DNA of 64,000 nucleotides from Cordylochernes scorpioides (Eukaryota; Arthropoda; Arachnida; Pseudoscorpiones; Chernetidae): contig CP092876.1 in assembly GCA_030710605.1 (NCBI GenBank), positions 89,013,988 through 89,077,987 on the forward strand, given 5' to 3'. How positions within the stretch are numbered: position 1 is the stretch's first letter; each line of letters starts with the position of its first letter. The notes under the pieces were generated by a model. That model did not search any database. It saw only the letters and a list, made by a program, of their open reading frames with translations, and had not been told where the DNA came from. The position numbers were made by a program, and so were the translations under genes. Positions 1 to 64,000 of the stretch are shown here, in pieces.

Positions 1-79
1 ACTCTTTATGCGCGCCAGCTCGATCTCCAGCCTCTTGCACTCTGTCCGGAATTCACTAATATTGTTCTCTAAGGTTGCC
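1..79 (-). pseudogene. Fragment of a Ty3/gypsy gag region
   Basis: This stretch closely matches bases 46577-46656, which lie inside the gag region of the gypsy element at 44064-47268, in the same orientation. The match stops abruptly near base 80, so only a short piece of that element lies upstream of ILP copy 1, or the rest is outside the window. It codes for nothing by itself. It shows that the same retroelement family sits upstream of two ILP copies. Confidence 0.6.
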
Positions 80-553
80 CGGAGGCAGAAAATCATTGTT
101 CATTGGAATAGAGTGATCTATGCTTATATTCTGAGCTAAAATGTTGTTTTATTTATTCAATTATCGCAGTATATGTTTATTGTGTAAGCGCTAAACAATC
201 ATACTTGTATAATTTTTAACTAGAAAAGAGTGTTCTGTGTTTATCTTTAACTAAAGGTTTATTCGTTGTATTCACTTGTGGCATAGGTTCATCAATTTTA
301 AAATATTTAAAAATTTGTTAATTATTTTCTTAAATATTTTTTGATTTAAAACCCTTCATTATATATGACTAGGAATTCCTCTCATTCCATAAAAAAACCG
401 TTCAGATGTTTTTTTTATAAAAATGATCCTAAAATTCCTATATGAGAATTTCAAAGAGGAAAAAGGGGTTAGGGTACTTCTTGGTTACAATTGCTTAAAG
501 AATGAGTCATTGGGTTTCTGGTACTATTAAGTCTGGATCTTCGTGTGTTGCAG
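80..553. other. 5' flank of ILP copy 1
   Basis: About 90-230 holds a degraded monomer of the 107-bp repeat that forms an array at 47805-48456. From about 330 the sequence matches the flank upstream of the ILP copy 2 B exon (RC of about 43803-43990), including a T-rich run near 405-420. The last bases form a splice acceptor ending at 553. No ATG in this stretch reads in frame into the exon, so the initiator exon lies elsewhere or is lost. Confidence 0.5.
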
Positions 554-716
554 GTGTTGGTGATTCTGGTATTTACCATCACTCTCTGCGGCGCCATCTC
601 CCTCCAGAAGCGCAGCAGACAGAGGCTATGTGGCACTATTCTTGCTGATGTTGTTGACTTGATTTGCATAAATGGCCACAGGGAGCCAGAAAAAAGAGCT
701 CAACCCTAGTTTCCAG
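554..716 (+). pseudogene. Insulin-like peptide copy 1, leader and B-chain exon (nonsense mutation)
   Basis: The exon opens after acceptor TGTTGCAG and ends at donor CCAG|GTGAGT. In frame it reads a hydrophobic leader VLVILVFTITLCGAIS, a basic stretch LQKRSRQR, then the B chain LCGTILADVVDLIC with the insulin-type C-x11-C spacing, a tail INGHREPE, and a KR processing site. Known of the family: the B chain pairs by disulfides with an A chain and the secreted hormone acts on receptor kinases or GPCRs. After KRAQP there is a TAG at 707-709 where copies 2 and 3 have TTG. If translated, the product would stop before the A chain, so this copy looks inactivated by a single base. An assembly error or polymorphism is possible. 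The start codon must come from an upstream exon not identified here. Confidence 0.8.
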
Positions 717-2221
717 GTGAGTACACCGAGTCCTGGAAAAAGTTGACCATTTGGCTCTGCAACAAAGTTTTTTCTTTTAGAGCGAAAAGTTCTACACTAT
801 ATAAATAACGCTAACGAGGGCCGAACAGCCCGAAACGGATTCGTGGTTGGCTTATTTTGAATTATCAAGAAAATAGGTTAACAAAATTTCAGGGAACCTG
901 CTAAATAAGCGTTTAATTCATATCTGATCCACTAGATGGCGCTCTGCCATCTATAAATTCATGGACCCAGGTCAGGATATGCCTTTTCGATTTTAATATA
1001 AATATTTACCCTATATATTAATATATATTCCATGGTGGTGGGATATATACCAAGTAAACGTGGCCATGATAGTCATTGGGGGTAGTTAGAATCTGCTTTT
1101 ACTGTCACTACACCATATGTCCACACCTTTCGAGAGAAATTCCAATTCCGCACCTACGAGGGTTCCAGAGCCTCGTTTGGTTTATTTATTATCTGACTTT
1201 TATATAGATTACCAATTCTCTCACGAATTCTGAGATCTATGATTCTTTTGAAATTCTCTGAAATAGATATTTATTTTAAATACATATCTTTAATTAATAT
1301 CAATATGAATTAATGAATACAAAATATTGTGGAGTTGAGTTTCTTTTCATTCAAATAAGAATTAATATCGTTTGACGTTAAATTTTATCTTTTCTGTCCT
1401 GATAAATTTCATATCAACATACTTGATTGGAATCTCCTGATATAAATTATAATGATGCAACAGCTTTCTGGAGATGAGTTTTTTTTAACAAAAATATCAA
1501 ATGAACTCCACTCTCTCTTTATTTTGTTTCCGACGTTAAAGTAAATCGCTGTTACTCCCCTTTAAGGATTCATTCCATTGTTTCATGTATAAGAGAAACA
1601 TTTGTGCTCTAATGCTCCTATATATAGATGGCATGTTATTGGCTTATAATTATTTATGTCTTACTGGCCTCGTCTTTGTATTGTTTGCGGAAGACCATTG
1701 CTAAATGAAAATATTTATATGTAAATATTCTGTCCTAAAAGCCTATGTCCATAGTTTGCTTGAATCCCATTCGAAGATTCTACCCTGCAGTTTAGAATAT
1801 GTAACCCGAATTATCCAATACAGTATTAGAGCTCTAAGGAGCGGTCTAGTAGATGAAATTGGCGTAACACTGTGAGGGTTCACCAATATTTTCTCATCAT
1901 AGTAAAGATGATAGAAGTTAATTTTATGTGTACAAGAAACATTCGTGCTTCAAATCCTCATATTTTATTAACACATTCTATGGCACTGGCATTCTATGGC
2001 ACTGGCAATAGGTTTCTTTCAAATAGCTTCAAATGTTATATCTTCAGACCTGTCTGTAGATATAATTTTTGATGATATTCAAAATAAACACATTGCCAGA
2101 AAATTTATTTGTACAAAAAATTCAATTGATGGATGGCAATTAAATTTATTAATTCTATATTTATAATAAAATATTTTCAGATTGATGTTCCATTTCACTA
2201 TGTGTTCTCATTCTATTATAG
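717..2221 (+). other. Phase-1 intron of ILP copy 1
   Basis: The intron begins GTGAGT and ends CTATTATAG, splitting a codon after its first base (G|AT, Asp). Phase-1 placement in the C peptide is the classical insulin position. An alternative AG at 2180 would give an immediate TGA, so 2221 is preferred. The intron is recognisably shared with the introns of copies 2 and 3, including a module at about 790-1020 with a short palindrome around AGATGGCGCTCTGCCATCT. No other gene is seen in it. Confidence 0.65.
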
Positions 2222-2394
2222 ATAACCCTAATTTGCGTGTTCCAGACTCTCTCGCCGCGTCAGACCCAGAAATGTTCCTGGACAGTAAGAGAGCGAACAG
2301 TGTGATACAGGCCAAACGACTCATTGTTGAAGAATGCTGTCACAAAGGCTGCGACTATTATCACATTCGACACTACTACTGCAAGCCTTTCTAG
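2222..2394 (+). pseudogene. Insulin-like peptide copy 1, C-peptide and A-chain exon
   Basis: The exon completes Asp across the phase-1 junction and reads DNPNLRVPDSLAASDPEMF, an internal KR, then AKR and the A chain LIVEECCHKGCDYYHIRHYYC followed by KPF and TAG. The A chain has the insulin hallmark CC-x3-C, but nine residues precede the last Cys instead of the usual eight. Its first residue is Leu, where copies 2 and 3 keep the family Gly. The exon is open, but the TAG in the upstream exon would prevent its translation, so I call the gene a pseudogene. AATAAA follows the stop at 2401-2406. Confidence 0.8.
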
Positions 2395-2400
2395 GGCTGA

Positions 2401-2406
2401 AATAAA
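2401..2406 (+). terminator. Candidate poly(A) signal of ILP copy 1
   Basis: AATAAA lies six bases after the stop codon. The same hexamer sits at the same place behind copy 2. So close a position would give a very short 3' UTR, and a more distal signal cannot be excluded. Confidence 0.4.
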
Positions 2407-3129
2407 CACAATATATTCTTGGCTCACTATTTATTGCCTTCTTAATAGACTCTTCCAAGTAATTGAAATTAGTTTGTTTTTTTGAAGCCATATCTATTAG
2501 ATATTATGAAGACCGGCCTCTACACGGCTTTGTACCAGTTATTTCTCCAAGTGTAAAATCAGCTAAATTGTATTAGTATGAGAGTGTGGAATTGTTATGT
2601 GATCAGGTGGTTAAATAGAAAAAAAGGAATCCAGATCGTGAAACTGAAATAGCTGATAGGTTACGCCATCTATTGGAATAAATATAAAAATCGTTCATAT
2701 TTAGAGCCACATCAACCAATTATTTATTTAGTTCCCGACGTTTCAGTGTCTCACTGCCTCTCTCCTCAGGGGATTATATTTTTTCCAAACCAACTTCCAA
2801 CCAACAAATTATCTTCAAAACTTTCATTTTTCATTAATCAAGAATATCAACGAAAATTCTACCGTGCTTTCTTTCATTTAATTTTTTAAATCCAACAAGG
2901 TAGGCTCTACGTGTTGTTGGGCCTCGTCAGCGTGGAATAGTCTGTACTTTAACATCAGTGACAAATAATGATAATGATTGATATATATTATATGAATTGT
3001 TTTGAATATATCCTGGACAAAAATAAACAATACCACAGATTTCTGTAAATGATTTTCTTTTCATTTTATTATCGTAGTCTCAAACTTTCGACCATCTCTG
3101 CCATTCCAGTATAGGATTAATTACAAGGA
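2407..3129. other. Downstream flank of ILP copy 1, no gene seen
   Basis: About 2660-2960 matches 50650-50940 behind copy 3, and about 2410-2770 matches the RC of 28510-28860 behind copy 2. The phrase around GTTTCAGTGTCTCACTGCCTC recurs in all three flanks. No open frame of note. Confidence 0.5.
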
Positions 3130-4420
3130 TCACTCCAAAGGTTTTTGCAATCAATGTTAAATTATTAAAATATTAAAAAAATATTTATATACCATTAAAA
3201 CCTACGAGCCATTTTTACCTGACACTAAAGTTTTCCATAAAATAGTAACAGCAATGTATCATAAAGGGCGCGACTTTGTTGACAGCGCAGCTGTAATTCC
3301 TAAACATTGCATCAAGCCCAATGGAGTTGACTAGAGAAAGTTTATTTCTCATGATCCTTTTTGGATATAAAAGTAATTTAACTTCTAATGATCCTATGAA
3401 AATTCGCTGAGTGCTTTAGGAGATGAAGCCCCTTCTATTAGAACAGTTTTAATTGGTTCATTTTATTTTTTTAATTTGAAAAAACAACCTTGAAGATTGA
3501 CTTCGTTAGGTCGACCACCAACAGCAGTGACCCGAGAAAAAATTGAGCTGGTTAGATTTTTTACTTAGAAAAGATTAAAGAATTACGTATCAGCAATTAG
3601 ATAAAGGTTTGGACATTGGATCGGCAGCAAACACCATCAATAATGATCATTTAATATACAGAAAAATTTCTAGTAAATGGGCACCTTACAAGTTGACTGA
3701 AGACCAAAAACTTGGTTGCGTTGAATGGTGTAATTTCATAATGAAAAAATTGTTGAAATCGAATCAAAGGCTGCTTTTAATTTTATTACACAGGTGAAGA
3801 AACTTGGATTAAAAATGTTGATTCAGAAACAAGATCTACTTTTTGGTGCGTTTCAAAATCACCTTCTCCCAAGAAATTTCGCAGAGTTCGAAATTTTGGA
3901 AAACAAATGTTAGCTGTTTATTTTATAAAAAGTGTTTTCATTGATATCTTAAAGTTAGAAGATCGAAAAAGAATTAATAGTAACTGATATACAACAAAAG
4001 GCCTTCTACCAGTAATCGAAAAATCAAGCAAAGCAGGCCAATAACTCAAATTAGACGAGTCCTTCTTTACCATGAAAATGCAAGACCGCACACCTCTTCC
4101 CAAACATTAGACTCTTCAGTCACCTCTGGTGTCCTATTATTCACTCATACATCATATTCACCAAAACTAGCACCTTGTGAATTTTTATTTCTAAAATTTA
4201 ATTTAATCTTGAAAAGAATAAAATTTGACACTGATGAAGCACTACGGCCTTTATCAATGCAATTAATTCAATCCCCGAAAATGACAGTTGTAAGTGCTTC
4301 GTTAATTGGTTTTCACGGATGAAATATTGCATAGGTGCTGAGGATGAATATTTTGAAAAACTCTGAATTTTGAAAGTTGCAGCTTTAATAGAATTAGTGC
4401 TTGCAAAACCTTTGGAGTGA
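3130..4420 (+). mobile_element. Degenerate mariner transposon, copy M1
   Basis: The ends are inverted repeats beginning TCACTCCAAAGGTTTTTGCAA, in a body of about 1.29 kb, the usual mariner length. The + strand holds broken pieces of a mariner transposase, including a decayed form of the HHDNAR...T.DFL...PYSP block near 4070-4180. Frameshifts and stops are numerous, so it is dead. The copy at 51120-52389 occupies the matching place in unit C, so the insertion predates the duplication. Confidence 0.75.
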
Positions 4421-5539
4421 TTTGGAGATACAATAATTAGGTGTCTAGAAAAGGTGAATCATCTCAAGGTTCTCTAAATCAGAAGTTGACTCGATTCCTG
4501 TCACGTCTGCGACGTATTCTTGTGTGGTCAATTGTTTAAACATGTACTGACGAGTGTTTTCGGTGAGACGACTTCAATAGATTTAAATATGATGAGGTAT
4601 CAAAAGAAAAGGCAATAAAAAATGTAGATGTAAGTAAAGGGGAAATGAGAAATAGAAGTAAAATTACATAATTCTGCATTAAACTATAGATTAAAAATAA
4701 GAATATATATCTGGTATGTACCATCTGCTGGTAATTTTTTTCTGTAATTTAAGAATTTTTGAGCTTTTTTTTAATGTTGGTCAAGTATTGTGTCATAAAA
4801 TATTTTTAATATAATAGTGATTCATAATTAATATAAAATAATAAATAAGTAATTGTTATGAAAAATTTGTTCTTTTTATGACGCCCGTATGATTATTTAA
4901 AAATAAATCAATTTAATAATTAATTATGTTCATCATATTAATATAGTAATATGTGATGGCCATCAGGTGATCCTGAATCTATTGGCGTGACTACTACTGT
5001 AAATATTTGTTCTCTCACATACAGCACACACACTGCATAATGTGTGTCTTAAGATTGAAAAGTTGAAAGTTGTGAAAAGTTACCGTGAAAAAATGAATAG
5101 AAGATATTTTATGATCATCTGTTCTGATCTTATTAACAGCGTAGCGATGGATACTGTTTACACAGAATTAGCGTTACATAAAGGCGCAGTATCTGGTGAA
5201 GACATTGTATTCGTTCCATTATTTATAATGGAGTTGAAGCTACATCCACAAGAAGTGTGGGAATGAAGATCCCCGTGAATAGATTGAATCCCGAGAGTAA
5301 ATAGAATTAATTTACAAATCCTAAGACTATATCATCGCCAGATAAGCTGCAATTAACTTTGTTGGTCGAGCCAAAATTTATTATGGGGCATACTAACAAA
5401 GTATCAACAATGATGATGATGAGTAACCAGAAAAAAAAAAGAAATATTTATTAGATTTGTACCTTTTAGATCTCCTGATTTCAATACTTTTGACAACATA
5501 AAGGCATCTTTATCTTCCATCATGCCTTGTTCATCTCCC
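4421..5539. other. Spacer shared with units B and C
   Basis: About 4430-4690 matches 52390-52650 and the RC of 28240-28510. About 4690-5400 matches 52690-53350. Short open frames are not conserved between the copies, so I see no gene. Confidence 0.5.
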
Positions 5540-6052
5540 TGGTAAAAACCTTTACTAATGATAATAAAAAATATGTAACCAGTTTTGGCAAATTCAGACA
5601 AAAGCCAACAACCTGTATACTAAGGTTTCGGGCTTTAGCCTTTATCAGTATAAGGCCAGCTTCGATTTCATAACCTCCTACAAGAGGGTTTAAAAAATCA
5701 GTCGAATTTATCAACCATGTGTTTAACCTGGTGAAATGACAAGAGCGGATTTCAGGTGGATGATATTCATTTACTCAAAGAGGCACCTCTCCCTTTAATT
5801 GTACATAAATATAACTACATTAATATCTCCCTCCTGTAACTTTATGTTGTATTCTTGCTTTAAACACAGCCCTTGCCACTTCCCCAGATTGAACACCTAT
5901 TTAGTAAATTCGAGCGAGTTTATAACCATTCTCATAGGATGTTATGAAATCGAAGCCGTCCTTGTACTGGGAATCAGGATGGCTTTTTGTCAGGAATTTA
6001 CCAAACTGGTGTTGTGTGGCTCATTATTTATCATCACTCGTGAGGTTTTTTA
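5540..6052. repeat. Inverted repeat with arms of about 170-200 bp
   Basis: The left arm (about 5540-5735) and the RC of the right arm (about 5880-6052) align through GGCTTCGATTTCATAAC and neighbouring blocks. As a result, similar short peptides with the core YEIEA can be read outward on both strands. The same arrangement is at 53456-53997. This looks like part of a mobile element (perhaps belonging to the Penelope-like remnant nearby), not a gene. Confidence 0.5.
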
Positions 6053-6429
6053 CTAGGGTGATGTCCATCGTTCTGATGTAGAATTGAAGATGCTTCTTTT
6101 GGTACATGAATATTCTCCGCCCGCAATTTTATTCTGTATAAAAATGTCTATATTTTAACAATGAAAATCTCTACGAACGTAAAAAATAAAAGTTCTACCT
6201 GAGTAAAAAAATATCAGGGCTCTAGGAAAAATTGTATTTTCAAAAATATATTTAATCTCTAGCTTTCGGGCACGAACGCCCTTCTAAAGGAAAAAACATG
6301 GTATAATAATTCGCCAATAGAACATATGTTAAAATGCAGTAAGATACTTTTACATATTTTATACTGTAGATATAAGAAATAAAGTCATATTTAACTATTA
6401 TACAAATGGAGTCAAAATATTTTGAAATA

Positions 6430-7030
6430 TATATTCAATAAGAGACCAAATAAATAAACGCAGGCCTCTATGGCATTACTAAGAAGCAAGGAATACATAT
6501 TAAGCTGTAGTTATCATTAGGAGATGTCTATCTGGTTCCCATCTTTGCTATTCAGAAGCGATGATTTGGGATGATCTCAGGGAATAGTGTATTATAAACT
6601 TCCGGAGTGTCTATTCTTCTGTTAATACTCTTGTGCTTTCTTGATATTTTGAATTCTATAATGAGTCTCTGTTGTTAATTGGAGATGTTGGAGTAATAGG
6701 TTTTTGATTTTGATCGTGTGAAGGAATGATCTATTTCTCTTACATGATGATATACTAATAATCTACTGTCCTGGGGTTTGATATTTCGTTGATGTTATGA
6801 TATTATTATATTTAAATAACTACTGGTTTCTCCTAAATATTTGGTTTTGCATTCATTTCATTCCATGGAGTATATGATATTCTTAATATTGGTAAGATAA
6901 TTAAGGCGAATGTTCTTTGTTATAGGGTTTCTGGGTAGCGAACTTAAACTGGGTGAGTTACAGAAGAAGGTTTTAATGCCGATTACCTTTCAGATGACGA
7001 GCTACTGATATGGATGCTGATGAGTAGGGA
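6430..7030 (-). pseudogene. Penelope-like element remnant, GIY-YIG endonuclease end
   Basis: The minus strand reads, with stops and frameshifts, a peptide in the order IIYSMECNECKTKYLGET, then a basic helix, then VYHHVRETDHSF. That is the layout of the C-terminal GIY-YIG nuclease of Penelope-like retroelements (usual core YIGQT, here YLGET; then His-x-x-x-Glu-Thr-x-His). The better-preserved copy at 58890-59500 supports the call. The reverse transcriptase part is not seen. Non-functional. Confidence 0.6.
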
Positions 7031-7045
7031 ATGCTGAAAATACAA

Positions 7046-8310
7046 GGGTTACTCCAATGATTTCTTCAATCAATATTAAATATTTGAAATGATAAAAAAT
7101 AAATTAATTATACTATTAAAATATACATGCTTTTTTTAACTAAAATTTATATTTTCAAAAAATAGTAACAACAATGAAATATAAGGGGCGCAATTTCGTT
7201 TACAGCGGCAGCAGTAATTTCTAAGCATTGCATCAGAGACAATAGAGTTGACTAGATAAAGTTTACGTACCATGACCTTTTATGATTATAAAAGTAATTT
7301 AACTTCTAAAGAATCCCATGAAAGTTGAATGAAAGCTTTAGGAGATATAGCTCCTACTATTAGAACAGTTTTTAATTGGTTTAATAAATTTAAATTTGGA
7401 AAAATCAACTTTAAGAAGATGAACCTCGTTCAGGTCGACCACTAACAGCAGTGACCTATAAAAAAATTGAGCTGGTAAGATTTTACTTATATTAGATCAA
7501 AGAAAATATGGCAAAATGTGAGCATTGGAACGGCAGCAATCAACATCATCATTAATGATCACATTTAAGATACAGAAAACTTGTTAGTAGATGGTTACCT
7601 CACAGCTTGACAGAAGACCAAATACTTGGTCGCGTTAAATAGTGTAATTTCATGTAGAAAAGGTTTTATGAAGGCAAATCAAAAGCCGTTTTCAATATTA
7701 TTACAGGTGAAAAAAGTTGGATTTAAAATTTTGAATAAGAAACAAAATCTACTTTTTGGTGCTCTTCAAAATTGCCTCCACCTAAGAAAGTTCGCAGAGC
7801 TCGAAGAGTTGGAAAACAAATGGCCGCTTGTTTTTTTAGAAAAAGTGGTTTTAATTGATATTGTGAAGTTAGAAGATCGAAAGACAGTTAAGAGTGACTG
7901 GTATACAACAAAATGCCTTCCAGCAGTATTTGAGAAAATCAAGCAAAGCAGACCAAGAGCTAAACTTAGAGAAGTCCTTCTTCACCATGACAATGCAAGA
8001 TCGCACACCTCAGCCCAAACATTAGACTTTTTAGCCAACTCTGGTGTCCAATTAGTCACTCATCCACCATATTCACCCGAAGTTATTGTTAAAATGGATA
8101 AAATTTTACACTGATGATGAAGCATTGCAATCTTTTATCAATGCCGTAAATTCCAACCCCGAAGATGACTGGTGTAAGTTCTTCGATAATTGGTTTTCAC
8201 GGATGAAATCTTGCGAAGGTGCTAAAATATGTATGTAGATTTTAATGGTATAGTTTATTTTTAATAATTCGAATATTTAATATTGATTGCAAAAACTTTA
8301 GGAGTGACCC
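7046..8310 (+). mobile_element. Degenerate mariner transposon, copy M2
   Basis: Ends GGGTTACTCC and its inverted form GGAGTGACCC bound 1265 bp. The largest open piece (7626-8114) carries HHDNARSHTSAQTLDF and THPPYSPE, the last two catalytic blocks of a DD34D mariner transposase (second Asp in HHDNA, third in the YSPD block, here changed to YSPE). Upstream parts are broken by frameshifts. It is the ortholog of the internally deleted copy at 59511-60279. Confidence 0.8.
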
Positions 8311-9889
8311 ATATATTCGATTTGATTTGCCGATAGATTCATGTTAAACATGGGTTAATTTATTCCACGCTAACGAGAGTCAACAACACGAAACGTGTAC
8401 CTTGTTGGAAATTTGGATTATTGAGAGAGAGGGAGAAACCAATAGATATTTAGCCGAAATTCTAGAATAATGAAAAATGAACATTCGGTTGGTTTGTTGG
8501 ATGGAATTTGTTTTAGAAAAAGTATATTCAATCCTCTGAGGAGAGTGATATTTTAATGGGATAAGATGGCTATAATGGCTATATTCTGAGTTGAAAGTAA
8601 AGAATAAAATCTTATTAAATTAAAATATCAACAAGAATCGCACTGGAATCCCACTTTTCATTAGCGTTAGACAACAGACAATTACTAATGTTGAAGATCT
8701 GCATAATTTACAAATAGCAGAGAAAATAGTCAGATATTCAATCAATTTTGTTAATATATATTTAATACTATCTGTCTGAGCTGAAATGATCAGGTTTCTA
8801 ATCTCTCTCATTGTTTGATATTTTATAGGATAAATTGATATAAAATTTTTGCAGGCTCCACACAAATACACAACCAACATATAAGGTTGATAAGTAATAT
8901 ATTATTAACTGTACTCTATATAAATACAAAATAAAATATTATATTTGAATAATATTCAGGTGCATAAGATATGTATTCAATAAATATTGAAACTTCATAC
9001 TCCTCCAGTTATAGAAGCGCAAAGGATGACAGCAATGAAAGAGAGGGCCAGAAAAACCAGCATGTTCATCTGTTGCAGAAATTGAATTTTGGGCAATTAC
9101 CATTGTCCATATAGAATAAGTTTATAGACATGATATTCTCAAATTAGGACAATTTGTAAATCCTTTCGACACAATTTTTCCAGTATAACCAACCACACCA
9201 CTAAAAGCCAGGTACTCCCCATGCATCGCAGTTTGATCAGCAAGAATCTTTTCCAAAAAAAGGGGAAAATAGCGTTACTAATCATTTCATTCATTCTATA
9301 TACACTCATAGAAAAAAACATAAGGAAGTGTAAAGTGCTTCTTGAAAGAGACAGGCAATATTGTTCACACTTGGTTATCTAGTGTGTCTCCAATAAAGTT
9401 CGCTGCCTATCAAATATCCTCCTGATATACATGCTGAAAAAAATAATTCTCATGTTTTGTCCATTAGTGTAGATAGGACGCTTTGTCTCATAATAAAAAC
9501 ATAGTAAATTTTCATTTCATGAGAGAATAGAAATAAATAATATTTCATTTTAAATATAACATTTCAAAATCCTCATAAAAGTGATGCGATGATAAAAAAA
9601 GTGATATATAAACTATAACGAAATAGTAGTGAGAGAAATTTATAGTTTTGATATCCTTTCAACTATACACAAACATTAAGTAGTAAAAGTAACTAATATT
9701 TATCGTTAACTCCTCTACTAGATAATTGGGATTGATCATTATGAGGATGTCGTTACAAGCTGGTAATAAGAGAGGATAATCAGTAACAAACTGGGGTCTT
9801 AATAAAAGCTTTGTTTGTGTTTTTACCATCTACTGGAACATATCGAGCATTTACTTACTTACAACTTCTCTATATTACACGTCAGTATA
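8311..9889. other. Spacer, no gene seen
   Basis: 8311-8990 matches 60280-60960 in unit C. About 9000-10640 has no counterpart in unit C. The left arm of the hairpin that follows is cut off in unit C, so this is best read as a deletion there. Only short, unsupported open frames are present. Confidence 0.45.
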
Positions 9890-10290
9890 ATACAGGATAT
9901 TGTTGTAGTCATAAATTGACACCTGAGATAGAGAAGAACTGAGAGTAGATTGTGGTGGAACAAGTAGAAGAGGGGAGAATTTGTAGAAAAGTAATTAAAA
10001 GAACTGAGGATAAAATTTGAAGAAGCCAGTAGATTTATGAAGGAAAATGTAGAGAAGTCAGTAATGGAGAGAGCAAAATATATAGAATCAAGTAGAATAC
10101 CTGAGAGTTAAAGGTGGAGAAGCCAGAAAAAGGGAAGTTAAATGTGAAGAAGCCAGTGCAGAGAGTAAAATGTGGAGAAGTCAGTAGAAGAGAGAATAGA
10201 TTGTGGAGAGGCCAGTATAAGAGAGAATATAATGTGGAACAGCCATATTAGAGAGAAAGGGGAACCAGAGCAGTTTACTTTGAAGAGAGG
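9890..10290. repeat. Degenerate GA-rich minisatellite
   Basis: Imperfect units of roughly 30-45 bp recur around GTGGAGAAGCCAGT and AGAGAGAATA, with strong purine bias on the + strand. Unit length and sequence both drift, so this is an old array. Confidence 0.55.
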
Positions 10291-10354
10291 TTTGTGTAAG
10301 TAAAGATTCAAAGTCACATTTTATATACCTAGGACTTTTATTTCAAATTATATA

Positions 10355-11003
10355 TACATATAGGTAAAATATTCGTAGCACTTCAGAGGATCAAAAATCT
10401 CTTAAGTCTTCTAATTTTCTTCAAGTAAAATGAATAAATGATAATTTAAAAATACACAGAAGATGCAACACACAGAAAAGAACATTCAGCTACCATCAAA
10501 GCCAAAAACAATTCACCCTAAAATAAGACATCTTCGAACGGCTCGCCAGAAATCTACCCCTGTTTTATACTCACAGATATATTTAACTAAAAAAGGCTAA
10601 AAAGTATGAATTGAATTTTTAACAATGGACTTTCTCTATGTGATAAATGAATATAAAGAGCTTCATTTGTCAGTGCCACTTGCACTCACAGATGGAGCTA
10701 TTCATATTTGTTTATTAACAAAGAGAAAGTTCATTATTAAAAATTCAATTCATACCTTTCACCCTATTTTAGTTCAAAAGATATCTGTGGGTATAAAACA
10801 GGTGCAGATTTCTGGCGAGTCGTTTGAAGATGTCTTATTTTAGGGTGAGTCGTTTCTGTCTACGATGGTAGCTATATGAATATTTTCTGTGTGTTGTCAT
10901 CTTTTGTGCATTTTTATAACTTACCATTTATTTATTTTCTTCAAATACAATTAGAATGTTTGAAGAATTTTGCTCCACTGAAGTACTACTCAAAATTTAC
11001 ATC
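10355..11003. repeat. Large imperfect inverted repeat (hairpin of about 320-bp arms)
   Basis: The RC of 10355-10676 aligns with 10682-11003 along its length. Shared blocks include AGAAAGT, ATTTCTGGCGAG, GATGTCTTATTTTAGGGTGA and TTTTCTGTGTGTTG. The loop is only a few bases. In unit C the right arm is kept (about 61000-61320) but only some 35 bp of the left arm remain. It could be a foldback or MITE-type element, or a local inverted duplication; no coding content. Confidence 0.75.
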
Positions 11004-11459
11004 TAGATGTATTTATAATTTAGAGTCAAAAGTTACTATTCAGTAAATAGTAAAAATAATATAACTTCACAAAACAATGAATATGTGTATTATTTAATCT
11101 ATATAAATTAAATATATTGTTGTGTAACGTAGAAGATAAATTTAAAAAGGAGCTGTCGATATTGAAATTAAATGTAGTTTTACTCGTAGCATGGATACAA
11201 AGAATAAAAAAAACATGCTCACCCGCACAAGCGTGGTTGAGTAATTTTCTGTTGAAAATATTTATCAAAACAATATTTATGTTTAATAAGTGAAATTATT
11301 AATAAAAATTTTCTCATGAGAATAAATGCCAAATTTTTCCACATTCAAAAAGGATCAACGTGCAGTCCAATTGAGGTTATTGAATAATTTGCATCTTTTG
11401 AGCTCTTGATATTGTCATAGGGCATGATATCGGTTCTTGTTCAAATAATTATTTTTCAG

Positions 11460-12033
11460 GACATTTTGGCGTTTGAAGTTAAATCAGATATTTAATCTTG
11501 AAGTAGTAGATCTAAATAAGGCTTTGTATCAAATACTTTTATTGTATCCTTTGTTTTACGTTCTGGAGAGTTAGCGATGGCCTCAATTTTATAATTGATG
11601 ATGGAAAATTTCCTTTAATACGTTAAGGGGACAAAAGTATTTCATAATTAACTTTTTCGAGAGTCTCACCTTCATGACTAGAGTGAATAGTCAAACAAGA
11701 TCTTCCAATGATTATACACAGGTTCATGTTTTGTTATTGTATTCTCTGTATTTTTCTTGACCGCGATAAAGATGTATTTGTGCTAGGTGCAGAGCTTCTT
11801 TAGGTGTGGTAATAAGATGTTGAACATAATCACCAACATTATTGACCTGATATGAAGGGAGTAAATCCAAAGTGGTGTAGGCCTCTCGGCCATGTACAAG
11901 AAAGAAGGGGCTGAAGCCTGAAGTTTTTTATTAGTGTTGTTATAGGCAAATGTATCAAAAGGTAGAACTTCGTCCCAGTTTTTCTGTTCCACTCTCTGCA
12001 ATGAGCTATATACTGACGAATGGTATCATACAT
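11460..12033 (-). pseudogene. Ty3/gypsy integrase remnant
   Basis: The minus strand reads RVEQKNWDEVLPFDTFAYN, then a short gap, then PKEALHLAQIHLYRGQEKY. This is the end of a Ty3/gypsy integrase core (the KDWDE.LPFVTFAYNT region) and the helix after it. Decayed traces of the C-terminal domain continue toward 11460. Stops and a frameshift make it non-functional. Unit C has the same remnant at 61771-62338, where a mariner interrupted it. Confidence 0.65.
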
Positions 12034-12509
12034 ATTTTACGCACATCTATGATATATTTATATAATAGAAGTGCTCCTTCTTAGTAAAATTTTCATAGTT
12101 CATTCAGTGTAATAACTTATGGACTGTTTACATTGTTATTTTTGAATCTGTGTTCATTCAGTTTTCTGTGTGTTTAAAATTAGTGTTTTACAAATGGAGT
12201 GAATAAAAAGGTTATTTTTATAATAGACACTAGAATTTAGCGCCATTTATTGAACTTCTCCGCAAACTAATGGATTCCGTTCGGTGACAAAGCTACAACA
12301 CTACTTTTGTCAAACGCCTGGAGACCCTCATCAACCTTATTGAAATTTTAGCAAAATACCTATCCCATTGACATTTTAAATAAGTCAAATTACAATCTAA
12401 TAAGGGTATTGTATATAAATAACAAATAGAAATGACACATGTAAAGGTATACATGTATGACAGTGCAAGTGTCCTTAGGGGAAATAGCGCCCTAAATTGA
12501 TATAGAATA
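12034..12509. other. Spacer to the LTR element, no gene seen
   Basis: This matches 63645-64000 closely, so unit C continues past the window edge. An LTR element inserted at 12514 ends the similarity. Confidence 0.5.
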
Positions 12510-12513
12510 AATA

Positions 12514-15500
12514 TGATGGGCCAGATTTTCCAAAAAACAGACCCAACAAAGATGTAAACATTTACATCATATTTATATATATACGCAGTGTCTTGCCGGA
12601 GTGTATGATGTCTAGATGGAAGTCCCACGACAATAGCCGACGGTGCTCTAAAGTTCAAGGCAGGGGAGGAAACAGCCCTGGACGTGTATCCCAAAGCCCG
12701 CTGCAGAAGGGCCGAGACGAAGAATGTACAAAGAGCACATGTACAAATAAGCCTAGACACTTGAGGACACCAGACTTCCATGCCGAAAGCTGATGCCTGG
12801 TGGAGAAGAAGACACCAGTGACATCCAGAGACATCCATGCTGGAAGCTGCTGTACCATATGTACATATATGCCCCTCATTCTAGATAGACGTGACCAAAA
12901 CAAAATAATTTGTCATATAAACATTTGAATCAATAATTTTTTTTTAATACTCGGAATATATATATTATTTAATTTCCTAAAGGAATTAATTGTTTTTCAA
13001 TCTACAATGTTTTTTTTCTTTTCTCTCGCGGCAACACGATAAATTGGAGGCGTGGTCATGATCACGTGCGTGTTTTCTTTCGACGAATGAAAATGCCAAC
13101 CAATAGAAACTTTGGCGCGAGCAGCGAATGAAAATGGAGAGAGGCAAGGATAAAAGAGGGTTTCTTTGCCAAAAGGAGCAGATTCGGGGAGATTCAATCA
13201 GAGTCGCTCAATGAGAAGGACAGCCGACAGTCGGGCTCGAGACACAGTAAGGAGGAGACCAGACCTTTGCCGAGGCTTTCGAGAAAAGGTAAGCCTTTTT
13301 GCCATTATGGCTTTGCACCCCCCCTTTTTGAGTAGAAACTAACTTAGATTTCGCATGGGCCCTAAAGGGCTTTAAGTAACTTAAAAGGAATGATAGGGTT
13401 CTTATATTTTTTTCCGTCAGGATAGATGGAGATCTAGGCTTTCCCCTTTATAAAGGCAAATTTGTAACTTCAAGTCACCTCTATCTAGATCACTATGTAA
13501 ATAGCATATCTCACCAGTATAGAAATGTTCCCAAATCTTATTTAATTTGAATAAATATCTAGTATATAACTTATATGGAGAATTTTGTTTCCTCTCATAC
13601 ATATTTCATTCTTTTGTTTTATGGTACTCCCTCACATCTTATTATCGTTACAGATTGTGTTGGAATATAGAACTACCGACTCTGATGGAATGGAGTTGTG
13701 TACTGTACCTTTGCTGTGATGCTTTAATACAGTAACAGATGCAAATATGACTGTATTAGGGCTGCCTTGAGGGTATCTCTTTGTTAGATTTAGTAATATT
13801 TGTATTTCCATATGAGGGATTTGCCCTTCTTTCACTGTTTAAATGAAATATTGTATGATTCTTACCTATTTGGAGGGAATACTACTAAAAATCAAGTCTT
13901 CTAATAATTGCTGGCCAACATACATTGTCGAAAGTGCCTGTCATGTCCACTGTGATCAAAGTAGCCAGTTCTCCTGTCTGTGTTTCAGTATGTTTTCCAT
14001 CATATCTACCATTATACTATTCGTTGATTTAAATTTAGTAAGACCCATGTTGCCTTATACTCATTAGATTATTCTCTTTATGATTTTATTGAAAACCTTT
14101 TTGTTTTAGATATATTACAAATGTCAATGTCAATAGTATAAGTCTATAGATTTTGCTTGTCTCATAGCTTATTTTGATAGGTTTTAGTATAATCTTTATA
14201 AATAGAGTCCTTCCATATATCCAGATAGTAACCTAATTCAACGCATTTTTTTGAATCTTTGTTATAAGAATCGGGATTAAAAGTGTACCTGCATGTTTAA
14301 TCAGATTTTATTACTAATAAAATCTGAACCTGGTGCTTCCTAGACATCTAATTTTGAAATAATATTTTCAACATATTATACTTCTATAAAAAAAATGTTA
14401 ATTTGGTCGTATATTCAGGTTTATAGTTTCTAATAATAACATGCTCATCCTTATCTGAGATCCCTTAAAGTTGTTGGATGATCTCAGAGAATTTGAAACA
14501 ATATGGGCTTGTCACTGACCCGAGTCCGTTAGTCTGTAGAGACGGCCAATAGACGGCGATCAATTCCAGCGTCTATTTTGATGGGAGAGCCGACCATTAT
14601 TTTATAGATTATTTAATTCATTGTAGGAACATGAATAATTCAATATTTCCCTCCTCTTTCCCAAGTACACGTGAGCCTTAGTTTAATGAAGGATCTCTTT
14701 ACACATCTGTCCTAAACTTTCCTCACTATATCTTTTGTGTATGATTCTATTTACAATTGATCTGTAGAAATTATAGAGATCTATTGCTACAATTTCCCTC
14801 TCTGAAATAGTTCCCAGCGTCTTCAGTGGGTTGCTAAATCCCCAGAAGGTGTCTTTTATAGATTCTAATTCAATAATGACTTCAAGGATGTTACACAGTA
14901 TATGCCACAAAATGACTATGGATAATTTTAGAAGAGATCGGTGCCAGACAAGTGTATTGAGGGAGAATAGTAAAAGAATAAAAGTTGTACTAGATTTCGC
15001 GGATAAAGCCAAAAGAGGACATCATTCCAGAAGTCTCTTAAAAAGATAGTTGAAACCCGAGGGGGGGGGGGCACCATTATCTCTCTTTCGTAGAAGAAAA
15101 GGGGGGGGGTGGACGTTGGAACTTCACATTCCATAGACCTTGTTAGTCCCCGGGACACCCGACGCTCTATACATTCCAGGAAGGAATCTGTCAACACTCC
15201 CCCCATATCTGCACCTCTCAGGGACTTCTCTCTTGGTAGCTTGGAAGCATAACTTGGTGTGCTCTGACAATATGTAATCTCAGGAATACATCTATCCCCC
15301 ATACTGTATGTTATTTCATTTTTTAGATATAATTTTAGATGCTCAAGCTCTACATTGTTACCTCTATATCACACGCTATTCCAAAAAATGGTAACGACAC
15401 GGTTACTGAAATGTCACACTTGTACATCTTAATAAGGAAATTTTACTAAGTCACTTCTTACATGATCCATTCCCATATGTCTAAAAACGGGAATACAACA
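12514..15500 (+). repeat. 5' LTR of the 12.7-kb element
   Basis: It starts TGATGGGCC and ends ACAACA, and is matched by 22199-25184. At 13150 there is a TATA-like ATAAAAG, followed by a GC-richer leader with a consensus splice donor AAAAG|GTAAGC at 13288/13289. This suggests that U3 is about 0.65 kb and that transcripts carry a spliced leader. G-runs near 15060 and 15105 differ in length between the LTRs. Nearly 3 kb is exceptionally long for an LTR. Confidence 0.85.
13150..13156 (+). promoter_or_regulatory. TATA-like box of the LTR
   Basis: ATAAAAG lies about 135 bases upstream of the GTAAGC splice donor at 13289. The same arrangement is kept in the right LTR. Candidate core promoter by position and motif only. 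Confidence 0.4.
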
Positions 15501-15501
15501 A

Positions 15502-15524
15502 TGGCGCCCGCCGCGGGGCTCGAA
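15502..15524 (+). other. Primer-binding site, tRNA-Lys type
   Basis: TGGCGCCC...GGGGCTCGAA begins one base after the LTR. It matches the complement of a tRNA-Lys 3' end (TTCGAGCCCC...GGGCGCCA) at about 20 of 23 positions, with mismatches only in the middle. Lys-tRNA priming is common in gypsy-type elements. Confidence 0.7.
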
Positions 15525-17705
15525 TTTCGTATATATTTCATCTCAAATACTTTAGAAATATATACCTAATGAAAAGCCATACTATTTTTTAAGTATAATT
15601 AATTAATTAATTATATTGGTGAAGTAGTCCACGCATCCTGAGATCAAAAGTCTATATCTAGAGTGACTTATAAAAATTTCCAGTGGTCTTATTTAGGAAT
15701 GCCATGTTGTTGCCTTGTGATTTTCCGCTAATCTTAAGAGCTATTCATAGCACCCTTTCAGTTTTCTAACCACACTTACTGTTATGATTTTAAATCGTGA
15801 AATTTAATTTATGCTTTCCGTTTCACTGGCATTTTATCAGGGAATGAAAGTTAAGTTGAGGCGGCGTCTACCGCATCACTCGCCGCTGTCATTTACGATT
15901 CACATTGTTTGTGACAAAGCCTTAATAATATCATTGATTACATTTATTTTATTTTATTTTATTTTATTTTAAATTATTTTATACAGTATGAGAAATGAGG
16001 TTGGATTACCATGGTTCAAATTTAGAACGGTGATCAGTGTTTTACAATAGTCTACTGAAATGACCTAGTATTATTTTTTTTTATCATAGCTCTGATATAA
16101 TTTTCTCACAGCAGAGGTGAGTTCTGATAATTATTGCTGGCTACAATTTTCTTAACTTTATTTTAATAGCGCTTTCTACCAAGTCATACTAGCCTGTGCA
16201 TCCAGATTTAGGGCTAATATGCTGAGGGATAGTTAATCGATTTTTTTCCCAGAGCACAGTGGATTGGGAGAGTGGCAAATATATGAGCCTTAAGGTGAAA
16301 TTAGAATTGAAGATCCAGTTAGCGTACCCGTGAAGAGAGAAGTTTGATCACCATAGAAAAGACGCATTTTTTTTCTCTTCGTGAACCTTTTTTTTTTTTT
16401 AATTTGAAATCAATATGGATAGAAATCTGGTTTTAACATTCCAATGGCAGAATCTCAAGGAATAGATCTGGTAACCAATTTGCGCGAGTACTTTTAATCA
16501 CTGTGGAACTATGTATTAACTTATGACAACTACCTGGGACAATCCTTAAATATTCAAAGGAAAGGAGATGACTGGAGCTTGTGTCTGCAAGACAGCTGAG
16601 ATATCCCGAGGTGTGCTTGGACAGCTTTAAGTTGATGACAAGGCAGCAAAAAGCCACCTGTGTTAGAGACAGGATCTATCTAATAATGGGGGTATAGGAG
16701 ACAAGAGAGTTTATCAAGGCTCGATTTGACACTTATATATAATGAGGAAGTTAGCGGTATGCGAGTCTCCAGTGCGGGGTAATATCACCTAAAGGCTGTG
16801 AATAAGGATTGATAAAGTCGGGACACCCGAGCAAAGATATTACATTGAATGTAATTCGGAACCTGTAGGCGTGAGGCGGTATCGTGATTGGTTAGATGGC
16901 TAGACACGCGAGGAGGGCGGCCCCCTTTGACGACGTTTTCTGCCAAGTATGATCACTGGATGCCGATAGACCGCTAAAAGGGTGTGTCCCCCACATAGGA
17001 AATGTCATTGAAGATGTGCCAGCATGAAGAGAAGAAAGGTCTAGGACGAGATGACGTTTCCTAAAAATTGACACTCAAGGTGATACGCCTGGACAATATA
17101 TGAGGCAGTGAAGTCCAACTAGAATATGGCGCTATTACAGAACAAAATGTGGATAGATCGAGCTGAGGTGACGCCTCCATATTAGATATATTTCTGTAAA
17201 TTCTTAAATGTCCACATATATATTTCCACAGTGAATTATACAAGTTGCTCACCTATCTCATTAGCCAGGAATGTAATTATCAGACTGACAGTAAGGAATA
17301 ATATAAAATTTCTAACCCAGGAACAAACAAAACCCCTGATATGCAACACAGTCCTACAAAATAATTTCCCTGCCAAATTCACAGTGTATCATCATAACTC
17401 AACAGAAAACTCAGTCACAATTATAATCTTAAAGGGCGAAATAACTTTGTCATTTCCCAGTCCAATATATGGGGATAGACAGTGATCTTATAACCACATT
17501 TGATTTCGTTTCAGCATGTTGTGAGAGAATTGAACTCATGGAAATGCAGCCTTTAATTACTATGCCTCATACTGTATAAATAAAAGAGGGAAATTTCTAA
17601 TAACAGTCGCTAAGTGTCAATGGCCACATACACGTTTTAAGGGATTAGGTAAATTGATAGGATAAATTTCTAGATATTCAACAATTGTATATTCATAATT
17701 TGTAA
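15525..17705 (+). other. 5' internal region of the LTR element, gag not recognisable
   Basis: An ATG at 16445 begins MAESQGIDLVTNLREYF and then hits a stop. The same frame continues for about 30 more residues before a second stop. This may be the worn start of gag, but I cannot match it to a family. A TTTTA-rich run is at 15945-15975. Nothing else is supported. Confidence 0.35.
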
Positions 17706-17894
17706 GTTGTTAACAATGTGGCAGAGATCATCCAGGACTTCAACGTGACATTTGTGTATGTCCCGGGGAGAGAGAACACGATGACTGACTTCCTCAGTAG
17801 GCCCCCGTGTGGGGATGATTCTGAATCATCACGAGATAAGAAAGTTGTAGCCGAGGCAATTAAAAATAAAAATCGTGGGCCCCCCTCCCCTTGA
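17706..17894 (+). pseudogene. RNase H end of gypsy pol
   Basis: The frame reads NNVAEIIQDFNVTFVYVPGRENTMTDFLSRPPCGDD. This matches the end of a Ty3/gypsy RNase H, where the family reads YVPGKEN..ADALSR; here ADALSR is TDFLSR. It ends in a stop at 17892-17894. The RT and the integrase core that should surround it are absent. Confidence 0.7.
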
Positions 17895-17897
17895 TAG

Positions 17898-18287
17898 ATA
17901 GCGATCGGACGTGGGAAGGTATTACAAAGGACGGGCGACACTGTTTACCTTTTGAAGGATTTGGAGACGGGGAACTTAGATAAGATCCACATAGACAGAA
18001 TGAAGGCCTATCATGCCCCGGTAAAGACTTACCCTACGGGGGACCAAAACATACAAGAACAAATAGATAGTGTCATTGATGATGAGGATCACTGGGTACA
18101 TCCAACGTATCCTATATATTCCCATAGAACTGTAGAACCAGAGGAACCACGAGAGACGGCAATCTTAGGAAACCCGCTAGAGGTAGTGAATAGGGCAATT
18201 GGTGGCAATGTTGGCGGCCCTGAAATACGCCGTTCGACCAGGGTCAAGAAGCCCACTGAGTGCAGATTGTGTCCAGGTTGCCAATGA
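17898..18287 (+). pseudogene. Integrase C-terminal tail of gypsy pol
   Basis: After the deletion point the frame reads VLQRTGDTVYLLKDLETGN and IHIDRMKAYHAP, the beta-barrel region at the end of Ty3/gypsy integrases. An acidic tail follows and the frame ends RRSTRVKKPTECRLCPGC. The zinc-binding and catalytic parts are missing. About 130 codons are open, so this is the best-kept coding relic of the element, but not a working enzyme. Confidence 0.7.
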
Positions 18288-21200
18288 TTAAACCTATAGA
18301 ATGTGTACTAGAGTTTATTTAAATTTTGATCATAGTATGAAGTGTTAGAACGTGAGTTAAAGGCCCTAGGTTGTGGTCTTAAAGAATTTCAGTTTTTTTT
18401 TTTACGCTACAACCTTGTGTTTATGTTAAATGTTCATTGGAGGAGTTTTCAGTTTTTTTTGTTTTTTTTAATTGAAGAGGCTATTCTGTATTAATAGCAA
18501 GTTGTGATTTAAGTCTTGAGTTCAACAGTATATTTTGTTTTGACTTTTATTGAAGGTTCTGAACAATGGTTCAACTTTAAAAATAATTAAGGAACTTAGA
18601 CGCATTAGATATCTGCTGTCCTTGTAATATATTCGCTGTGGGTTGGTTCGGAATATGCGTTGGGTTAAAACTTGACACCCTCTAATTCCATAGGTCCGGA
18701 ATACAGTCCAAAGAGAATTTCTAATGAGAGTGTGTAAGGCAGTTGCGGTCTAAGAATTGATATGATAAGATAACAAGTGACCTCTGTTGTTAAACTCCAG
18801 AACAGTTTGGGTATTGAAAGCCCAAGATTTCAAAGGAGGGGTTTCACTGAATAGCAGGGAAAGAAGAATGCCAATGATCTTATATGGGTAGTAGGGTTGG
18901 CAGAACGCTTGTAGGTCTATCATGCTTGGCAATGAGGTAAATGCTTGAAGTTCAGTTCGCTCCATCAAGTGCTAGTTTTGATGATTCGTTTGTTTAGACA
19001 CCAAGTGTCAAGATAAGAAGATTTTCAAACTGTTAGACACACAGTTAAAGTGTTAGGTTAGATTTCAGATTTAATTGTTGACAATCAACATAGTTTGAAT
19101 TATTTATCTATTTAAATAAAAAAATAATTTATGTTAGAGTTTGTAAGAGGCACTTTATTTGAGTAAATAGGGCTTTAGTCCCCAATTTGTTTTAATTTGA
19201 TTGTTTTATTTGATTTCACATTTGTCCTGGAAGATTTGTTATTATTAGGGTCTATCGATGATGATAATTATAGTACTTTGGCTTGTGTAGCAGCTTTTAA
19301 CTTTAGTTTATATGCAAACCGTGAATGATGGGGGGGAGGGTGTATGAATGGATTGGTTTAATGAATGTGTAAGAAGGTTAAAAACAATTATACTGTTAGA
19401 CCAAAGGTACATTAGAATAGTGTTAGGGAACCAACAGGTTCAATTTTTAATTTTGATTTCTTTATTTGTTAGGATCGATAGCCTCACAGGACTGTACAAC
19501 TCTATTGATAGGAAGGTATTCGCTCCATTTGTCAGGCCTCCTTCTAAAGGAGTATATATATGATTTTTTTTATTAGGGTAATCAATTACTCCACTTCATT
19601 ATATCAACTTGAATTCTAAGAGTCGTAGATAATGATCATGTCTTGATTCTCAGACTTGAAGATTGTGGGAGGTTATGATCAGACCAGAAAAGCCCACAAA
19701 ACTTCTCCTCATTAGAGGGAATGGAGAGGTATCAGGTGAACTTTGTGCTAGGTGGGGGGGTTTAGTTGCCGACGTCGCAAGCTAAGTGTACAGCGACAAA
19801 CCTCAGATAACCGATCTGACATCGTAGTTTACGACGCGTTAAGCGTGGCTGAGATGAGGGTGACTCAGTCGGGAGGTTGGGAAGATTCGGCACGTTGAAG
19901 GCTCTCCTATATATTGCGCAGCCTGGAACCAATCCTCTATGGACGACAGATTTGGAACATGTGGTGGGTAAAGAAATCGAATTCCCTATAACTCCTTGTC
20001 TCTAAGTCAAAGTCTAAAAGGGTTTTCTAATGAGGGTTAACAATTGAGCATGCAAGAGACAAAGTTACGATTAGACGAGGCGATTCCGTCTACAGATTTT
20101 AGGTACCAATTAGCAAAGTGACAGATGGACTGTCCAGATTCTTTGCGTTTTATATCGCCCCAGGCTAGCAAAAGTTAATCACGTAATTAAAGACTATAGT
20201 CTACCGTACGTTTAGTTAGAACGAATTCAAGTCTAAATATCAGTTAGTACGAGTAAGTAGAATTTTTTTTTTTTAACGAGAGTAACTCATTATAAGATAA
20301 GATATTTTTTTTTTATTAGTAGGACACCTAAAGGAACTTTTGAAGCAGATTGCCAGAACAAGCCAATATAGCATTCCAGATTTGAAAGTGAAGAATTTTT
20401 TTTTTTAAGGGAAGATCGAGTACCAATTTCTGTTTTAGCAACAAAATGGCCTAGAGCAATGAGTTGATTTTTATTTTATTTTGGACATAGAGTCAAGATT
20501 TTTCAGAGAGATATTAAGTACTCGAGTGGGAAGATGTATCACAAAGTATGAGTTAGACATAGGTCGTTAATCATCATAATTTATTTCAGGGTTAATTTTT
20601 TTAGTGGATTTGTTGGTCAAAAATATGAGTACACATTCTATAGATAATCTAAACAATGTATAGTAGAGGTTAACTAAAATGTTCAGCTAAAGAACAAAGA
20701 TAGGTGAGATTGTCACCACAGATAAGGTAATTTGGAAATAATCTGGTTTAGGGAAGTAATTGACTACCAAGATTTCCTTTCCTATAAATTTTCTCTTGGA
20801 TTGAGAGGGACGGGGAACAGGCCAGACAAACACTCTCAAATGACGAGTTGGTAAGAATAAAGTTTTAAGATATTACATATGAATTTTGAAATACTAGTGA
20901 GATGACCTAGACCCTCAGTGCATATCTATTCGTTTTATTATTTTATATACTCATTATTACCATATATCATGTATCATTCCTTTATTATATTCATGTATAT
21001 TTGTATATATAGAAAGCACGATTAGAATATAGATGTGTGACATTTTGGTAGCAGCATTGTTACCATCTACAGATAAAATGCACTAAACAAGTTTTAACCA
21101 CCATATATATATATATTTTGTTTATTTACCATAATATATTCCCATATCAATGTTATTTCTTTCCCATATAACATATTCTTCATGAAGTTTGGCATATTTA

Positions 21201-22184
21201 TTATATAGAGGTGATATTTACTCATTTAATGTATCATCCACCATGTTTACCCTTTTTCCTAATTACCTGCAAGTATATTCATATATAGATAATTCACAAT
21301 TTGAGCTTTAGTCTACAAAGGGATAAGAGAACAAGACCGATTCCAGAACAAGCAATTGATATGTGTGACATTTTGGTAGCAGCATTGTTACCATCTTCGG
21401 ACAAATGTACCGAATGGAGATTTTAATCACAATTTATATATTCATTTGTTTACCATAGTATATTCTATATATATATATCAAACCATTCCCTTCTACTTAT
21501 AGTAAATATCCGTTTTAATTTTTTTTATTCAACATCGCGTATATCTACATTGCTCCATTTTGGCATACATCGTATCCGTGCAACTTTGATATGTATATTC
21601 ACTTCCCACGTTTCTGTTTGCCCTATTATTGATGTCATTTGATAGGAGTTGCAATTTTAGTTTTTTTATCATCATTATCATTGTGACCATGTATAGCCAT
21701 TCCTTTGCTGTCATATGTATCATATAGGGTTAATAAAGTTTATTTTTATTTTTTTAGATGTGTTTTAGGAATTGGGCATATCTACAATACACGCACAATT
21801 CCTTGGCGCCCGTAATTATTATGTTTATCCCGAATGGCCTAATAATCTGTTTGCACAGAATCTGTATATAGACCACCCCACCTCCACCCACAGGGACTGT
21901 GGCCGGGAATGTATGGATTCAACTCACATATGGGTCAAGACTCCCTGGAATACAGACAGCGAAAGAATGGGCTTAGTAATTTTGCCCATTAATGGTAGGA
22001 TAGAATTTCCTTCAATAATCACGATGAGCTAACCCGTCCCAGGTTTCATGACCCGTGTGTTCCTCCTTTGCTCGAGTGTCAGTGATTGCATACTGGTATC
22101 ATAAAAGAATGCATTTCTCCCAATTTCATATTTCTCATAGAGTATGAACAGATATGAATTAGAATAAACGCATTCTTTTACTCT
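18288..22184 (+). other. Long non-coding 3' internal region of the LTR element
   Basis: Almost 4 kb with no credible open frame. About 21020-21110 and 21360-21440 share the phrase TGTGACATTTTGGTAGCAGCATTGTTACCATCT (split in two here: TGTGACATTTTGGTAGC, AGCATTGTTACCATCT), a local duplication. Short poly-T and poly-A tracts are common. An env gene is not seen. Confidence 0.5.
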
Positions 22185-22197
22185 GGCGGGGGAGGAA
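22185..22197 (+). other. Polypurine tract
   Basis: GGCGGGGGAGGAA, purine-only except one C, directly abuts the right LTR (TGTTGGGCC). Expected primer for plus-strand synthesis. Confidence 0.7.
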
Positions 22198-22198
22198 T

Positions 22199-25184
22199 TG
22201 TTGGGCCAGATTTTCCAAAAAACAGACCCAACAAAGATGTAAACATTTACATCATATATATATATACGCAATGTCTTGCCGGAGTGTATGATGTCTAGAT
22301 GGAAGTCCCACGACAATAGCCGACGTTGCTCTAAAGGTCAAGGCAGGGGAGGAAACAGCCCTGGACGTGTATCCCAAAGCCCGCTGCAGAAGGGCCGAGA
22401 CGAAGAATGTACAAAGAGCACATGTACAAATAAGCCTAGACACTTGAGGACACCAGACTTCCATGCCGAAAGCTGATGCCTGGTGGAGAAGAAGACACCA
22501 GTGACATCCAGAGACATCCGTGCTGGAAGCTGCTGTACCATATGTACATATATGCCCCTCATTCTAGATAGAGGTGACCAAAAGAAAATAATTTGTCATA
22601 TAAACATTTAAATCAAGAATTTTTTTTTAATACTCGGAATATATATATTATTTAATTTCCTAAAGGAATTAATTTTTTTCAATCTACAATGTTTTTTTTC
22701 TTTTCTCTCGCGGCAACACGGTAAATTGGAGGCGCGGTCATGATCACGTGCATGTTTTCTTTCGACGAATGAAAATGCCAACCAATAGAAACTTGGCGCG
22801 AGCAGCGAATGAAAATGGAGAGAGGCAAGGATAAAAGAGGGTTTCTTTGCCAAAAGGAGCAGATTCGGGGAGATTCAATCAGAGTCGCTCAGGGAGAAGG
22901 AAAGCCGACAGTCGGGCTCGAGACGCAGTAAGGAGGAGACCAGACCTTTGCCGAGGCTTTCGAGAAAAGGTAAGCCTTTTTGCCATTATGGCTTAGCACC
23001 CCCCCTTTTTGAGTAGAAATTAACTTAGATTTCGCATGGGCCCTAAAGGGCTTTGAGTAACTTAAAAGGAATGATAGGGTTCTTATATTTTTTCCGCCAG
23101 AATAGATGGAGATCTAGGCTTTCCCCTTTATTAAGGCAAATTTGTAACTTCAAGTCACCTCTATCTAGATCACTATGTAAATAGCATATCTCACCAGTAT
23201 AGAAATGTTCCCAAATCTTATTTAATTTGAATAAATATCTAGTATATAACTTATATGGAGAATTTTGTTTCCTCTCATACATATTTCATTCTTTTGTTTT
23301 ATGGTACTACCCTCACATCTTATTATCGTTACAGATTGTGTTGGAATATAGAACTACCGACTCTGATGGAATGGAGTTGTGTACTGTACCTTTGCTGTGA
23401 TGCTTTAATACAGTAACAGATGCAAATATGACTGTATTAGGGCTGCCTTGAGGGTATCTCTTTGTTAGATTTAGTAATATTTGTATTTCCATATGAGGGA
23501 TTTGCCCTTCTTTCACTGTTTGAATGAAATATTGTATGATTCTTACCTATTTGGAGGGAATACTACTAAAAATCAAGTCTTCTAATAATTGCTGGCCAAC
23601 ATACATTGTCGAAAGTGCCTGTCATGTCCACTGTGATCAAAGAAGCCAGTTCTCCTGTCTGTGTTTCAGTATATTTTCCATCATATCTACCATTATACTA
23701 CTCGTTGATTTAAATTTAGTAAGACCCATGTTGCCTTATACTCATTAGATTGTTCTCTTTATGATTTTATTGAAAACCTTTTTGTTTTAGATATATTACA
23801 AATGTCAATGTCAATAGTATAAGTCTATAGATTTTGCTTGTCTCATAGCTTATTTTGCTAGGTTTTAGTATAATCTTTATAAATAGAGTCCTTCCATATA
23901 TCCAGATAGTAACTTAATTCAACGCATTTTTTTGAATCTTTGTTATAAGAATCGGGATTAAAAGTATACCTGCATGTTTAATCAGATTTTATTACTAATA
24001 AAATCTGAACCTGGTGCTTCCTCGACATCTAATTTTGAAATAATATTTTCAACATATTATACTTCTATAAAAAAATGTTAATTTGGTCTTATATTCAGGT
24101 TTATAGTTTCTAATAATAACATGCTCATCCTTATCTGAGATCCCTTAAAGTTGTTGGATGATCTCAGAGAATTTGAAACAATATGGGCTTGTCACTGACC
24201 CGAGTCCGTTAGTCTGTAGAGACGGCCAATAGACGGCGATCAATTCCAGCGTCTATTTTGATGGGAGAGCCGACCATTATTTAATAGATTATTTAATTCA
24301 TTGTAGGAACATGAATAATTCAATATTTCCCTCCTTTTTCCCAAGTACACGTGAGCCTTAGTTTAATGAAGGATCTCTTTAAACATCTGTCCTAAACTTT
24401 CCTCACTATATCTTTTGTGTATGATTCTATTTACAATTGATCTGTAGAAATTATAGAGATCTATTGCTACAATTTCCCTCTTTGAAATAGTTCCCAGCGT
24501 CTTCAGTGGATTGCTAAATCCCCAGAAGGTGTCTTTTATAGATTCAAATACAATAATGACTTCAAGGATGTTACACAGTATATGCCACAAAATGAATATG
24601 GATAATTTTAGAAGAGATCGGTGCCAGACAAGTGTATTGAGGGAGAATAGTAAAAGAATAAAAGTTGTACTAGATTTCGCGGATAAAGCCAAAAGAGGAC
24701 ATCATTCCAGAAGTCTCTTAAAAAGATAGTTGAAACCCGAGGGGGGGGGGGGGGGCCCACCATTATCTCTCTTTCGTAGAAGAAAAGGGGGGGTGGACGT
24801 TGGAACTTCACATTCCATAGACCTTGTTAGTCCCCGGGACACCCGACGCTCTATACATTCCAGGAAGGAATCTGTCAACACTCCCCCCATATCTGCACCT
24901 CTCAGGGACTTCTCTCATGGTAGCTTGGAAGCAAAACTTGGTGTGCTCTGACAATATGTAATCTCAGGAATACATCTATCCCCCATACTGAATGTTATTT
25001 CATTTTTTAGATATAATTTTAGATGCTCAAGCTCTACATTGTTACCTCTATATCACACGCTATTCCAAAAAATGGTAACGACACGGTTACTGAAATGTCA
25101 CACTTGTACATCTTAATAAGGAAATTTTACTAAGTCACTTCTTACATGCTCCATTCCCATATGTCTAAAAACGGGAATACAACA
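22199..25184 (+). repeat. 3' LTR of the 12.7-kb element
   Basis: Direct repeat of 12514-15500, from TGTTGGGCC to ACAACA. It differs by scattered substitutions and by the length of G-runs (for example 24741-24755). The splice donor GTAAGC is at 22970. Short frames that read alike in both LTRs follow from this identity and are not evidence of genes. Confidence 0.85.
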
Positions 25185-28100
25185 AATATATAAATGAATA
25201 ATTTTTTCAAACATTATATTAGTTAATAAAATATCAAAAATATAAATGAGATGTGTTTTTAGTATTTTTTAATGTATAAAAACATTTTTTATTACAAAAT
25301 CGTTCTGAAATCGGTTCAATTCAACCCCAAATTCCCATTTATATCTATTACACACCAAATCTATCTCCACATAGAATATATTCACAATTCAGAGATAGAT
25401 TTACTGATATACTCTCAGCGTGATAATATTTATATACTTAAATATTTAAAATTAAAATGGCATATCCTGACCGTTCACAAATCATTTTAAATGGCAGAAC
25501 GCCATCTACTGGAGCAAAAATAAACAAAACGTTAATTCAAGGTCTTTCCATATAATTTTACCAGCCCATTTCCTGATTAAAAAAATAAATTCTAACCATG
25601 ATCACGTTAAATATAAAGGAACAAACATAAAATTAGAATTTAGTTATTTTTGTTCCACTAAATGGTGGTTGTCCATCTAAAAGGTTTAAGTGAGTTGTCA
25701 GGATATGTCTTTTTTATTTTTAATATCAACACCTGACCGTTAATATATTTTCTTACTTTTTGATGCCTATATATGCGTAATATATTCTCTGAAAGACATT
25801 ATATGTAAATACATATTATATAGAAATCTTCCAAAATTAACTGTTTTGTAGTAAAAACATTTTTAATGACTCTATTTAAATCATATGCGTTTTAGGTTAT
25901 CTAACTCACTCTCTCATATAATTCCAACCCATTGGGCTTTTTATTATAAAACCCAGCCAAACACATTTCTTTATATACAACTTTCACATCATACTCTCAA
26001 TGAATAAAAACAAGTACAATAGTTTTATACTATTTTTTATTTTATTATTATTCATTATATTATTTTATATTTTGAGTCCTTTTTCCTGATTTTTCTCATG
26101 CCACATGTCATATGAGGAATTTTACAAAGAAATAAAAAAAATTGAAATTATCATAATCTCTTCAGTGAAATTATAAACAAAATATAATTCTTCTAAGGAA
26201 ATTATTGTCGTGATGAAGAAAAGAAACTCTTCCCTCAGCGAATTATATTTTGTTTATAAAATTTACACAAATTGTATTCTCATCCAAAATGGAAGAAAAT
26301 TTTTCAAAATGTTTTATTTTTGGACAGAGAGTTTTCACTCTGGTATTCACTCTCCAGTGCAGCTGGAGCCAGAATATCCATTCTTGATTAATCACACGCA
26401 CATAGCCTTTATTAGTACTTGAGTCCTATAGAGAATCTTTTCTCTCATTGCCGGCTTGCATAGATCTCCTCGCCTTAATCAATCACCATCATGTAGTGGA
26501 GGAGAAAACAATTAATCAAGTTCTTTTTCTACTCACTGATTTTTAAAAGATATACAGGGACATAGAAACCATTCGACTTCATATAGCATTGGTTAAAATA
26601 TCTTAGACTGGGGTGAGTTTGCTGTCGTTTATTTTGGGGAAAATGTCTCTTTTGCCTCGCTAATATACTGGCACCCAAAATGTAATGAGATATTTCAATT
26701 TCTAATTTTCCTTGATTTTCCTCAACCTTTGTCCCGTGATCTGTCTCCTATCCTCTCGATGCTAATATTCAACCCTGACTATGCTTCTTGATTCAAGTGC
26801 GGGAAGAACCTCGACACTCTCGCCTCATGGCTATGCCTTCACAGTCCATTCACACTTCGGCTCACTCGGGGTAATGACATATCTTCTCTTCTTATATACA
26901 AAAGTCAATGTCTGTTGTCTTTTTCGCGATAAACTCAAAAACTACTGAACCAATTGGTACCAAATTTTTCATATCGCTTTTTATAAACCTGAGTAAAATT
27001 TTCGGCTACATTTTGATTAGTATATTTGGCAATTTATTTTTTCATTTGAAAAACTTTATTTACGCGTAGTAAATACGAGGCGAAGTACCAACACCAGGCC
27101 AATTAAGCGACCAATGAGCGTTCAGCATTTTTTCAAGTTGCTCGCGTACTCTTTTAGAAATATCTTTTGGGAAAGTGTTTTCGGCTTTTGGTCCTCGTCA
27201 GCATGGAGCAGGCTGTACCTCTGTGACCAAAATATTTTGGTCACAGAGGCTTCTTGGGAAACCAAGACATTCATATTTAAAGCCAAATTTGCGTAAATAT
27301 GCTTAACATGTGAAAAATAGAAAATAAAAGACGACATAGTTTGATTTCATCTGATGAATAATAAAAATAATGAATTTTGATAAAATTCTATAAATAAGCT
27401 AGAAAATATTCTAATATTTGTCATATATATTAATTGATGAATATTAATATAGAAGTCTAGTCTATTTTGAATCAAATAATTAAAAATATAAATAATTACA
27501 TTTAAACCTTGATCGTTGAATATATAATGTTTAGCGTTCATATTTTTCATGAAAATTGTTAGAAAAAAGAAAATGAGGTAGAAATTCCAATATTTGATGC
27601 TATTAGGTCATTTCATCTGCTCAGTTTCTAATATAAACCTATTGGTTAGCGCACGTTCTTCAATTTTATAATTTCAGGCCAATTTTCGAAATAAAAAGAT
27701 AATGGGAGCAAATAGCTTGTATTGATTAGTGACACTTAGCAGAATTATAGACATGGAAGTAGCTAGTTAGTTGTCTTAGAATTGGTTGCTTCTTTGTGTG
27801 TGTGGTTGCTTTTTACCTAAAGTTGAATATGGTAAAAATATGCCTTCATAAAAGTAAAGGTAACCTCTCACGTCAAATTAAACATCAAAATAGACGTCGT
27901 TTATTGACTGTCGCAGCAAACTAGTGTTGGTGACCAAAACACAACACCAGCTTTAGCAAACTGAGTTGTGGCTTTGGCACCGACACGAGGCCGCTAGTTT
28001 ACAGCAACAGTGAATAAATGGCGTCTAATTTGGACCTTTTTTTAATGGAAGAGGTGACTTTTTATATCAATTTTATCCCAGCAAAACTTACAGCTATTTT

Positions 28101-28867
28101 TTCAGTTATAGAAGTTAATAATGATATTGCCACATGGAAAATTAGGGAAGACATAAACTTCAGGAGGAGACAACAATTTAATTCAGGCAAGGACAAACTA
28201 TATATTTCTTATCTATCGTTTAATGTAGTATTTATGTAATTCTACTTCTGTTTTCTCATTTCCCCTTTACTTACATCTACATTTTTTATTGCCTTTTATT
28301 TCATACCTCATCATATTTTTATCTATTAGAGTCCACTCCCCACCATGTAAACACTCGTCAGAACATGTTTAAAAAATTGACTACGTAAGAATACGTCGCA
28401 GACGTGACAGGAATCGAGTCAACTTCTGATTTAGAAAACTTCGAGATAATTCACCTTTCCTAGACTCCTAATTATTGTTTCTAATAATATCTCCTAATTA
28501 TATGATCCCTTGAGGAGAAGGCAGCGAGACACTGAAACATCGGGAACTAAATAAATCTTTCGTTGATGTGGCTATAAATATGAACGAATAGTTTATATTT
28601 ATTCCAATAGATGGCGCAGCCTATCAGCAATCTCAGTATCACGATCCGGATTCCTTTTTTCTTTTTATTTAACCACCTGATCTTAAAACAATTCCACACT
28701 TTTATACCAATCAAATTAAATGTTTTAAACTTGGAGAAATAACTGTTACAATGTCGTGTAGAGGCCTGTCTTTATAACTTCTGAGAGATATGGCTTCAAA
28801 GAAAACTAATTTCAATTACTTGGAAGATTTTTTAAGAAAAAATAAATAGTGACACAAGAAGATATTG
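25185..28867. other. Downstream flank of ILP copy 2 (unit B), repeats only
   Basis: About 28240-28860 is the RC of the flank behind ILP copy 1. The mariner present there is absent here. About 26878-27098 is the RC of an interspersed repeat that recurs at 55388-55620 (phrase AAAAACTACTGAACCAATTGG). About 25490-25740 resembles the ILP intron module. Open frames are short and unsupported. Confidence 0.5.
27218..27249. repeat. Perfect 32-bp palindrome
   Basis: CCTCTGTGACCAAAAT is followed directly by its exact reverse complement with no loop. The bases just outside do not pair. Confidence 0.9.
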
Positions 28868-28873
28868 TTTATT
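28868..28873 (-). terminator. Candidate poly(A) signal of ILP copy 2
   Basis: On the minus strand AATAAA lies six bases after the stop of the A-chain exon, as in copy 1. Confidence 0.4.
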
Positions 28874-28879
28874 TCAGTC

Positions 28880-29055
28880 CTATTCAGGCTTGCAGTAGTA
28901 GACTCTGATGTGGGTATAGCTGCAGCCGTCGCGACAGCATTCTTCAACAATGCCCCGTTTAGGCGCTGACATCATAATGTTTGCTCTCTTGTTGTCTAGG
29001 AACATTGCTGATTCTGATGCGGCGAGAGAGTCTGGAACACGCACAACAGGGTTAT
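28880..29055 (-). CDS. Insulin-like peptide copy 2, C-peptide and A-chain exon
   Basis: After acceptor ATTCTAG the exon completes Asp and reads DNPVVRVPDSLAASESAMF, an internal KR, then APKR and the A chain GIVEECCRDGCSYTHIRVYYC, KPE and TAG. GIVEECC is the classical A-chain start. CC-x3-C is intact, and nine residues separate the third and fourth Cys where insulins normally have eight. The two dibasic sites would release the A chain and split the C peptide. It pairs with the B exon at 43643-43802 in the same orientation and phase, and no stop interrupts either exon. This is the only copy with both chains open. Function is inferred from the fold signature; which receptor it would use is unknown. 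Confidence 0.85.
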
Positions 29056-29282
29056 CTAGAATCGAATTAGAATACATAGTGAAATGGAACACAAAGCTAG
29101 TTATAATCTATATATATAAAAATGAATGTATGTGTGTGTGTGTGTGACAATTTTTTTTTTTTTACAATTAAAAAATATTTATTGTCATCTTAGACAATAT
29201 TACATTTCAAAGGCAATGAGAGAGAAAGAAGAAAAGAATATATACATGAAAAATGAAATATAATACATGTATGATACATATT

Positions 29283-32200
29283 TTACAAGGGGGGTGATAG
29301 AAGAAAACCTCGACGCTGGAGGGTCCTGGACCAGGCGATGAGCGGGTTCTCCACCGCTTCTCCGAGCCCAACCTGGACAAAGTAGCGGTAGATTCGCAAC
29401 TTTGCCGACGCCAGGATGGAAATGGCGTCGTCCTCAAGGCCGGACCCGCCGAAGATCCAAGCCTGCAGGTCAGGGGGCCGCTCTATGATGTTGATGGCCT
29501 CTCTAATGAGGGGCCTGATGGAGGGACAGCACCAGTAACGGTGGCTGAGGGAGCGGTCGATGGACCCGCAGGCAGGACAGGAGGGGCCGACAGAGGCAGG
29601 ATGGGCCGGATGGGGCAAGGCGTGGAGGGCCAACTTGAGGGCCGCGTCGGCCTCGTGGCCCGAGTAGGCGCAGCGCCGCAGTGAGGCCCAGTCGATCCTT
29701 GATGGTGGATTGATGGTGGGCGTCCATCTCGCCAGGAATCTGGAGATGGGCGTGGCGGCGAGGCGCGGACGATCCAGGGCCCGTCGGGCCGAGCGGGTCG
29801 TGAGGCCGTTGAGGAACGGCATAGCCGTCCCACGCAGCACCACGGCCGCAGCAAGGGAACTGGATGAAGGCGTGGACTCCGCCCCGAAGCCCACGGCGTT
29901 CTTGGAAGTCAGCCTCCGACAGAAGGCGCCCAGGGCCGCGGCGTCAGCCAGGGCCGAGCGCGTAGGGCGGGCGATGAGGTGTTCCTCCTCGATGAGGTCC
30001 CGGACTCGGGCTCCGCTCCAGCGTGCGGGGGCAAAGCGGTCGGGAGGGCGGAGGAACCGGCAGCCGCCGATGATGGGGAGGTCTAGCAGCTGAGCCGTGG
30101 GGACCGCCCGGTGGTTGAGGCCCAGGATGTTGGAGGCCTCCTCCCAGAGCTTCAGCAGCCGTAGACGGCGTGCCGTCCGGTGGAGGGTGGATCCAGGCCT
30201 CACTGCTTTCTACCAGCCAGCTGAAAGCATTTCTGCCTCCGCGTAGCGCGACCTGCACCCCCTTGAGGCAGGCGAGCTGGAGCTGGGTCGCGAGGTCGTG
30301 GAGGCCGAGGCCTCCGATGGTGACCGGCCTCGCCATGACGTTGGCGGGAAGCCACGCCGTGTGGTCTGGCCCCCAGACGAACCTCGCCAGTCGGGCCTGC
30401 AGCTTGGCGATGGTCGGGGGTGATGGGAGGTATCCATGCAGGTGGTGCTGGATCGTGGACCCTACCAGCGTGTTCGCCGCTCTTGCTCGTCCGACGAGGG
30501 AGAGGCCGCGGGTGAAGGGCGTCCATCTGCGGCACGCAGTCTCCAGGAGGGCCAGGAGATGCTGCTCCCGGTAGGCGACGGTGCTCCTGGGGGCGATGTC
30601 GAGCCCGAGGAAACTGATGGAGGTGGTCGACCAGGAGGCGCAGAGAGGGGAGTCGCCGCGGTTGCGCCAGGCGCCGCACCAGAGGCCAGAGCTCTTCCGG
30701 AGGTTCACGCCAACCCCGGAGGCCTGCTTGTACTCCTCGAAGACGGTCGCCACCCGTTCGAAGTCTCCGTCGCGATGGAATAGGAGGACGATGTCGACGG
30801 CGTAGGCGATGACATTGCCCACGCCGAGGGTCAACTCCAGGCGATGTAGCAGCGGCCCCGTGGCGATGCTGAAGAGTGCGGCACTCACGGCGCAACCCTG
30901 TCTTAGGCCGTTGAGGAGGGGGAAGGCGGCGGTGTAGAATCCTCCGGCCCGGATGGTGGCGTTCCCCCCGGCGTAGAGGATGTTAATCCAGGCCCTGAAG
31001 GCCGGCGGGAGGCGGAGGGACGTCAGCAGGGACTCCAGGAAGCCGCGGTCTAGTGAGTCAAAGGCGGACTCCAGGTCTACGCCCATGACGGCCAGCGGTG
31101 AGCCTAGGGCGGTGGCCTCATCGACGGCGTCCGTCACCATGGCGATGTTCCATGACGGGGACCTCCCGGGGACGGCGTAGTTCTGGCATTCCGGCACAAG
31201 GGTCCGCAGGTGGGGCTTGAGGCGCCGGTGAAGGATGGCGGCCAGGACCCTGTAGTCGGCCGAGGGCAGTACGATGGGCCTGTAGCCATCAAGGCCGCGA
31301 CCTCCGCGGGCCTTGGGCACGAGGCAGATGGAGCTGCGCCGCGTCGACGGAGGCAGGGCACCGCGGAGCCGTGATGCCGCGAACACCCGGGCCAGAGCTT
31401 CCGCGAAGAAGTCCTCGCTGAAGGCGACGAGAAGATCGCACGGCAAGCCATCCCAGCCGGGGGCCTTTCCGCGAGGGAGGTGCTCGATAGCGTTGGCGAT
31501 CTCGCTGGCGCTGATGTCCGGCCGGTGGAGCGGGTCCTCCTCACTCAGTTCGCGGGTGGTGGTGGGCGCGCTGCTGGCGATGAAGGCAGCTCCCGCAGCT
31601 GGATCGCTGGTGGGACGGGCGAAGCGGGGCTGGAAGGTCGCGAACGCCCTCCGCCGAAGCTCGGGGCCCTCGATGATGTTATCCTGCTCGTCCCTGATGA
31701 CGCTGACCGGGCGTCGGAGGCGGATGGCGCGTGCTAGGTCCGGCAGCGAAGGGTAGTCGGCCCGGATGGAGGAGGCCTCGAGCTGCGCCGCGATGTAACG
31801 TCTCGCCCTGTAGACGTAGCTGTCGCTGGCAGCGTGGCGCGGGTCGTGCAGGGATCTGGGCTCCGCCAGCAGCCCCGCCTTGATGGAGGTCCACCTATCC
31901 CAGAAGGTCCCGTCGTCGTCATCGTGCGCTGTGTCTTCCTCCAACTCCCGGATGTAGCCAGCCAGATGTTCGAGAGCAAGGCCCGAGCGGAGCATCGCGG
32001 CCAAGCGAGGCTGGGTGGGGGAGGAGACGGCGGTGGGGGGCGGGCCCACCTGGAGCAGCACGAGGCGGTGGTCCGAGAGGTGGTAGTGGCTGGTCGCGTA
32101 GATGGACACGCGATCCAGGACTCCAGCAGGAACGAGAATCCGGTCCAGGCGGTTGGATTAGACTTGGTCGCCGTGCATGGCGACTCTGGTAGGCAGGTGG

Positions 32201-32728
32201 GCGGCGTCGAACTGGGTGGCCACGTCGACCAGCGCGGCCAGGTCCAGAAGAGCGGCGAGGGCATCCGATGATGATGATGATGAGGGGCCCCGATCCCTGA
32301 TGTTAAAGTCGCCGATGATCCAGCAGGCCCCCTCCTCTTCCTGTGCCGCTGTCGCCGCCAGGAGCTCCAGTTGTCGGTTTCTCTCCCGGGTTCATGCGCC
32401 AGATTAACGGCGATGGCCGTCATCTCCTCGCCGTGGACATCTATTGTTGCCAAGGCGATGTGGCCCGGCCACAGGATACGCTGTTGTAGCACGGCTACGC
32501 CTGGTCCGAAGACGCAGGCGAGTCCGGATCCCGAGATGGCTACGGGATGGGCCAACACAACAGCGCCGTAGCCGAGGCAGAGGTCTTGGCCGCTGCCCAG
32601 ATGAAATGCGTTTGTCTCTTGGACAAACGCGATGTCCACGTGATGTTGCCTGAGTAAATGACAAAGGGCAAGGCTCCTCTCGAAGTGGCGAGCCCTCGCG
32701 CGTTGATGGTGGCGACGCGGTAACTCAT
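29283..32728 (-). pseudogene. LINE ORF2: endonuclease, reverse transcriptase, zinc finger (broken)
   Basis: It starts MSYRVATINARGLATSR, the usual APE-type endonuclease opening. It then gives IAFVQETNAF, IGDFNIRD, SNRLDRIL and LSDHRLV, so the endonuclease catalytic motifs survive. The RT shows GKAPGWDGLP, DLESAFDSL (motif A) and LRQGCAVSAALF (motif B). Motif C reads YAVD (complement of 30793-30804) where an active RT has YADD. The C terminus holds CPACGSIDRSLSHRYWC, a CCHC finger, and ends RGFLLSPPL. Damage: frameshifts near 32700, 32370 and 30190 and a TAA at complement 32158-32160. Its product would nick target DNA and prime cDNA synthesis; this copy cannot. Confidence 0.85.
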
Positions 32729-34377
32729 TGGGGCCGTCCTTCACGCAGCACCTTCCTGGTCTTCTGGAGGGTTTTTCGGATGGTGGAGTTGGAGTCTGGG
32801 CACAAGGCCTTGATGGTTTCGTGCAATTTTTCGAGGGCCGTGAACTGTTCCTTTGTTAGCGTGGGCGCTCGCCTCTTCATGGTGGTCTCAGAGGTGAGGA
32901 GCTTCTGAGCCTCATCGCAGTTCAGGTCGGGCAGCTTGTCCCAGTCGATGGAGGGGTTGGGGGACTTGCCGAGGTGCTCCAGCAGCTGTTCGAGTGCGGC
33001 CTTTCCCCGGGCAGGCGTGGCGGGTGGTGAGGACAGCTTCTCCACCGACATCTCGTGGTCGAGCGGAGGGATGCGAGGCTCGGGGGGCCGCAGGGCAGCC
33101 AGGGGAGCAGGGTGGGCAGCAGGGGCGGGGTGGGTGACATCCATCTGTTCGGCAGGCTGGTGTGCCGAGGGGATCGCCTGAGCCTCGGTTGAAGTCTTCG
33201 CCGGTTGGACAGGAGACGCCGGAGTTGCGGGCGCCGGTGCCGGCTTCCTTGGTTGCTGAGGAGGGGGAGGAGGAGGAGGGGGAGGCCTTGCGTCGGTGGG
33301 AGACGCTGCTTGCCTGGGGTTGCCGTTCCCTTGCCTGGCGAGCGCTGGACAGTTGACTCTGCGGTGGCCCTGTTTACCACATTTGGAACACTTGATTCCA
33401 AAGGAGAGGAAGGCCGACAGGGTGTCTCCCTTGGAGTGGATGGTCAGTCTGGTGGGCAGCGTCTCCAGCCTTACGCCCTCGCGGAGCAGGATGAACGCCT
33501 CCCGGCGACCGTCGGTGAAGGTGAACTCCCCCATTTTGACCAGGATGGGGGCGATGGAGGTGATCCTCCCAAATTGGCCCAGGGTGGTCGAGATGGTGCT
33601 GTCCTCCACAAAGCCGGGCAGGTTGGCCACGACTATGCACTCCGCCCTCTTGCGGAAGGGGAAGACCTTGAGGGTCGTTCCCTCGATTTCCAGGCCGTTC
33701 GCGACCAGACGGCTCACGAGGTCCTTGTTCTCGAGGCCCACGACGTAGTGGCCGTTCATTCGATTGAATTGGGTAATGTCCTTTGGCCCCCCGAGTAGCG
33801 CGCTCATTGCCTTGAGGTATGAGTAGTCCGGGATTTCTGGGCACAGCTCCACGAAGACGTAGTTCTCGTGGTTGGTAGTGGCCTGCCTCGTCCTGGCGTC
33901 GGCGATGTTGGCGCGTGTCGCCTTGATCTCCTTAGGCGGCACTGCTCTCGGCCCTGTTGGCCGCATTGGCTGCTGGGAGCTGGGCTTTTCAGCATGCTTG
34001 CCAGGCTGCTTAGTGGCGTGCTCCGATGTTGAAGTGCGGCGCCTTTTCTTGCCCTTCACAACGGTGTAGCCTTCGTTGTCTTCCACCTCCGCCATCTCGC
34101 TGTCGGCCCAGTTGAGCGAGGCTGGAATGTCGCTGGTAGCAGCAGCAGTCGTTGGCGCCGTGACGTCACGCGAGGCGGCCGGATTTGCATACTCCTTGCC
34201 AGCAGGTAAATTTGCATGTTTAGAATTTACTTGATTTTCATCAGAAGAATTTTTCTGAAAAGCAATTTTCGCTGATATTTCAGCACTGGTTTTAGGCTTC
34301 AAGCTGAGCCTTTCAGGCTCACGAGCAGCTCGTTCAGGGCTTTCAGCCGGTATCACTTTCGACACACCTTTCGGCAT
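32725..34377 (-). CDS. LINE ORF1: gag-like nucleic-acid-binding protein
   Basis: The frame of 550 codons starts MPKGVSKVIPAESPERA. The first third is charged and Ser/Thr/Ala-rich. A middle domain follows (roughly residues 160-330). Then one CCHC knuckle, CSKCGKQGHRRVNC (C-x2-C-x4-H-x4-C), near residues 331-344, and a Pro-rich stretch including a run of nine Pro. The C terminus ends LREGRPQ and its stop abuts the start of ORF2. Known of the family: ORF1 proteins coat the element RNA. R1-type ORF1 proteins often have three knuckles; only one is evident. The frame is intact, unlike ORF2. Confidence 0.8.
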   Translation of the reverse strand: MPKGVSKVIPAESPERAAREPERLSLKPKTSAEISAKIAFQKNSSDENQVNSKHANLPAGKEYANPAASRDVTAPTTAAATSDIPASLNWADSEMAEVEDNEGYTVVKGKKRRRTSTSEHATKQPGKHAEKPSSQQPMRPTGPRAVPPKEIKATRANIADARTRQATTNHENYVFVELCPEIPDYSYLKAMSALLGGPKDITQFNRMNGHYVVGLENKDLVSRLVANGLEIEGTTLKVFPFRKRAECIVVANLPGFVEDSTISTTLGQFGRITSIAPILVKMGEFTFTDGRREAFILLREGVRLETLPTRLTIHSKGDTLSAFLSFGIKCSKCGKQGHRRVNCPALARQGNGNPRQAASPTDARPPPPPPPPPQQPRKPAPAPATPASPVQPAKTSTEAQAIPSAHQPAEQMDVTHPAPAAHPAPLAALRPPEPRIPPLDHEMSVEKLSSPPATPARGKAALEQLLEHLGKSPNPSIDWDKLPDLNCDEAQKLLTSETTMKRRAPTLTKEQFTALEKLHETIKALCPDSNSTIRKTLQKTRKVLREGRPQ

Positions 34378-34420
34378 GAAAGACGGCGGAGCTAAAAAAA
34401 AAAGCGTGGCCGCTCGATAG

Positions 34421-35497
34421 TGGTGTGTGTGTGTGTGTGTCCTATATGCCTGGCCAAACCACTCATTAGAACGCCATGAAAATTTGGGAAGTTATTTAGC
34501 CTAGTACTGGGAAGGTTTCTAGCAAATAAAATTTTTGAAATAACATTTCGCCTAAAAATAATCAAGATAAATATTCTAATTTATCTGTTATAATTCAACA
34601 ATCTGCTCTAAATATTATCATGATGATACGATGATTTTGTAATGTAGAAAATTAGGAAAGACAAAATTCAGGATGACAAGGCAATTTATTTGAGACAAGA
34701 ATAATGATACAATTCCAAGGCAAGATACTATTCCTTTAACTTCCAATTACCGAGGGAACCAATTAATATTGATTTATTCAACTTATCGAGTATTTTTCAA
34801 GGGACCGGGAAAAAATGTTCACTTTATCGAAAGATTCGTTAGACAAACCTTTACTCGGGTAAAATTTAATATAAATATGGAATTTATAAATTTAATATCC
34901 ATTTATCGTTAAATTTCTCAACAAATAAATTTACTGACAATGTGTTTTTTTAAATATTATCAAATATTATATCTACAGACCTCTATTTTAAATAACATCA
35001 AATATTATATCTACAGACAGGTCTTTAGATATAACATTTGATGCTATTTAAAAGAAACCTATCGCAAGTAAATATATTTGTACTAAAAATAAGTATAGAA
35101 TGTTTTATAAGAATAGAAGGATTTGAAGGATGAATGTTTCTTTTATACATAAAATAAATTTGGATCATCTTTACTGTGAGAAGGAAATATTGATTACCCT
35201 CACAGTGGTTATGCCAATTTTATCTACTAGACCGCTCCTTAGAGCTCTAGTACTGTATTGGATATTCTACAACAAAGGGTGAAATCTAATAATGGTATTC
35301 AAATCAACTATGAACATAAGTTTTAGGACAGTAGAATTACATATGAATATTTGCATCAAGCAATGCTCTTCTGAAAAAAAATATGGACAAGGCCATTTGG
35401 TAAAATCTACTTATATAATTGCCTTATTCTGTCTGAAGCTCACGGATAGAATGCGCGCCCATTGGCTGCCGGCGAACACGTGTCCTCCCTGCCCCCC
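34421..35497. other. Intron of ILP copy 2, repeat-derived and conserved parts
   Basis: 34421-34440 is the (GT)n flank of the LINE. About 34670-34860 is the RC of a repeat found again at 54725-54990. About 34980-35400 matches the intron of copy 1. No gene. Confidence 0.5.
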
Positions 35498-36093
35498 TCT
35501 AGACAACCCTGTTATCAGCAGTGTGTTACATCCACCTGTCTATACAGACCACCCTGACTATAGCGGTCACTGTATAGTGGTCCCTATCTATAGCGGCCAC
35601 TCTAGACAACCCTGTTATCAGCAGTGTGTTATATCCACCTGTCTATACAGACCACCCTGTCTATAGCGGTCACCTTAGGCAACCCTGTTATCAGCAGTGT
35701 GATACATACACCTGTCTATACAAACCACCCTGTCTATAGCGACCACTCTAGACAACCCTGATATCAGCTGTGTGATACATCCACCTGTCTATAGCGGCCA
35801 CTCCAGACAACCCTGTTATCAGCTGTGTGATACATCCACCTGTCTATACAGGCCACCCTGTCTATAGCGGTCACTTTAGGCAACACTGTTATCATCAGTG
35901 TGTTACATTCACCTGTCTATACAGACCACCCTGTCTATAGCGGTCACCTTAAGCAACCCTGTTATCAGCAGTGTGATACATACATCTGTCTATACAGACC
36001 ACCCTGTCTATTGCGGCCACTCTAGACAACCCTGTTATCAGCTGTGTGATACATACACCTGTCTATACAGATGCCCTGTCTATAGCGACCACC
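35498..36093 (+). repeat. Tandem array, about eight units of 75 bp
   Basis: Units begin TCTAGACAACCCTGTTATCA and contain CACCTGTCTATACAGACCAC and TGTCTATAGCGGTCAC. Unit length varies by partial internal duplications. Short frames across it read the repeat and are not genes. Confidence 0.85.
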
Positions 36094-36513
36094 CAACACA
36101 ACGTTTTTAAAATATATTCGCACTTGGGTAAAACCCGGGCGTTGCCCGGGCCATTCGTCTAGTGAATTATAAGCCGATAACGTGTCATCTATATACACAG
36201 GTCCGCAAAATTAAAGGAACAACACATGTTCAAGAAAAAGAAAGGTTATATTAAGGGATATATATCAAGTGTCGGTATATTCAGAAGCTTTCATGAATTA
36301 AGAGAGTATGAAAAACAGAAAAACAAATAAATTTGTTCCCAATATGCAAAATACCACCGTCTACGTTGACTCCTCATCCAGCACGTGCCTGAGCCTTTCT
36401 CAGAGCGCCCTAATTTTACGCTCCACTAGATTTTCATTGACCCTTTTTGTTTTTTAAAGTTTTCATGGCTTATAGGCAACATTTATCACAAAAAAGGGCA
36501 AGCTATTGGAAGG

Positions 36514-36749
36514 ATGGAAGCAGGCCAATCACAGGCAGAAGTAGCAAGATGGCTTGGAGTACAAGAAACGTTGTCTCAAAGCTTTGGAAAAAAAATTCAA
36601 ACAACAGCTAATGTTGCCAGAACACCCGGACAAGGACGGCCAAGGGTCACAACGATAATTCAAGACCGTTATTTGAGTCCCCTTGTGCGTCGCAATAGAA
36701 GAATGATGGCATCGCAACTAAGAAGTGACCTCGATGCAGCTACAGGAGT
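36514..36749 (+). pseudogene. Tc1 transposase, DNA-binding half
   Basis: The frame reads GRMEAGQSQAEVARWLGV, a paired-type helix-turn-helix, then RTPGQGRPRVT, the linker with a GRPR motif, then the start of a second helix-turn-helix ending DLDAATGV. There the BEL LTR interrupts it. The first part is likely preceded by a few codons upstream of 36514. Dead because of the insertion. Confidence 0.75.
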
Positions 36750-37032
36750 TGTTAGCCAATCTTCTTTCTGGCTGGTTCTCTTTGCTCACTCTTCAACCTA
36801 GAGGTATAGTCAGCGCCGAGGTCTTGTCCTAAAATGAAGCGGGCCTTACGAGCTCTAACTACTGTGAAATCACCAGTCTCACAAAGCTCGACTTAACACA
36901 ACTTAACACAACTTTATTTTCAAACACACTATATACAATCAATTCACACACGTGACCAGGCACTCTTGGTCAAATATAATATAAACATATATACACAGAG
37001 TTACATTAAAATAATAATAACAAATTCCAATA
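36750..37032 (-). repeat. BEL 3' LTR
   Basis: Direct repeat of 41504-41777, with ends TGTTAGCC and CCAATA on the + strand. Confidence 0.85.
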
Positions 37033-37057
37033 TTCCTCCCCGAGTTGATGGGTCACA

Positions 37058-38783
37058 TCAATTTTCATCATTAGCTAACACGGCAGCCAGTTCTTTTAAT
37101 TGATTTTGAGCCAGATAGAAACGTGAACGCAACTGTCGTGCAGCTCCTACAAAACTTGTTCCTAGATCACTATATAGCCGAGTGCAATGCTCTCTTCGCG
37201 CTACACATCGCTTAAAGGCCGACATGAAGGTGGGTGTAGAGGCATCTGTGACCAATTCAGGATGTTTGGCTCGGGTCACATTGCACACAAATAGACAGAT
37301 GTAGCCCTTTTTCCGTCTTTCAACCTCTACCCCTGGACAATCGAAGGTTCACAGGTCCAGCATAATCCACACCACTGATTGAAAAGGGTTTACCCGGTGT
37401 TAATCTCTCCTTGGGTAAATTACTCATTAGCTGGCCTTGAGTGACGCGATTGTCGACAACATGTCACGCACTATCGAATGCATCTCTTCACCTGGTCTTT
37501 TGCTCTCAGCATCTAATACTTCTGTCTCAATGTGGACAGCATCAGGTGCACACTTCCGTGCAAAGTCCGCATATGAACCGCTTGAATAATCATCTGAGCT
37601 ACCTTTCCTGATGAAGGCAATAGCGCAGGATGTTTTTGTTCATATGTCATAGCTGGAGCCCATTTCAATTTACCGCCGAATCCAAGGATTCCTTGATCGT
37701 CGAGGATCGGTGTTAAACCATAAATCTTGCTCGTGCGCTTCACTGATCCCAAAGTGGTCAAACTTCTCATTGCCTCCCTGAAATGCTGGCACTGAATTGC
37801 TTGAAGTATTCTCCGATGAGCATTTCTCAGTTCAGCTGTTGTTAAGTGCGACTGATATCGCTCCGCGCTGTAGCGGCAGTTATGACGAAAACGCAATATC
37901 CAGGCCACCTTTCGGATATATCTATTAAAGGTTGAGCTCATCTCTCCAATAGCCACCAAGAAAGGTGTTTCACTGAGGGCAGGAACACTCTGGAGCTCCG
38001 TTTGACTTTAGTTCCCAAACACAGGAGGCATTCTAGGCCCTTCTGTTGATTCCGCTGATAACCAGGTAGGTCCTGTCCACCAGATGGAAGACTGCTTCAG
38101 CTCGGTCCCCAGAATTCCTCGCGAGGCAATATCCGCTGGATTAACTCCTGTGGGAACACAGCGCCACTCCCTTATTTGTGGACAACTTTGAATCTCCGCG
38201 ACACGATTGCCGATGAAAGTGGGGAGATCTCCAGACATAGCTCTTGACCAACTCTAGACCATGGTAGAATCGGACCATCAGGTATCACTTTCCATTTTGA
38301 TATCCAACTCTTCCATTATATATTTCACTAGTCTGGTCAGCAGAAGAGCTGCGCACAATTCTAAGCGTGGAATTGACATCTTCCGCAGGGGAGCCAACTT
38401 AGTCTTTGATGCCAACAGTTTTACACTAACTCTATCATCAGTGGGAATTCGTATGTAAACAGCTTCCGCATAGGCGTCTTCGGAGTCATCACCGAATCCA
38501 TGCAATTTTATTCCCTGGGTATTCCTTCCGAGACCCAACCATCGGGGTATTCTCAATCTTCCTATGAAATTCAATCCATTGGATCATCCCAATGTAATCC
38601 CGTTATCCACAACCTTTGAACCATTAATTTTCCTGTTACAAGGACAGGTGCCAACCATCTTAAGGGATCTTCTAACTTGGCGATGAAGGAAAGCATTTCG
38701 CTCGTGGTAGTCGCCGATGTCTTTTCCAACGACTGAACGTCATATAAGAAACAGTCTTCACCTTGGATCCATCCCAAACCCAA
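37058..38783 (-). pseudogene. BEL pol remnant: RNase H and integrase
   Basis: In order on the minus strand: LGLGWIQGEDCFLYDVQSL and LSFIAKLEDPLRWLAPV (post-RT connection typical of BEL/Pao), PRWLGLGRN with HGFGDDSEDAYAEAVYIR and MSIPRLELCAALLLTRL (RNase H), VPTGVNPADIASRG with SSIWWTGPTWL, then a region with TTAELRNAHRRILQAIQ and LHGSVHLMLSTLRQKY (zinc-binding integrase start), and part of the core with YSDLGTSFVGA. Several frameshifts separate these pieces, and the integrase end is lost against the 3' LTR. Confidence 0.8.
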
Positions 38784-38788
38784 TGTCC

Positions 38789-39520
38789 TTATAACATTGG
38801 ACTGTTCAAATGCAATCCTTTGTGTGCAATGCTCTCTCGCATGTTGCCCAAAATCGTCAGATCAATTTCTTTAGAATCTGTGGTTTCTAGGGCTTTGAAG
38901 GTGATTGAGGCTGGAGAGGGTTCGTTTCTTCCAGTGTCTTCCTCTTCCAAGTCTATGCTGGATTCTTCTTTCTTCATACAAAGAACTTTGGAAGATATGG
39001 CTTTAGGGCTCTTTGTTTGAGCTCTTACCTCTACATCGCTTGAAGCCCCCACTCCAGAACCCTCCACATCAAGAGGCTCTGAAGGTTGAGAATCTTCAAC
39101 TGCAGACTTTTCGTCAGAATCTTCCGCTGCAATTTCTGGAACCTCTTGAGAACCCCGATCTTTACCTCTTGAAGAATCAGGATCTGATGCTGAGGCATCG
39201 TCTGCAGGCTTAGTGGTATCGTCTGAAAGCTCAGAGGTATCGTCTGAAGGCCCAGAGGAATCGTCTGCAGGCCCAGAGCAGTCATAAGACTCTGAAATCC
39301 TCTTTAGATATCTCAAACCACTCAATATAATAGTCCTATAATCCTCCGGATTCGCAATCCTTTCCAGTTTAGCACTTCTACCAGACTTTTCTGGAGTCTT
39401 GTCTCCTAAATTAAGATTTTCCGCTGGAGTAGGCACTTGCCCCTTTGGAGAACTGGCCGGAGTATCTAATATTGGAATTACCACAGCTCCAGAAACAGTT
39501 TTCTTCGATACAAGTTGCAT
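38789..39520 (-). CDS. Acidic, low-complexity ORF inside the BEL element
   Basis: A frame of 243 codons, rich in Asp, Glu and Ser, with repeated DDSSGPSDDTSELSDD-like units near its middle and a PEDYRTIILSGLRYLKRI stretch before them. It lies exactly where the BEL RT palm should be, between the RT fingers at 39726 and the connection domain at 38783. I do not recognise a family. It could be a captured host segment or internal gag-like sequence brought in by rearrangement. It has no clear start of its own, so it may be one domain of a larger former protein. Confidence 0.45.
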   Translation of the reverse strand: MQLVSKKTVSGAVVIPILDTPASSPKGQVPTPAENLNLGDKTPEKSGRSAKLERIANPEDYRTIILSGLRYLKRISESYDCSGPADDSSGPSDDTSELSDDTTKPADDASASDPDSSRGKDRGSQEVPEIAAEDSDEKSAVEDSQPSEPLDVEGSGVGASSDVEVRAQTKSPKAISSKVLCMKKEESSIDLEEEDTGRNEPSPASITFKALETTDSKEIDLTILGNMRESIAHKGLHLNSPML

Positions 39521-39725
39521 TTCATTGTTTGGAAGATATTGCCAATTGAACCTTTTTCTATTGGTTCTCTATTCACATAGGTGATCTGGATGGTACAACC
39601 CTGTTTAGAAAGCGTTTTACTTTCTCCAACCTTTGCATCATCATTCAACTATTTCCTTGTTCCGGATTTTGAGGCACGGGGCACTTAACTAAAATCGTCT
39701 ACAACGATTTTCCGCCCAAAAACCA

Positions 39726-41111
39726 TCAGTTGTCCATCTTTTTCTTCCAAAGAAATCTGAGGTAGTCCCAATCATTCTTCTTAATGACAATCAACCGGAA
39801 ATATCTTTTCAGGTCGGCCAAAACTCCGAACTTATTCTCCCGAAGTTTTATCCTTATCTCAGGGATTCCTCTCACTAGACTGGGTCTCCTCCTCAAATAT
39901 CGTTTCAACGAGAGTCCGTTGCGTCCTCGACAGGAAGCGTCGTCAAATACTGGCCGTATAGGCGTCGCTCTGGACCCACACTCAAATACAGGGCGATCGG
40001 GAAAATAGCATCCCTTTACTTTAAATTCCGCATCTCCAATTTGTCTTGCTTCCACCATTTTCCTCGATGCTGGAACTCTGACAACTCTTTCCTCAATATC
40101 ATCAATGGACTCAGCCTCGCCATCTGAAATCTCCACTTGATCATCGCCCTCAGCTACCGCTTTAGAATTGCTCACCGATTCATAACCTTTAATTGCAGTC
40201 TCAGAATCCCCTACTCCATTGTCCTTGGTTTCAGCTTCTGAGTCTTTCCCATTCTCTAAATCTGCGTCTTGCCTTTCCGCCACCTTTGAATCGGTACCTT
40301 GTTCTACATCTAGCTTTTCTGCTACCTTTGAATCAGTGCCTTGTTCTGCATAGAGCAGCTTCACTTCTTCAGTGTTCTTTGAATCCATTCCTTGGTCCAC
40401 ATCCAGCCCTTTCTCTTCATCTGCTTCAACGGATTCTTTCTTAACTTCAGCCCTATGACTTTCGTCAACTTCTACAACAGACTTCTTCTTGACTTGAGCC
40501 TTTTTACTTTCTTCATCAAAACACCTTTTCTCAACTTGAGCCCTTTCACTTTCTTCAACGGCAATCTGCGTGGATGTCTCTTCTACCATTTGATCGGATG
40601 ATACCACAATCCCAGCATCTTCCTTAGTAGAAGCTGGATCAACTCCCCTCACCAAGGTAACTCCTACAACCCTTGGCTTCTTACTCATCCCGACTTCTAA
40701 ACTGATTCCATCGCAGATCCTCAAATCCAATTTGGGCAGTCGGCAAACTCCTGTTCCAGGCAGCGAGCCCCTTTTCGAATTAGCACCATGGAGGGCTTCC
40801 GTATCCTTCATCAGGAAGCTGAGGAAGTGATTTATCTTAATTTGAAGACCAATCCACTTCAGATCATACTGGCTCACTGTGTCCTTCTCCTCCTCTAGTT
40901 CCTTGTAATCAATTTCCTCATCTTCTAGCATCAACTTCCAGATCAACTCATCTTCTTCCCGAAGATCTGCTATATTATTTTCGATGAATGTATAGCTCAT
41001 TCTCATCACATCCTCAGAAGGAGTTTCTTCATCCAACTCCGCTTCTGTCCTTTTGATCAACTTGTAAATAATCGTTCTTTGAACGGCTTTACTTCTTAAT
41101 GCCCGCTTCAT
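39726..41111 (-). CDS. BEL chimeric ORF: acidic repeat region joined to RT fingers
   Basis: The 461-codon frame starts MKRALRSKAVQRTIIYKLIK and begins with a helical, charged gag-like region (about 1-110). A long acidic region follows (about 165-345) with imperfect repeats such as EQGTDSKVAEKLDV. At about 355-461 it becomes a BEL/Pao RT: CYFPDRPVF, TPIRPVFDDAS, NGLSLKRYL and FGVLADLKRYFRLIVIKKND match the fingers and the motif A neighbourhood. It stops before the YxDD motif. Known BEL elements have gag and protease before RT; here the CCHC knuckle and protease are not seen, so the acidic stretch has replaced them or lies in their place. Confidence 0.6.
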   Translation of the reverse strand: MKRALRSKAVQRTIIYKLIKRTEAELDEETPSEDVMRMSYTFIENNIADLREEDELIWKLMLEDEEIDYKELEEEKDTVSQYDLKWIGLQIKINHFLSFLMKDTEALHGANSKRGSLPGTGVCRLPKLDLRICDGISLEVGMSKKPRVVGVTLVRGVDPASTKEDAGIVVSSDQMVEETSTQIAVEESERAQVEKRCFDEESKKAQVKKKSVVEVDESHRAEVKKESVEADEEKGLDVDQGMDSKNTEEVKLLYAEQGTDSKVAEKLDVEQGTDSKVAERQDADLENGKDSEAETKDNGVGDSETAIKGYESVSNSKAVAEGDDQVEISDGEAESIDDIEERVVRVPASRKMVEARQIGDAEFKVKGCYFPDRPVFECGSRATPIRPVFDDASCRGRNGLSLKRYLRRRPSLVRGIPEIRIKLRENKFGVLADLKRYFRLIVIKKNDWDYLRFLWKKKMDN

Positions 41112-41480
41112 TCTCTAGCCTTGCTTTTGTTCTTAACTTAACCTTTTATTGCTTAACGCACTATACCTCGGCCTTATCTTTTTAATCCAATTTGCAAAAC
41201 TTTCCTAAAACCCTATTTGCATAACTTCTTCTTTTGTTATGATCTTGCCTAAATTTGCATAGGCCTTCTTTTCTTGATTATCTTAGTATTGACAAATTGA
41301 TTTCCGAATTTTAAAACTTTAACTTCTAATCAAGAGTGAGTTCTTCTTAATCTTTATCTTCTTCAATTCCTTTAACCTCTTTAGGCTTCTTCAACTTATT
41401 AACCTCTTTAGGCTTCTTCAACTTCTTAACCTCTTTAACTCTAACCTTAGCCTAGATCCGGTAACTTAATCTTGTAGCTT

Positions 41481-41500
41481 GAATCCGGCTCGAGGGACCA
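41481..41500 (-). other. BEL primer-binding site, tRNA-Tyr type
   Basis: Three bases from the 5' LTR the minus strand reads TGGTCCCTCGAGCCGGATTC. The complement matches a tRNA-Tyr 3' end (GATTCCGGCTCGAAGGACCA) with two differences. Confidence 0.65.
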
Positions 41501-41503
41501 AAA

Positions 41504-41777
41504 TGTTAGCCAATCTTCTTTCTGGCTGGTTCTCTTTGCTCACTCTTCAACCTAGAGGTATAGTCAGCGCCGAGGTCTTGTCCTAAAATGAAGCGGGCCT
41601 TACGAGCTCTAACTACTGTGAAATCACCAGTCTCACAAAGCTCGACTTAACACAACTTTATTTTCAAACACACTATAATACAATCAATTCACACACGTGA
41701 CCAGGCACTCTTGGTCAAATATAATATAAACATATATACACAGAGTTACATTAAAATAATAATAACAAACTCCAACA
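41504..41777 (-). repeat. BEL 5' LTR
   Basis: TGTTAGCC to CCAACA on the + strand. It lacks a 10-bp duplication (CTTAACACAA) present in the other LTR. Confidence 0.85.
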
Positions 41778-42523
41778 TAAGTCTTAGTATCAACTGATAC
41801 AATACGCAGAATGCTTCACAAGAAGGGCCTCTATGCTCGACGACCCATAATTTGTTTGCCATTGACATCACCTCAAACGAGAGCAAGGAAACTTTGGTGC
41901 AGACAACATGTCGCCTGGAATCCAGATGAATGGAGGCGTGTAATGTTCAGTGATGAGTCCAGATTCTCTCTAAACAGCGATTCTCGTCGTGTATTTGTCT
42001 GGAGAGAGGTAGGAACCAGAAATAATCCCCGAAATATGGTTGAAAGGGATCCCTACAGAAGCCAAGGTTTTATGGTCTGGGCTGGAATCTTCTTGGGCGG
42101 TCGCACAGCACTCCATATTTTTCGGCAAGGAACCCTGACTGGACAGAGATATCGGGACGAGATCTTGGCAGCATATGTGATTCCGCAAGCATTGGAAATG
42201 GGAGAAAACTTTCTTCTAATGGATGATAATGCCCGTCCACATAGGGCTGGTGTGGTCGACACTTTTCTCCAAAACCATGCAATTGCTCGGATGAATTGGC
42301 CAGCTCTATCCCCAGACCTAATTCCAATTGAGCATGTATGGGACAACCTAGGACGGCGGATCTCACCCTCCAACCCCCTCCTAGAAACACTCATGAGCTA
42401 GAAACAGCCTTAACACAAGAGTGGGCGTTGATTCCACAGGAGCTGATAAACTCCCTAATTCTTAGTATGGGTCACCAATGTAGAGCCTGTCTATCAGTTA
42501 AAGGCGATTGCACCCCATATTAA
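41778..42523 (+). pseudogene. Tc1 transposase, catalytic half
   Basis: Resuming after the BEL insert, the frame reads STDTIRRMLHKKGLYARRP, then MFSDESRFSL (first Asp), LLMDDNARPHRA (second Asp) and SPDLIPIEHVWDNL (Glu), the DDE triad of Tc1 elements with the typical SPDLNPIEHVWD block. A frameshift near 42390 moves the last 45 or so residues (HELETALTQEWALIPQE...) to another frame, ending at 42523. Apart from this and the insertion it is well kept, so the Tc1 copy was fairly young when BEL landed in it. Confidence 0.85.
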
Positions 42524-42735
42524 CAACAATATCCAAGATATTTATGCACTGACTGCAAGAAGATCATTGCTTGACCGGATAATTTGCATAAAATAGTGTT
42601 AGAATTCTTTGATTTCGGGTATTCTAATCAATAATGGAATAATAAATTTGTGTATAAAATTTCATTGATAAATGTTCAATTAAATTTGAGATAAATGAAA
42701 AAAACATGTTGTTCATTTTATTTTGCGGACGAGTG

Positions 42736-43642
42736 TATAATAAATAAAAGCATTAAAGAATGAATGTTTTTCTTATACATTGAACAATGGTATGAATACT
42801 TAGAGGGGAGTAACAGCGAGATACTGTAACGTCGGAAACAAAATAAAGAGAGAATGGAGTTAATTTGACATTTTTGTTAAAAGAAACTTAACTCCAGAAA
42901 GATGTTGCAATATTATAATTTATATCCAGGAGATTCAAATCAAGTATGTAGATATGAAATTTATCAAGTCAGAGATGATGAAATTCAACGTCAAACGATA
43001 TCAATTCTTTTTCCCAAGTGAAAAGAAACTCAACTCCAGTTAACCTTTTGTATTATTTTGATTTATATTGTAATTATTCAAAGATATCTGTTTAAAATAA
43101 ATATCTATATAAGAGAATTTCAAAAGAATCATAGATCTCAGAATTCGCGAGAGAATTGGTTATCTATATAGATGTCAGATAATAAATAAACCAAACGAGG
43201 CTCTGGTACACTTGTAAGTGCGGAAGTCGAATTGCGTATGTATGGTGTACTTACAGTAAAAACAGACGCTAACTACGCACCATGATTATCATGGCCACGT
43301 TTACTTGGTATATATACCACCACCATGGAATATATATTGAAATATAGTATAAATATTTATATTAAAATCAAAAAGGCATATCCTGACCTGGGTCACATGA
43401 ATTTATAGATGGCAGAGCGCCATCTAGTGGAACAGAAATCAACTTAACACTCATTTAGGCTGTTCACTGAAATTTCGCCAGCCCATTTTCTTGATAAATC
43501 AAGTTAAGCCAACCACGAATGCGTTTCGGGCTGTTTGACCCTTGTTAGCGTGACTTATACAAAGTAGAACATTTCGCTCTAAAAGACAAAACCTTTTTGC
43601 AGAGCCAAATGGTCAATTTCTTCCAGGACTCTGTGTACTCAC
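42736..43642 (-). other. Donor-side intron of ILP copy 2
   Basis: Collinear with 717-1600 of copy 1 and 48482-49270 of copy 3, including the AGATGGC palindromic module near 43410-43430. No coding content. Confidence 0.55.
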
Positions 43643-43802
43643 CTGGAAACAAGGGTTGAGCTCTTTTGGTCGGCTCGTAGACGCCATTTGGGCAAACCAA
43701 TAAAACAGGTTCAGGGAGATAATGGCCACATAGCTTCTGTCTGCGCTTCTGGAGGGAGATGGCGCCGCAGAGAGTGATGGTAAATACCAGAATTACCAAC
43801 AC
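43643..43802 (-). CDS. Insulin-like peptide copy 2, leader and B-chain exon
   Basis: After acceptor TGTTGGCAG the exon reads VLVILVFTITLCGAIS (hydrophobic leader), LQKRRQK, then the B chain LCGHYLPEPVLLVC with insulin spacing C-x11-C, PNGVYEPT, a KR cleavage site and AQPLFPG, ending CCAG|GTGAGT in phase 1. The leader differs from copy 1 by one silent base in 60, yet 11 of the 19 residues after LCG are different. No stop occurs. It joins in phase to the A exon at 28880-29055. The start Met must lie on an upstream exon: no ATG in frame is found before the acceptor. A gypsy LTR only 260 bases upstream may have removed or displaced that exon. Confidence 0.85.
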
Positions 43803-44063
43803 CTGCCAACACACGAAGAACCAGATTTCAATAGTACCAGAAACCCAAATACTTATTCTTGAAGTAATTGAAACCAAGAAGAACCCTTTTCTTTGAAAAC
43901 CTTATATAGGCATTTTTGGATCATTTTTATAAAAAAAAACATCTGAACGGTTTTTATAAGATAAAATGAATTCGTAGTTCTATATAATGAAGGGTTTCAA
44001 ATCAATATTTAAAAAAAGGCCACCTAAAGACGTCCAGAAGAATAACAGCCACGATGATGGCGA
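43803..44063 (-). other. 5' flank of ILP copy 2
   Basis: From 43803 to about 43990 it matches the flank of copy 1. The stretch nearest the gypsy LTR (about 44025-44063) can be read as AIIVAVILLDVF followed by TTTAG|GTGGCC, a hydrophobic run before a possible donor. It is absent from copy 1. It might be a scrap of a first exon or chance. Confidence 0.3.
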
Positions 44064-44328
44064 TGGAGAGAGGAACAACAACAGACGGTACGGAGACTTC
44101 AAGCACTGACCTTTATTGTCTTTTATTACTAAACGTTACATTTAAATGGGAAAACAAACAACAGGTATTTACATTATGTTACCTCCCAGGGCCAATATAA
44201 AAGTGTGAGTGTAAGTTTTCCCCTGGAAACAGGATCACAGCAGCCGGCGACTCCCACATCAGTTTCAGAAGCAAAACAGGCGAAAGCGCCATCTATTGAC
44301 CGAGGTTGCAAGTGTTCTTCTCGTAACA
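44064..44328 (-). repeat. Gypsy 3' LTR
   Basis: Direct repeat of 47004-47268. On the minus strand it starts TGTTACGAGAAG and ends CTCTCCA. Confidence 0.8.
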
Positions 44329-44339
44329 CTACCTCCCCC

Positions 44340-45609
44340 TTAAACCAGATCGTCTAGATCAGGTCCAATTAGTCCTTGGTAACAAGCCAGTCTTCCCAAA
44401 TGCACCACCTTGGCCTTTGATTTAGAACTTCGCTGTATACGGTAGATCAAATCATTGTTCCTTTTGATGATCTTGCAGGGCCCTTCCCAAATTGGCATCA
44501 ACTTTGGTGAAATTCCTATTTTTTCTTTTTGGATGAAACAGCCATACTAATTCATTTTGTCTAAATCCATCGTGGTTCGCCCTTAGGTCATAGCGAGTCT
44601 TCATCCAGTGGCTTGCCGTGCGAATCTTGGCCCTAACCAATTCGTGAGTCTCCAACAGAATACTCCTCAGAAGGTTTACATAATCTGTTACCTCTGCCGG
44701 CGGCTCCTCAGGACTGCCGAACTCCAAATCACATGGAAGTCGTAATTCTCTTCCAAACATTATCTTGGCCGGTGTCTGCCCAGTTGTCTCGTGAATGGCG
44801 GCTCGGTACGCCATAAGAAATGGCGGCAGTCTTACGTCCCAATCCCTTTAGTGCTGCTCCACAACTTTAGACAAATGTTCCTCTTTCGTTTTATTGAACC
44901 TTTCAACCATTCAAACAGATTGGGGGTGAAGGGGAGTAGTTCTTGTCTTCCGAATTCCCAAAAGCTTACACAATTCATGGAACACCCCTGCCTCGAAGTT
45001 TCGTCCTTGATCCGAATGCAATTCCAGTGGCACTCCAAACCGACAAATCAGGTTGTCCATTAGAACTTTCGCAACCGTCGTAGCCTCCTGATTCGGGATT
45101 GCGTAGGCTTCAGGCCACTTAGTGAAATAATCCATGGCGACCAAAATATATCTGTTGCCGCCTTCTGTAACTGGGAATGGACCGGCCACATCGATGGCGA
45201 TTCTCTCAAATGGTGCGCCCATATTGTATTCCCTCATCACTCCTCTGCATTTAGTTTTGGGTCCTTTGCTTGCGGCACACCTGTCGCATTCTTTGCACCA
45301 CCTTTCCACCTCCTCGTGATAGTATACCCGAAAAAATCTCTCCCTAACTTTCTTTAGCATTTTATTAATGCCAAAATGAGCCTCCGAGACTCCATCGTGT
45401 ATTTCCCATAGGACATTGGGAACCTGGACCTTAGGGACTACTAGCTGCATGGTTTTACTCTTTCCATCGGCACTTTCCCAAATTCTTTTTAACAGTCCGT
45501 TATCTATACTGAGGGAGTCCCACTGTGACCACAAGGCCTTCAATTCGGGGCTCTTGTCGGATATCATTTCCCATCTTGGTCTTTCATTCCCCCTTTCTTT
45601 CCATTCCAA
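44340..45609 (-). pseudogene. Gypsy integrase
   Basis: A zinc-binding HHCC region (HDGVSEAHFG ... WCKECDRC) is followed by the catalytic core: AIDVAGPFP (first Asp), SDQGRNFE (second Asp) and MVERFNKTKEEH (Glu), all three present. MAYRAAIHETTGQTPAKIMF and FGRELRLP then lead to the C-terminal domain. Two nonsense codons interrupt the frame between 44814 and 44911, and a frameshift near 44490 shifts the last domain (WEGPCKIIKR ... VVHLGRL), which ends at complement 44340-44342 just before the PPT. Otherwise well kept, so inactivation looks fairly recent. Confidence 0.8.
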
Positions 45610-45689
45610 GATTGGGCCGATGTTGGGATCCCGTCACTGGAAAGTCCTACAACTTTCAGCGGTCCAGTCATCACTCGGCACCATAGTTG

Positions 45690-46906
45690 TCCTCCTTGAG
45701 GTTACTTCATGTTCATCAATTCTCTTACAATGCTGGCAGTCGCCACAAGGGCTTCTGGAGAGAGCATCTGCATTGCTAAGTTTTCTTCCAGGCCGGTCCA
45801 TAACGTTGGCAGAATTTAGTTTCCCTGGCTGTCTCTGGTCGGGCAGCCTGAGGGTGCACTGCCTCTTTAGATGACCATGTCGTCCACAGTGGAAACAGGG
45901 CCCAGCCGATCATCTGCCAGGCCTGGCGGTCTCTTCTAGCCATTCTGGTCTTTCCAGTATATCATTAATGGCGTCCGATTCCCCACTGCCTCCAGTGGTG
46001 CTTTGCTCCGCAATTAATTCTGCACCACGGACCCGTGGGTACCCCGATTCGATCACTCGGTAGGCTGTATCCACCTCCAGGGCGCGAACCAGCGCCTCTC
46101 TTGATTTATCGAAAGAAGCAAGTCGTAACACTCTTTGGACTTCTACGTCTCGAATTCCATCGATAAACATCTGGGCAGCCCATTGGTCAAGGAAATCAAT
46201 GGGAGCACCAGGGTAGGCCAGAAGACAGAGCTTCTTGACATCAGCTTCAAACCCCTGCAAACTTTCCCAGAATTTTTGTCTTCTTAGCTTAAGTTGAGTT
46301 TGTTATACTTGCCTTAGATGTTGTTCTCCATATCTCAACTCAAGTTCTCCCATCAACATCGAATAACTCTCTTGGTCTGCACGCAGAACCGCCTGAAACA
46401 GATCTAAGGCCGGTCCCGAAGTGCCACAATCAAAATTGTCACTTTTTCGGTTTCTCCCTAGCCATTGTTGAGAGTCACTGCTTCGAATTGTCGCCTAAAA
46501 CCTTCGAGGGAAGTTTTGTCAGTCAAAGGTAGGCGGAGGTATGTTGCGGCCTGTGGGTGAGATCACAGCACCCTCTAGACTCTTTAGCGCCAGCTCGATC
46601 TCCAGCCTCTTGCACTCTGTCGGACTTCACTAATATTATTATCTAAGGTTGCCCGGACCCCTCCCCCGATCTCACTCTGGAACCTAACCTCCAAATTTGT
46701 CACTTTCTGGTGCAACTCCGCCCTCTCCTGCTGTCGAAGAAGTCTTTCTTCTTCTCTCTCTTTTACCCGAAGAAGCTTTTCTCCCTCTTTCTCTCTTCTT
46801 TAAGAACTCTTATTTTTTCTTTAAGAAGCTTCTCTTCAACTTTCTTCTCCTGAAGCCTTTGAATCATCTGGGTGAGTGTGGCCAGCAAGTTCTGCTCCGA
46901 AGCCAT
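45690..46906 (-). pseudogene. Gypsy gag joined to an RNase H tail by deletion
   Basis: The gag start MASEQNLLATLTQMIQ (complement of 46906) leads into a Lys/Glu-rich coiled coil. Farther on come a capsid-like region (45910-46260: LLAYPGAPIDFLDQWAAQMF, a gag alpha-helical fold) and the CCHC knuckle CFHCGRHGHLKRQC at 45856-45897. About 20 codons later the frame reads RPGRKLSNADALSRSPCGDC, which is the end of a gypsy RNase H. Hence protease, RT and most of RNase H are gone. Frameshifts also separate the gag parts. Confidence 0.75.
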
Positions 46907-47003
46907 TTTTTTTACCTCTAGTCTCGATGAGCACTCGTCAGCAACCGAAGAAATCTCAAAAATAGCCTCCTGGTGAACTCCACGAGAAAATATCCTCGAG
47001 GAA

Positions 47004-47268
47004 TGGAGTGAAGAACAACAGCAGGCGGCACGGAGACTTCAAACACTGACTTTTATTGTCTTTTATTACTAAACGTTACATTTAAATTGAATAACAAACT
47101 ACAGGTATTTACATTATGTTACCTCCCAGGGCCAATATAAAAGTGTAAGTGTAAGTTTTCCCCTGGAAACAGGACCACAGCAGCTGGCGACTCCCACATC
47201 AGTTTCAGAAGCAAAACAGGCGAAAGCGCCATCTATTGGACGAGGTTGCAAGTGTTCTTCTCGTAACA
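47004..47268 (-). repeat. Gypsy 5' LTR
   Basis: Direct repeat of 44064-44328 with scattered substitutions. On the minus strand it starts TGTTACGAGAAG. Confidence 0.8.
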
Positions 47269-47804
47269 ATATATGATTTAATTTCCAAAGCTTTATCTCC
47301 TTCATATGTTTTGACAAGCCGCTAAGACATTAATCTGATGTAACAGCTGTTCTGGTCGTCTGGAATCGATGGTAAGAACTGGTATTTAAGATGGCACAGC
47401 CTTCTAGCGTGTCAATAGACATGCTTATTTCATGGTTATTAAGTTCTCTCCATTGTGTTACATGTTCATCTTTGTTTAAATTTAAAAATTCTGTTCATTG
47501 TGGTAGTTTTTTTATTATCTGTTGAATATAGTTTCAAAATTTATATATTCTTATCATTATTAATTTTTGTAATTACTGTTTTAATATTAGTTTGTGATTT
47601 GCAATCAGCAATTTAATTATTTTTCTTTTATCAGAAGGTGGCAATTCACCTTCAAGTTATATTTCTGGCATTGCCATTAATGTTTAGCATCACACAAAAA
47701 GATGCTAAAAATACAAATTTGTTTCAATTATCTCAATGTGTAGTTGTTTAGGAATTAATATCAGCCATTGATGGCTTTGAAAGTGGGATAACAGTGCAAC
47801 TTCT
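47269..47804. other. Spacer, no gene seen
   Basis: AT-rich sequence between the gypsy LTR and the 107-bp array. No open frame or repeat with a clear match. Confidence 0.4.
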
Positions 47805-48456
47805 AATCAATGTGGTACCGGGTGAATTCAGGTCAGTGTGAAAGATAGAAATTCTTTTCCTATTCCAATTCTCTTGAAATTTATTGTGTTATTGCTAAAG
47901 TAGAATTGTTCATTGGAGTATATCGGCCATTCTATGTTTATTTTTGTGAGATAATTTGTTTTATTCATTGTATTAGCATGGTATAAGTTTATTGTGTAAG
48001 CGCTAAAGTAGTATTGTTCATTGGAATAGATGGCCATTCTTTGTTCATTTTGCAAGATAATTTGTTTTATTCATTGTGTATTAGTATGGTATATGTTTAT
48101 TGTGTGAGTGCGAAAGTAGAATTGTACATTGGAATAGATTGGCTGTTCTTTGTTCATTTTGTAAGCTAAGTTGTTTTATTCGTGGTAGTAGCGTTGTATA
48201 AATTTATTGTGTGAGCGATAAAGTAGCATTGTGTTCTTTGGAATAGATTGGCCAGTCTATGTTCATTCTATAGACTATATTTTTATTCATTGTATAGGCC
48301 TGTTTTAGGTTTACTGTGTAAGCTAGAAAGTAGTATTGTTTTCATTGTAATAAAATGGCCAGTCTATGTTTATCTTGTAAGCTGTTTTATCCATTGTATT
48401 AGCTTGTTGTATATTTATAGTGTGAGTGCTAAAGTAGTATTGTGTTCATTTGAACA
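47805..48456 (+). repeat. Minisatellite of about 107 bp, six units
   Basis: The landmark ATTGTTCATTGG or its variants occurs at about 47905, 48013, 48121, 48228, 48334 and 48439, a spacing of 105-108. Units also share TTTATTGTGTAAGCGCTAAAG. The last unit runs straight into the remaining end of the ILP copy 3 B exon. A single worn unit lies at about 90-230. Confidence 0.8.
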
Positions 48457-48481
48457 AAAAGAGCTCTACCCTTGTTTCCAG
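48457..48481 (+). pseudogene. Insulin-like peptide copy 3, stump of the B-chain exon
   Basis: Only the final KRALPLFP codons and the donor CCAG|GTGAGT remain. Everything upstream, including the B chain and leader, is replaced by the 107-bp minisatellite, and an in-frame TGA lies at 48451. The intron that follows matches copies 1 and 2 closely, proving the identity of this fragment. Confidence 0.75.
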
Positions 48482-50484
48482 GTGAGTACACCGAGTCCTG
48501 GAAGAAATTGACCATTTGTCTCTGCAACAAGGTTTTGTCTTTTAGAACGAAAAGTTCTACTTTATATAAGCCACGCTAACAAGGGCCAAACAGCCCGAAA
48601 CGCATTCGTGGTTACTTAACTTGATTTATCAAGAAAATTGGCATGCCAAATTTCAGGAAACAGGCTAAATGAGCGTTTAGTTGATTTCTGTTCCACTAGA
48701 TGGCGCTCTGCCATCTATAAATGCATGTGACCCAGGTCAGGATATGCCTTTTTGATTTTAATATAAATATTTATACTATATTTTAATATATATTCCATGG
48801 TAGTGGTATATATACCAAGTAAACGTGGCCATGATAATCATGGTGTGTAGTTAGCGTCTGCTCTTACTGTAAGTACACCATATGTCCACACTTTTAGAGA
48901 GAAATGCGACTTCCGCACTTACAAGTGTTCCAGAGCCTCGTTTGGTTTATTTATTATCTGACCTCTATATAGATGAACAATTCTCTCGCGAATTCTGATA
49001 TCCATGATTCTGTTGAAATTCTCTGAAATATATATTTTATTTAAATAGATATCTTCAATTAATATCAATATAAATTAAAATAATACAAAAGTTTACTGGA
49101 GTTGAGTTTCTTTTCTTTCAAATAAGAAATGATATCGTTTGATGTTAAATTTCATCATCTCTGACTTGATAAATTTCATATCTACATACTTGATATGAAT
49201 CTCCTCGATATAAATTATAATAATACAGCAGCTTTCAGAAGATGAGTTTCTTTTAACAAAAATATCAAATGAACTCTACTCTATCTTTATTTATCCTTAT
49301 CAATCTTATTTTTTAAATATATATTTATTTTATATTTAATATTATATAACCTTATATTGATAAAAATATAATAAAGTAGTTTCATTATCTCGATTCCTCT
49401 CTCTACTATCTGAAAAAATCGGAAAAGCTTTAACTAATCAATAGCTTTGTACTTTTGAGTAGATAAGGGAAGGTATCCCTAAAGATAATCGCTATTTGAA
49501 TGAAATTAATAGCGCATTAAATGTCTCCTCATTTTTAATTCAATATAAATGTGCTAATTTTGAATCTATTCTACATATGAATATATTCTCTATATGTGTG
49601 TTGTGGTTCTGCATCGATTTCCACCTCCAGAGTGAGAATCTATTATACCCCACCCTCACGATTCATCTCCACATCAGGAAAAACGCCATTATTAATTCGA
49701 TCGAAATTCTTCTAGCATCGCGAATTCTTTATCAGCTGAAATATACAATGTTTGCTATATAGCTACATCAACTAATTTTTTATTTTGTTTCCGACGTTAC
49801 AATAACTCGCTGTTACTCTCTTCTAAGGATTCATTCCATTGTTTCATGTATAAGAGAAACATTCAAGCTTCAATGCTTCTATTTATTATATATAGATGGC
49901 CCCTTATCAGCTTATAATTAATTTTGCCTCGTCTCTATTGTTTACCGAACAACATTGCTCGAGGCAAATATTTATATATAAATACACCTGCCCTAAAAGC
50001 TTATGTCCATAGTTTATTTGAATACCATTTCTTAGATTCCACCCTTCAGTGTAGAATATATAACCAGAATTATTCAATACAGCATTAGAGTTCCAAGGAG
50101 CGGTCTAGTAGATAAAATTGGCGTAACACTGGGAAGGTTCACCAATATTTTTTCATCACAGCAAAGATAGTAAAACTTTGTATTATGTGTAAAAGAAACA
50201 TTCATGCTTTGAATCTGCCTTTTCTTATTCAACATTTCATATTTATTTTTAGTACAAATATATTTATTGCCAATGAGTTTTTTCAAATATTACCAATTAT
50301 TATTTATACACACCTGTCTGTGGATATTATATTTGATGATATTTAAAATAAATACATTGCCATTAAATGTATATATACACGAATATTAATGATAGATGAC
50401 AATTAAATTTATAAATTATATATTTATATTAGAATATTTTCTGCTAGGTGTTCCATTTCACTATGTATTCTAATTCAATTCTAG
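48482..50484 (+). other. Intron of ILP copy 3
   Basis: GTGAGT to ATTCTAG, collinear with the copy 1 intron, but with about 0.5 kb extra at 49285-49775 that copy 1 lacks. No gene. Confidence 0.6.
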
Positions 50485-50666
50485 ATAACCCTGTTGTGCG
50501 TGTTCCAGACTCTCTCGCCGCATCAGACCCAGAAATGTTCCTGGACAACAAAAGAGCGAACAATGTGATGTCAGCGCACAAACGAGGCATTGTTGAAGAT
50601 TGCTGTCGCAACGGCTGCGACTATAACCACATTTTAGTCAACTACTGCCAAATTCTATTGGAATAA
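50485..50666 (+). pseudogene. Insulin-like peptide copy 3, C-peptide and A-chain exon
   Basis: It reads DNPVVRVPDSLAASDPEMF, an internal KR, then AHKR and the A chain GIVEDCCRNGCDYNHILVNYC. All four A-chain Cys are kept, again with nine residues before the last. The end differs from the other copies: after Cys it reads QILLE and stops. This is because about 280 bases, counting from the last codons through the 3' flank as seen in copy 1, are deleted here. The exon is open but has no B exon, so I treat it as part of a pseudogene unless an unrelated upstream exon supplies a start. Confidence 0.75.
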
Positions 50667-51119
50667 ATATAAACGAATCGTTCATAATATAGCCACATCA
50701 ACCAATTATTTATTTAGTTCCCGACGTTTCAATGTCTCACTGCCTCTCTCCTCAGGGGATTATATTTTTTCCAAACCAACTTCCAACCAACAAATTATCT
50801 TCAGAAACTTTCATTTTTGATTAATCGAGAATATTGGCGAAATATTTACCGTGCTTTCTTTCATTGAATTTTTTGAAAATCCAACAAGGTACGCTTAAAG
50901 TGTTGTTAGGCCTCGTCAGCGTGGTATAGTCTGTACTTCAACATCAGAATCAACAAATAATTTTAATAACTGATATAAAGTATATGAATTGGTTTGAATA
51001 TCTCCTGGACAAAAATAAACAACACCACATATTTCTGTAAATAAGTTTATTTTCATTTTATTATCGTAGTCTCAAGCTTTCGAGCATCTCTGTCATTCTT
51101 GTATAGGATCAATCACATA
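50667..51119. other. Downstream flank of ILP copy 3
   Basis: Matches about 2680-3129 behind copy 1. No gene. Confidence 0.5.
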
Positions 51120-52389
51120 GATCACTCCATAGGTTTTTGCAATCAATAATAAATTATTAAAATATTAAGAAATTATTCATACCGTTAAAACTAACGAGCC
51201 ATTTTTACAACAACAACAGCAATGTATCATAAAGGGCGCGACTTTGTTGACAGCGCAGCTGTAATTCCTAAATATGCATTAAACCCAATGGAGTTGACGA
51301 GAGAGAGTTTATGCCTAATGATATTTTTTGGATATAAAAGTGATTTAACTTCTAAAGATATTATGAAAGATCGATGAGTGCTTTAGGAGATGAAGCTCCT
51401 TCTATTAGAACAGTTTGTATTGGTTCAAATCATTTTTTTAATTTGAAAAAAACAACCTTGAAGATTGATTTCTTTAGGTCGACCACCAACAGCAGTGACC
51501 CGAGAAAAAATTGAGCTGGTTAGATTTTTTACTTAGAGAAGATTGAAGAATTATGTATCAGCAAAAAGATAAAGTGTGGGAATTGGATCGGTAGCAAACA
51601 CCATCAATAGTGATCATTTAATATACAGAAAACTTGTTAGTAAATGGGTACCTCACAGTTTGACTGAAGACCGAAAACTTGGTTGCGTTGAATGGTGTAA
51701 TTGCATATTTAAAAATTGTTGAAATCAAATCAAAGGCTGTTTTTATTTTCATTACAAGTGAAGAAACTTGGATTAAAAATTTTGATTCAGAAACAAAATC
51801 TACTCTTTGGTGCGTTTCAAAATCACCTTCTCCCAAGAAATTTCGCAGAGTTAGAAATTTTGGAAAACAATTGATCGCTGTTTATTCTATAAAAAGTCCT
51901 TTCATTGATATCTTGAAGTTAGAAGATCGAAAAAAAATTAATAGTGACTGATATACAACAAAAGGCCCTCTACCAGTAATCGAAAAAATCAAGCAAAGCA
52001 GGCCAAGAACTCAAATTAGACGAGTCATTCTTTACCATGAAAATTCAAGACCACACACCTCTTCCCAAACATTAGACTCTTTAGTCAACTCTGGTGTCCT
52101 ATTATTCACTTATACATCATATTCACCAAAACTAGCACCTTGTGTCTTTTTTATTTCTAAAATTTAATTCAATGTTGAAAGGGATAAAATTTGACACCGT
52201 TGAAGCACTACGGCCTTTATCAACGCCATAAATTCAGTCCCCGAAGATGACAAGTGTAAGTGCTTCGTTAATTGGTTTTCACGGATGAAATATTGCATAG
52301 GTGCTAAGGATAATTATTTTGAGAAACTCTGGAATTTGAATGTTGCAGCTTTAATAAAATAAGTGATTGCAAAACCTTTGGAGTAACCC
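51120..52389 (+). mobile_element. Degenerate mariner, copy M3 (ortholog of M1)
   Basis: The same termini (ATCACTCC... and ...GGAGTAACCC) and flanks as 3130-4420. Transposase traces on the + strand are broken throughout. Confidence 0.75.
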
Positions 52390-53450
52390 TTGGAGAAATA
52401 ATAATTAGGTGTCTAGGAAAGGTGAATTATCTCAGAGTTCTCTAAATCAGAAGTTGACTCGATTCCTGTCACGTCTGCGACGTATTCTTATGTGGATAAT
52501 TTTTTGAACATGTAATGAGGAGTATTTGCATGGTGGGATGACGACTCTAATAGATAAAAATATGATGAGGAATGAAATGAAAAGGTAATAAAAAATGTAG
52601 ATGTAAATAAAGGGGAAATGTGAAACAGAAGTAAAATTACATAAATATTGCATTAAACTATAGATGAAAAATAAGAATATATATCTGGTATGTACCATCT
52701 GCTGGTAACCTTTTCTGTAATTTAAGATTTTTGAGATTTTTTAAATTTTGGTCAAGTATTGTGTCACAGAATATTTTTAATATAATAGTGATTTATAATT
52801 AATAAAATAATAAATATTGTTATGAAAAATTTGTTCTTTTTAAGACGCCTGTATGATTCTTTAAAAAATAAATCAATTTAATAATTAATAATGTTCATTA
52901 TATTAATATAGTAATATGTGATGGCCATCAGGTGATCCTGAATCCATTGGCGTGTCTACTACTGTAAATATTTGTTCTCTCACATACAGCACACACACTG
53001 CATAATGTATGTCTTAAGATTGAAAAGTTGAAAGTTGTGAAAAGTTACCGTGAAAAAATGAATAGAAGATATTTTATGATCAATTCTTCTGGTCTTAATA
53101 ACAGCGCAGCAATGGTTTCTGTTGACAAAAAACTAGCGCTACATAAAGCCATTATTTATTAACATAATAGAAGCCACATCCACAAGAAATGTTGGAATGA
53201 AGATCCCGTGAATAGATTGAATCCCGAGAGTAAATAGAATTATTTACCAATCCTAAGACTATATCATCGCCAGATAAGCTGCAATGAACTTTGTAGGTCG
53301 AGCCAAAATTTATTATGGAGCATACTAACAAAGTATCAACAATGATGGTGATGAGTTACCCGAAAAAAAGGAATATTTATTTGAATTGTACCTTTTAGAT
53401 CTCCTGATCTCAATACTTTTGACAACATAAAGGCATCTCTATCTTTAATC
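52390..53450. other. Spacer matching 4421-5500
   Basis: Collinear with unit A, with a short deletion near 53140-53170. Short frames are not conserved. No gene. Confidence 0.5.
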
Positions 53451-53455
53451 ATGCG

Positions 53456-53997
53456 TCAGAACAATGCCTTGTTCATCTCCCTAGTAAAAAACTTTACTAG
53501 TGATGATAAAGAACAAGTCACCAGGTTTGAAATATTCATACAAAAGCCAACAACCTGTATACTAAGGTTTTGGGCTTTAGCCCTTATCAGTATAAGGCCA
53601 GCTTCGATTTCATAACCTCCTACAAGAGGGTTTAAAAAATCGGTAGAATTTACCAAACATGTGTTTAAGCTGGTGAAATGACAAGAGCGGATTTCAGGTG
53701 GATGATATTCATTTACTCAAAGAGGCACCTCTCCCTTCAATTGTACATAAATATAACTCAATTAATATCTCCCTCCTGTAACTTTATGTTGTATTCTTGT
53801 TTAAACACAGCCCTTGCCACTTCCCCAGACTAAACACCTATTTAGTAAATTCGAGCGAGTTTATAACGACTCTCATAGGATGTTATGAAATCGAAGCCGT
53901 CCTTGTACTGGGAATCAGGATGGCTTTTTGTCAGGAATTTACCAAACTGGTGTTGTGTGGCTCATTATTTATCATCACTCGTGAGGTTATTTACTAG
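53456..53997. repeat. Inverted repeat, ortholog of 5540-6052
   Basis: Two arms carry GGCTTCGATTTCATAAC-type blocks in opposite orientation, as in unit A, and give similar short peptides on both strands. Mobile-element remnant; no gene. Confidence 0.5.
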
Positions 53998-55316
53998 GGT
54001 GATGTCCATCGTTCTGATGTAGAATTGAAGATGCTTCTTTTGGTACATGAATATTCTCTTCCCGCAATTTTATTCAGTATTCAAAAACATATTTAATCTC
54101 TAGCTTTATGGCATGAACGCCCTTCTACAAGAGAAAACTTTGTATAATAATATGCCAATAGAACACAAGTTAAAATACAATCAGATACTTTTTACATATT
54201 TTTATGCTGTAGATATAAGAAAAAAATTCATATTTAACTATCATACCAATGAAGACAAAATATTTCGAAATATATATCCAACTAGCGGATGTGTACCCGG
54301 CTTCGCCCCGGGTTTTATCCGAGTGAAAGTTTGCCTAACGAATGTTATTGATAATAATACTCTGGAACACACAGAATATTATGATAATAATGATAATTAT
54401 ATTCGTTACGTCCTATATTTATATAATACTAGCGGATGTGTACCCGGCTTCGCCCGGGTTTTATCCGAGTGAAAGTTTGCCTAACGAATATTATGATAAT
54501 AATGATAATAATATTCGTTATACATTATATATTTAAACGGCTTCGCCCGGGTTTTACCCGAGTGAATGTTTGTCTAACGAACATTTGTTAAAACAATTCT
54601 CTTTAAACTTATAAAACGTACTCGGCTTCGCCCGGGGTTTTACCCGAGTAAAGGTTTGTCTAGCGAACATTTGTTAAAACAATTCTCTAAAAACTTATTA
54701 AAAAATAAAAAAGATATATTTTGATAATTTGAAACTCGTAAATTTGAATCTCTCGATAAAGTGAACATTTTTTCCCGGTCCCTGTGTGCCTTGTCATCCT
54801 GAATTTTGTCTTTCCTAATTTTCTACATTAGAAAATCATAGTTTTATCTAGTGAACATTTTTTCCCGGTCCCTTGAGAAATACTCGATAAGTTGAATAAA
54901 ATCAATATTAATTGGTTCCCTCGGTAATTGGAAGTTAAAGGAATAATATCTTCGCCTTGGAATTGTATCATTATTCTTGTCGCAAATAAATTGCCGTGTC
55001 ATCCTGAGATAATCTTACTTTTGATAAATAATATTTAAGATAACAAACTTAGTGATAAGAAAACTTGTTATCATCGTCACAATGGGGGCGCTGCTTGCGA
55101 GTTTAATCTACAAATCTGCAAATAACTCTAAGGATATTCAAGATATTCATGAAATTATTTTTCAAAAACCTTCCCGGTGATATACTTAATAATATCCCAA
55201 AATTTCACGGCGATTGGATGTATGGTTTTTGAATCTATAGAGTACAGACAGACAGACATTCAATTATATATATTTAAGATAATATAAAAGAGTTTTAAAA
55301 ATTGTAAAAAAAAAAA

Positions 55317-55387
55317 TGCATCGGCCGGGAATCGAACCCGGGCCGCCCGCGTGGCAGGCGAGCATTCAACCACTGAACCATCGATGC
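55317..55387 (-). tRNA. tRNA-Gly (anticodon GCC)
   Basis: The minus strand folds as a 71-nt tRNA: acceptor GCATCGA, D arm, anticodon stem-loop CCTGCCACGCGG with GCC, T arm CCCGGGTTCGATTCCCGG, acceptor CCGATGC and discriminator A. Box A (TGGTTCAGTGG) and box B (GGTTCGATTCC) are intact, and a run of ten T follows the 3' end as a Pol III terminator. One departure from the usual tRNA-Gly is A at position 7, which leaves an A-C mismatch at the base of the acceptor stem. It lies within a recent repeat insertion, so it may be a mobile or dispersed copy. Confidence 0.9.
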
Positions 55388-55627
55388 TTAAAAAAATGGC
55401 CATATTTAGGTATTCATTCCATTCCGGATTAGTCCGCGTAAAAAAAGTTCTTCAAATGAAAAAAAAAAAGAAATAGCCAAAAAACTAATCAAAATGCAGC
55501 CGAAAATTTTCCTCAGGTTTATAAAAAGCGACATGCAAAATATGGTACCAATTGGTTCAGTAGTTTTTAAGTTTATCGCGAAACAGACAGACAGACAGAA
55601 ATTGACTTTTATATATATATAGAGATC

Positions 55628-56709
55628 TACTCTTCATTGTTGGCTTTTTATCTTACATTCATTCTTCATTGTTGACTTTTTATATTACATTTACTCTTCA
55701 TTGTTTGCTTTTTATCTTACATTCACTCTTCATTGTTGGCTTTTTATCTTACATTCATTCTTCATTGTTGGCTTTTTATATTACATTCACTCTTCATTGT
55801 TGGCTTTTTATCTTACATTCATTCTTCATTGTTGGCTTTTTATATTACATTCACTCTTCATTGTTGGCTTTTTATCTTACATTCATTCTTCATTGTTGGC
55901 TTTTTATATTACATTCACTCTTCATTGTTGGCTTTTTATCTTACATTCACTCTTCATTGTTGGCTTTTTATATTATATTCACTCTTCATTGTTGGCTTTT
56001 TATCTTACATTCATTCTTCATTGTTGGCTTTTTATATTATATTTACTCTTCATTGTTGGCTTTTTATCTTACATTCATTCTTCATTGTTGGCTTTTTATA
56101 TTACATTTACTATTCATTGTTGGCTTTTTATCTTACATTCACTCTTCATTGTTGGCTTTTTATCTTACATTCATTCTTCATTGTTGGCTTTTTATATTAC
56201 ATTCACTCTTCATTGTTGGCTTTTTATCTTACATTCATTCTTCATTGTTGGCTTTTTATATTACATTCACTCTTCATTGTTGGCTTTTTATCTTACATTC
56301 ATTCTTCATTGTTGGCTTTTTATATTACATTCACTCTTCATTGTTGGCTTTTTATCTTACATTTACTCTTCATTGTTGGCTTTTTATATTATATTCACTC
56401 TTCATTGTTGGCTTTTTATCTTACATTCATTCTTCATTGTTGGCTTTTTATATTATATTTACTCTTCATTGTTGGCTTTTTATCTTACATTCATTCTTCA
56501 TTGTTGGCTTTTTATATTACATTTACTATTCATTGTTGGCTTTTTATCTTACATTCACTCTTCATTGTTGGCTTTTTATCTTACATTCATTCTTCATTGT
56601 TGGCTTTTTATATTACATTCACTCTTCATTGTTGGCTTTTTATCTTACATTCATTCTTCATTGTTGGCTTTTTATATTACATTCACTCTTCATTGTTGGC
56701 TTTTTATAT
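55628..56709 (+). repeat. 32-bp satellite array, about 34 units
   Basis: The unit reads TTCATTGTTGGCTTTTTATC plus TTACATTCAYTC. Because 32 is not a multiple of 3 and no stop arises, all three + frames stay open for over 320 codons and give the same 32-residue hydrophobic repeat. These are not genes. Units alternate in type (TATCTTAC/TATATTAC) and a 416-bp block (13 units) is repeated. Confidence 0.9.
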
Positions 56710-57151
56710 CATATAGAAAATCATAGTTTTATCTAGTGAACATTTTTTCCCGTGTCACATTGTCGTGTCATCCTGAGATAATCTTACTTTTGATAAATAA
56801 TATTTAAGATAACAAACTTAGTGATAAGAAAACTTGTTATCATCGTCACAATGGTGGCGCTGCTTGCGAGTTAAATCTACAAATCTGCAAATAACTCTAA
56901 GGATATTCAAGATATTCATGAAAATTTTTTTTCTAAAACCTTCCCGGTGATATACCTAATAATATCCCAAAATTTCACGGCGATTGGATGTATGGTTTTT
57001 GAATCTATAGAGTACAAACAAACAGACAGACAAACAGACAGACAGACATTCAATTTTATATATATAGAAATGAAATTTATTTTTCGCGCAAACATATCCA
57101 CTCTCTACTGAATAGATTTTTAAAAAGATATACATAAATAAAAATATCTAG

Positions 57152-57192
57152 AGATATACTACATGATCTTAGCCAAAAGGCCGATAAACGAT
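57152..57192 (-). ncRNA. U2 snRNA 5' fragment (pseudogene)
   Basis: The minus strand begins ATCGTTTATCGGCCTTTTGG and continues CTAAGATCATGTAGTATATCT. This matches the first 40 or so bases of U2 snRNA, including the stretch GGCCUUUUGGCUAAGAUCA. Similarity ends before the branch-point-pairing region GUAGUA is complete. Too short to work as U2. Confidence 0.7.
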
Positions 57193-58889
57193 ATTTTATA
57201 TATAGAGATGACCTGGCTTCGTGTGTCTTCTGCTCGAGTGAATGTTTCTCTGGTAGAATTTTGTTCCTGCCTACTATTAATCATTATCTGGCTTCGCCCG
57301 TGGTCTGCTTTAGTGAATATTCTCCAAAAGATTTTTTAATGCAATCAAGCATGATACGGCAATATTGTCATAATCATTTCTGACTAAAAAAATATTGTTG
57401 CTCAGTGCTTGGTTAAATATAATTTTTCTTGGTTAAAGTGCGCCAAAAAAAATCTTCCAGATTTAACTCTCTGTCCTGTTCAAATTTCAGCGAGATTAGT
57501 TACATATTGAGGGCTTGCATAGCCGACAAACATGTTCCCGGCGTCGCCCGATTTTTACCCGAGTAAAAGTTTGCTTAACAAAAATTTGTTAAAACGATTC
57601 TAGCAAACATCCAATCCCTACTGAATCTATACTTGTCTACACTCTCGATAATTTTTTCCCGGTCCCTTGAAAAATACTCGATAAGTTGAAAAAAATCCGT
57701 ATTAATTGGTCCACTCGGTAATTTGAAGTTGAAGGAATAGTATCTTGCTACAAACGAAAATTTGTAAATAACTGTATTTAGCGAATGTACCCGGATTCAC
57801 ACAGTTTTTATCCGAGTAAAAGTTTGCCTAACGAACATTTGTTAAAACGATTCTAGAAAACATCCAATCCACCTATATATTGATTTATAAACGTATATAA
57901 ATATAAATATTGTTATATGCGTTTAAATATATTTTTGAAACACATAATTTTTTGAAAATATTTATTAAATTTTAAATAAGATATTGTCACTTTTGTGAAT
58001 TTGATAATTAATTATTTCTTTTTTTCTCAATGAATTATATAAATTAATTTAAAAATTCATTTTTTTATCATCATCACATACAATGTATTTTTTTTTATAT
58101 AAACAAACGATAATAAACAACAACAATTAGGGGCTCAAAAATCATTTATTATGGTTAGCAGTTCCGTAAATAAAGATATTTTCACAACAACAATTAAAGT
58201 TGCATCATCATTTTTATAAAACAACAGCAAATTAAATTAACAATGTAAAAATATATTTTAACATTACATTTTAACATTTAACACAAAAACGTTACAATTT
58301 TTTCTTTAAATATATATTAATATTGAAATGCCAAGTATTTTTTACGTCATTGGAATATTATATTACTAAATTCTCAAATTAAATTTATTATACTTGGAAA
58401 ACATTTCAAGCATTGTTACAATTTATAAATATAATTTCACCAGACGCCGCTAGAGGCGCTGCTTGCGAGTGAAAGTAGAAAATTTGCAAATAAAATTGCA
58501 AAGAATATTTATTTCAAATCAAATTCAAACCAGAAATCTTCCCAGTAGTATAGTAAATAACTTCCTAAAGTTTCACGGCGATTGGATAATCTTACCTTTT
58601 AAAAACATTCATCGTGTAAACAAACCACGTGTTAATTATTAACCAATCAAATTCATTTATCGTCGCGACCAGTGCTGCGCCCAAGTGGTAAAAGGCTGGA
58701 ACTAACGCTTTTTGTTTTTTTATTTTTCAAAAAAAGCACATTAACTTTTTTAGTTTTTTGAATAGCCTATATGTTAAACGAAATCTTCAGCTACCTACAT
58801 GCGAAATTCCATAATGATTGAGTCAGTAGATTTTGCGTGAAGCGATAACAAACATCGATTTCGCATTTCATTTTTATAGATATAAGGAT

Positions 58890-59500
58890 AAGAGACCAAA
58901 TAAATAAACGTAGGCCTCTAGGGCATTACTAAGGAAGCGAGGAATACATATTAAGCCGTAGTTATCATTAGGAGATGTCTATCTGGTCCCCACCGTTGCT
59001 ATTTCGAGGCGAGTTCTGTATTTGGATGATTTGGGGTGAGCTCAGGGAATAGTATACCATAAACTTCCGGAATGTCTATTTTTCTGTTAATACTATTGTG
59101 CTTTCTTGATATTTTGTATTCTATAATGAGTCTCTGTTGTTTATTGGGGATGTTGGAGTAATGGGTTCTTGGTTCTGATAATGTGAAGGAATGACCTGTT
59201 TCTCTTACATGATGATATACTAATGAACTACTGTCTTGGTTTTCGATATTTCGTTGATGTTCAGATATTATTATATTTAAATTTCTACTGGTTTCTCCTA
59301 AATATTTGGTTTTGCATTAATTTCATTCTATGGAGTATATGACATTCTTAATATTGGTAAGATAATTAAGGCGAATGTTCTTTGTTATAAGGTTTCTTAG
59401 TAGCGAACTTAAACTGAGTGATTTGCAGAGGAAGGTTTTAATTCCGATTTTTTTTTCAGATGACAGCTATTGATATGGATGCTGATGAGTAGGGAATGCT
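58890..59500 (-). pseudogene. Penelope-like element remnant, ortholog of 6430-7030
   Basis: The minus strand reads NYLTNIKNVIYSIE, two stops, then CKTKYLGETSRNLNIIISEH, LVYHHVRETGHSF and QQRLIIEYKISRKHNS, the GIY-YIG nuclease layout (YLGET, Arg, His-x-x-x-Glu-Thr-Gly-His). Two stops in the N-terminal part (the first Cys pair area) show it is dead. This is the clearer of the two copies. Confidence 0.65.
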
Positions 59501-59510
59501 GCAAATACAA

Positions 59511-60279
59511 GGGTCACTCCGTAGGTTTCTTCAATTCATAGTGTCTATTTGATATTAAAAATAAATTATACCATTAGAATATAAATGCATTTTTTTTCCT
59601 AAAATAAATATTTCCATAAAATAATAACAGCAATAAAATATAGGAGGCATGATTTCGTTCACAGCGGCAGCGGTAATTTCTAAACATTGAAGCATACACA
59701 ATAGAGTTGACTAGAGAAAGTTTACGTACCATGAACTTTTATGATTATAAAAGTAATTCAACTTCTAAAAAATCCCATGAAATTTTAATGAAAGCTTTAG
59801 TAGAAAAGGCTCCTGCTATTAGAACAGTTTTAATTGGTTTAATAAATATAAATTTGGAAAAATCAACTTTAAGAAGATGAACCTCGTTCAGGTCGACCAC
59901 TAACAACAGTGACCTAAGAAAAAATTAACCTGGTAAGATTTTACTTATATTAGATCAAAGAAAATAGAGCAAGGTGTGGGCGTTGGATTGGCAGCAATCA
60001 ACACCATCATTAATGATCGTTAAAAATACCGAAAACTTGTTAGTAGATGGGTACCTCACAGCTTGACAGAAGACCAAAAACTTGGTCGAGTTGAATGGCG
60101 TAATTTCATGTTGAAAAAATTTTATGAAGGCAAATCAAAAGCTGTTCTCAATATTATTACAGGTGAAAAAACTTGATATTAATATTTAGGAATTTATATG
60201 TATTTAGATTTTAATGGTATAGTTTATTTTTATTACTTCAATTATTTAATATTAATTGCAAAAACTTTTGGAGTGACCC
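59511..60279 (+). mobile_element. Mariner copy M4, internally deleted ortholog of M2
   Basis: Both ends (GGGTCACTCC, GGAGTGACCC) are kept, but about 0.5 kb is missing between a point near 60180 and the right end region, taking the HHDNA and PPYSP blocks. Flanks match those of 7046-8310. Confidence 0.75.
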
Positions 60280-60960
60280 ATATATTCGATTTGATTTGCC
60301 AATAGATTCATGTTAAACATGGGTTAATTTATTCCACGTTGAAGAGAGTTAAAAACACGAAACGTGTACCTTGTTGGATTTTTGGATTATTGAGAGAGAG
60401 AGAAACCAGTAGATATTTGGCCGATATTCTAGAATAATGAAAAATGAACATTTGGTTGGTTTGTTGGATGGAAGTTGTTTTGGAAAAAATATATTCAATC
60501 CTCTGAGGAAAATGAAATTTTAATGGGATTAGATGGCTATATAATGGCTTTAATGGCTATATGTTGAGTTGTAAGTTAAGAATAAAATCTTATTATATTA
60601 AAATATCAACAAGAATCGCATTGGAATCCCACTTCCTATAGCGTTAGACAACAGACAATTACTAATGTTGAAGATATACATAATTTACAAATAGCAGAGA
60701 AAATAGTCAGATATTCAATCAATTTTGTATATATATATTTAATACTATCTGTCTGAGCTGAAATGAACAGGTTTCTAATCTCTCTCATTGTTTGATTATT
60801 CTTTATATTTAATTATTATAAATTGATATAAAATATTTTGCATGTTCCACACAAATCCACAACTAAAATATAAGGTTGATAAGTAATATATTATTTACTG
60901 TAATCTATATAAATACAAAAAAAAAAATATTTTATTTGAATAATGTTCAGACGCTTTAGA
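60280..60960. other. Spacer matching 8311-8990
   Basis: Collinear with unit A up to about 60955, where the sequence jumps to the equivalent of about 10648. No gene. Confidence 0.5.
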
Positions 60961-60964
60961 TATG

Positions 60965-61320
60965 AATGAATATAAATAGCTCCATTTGTCAGTGCCATAT
61001 GTACCCACAGATGGAGCTATTCATATTTGTTTTCTAACAAAGAGAAAGTTCATTATTAAAAATTCAATTCATACCTTTCACCCTATTTTAGTTGAAAAGA
61101 TATCTGCGTGTATAAAACAGGTGTAGATATCGGGCGAGTCATTCGAAGATGTCTTATTTTAGGGTGAGTCGTTTCTGTCTACGATGGTAGCTATATGAAT
61201 ATTTTCTGTGTGTTGTCATCTTTTGTGCATTTATATAACTTACCATTTATTTATTTTCTTCTAAGACAATTAGAATGTTTGAAGAATTTTGCTCCACACA
61301 CAGAAGTACTACACAAATTT
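60965..61320. repeat. Hairpin remnant: right arm plus a short left stub
   Basis: Some 35 bp of the left arm (AATGAATATAAATAGCTCCA) precede a complete right arm equivalent to 10682-11003. The rest of the left arm and 1.6 kb before it are deleted relative to unit A. Confidence 0.65.
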
Positions 61321-61770
61321 TACATCTAGATGTATTTATAATTTTGAGTCCAAAATTACTATTCCGCAAATAGTAAAAATATTATAACTTTACAAAACAA
61401 TAATTATGTGTGGTATTTAATCTATGTAAATTAAATATATTGTTGTGTATTGTAGAAGATAAATTAGAACAGGAGCTGTCGATGTTGAAATTAAATGTAG
61501 TTTTACTCTTAGCATGGATATAAAGAATAAATAAAAAAACATGCTCACCCGCACAAGCGTGGTTGGGATAAATTATCTGTTGAAAATATTTAACAAAACA
61601 ATATTTATGTTTAATAAGTGAAAATGTTAATAAAAATATTCACATGAAAATAAATACCACATTTTCCCACATTTAAAAGGAAAAGCGTGCAGTCCAATTG
61701 AGGTTATTGACTAATTTGCATCCTTTGAGCTCTTGATCTTGTCACAAGGCATGATATCGGTTCTTGTTCA
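61321..61770. other. Spacer, no gene seen
   Basis: Collinear with about 11004-11450 of unit A. Confidence 0.45.
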
Positions 61771-62338
61771 AATAGTTATTTTACAGGACATTTTGAGTTT
61801 GAAGTTGATTCAGATATTTAATTTTGAAGAAATAGATCTGAATAAGGCTTTGTATCAAGTACTTGTATTGTTTCCTTTGTTTTACGTTTTGGAGAGTTAG
61901 CAATGGCCTCATATTTATAATTGATGATGAAAAATTTCCTTTAATACGTTAAGGGGACAAAAGTATTTCTTAATTGACTTCTCCAGGGTCCCACCTTTAT
62001 CACTGGAGTGAAGAGTCAAACAAGATCTCCCAATGATTATCCACAGGTCCATGTTTTGTTATATTATTCTCTGTCTTTTTCTTGACCGTGATAGAGATGT
62101 AATTGTGCAAGGTGCAGAGCTTCTTTAGGTGTGATAATCTGTTGAACATAATCACCAACATCATTGTCCTGATATGAAGGGAGTGAATTCAAAGCGGTTT
62201 AGGCCTGGCGGCCATGAACTAGAAAGAAGGGGCTGAAGCCTGCAGTTTTTTTGCCTGATTTGCAGTGTTATAGGCAAATGTTTCAAAGGGTAGAACTTCG
62301 TCCCAATTTTTCTGTTCCACTCTCTGCAATGAGCTATA
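61771..62338 (-). pseudogene. Ty3/gypsy integrase remnant (ortholog of 11460-12033)
   Basis: The minus strand keeps the EALHLAQ-type helix and decayed flanking codons. A mariner at 62339 cuts its upstream end. Non-functional. Confidence 0.55.
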
Positions 62339-63644
62339 CGAGGTGTGTTAATAAAGTATCGCGACTTTTGTGTTTTTTCAGAAATTATTTATTTATTCAT
62401 GAATATCTATTTTGTCCCCTTCAAAGTAATCCCCATGAAATATTATACACTTGTGCCAAAGGTTTTTCAAATCTTCGAAGCACTTCAAAAAATCATTTTT
62501 AAAAAATCTTTTTCAGCTCCTCCTTTGATGCCGTCTTTATCTCGTCAAGCGTAGCGTAACGTCGTCCTTTCATGGGCCTCTTCAGTTTAGGGAACAAGAA
62601 AAAGTCACAGGGGGCCAGATCTGGGGAATACGGTGGCTGCGGCATCATTAGTGTGTTGTTTTTGGCCAAAAAGTCGCGCACAAGCAACGATGTGAGAGCA
62701 GAGGCGTTATCGTGGTGCAAAAGCCAATTTTTGTTCTTCCACAAATCTGGGCGTTTGTGGCGGATTGCTTCGCGCAAATTGCGCATAACTTGCAGGTAAT
62801 ATTCCTTATTGACCGTTCTACCCTGTGGTAAAAACTCATGATGCACCACGCCCCTGCAATCGAAGAAAACTGTCAGCAAAACTTTCACATTCGACCGAAC
62901 TTGGCGCGCTTTTTTCGGTCTTGGTTCGTGCGGCAGCTTCCATTGAGATGATTGAGCTTTGGTTTCCACGTCATAATCATAAACCCACTCTTCGTCACCA
63001 GTTATGACCCTCTGGAGCAAATTTGGGTCGTCGCGGACAGAGTCCAACATCTCATTAGCAATGTTGATGAGCAATTGAGCAATTTTGTTACGAATTTCGC
63101 GGCGACCCGTCTCATGCCCAAATCATTGATAAAAATCGAATGGCACGAGCCAATCGATATGTTTAGGTCCTCAGCAACTTCTCTAACGGTGATTCGACGA
63201 TTGGCCAATATCATTTTCTGCACTTCATTAATTTTTTCGTCTGTTGTTGAAGTGCTCGGGCGTCCGGCACGCTCTTCGTCGTTCACATCTTCTCGGCCTT
63301 CTGGGAAAATTTTGTACCACCGATAAACGTTGCTTCGGTCCAAGGTAGCTTCTTCGTATGCCACAGTCAACATTCGGAATGCATCCGCGCACTTAATTTC
63401 GTTTTTCACACAAAATTTGATACAGGTTCTTTGATCCATTTTTTTAATAGGTAAAAATCGAAGACGATCCAAAACACCTGCAAGCAAAGCAGCTGTCAAC
63501 AATTAAGTGAACATTCAAAATGGCCGAGCTTGTCGGCATAAGTGAGAGACATGAGTACCAACATAAAGCCACAAAAAGATCGAAATTCGAATATACGTAA
63601 CCCGAGAAAATTCAAAAGTTGCGATACCTTTTGAACACACCTCG
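62339..63644 (-). mobile_element. Mariner transposon, young copy M5
   Basis: A 1306-bp element with inverted ends CGAGGTGTGTTAATAAAGTA and CGAGGTGTGTTCAAAAGGTA, flanked by a TA duplication (62337-62338, 63645-63646). The intact empty site GAGCTATATACTGACG is in unit A at 12004-12019. It is a different family from M1-M4. Confidence 0.9.
62499..63502 (-). pseudogene. Mariner M5 transposase (one frameshift)
   Basis: The first part, from about MDQRTCIKFCVKNEIKCADA, has the helix-turn-helix pair with the linker EERAGRPSTSTTDEKI. The second part, after a frame change near 63070, has the catalytic motifs ITGDEEWVYDYD (Asp 1), WLLHHDNASALTS (Asp 2) and PPYSPDLAPCDFFLFP (Asp 3), a DD34D mariner. It ends SKEELKKIF with the usual C-terminal length. 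Around the frame change a few residues of the conserved linker also seem to be missing. All three Asp are present, so this copy was disabled only recently. Confidence 0.85.
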
Positions 63645-64000
63645 TATACTGACGAATGGTCTCATACAAATTTTACGCACATCTATGATATATTTATATA
63701 ATAGAAGTTCTCCATCTAAGTAATATTTTCATAGTTCATTTATTGTAATAACTTAATGCCTGTTTACTTTGTTATTTTTGAATCTGTGTTCATTCAGTTT
63801 TCTGTGTGTTTAAGATTAGTGTTTTACAAATGGAGTGAATAAAAATGTTATAATTTATAATAAATAGACAATAGAATTTAGCGCCATTTAATGACCTTCT
63901 CCGCAAACCAATGGATTCCTTTTGGTGACAAAGCTACAGCACTACTTTTGTAAACGCCTGGAGACCCTCATCATCTTTACAGAAATTTTAGTAACATAGC
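63645..64000. other. Unit C tail matching 12019-12360
   Basis: Collinear with the spacer of unit A and running off the window. No gene. Confidence 0.5.

Follow-up and report, generated by a model that had tools for sequence, protein, structure and literature searches.

The B chain of one copy of a duplicated insulin-like (ILP) gene differs from that of a second copy in the same 64-kb window (the whole stretch of DNA analysed) about three times as much as the flanking introns do. This excess of B-chain change between the two copies, A and B, is real. As read from the sequences, it would be an unexplained burst in one broken copy (copy A), and toxin-like evolution of the whole family appears unsupported by the four members available for comparison. 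The preferred explanation, which has about an even chance of being right, is a birth-and-death ILP family in which the burst on the copy A branch, with the insulin core kept, reflects a past shift of function or receptor preference, the stop codon of copy A having arisen later.

Gene copies and their surroundings

The window contains three copies of the duplicated ILP gene, of which A and C lie on the forward strand and B on the reverse strand. The copies follow a common plan, consisting of leader, B chain, KR, C peptide, KR and A chain, encoded by at least two coding exons. Their parts are located as follows.

554..716, forward strand: exon 2 of copy A, encoding the leader, the B chain and the start of the C peptide, without an in-frame ATG in the exon; recognised by its splice sites (AG acceptor, GTGAGT donor), its translation and its match to copy B when aligned
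635..691, forward strand: divergent B-chain segment of copy A (the 19 codons after LCG), unlike copy B at 24/57 bases and 11/19 residues
707..709, forward strand: in-frame TAG stop of copy A, past the KR cleavage site and ahead of the A chain
2222..2394, forward strand: exon 3 of copy A, encoding the remaining C peptide, KR, A chain and stop; recognised by CC-x3-C-x9-C and AG acceptor
28880..29055, reverse strand: exon 3 of copy B, encoding the remaining C peptide, KR, A chain and stop
43643..43802, reverse strand: exon 2 of copy B, encoding the leader, the B chain (Pro at B12 and B14) and the start of the C peptide
43668..43724, reverse strand: B-chain segment of copy B, the counterpart of 635-691 in copy A by alignment
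48454..48481, forward strand: exon 2 remnant of copy C, the final bases only (TKRALPLFP and donor), without leader or B chain
50485..50645, forward strand: exon 3 remnant of copy C, from alignment to copy A (A 2382/2669 = C 50648/50654)

In both copies A and B, exon 2 is bounded by an AG acceptor and a CCAG/GTGAGT donor and encodes a hydrophobic leader and KR cleavage sites. The initiator Met is not in this exon and must be located in some upstream exon. The joined exons of copy B encode, in order, a leader, QKR, the B chain (LCG...VC), KR, the C peptide, KR and the A chain (GIVEECC...), and score 39.6 bits against the PF00049 (insulin/IGF/relaxin) profile, with a cut-off of 23, in agreement with the insulin identity given to this DNA by an earlier note on it. 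Copies A and B show six cysteines in insulin spacing (C-x11-C in the B chain, CC-x3-C-x9-C in the A chain). In all three copies the last A-chain spacing, C-x9-C, is one residue over the usual insulin length. It was considered as a family-unique feature and dropped, as P0010 (a mosquito protein) and P0015 share it; 12 of the 14 other protein matches with a readable A chain have x8.

No further convincing copy was returned by tblastn of the exons against the 64-kb window. Copies A and C are parts of a large duplicated block (691-12358 and 48456-63998), the pieces of which are mostly 80-90% identical and span more than 11 kb, and copy B is a third copy of the block, inverted and broken by transposons. 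The left window edge (1-195) resembles, by eye, part of an LTR-type element at 44063-47271 (46580-48007 region), and positions 95-195 match the satellite preceding copy C; copies A and C may therefore share their upstream arrangement. The mobile and repeated elements next to the gene copies are given below.

29092..34864 (edges approximate), reverse strand: LINE-type insertion in the copy B intron; recognised by the homology break A 2170/2186 = B 34865/29091 and by RVT_1 (PF00078)
36750..41778, unstranded: LTR-type element in the copy B intron; recognised by self-comparison (95.4%) and LTR alignment
44063..47271, unstranded: LTR-type element immediately upstream, in copy B, of the stretch it shares with copy A; LTR pair 93.7% alike, PF00665
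47880..48443, forward strand: satellite-like array of a ~107-base unit in 5.3 copies, adjoining the truncated exon 2 of copy C

The reverse transcriptase ORF of the LINE occupies 29944-32109, and the LINE ends ~36-60 bases ahead of copy B exon 3. The two LTRs of the element at 36750..41778 differ mainly by two indels, suggesting a recent insertion, and the element at 44063..47271 contains an ORF with an integrase core domain (44911-45609). Elsewhere in the window, direct repeats of ~3 kb that are 98% alike (12514-15501 and 22199-25185) resemble LTRs of exceptional length, with a TGGCGCC stretch resembling a primer site, noted by eye, after the first repeat and no listed ORF of at least 120 aa between them; 12514-25185 is perhaps a large non-autonomous retroelement. 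A minisatellite at 55629-56707 (32-base units, 33.7 copies) keeps three forward frames open over 300 codons, but these repetitive hydrophobic ORFs are probably not a gene.

Divergence between copies A and B

When copies A and B are aligned, the leader and QKR (first 20 codons) differ at one base in 60, silently, and the 19 codons after LCG differ at 24 of 57 bases, with 11 replacements and two silent codons. Both counts had been given by the earlier note and are exact. Copy A carries an extra codon directly after QKR, and codons 21-26 contain one replacement. The flanking introns differ at 31/210 bases upstream and 117/896 downstream, in total 148/1106, and the B-chain segment thus reaches ~3x intron divergence (Fisher p=2.5e-7), in line with the previous observation that the intron is more alike than this part of the exon. 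Among the 57-base windows of the whole A-B alignment, the B-chain segment ranks highest (24 differences), and the best window lying entirely outside exon 2 contains 16.

By the NG86 method, the B-chain segment has pN 0.494 and pS 0.196 (21.25 replacements at 43 sites, 2.75 silent changes at 14), giving dN 0.81 and dS 0.23 for this single A-B pair, by counting and not from a codon model. Replacement and silent sites inside the segment do not differ significantly (Fisher p=0.12). The excess of B-chain change rests instead on the comparison with the intron, from which the silent rate of the segment (3/14, rounded) is no different (p=0.42). Compensated frameshifts in copy A were also tried as the origin of the 11 replacements and rejected, as a gapped alignment scored higher (11 vs 9) only at the most lenient gap cost and the ungapped alignment was best at two stricter costs.

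The leader had been described as frozen. Its NG86 values are pN 0 and pS 0.061, and its silent sites (1/16 changed) are not below the intron (p=0.71). Since these silent sites behave like the intron, they do not suggest a leader held more firmly than usual, and the likeness of the two leaders would be due to ordinary constraint on a signal peptide and its cleavage sites.

Despite its many replacements, the B chain of copy A keeps hydrophobic residues at positions 11, 15, 17 and 18 as well as Cys19. When 24 changes were placed at random in the copy B segment 20,000 times, this core, a set picked by the analyst after seeing the data, was kept without a stop in 1.2% of placements, the stop-free share being 45%. 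The number of unchanged residues (8/19 in the copy A segment) is by itself not unusual in random placements (p=0.09). Taken from the sequence, the segment probably belonged to a functional insulin B chain while it was changing, and the stop came afterwards.

In exon 3, dN and dS for KR and the A chain are 0.27 and 0.29 (A-B), 0.28 and 0.27 (A-C), and 0.26 and 0.19 (B-C); for the C peptide, dN is 0.19, 0.12 and 0.09 and dS 0.35, 0.28 and 0.20 in the same pairs. Accordingly, pN in the A chain (0.229, 0.232 and 0.216) is above that in the C peptide (0.167, 0.112 and 0.082) in each of the three. However, between copies A and B the A chain (15/75 bases) does not exceed its local flanks, either the 3' UTR (18/120, p=0.43) or the last 50 intron bases (11/50, p=0.82), which fits relaxed constraint and makes positive selection unnecessary. 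The divergence of the A chain, with dN close to dS, was therefore rejected as independent support for selection, for which it is weak at most, the flanks of exon 3 being equally diverged between A and B.

Family members and the state of the copies

A protein search with copy B (E<=1) returned three closest proteins, all from Cordylochernes scorpioides: LAZ67_14003528, LAZ67_14003527 and LAZ67_14003419 (P0001-P0003), each encoded on a contig of 91,489,810 bases that is presumably one and the same. By these matches the window would come from this pseudoscorpion (family Chernetidae) or one of its close relatives. P0001-P0003 also lead the 17 proteins found by a profile search with all copies (E<=10), the remainder of which are much weaker matches from fish, nematode, mosquito and spider, together with three further insulin-type proteins. 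P0002 is 85% identical to copy B over 48% of the latter. In the database P0001-P0003 are called hypothetical proteins and have no Pfam domain, which may well be why the family would have escaped notice. Their gene models appear to combine exons from adjacent copies with other sequence. P0001 and P0002 have a leader and a B chain of the copy B type, and P0001 and P0003 show the start of exon 3; in P0001, by eye, a piece of exon 3 comes first and is followed by exon 2 of what is apparently the next copy, as expected of a tandem array. A search with residues 18-75 of P0002, aimed at additional members whose models might be longer and mixed, returned P0001 and P0002 only.

The B chain could be compared in four members (A, B, P0001 and P0002), with P0001-P0003 available to the comparison as protein only. 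Over its 19 positions, P0001 and P0002 differ at one and copy B differs from them at three and four, whereas copy A differs from copy B, P0001 and P0002 at 10-11. With P0001 as the third sequence, eight of the 19 positions are unique to A, one to B and two differ three ways (exact p=0.039). On these sequences copy A is the outlier, the B chain being similar in three of the four available members. The earlier proposal of a constant leader and a variable mature part is thus upheld for the B chain of copy A but is not supported for the family by these four members. Copy A nevertheless belongs to it, since its B chain is closest to P0001 and P0002 among the 17 matches (BLOSUM62 scores of 83 for P0001, 79 for P0002 and 72 for copy B; 50 for the next protein).

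The sequences show in each of A, B and C one or more features expected to interfere with the making of a functional prohormone. In copy A this is the TAG, which the earlier note does not mention and which might stem from an error in sequencing or assembly; copy A may then still work. In copy B, positions B12 and B14 (numbered by Cys7 and Cys19) are prolines, where copy A, P0001 and P0002 have A or V. Residues B9-B19 of insulin are helical. The B chains of P0001 and P0002 read A12, A14 and S16, in contrast to P, P and L in copy B. The intron of copy B is 14.6 kb long and holds the LINE and an LTR-type element. The reading frame of copy B is uninterrupted, and it retains its splice signals. Copy B is likely dead, although it may be working despite the insertions. 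Of exon 2, copy C retains the final 28 bases, beside the satellite-like array, and its exon 3 has a deletion of ~286 bases relative to copy A that removes the normal A-chain end, the stop and the 3' UTR, such that the frame stays open until a stop whose last base is 50666.

Explanations and known systems

A sequence of events consistent with these observations would begin with the duplication of ILP prohormone genes, whose copies take up transposons and disappear. On the branch leading to copy A, the B chain would have been remodelled quickly through amino-acid replacement with its core retained. The B chain makes much of insulin's contact with the receptor, and the driver on this branch would most likely be a change of receptor preference or of function. 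Copy A would have acquired its TAG after the B-chain burst. With a single outlier copy known, however, selection is indistinguishable from a one-off event. One such event, also named by the earlier note, is gene conversion: the B-chain segment of copy A may have been imported from a more divergent ILP paralogue by a short gene conversion or recombination, leaving leader and B chain as a mosaic. This is rather unlikely, and the findings point both ways. Third codon positions are raised in the segment (6/19 vs 13% in the intron, 148/1106; p=0.035), in a number of codons two or all three bases are changed and the divergent stretch has sharp edges, all of which fit an import. However, these edges coincide with LCG and the neighbourhood of KR, which is also where selection would set them. 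No donor was found within the window by blastn-short and tblastn, and none of the 17 protein matches is nearer to the B chain of copy A than P0001/P0002. Furthermore, an old functional paralogue would differ mostly at third positions, whereas these make up 6/24 of the differences, a share below one half (p=0.011), which counts against a constrained paralogue. Compared with one third the share is not significantly lower (p=0.26), and the import of an old, unconstrained segment would still agree with it.

The excess in the B chain of copy A would also be produced by toxin- or pheromone-like diversifying selection on the mature chains of the whole family, as originally suggested for this DNA. The higher replacement level of the A chain over the C peptide in all three pairs points the same way, and excerpts of the literature report that some pseudoscorpions make venom (PMC12504284) and that venom insulins of cone snails evolve in this mode (PMC11336141). 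However, the B chains of P0001, P0002 and copy B are alike (1-4/19 differ), the A chains of A and B differ no more than their local flanks and the copies bear lesions, which together make selection of this kind across the family very unlikely. The lesions or likely harmful features in 3/3 window copies would also fit relaxed constraint alone, with dead copies drifting and mutations clustering in the B chain by chance, and the A-chain values (dN 0.27, dS 0.29, A-B) are similar to those expected of it. Drift, however, should not reach three times the intron rate (p=2.5e-7), nor does it account for the B-chain frame and core positions being kept, and its probability is slimmer still. The preferred explanation, a shift of function or receptor preference in a birth-and-death family, can be extended to a chernetid ILP array in which the receptor face of the B chain is adaptively remodelled in at least some members, genes die frequently and the peptides have a role in conflict (with prey, between mates or between mother and offspring). 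Copy A would then be a fossil of this process, an idea that is improbable. More generally, a striking comparison of two copies should be weighed with other members of the family in view and with regard to whether the genes are intact, as the signal here comes from one stop-bearing outlier.

Insulin is usually regarded as a conserved hormone, and the best-known cases of fast change in the mature chains are venom insulins. A large cluster of genes of the insulin type is also known from an arthropod in the case of silk moth bombyxin. The present genes share with other arthropod ILPs (PF00049) the leader, the C-x11-C B chain, the KR-bounded C peptide and the duplicated copies, and the A chain of copy B starts with GIVEECC. 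The A-chain motif CC-x3-C-x9-C is a variant among arthropod ILPs but not unique, and a different A-chain form with extra residues is described for aphids in the excerpted text of PMC10349280. Among papers matching pseudoscorpion and insulin, none has pseudoscorpion insulin genes as its topic by title, and the word 'pseudoscorpion' is absent from the main text of an arthropod survey (PMC7357564). Likewise, the excerpted venom literature (PMC5983263, PMC11336141, PMC8778599) contains no link between pseudoscorpion venom and insulin. One of these excerpts (PMC11336141) describes how selection diversified the insulin precursors of cone snails (con-insulins) once they had been recruited to venom. 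Con-insulins are known to be expressed in the venom gland, whereas the case described here is a single divergent copy with a stop codon. Should intact copies with a B chain of the copy A type exist, pseudoscorpions would offer an arthropod system in which a hormone gene changes its target.
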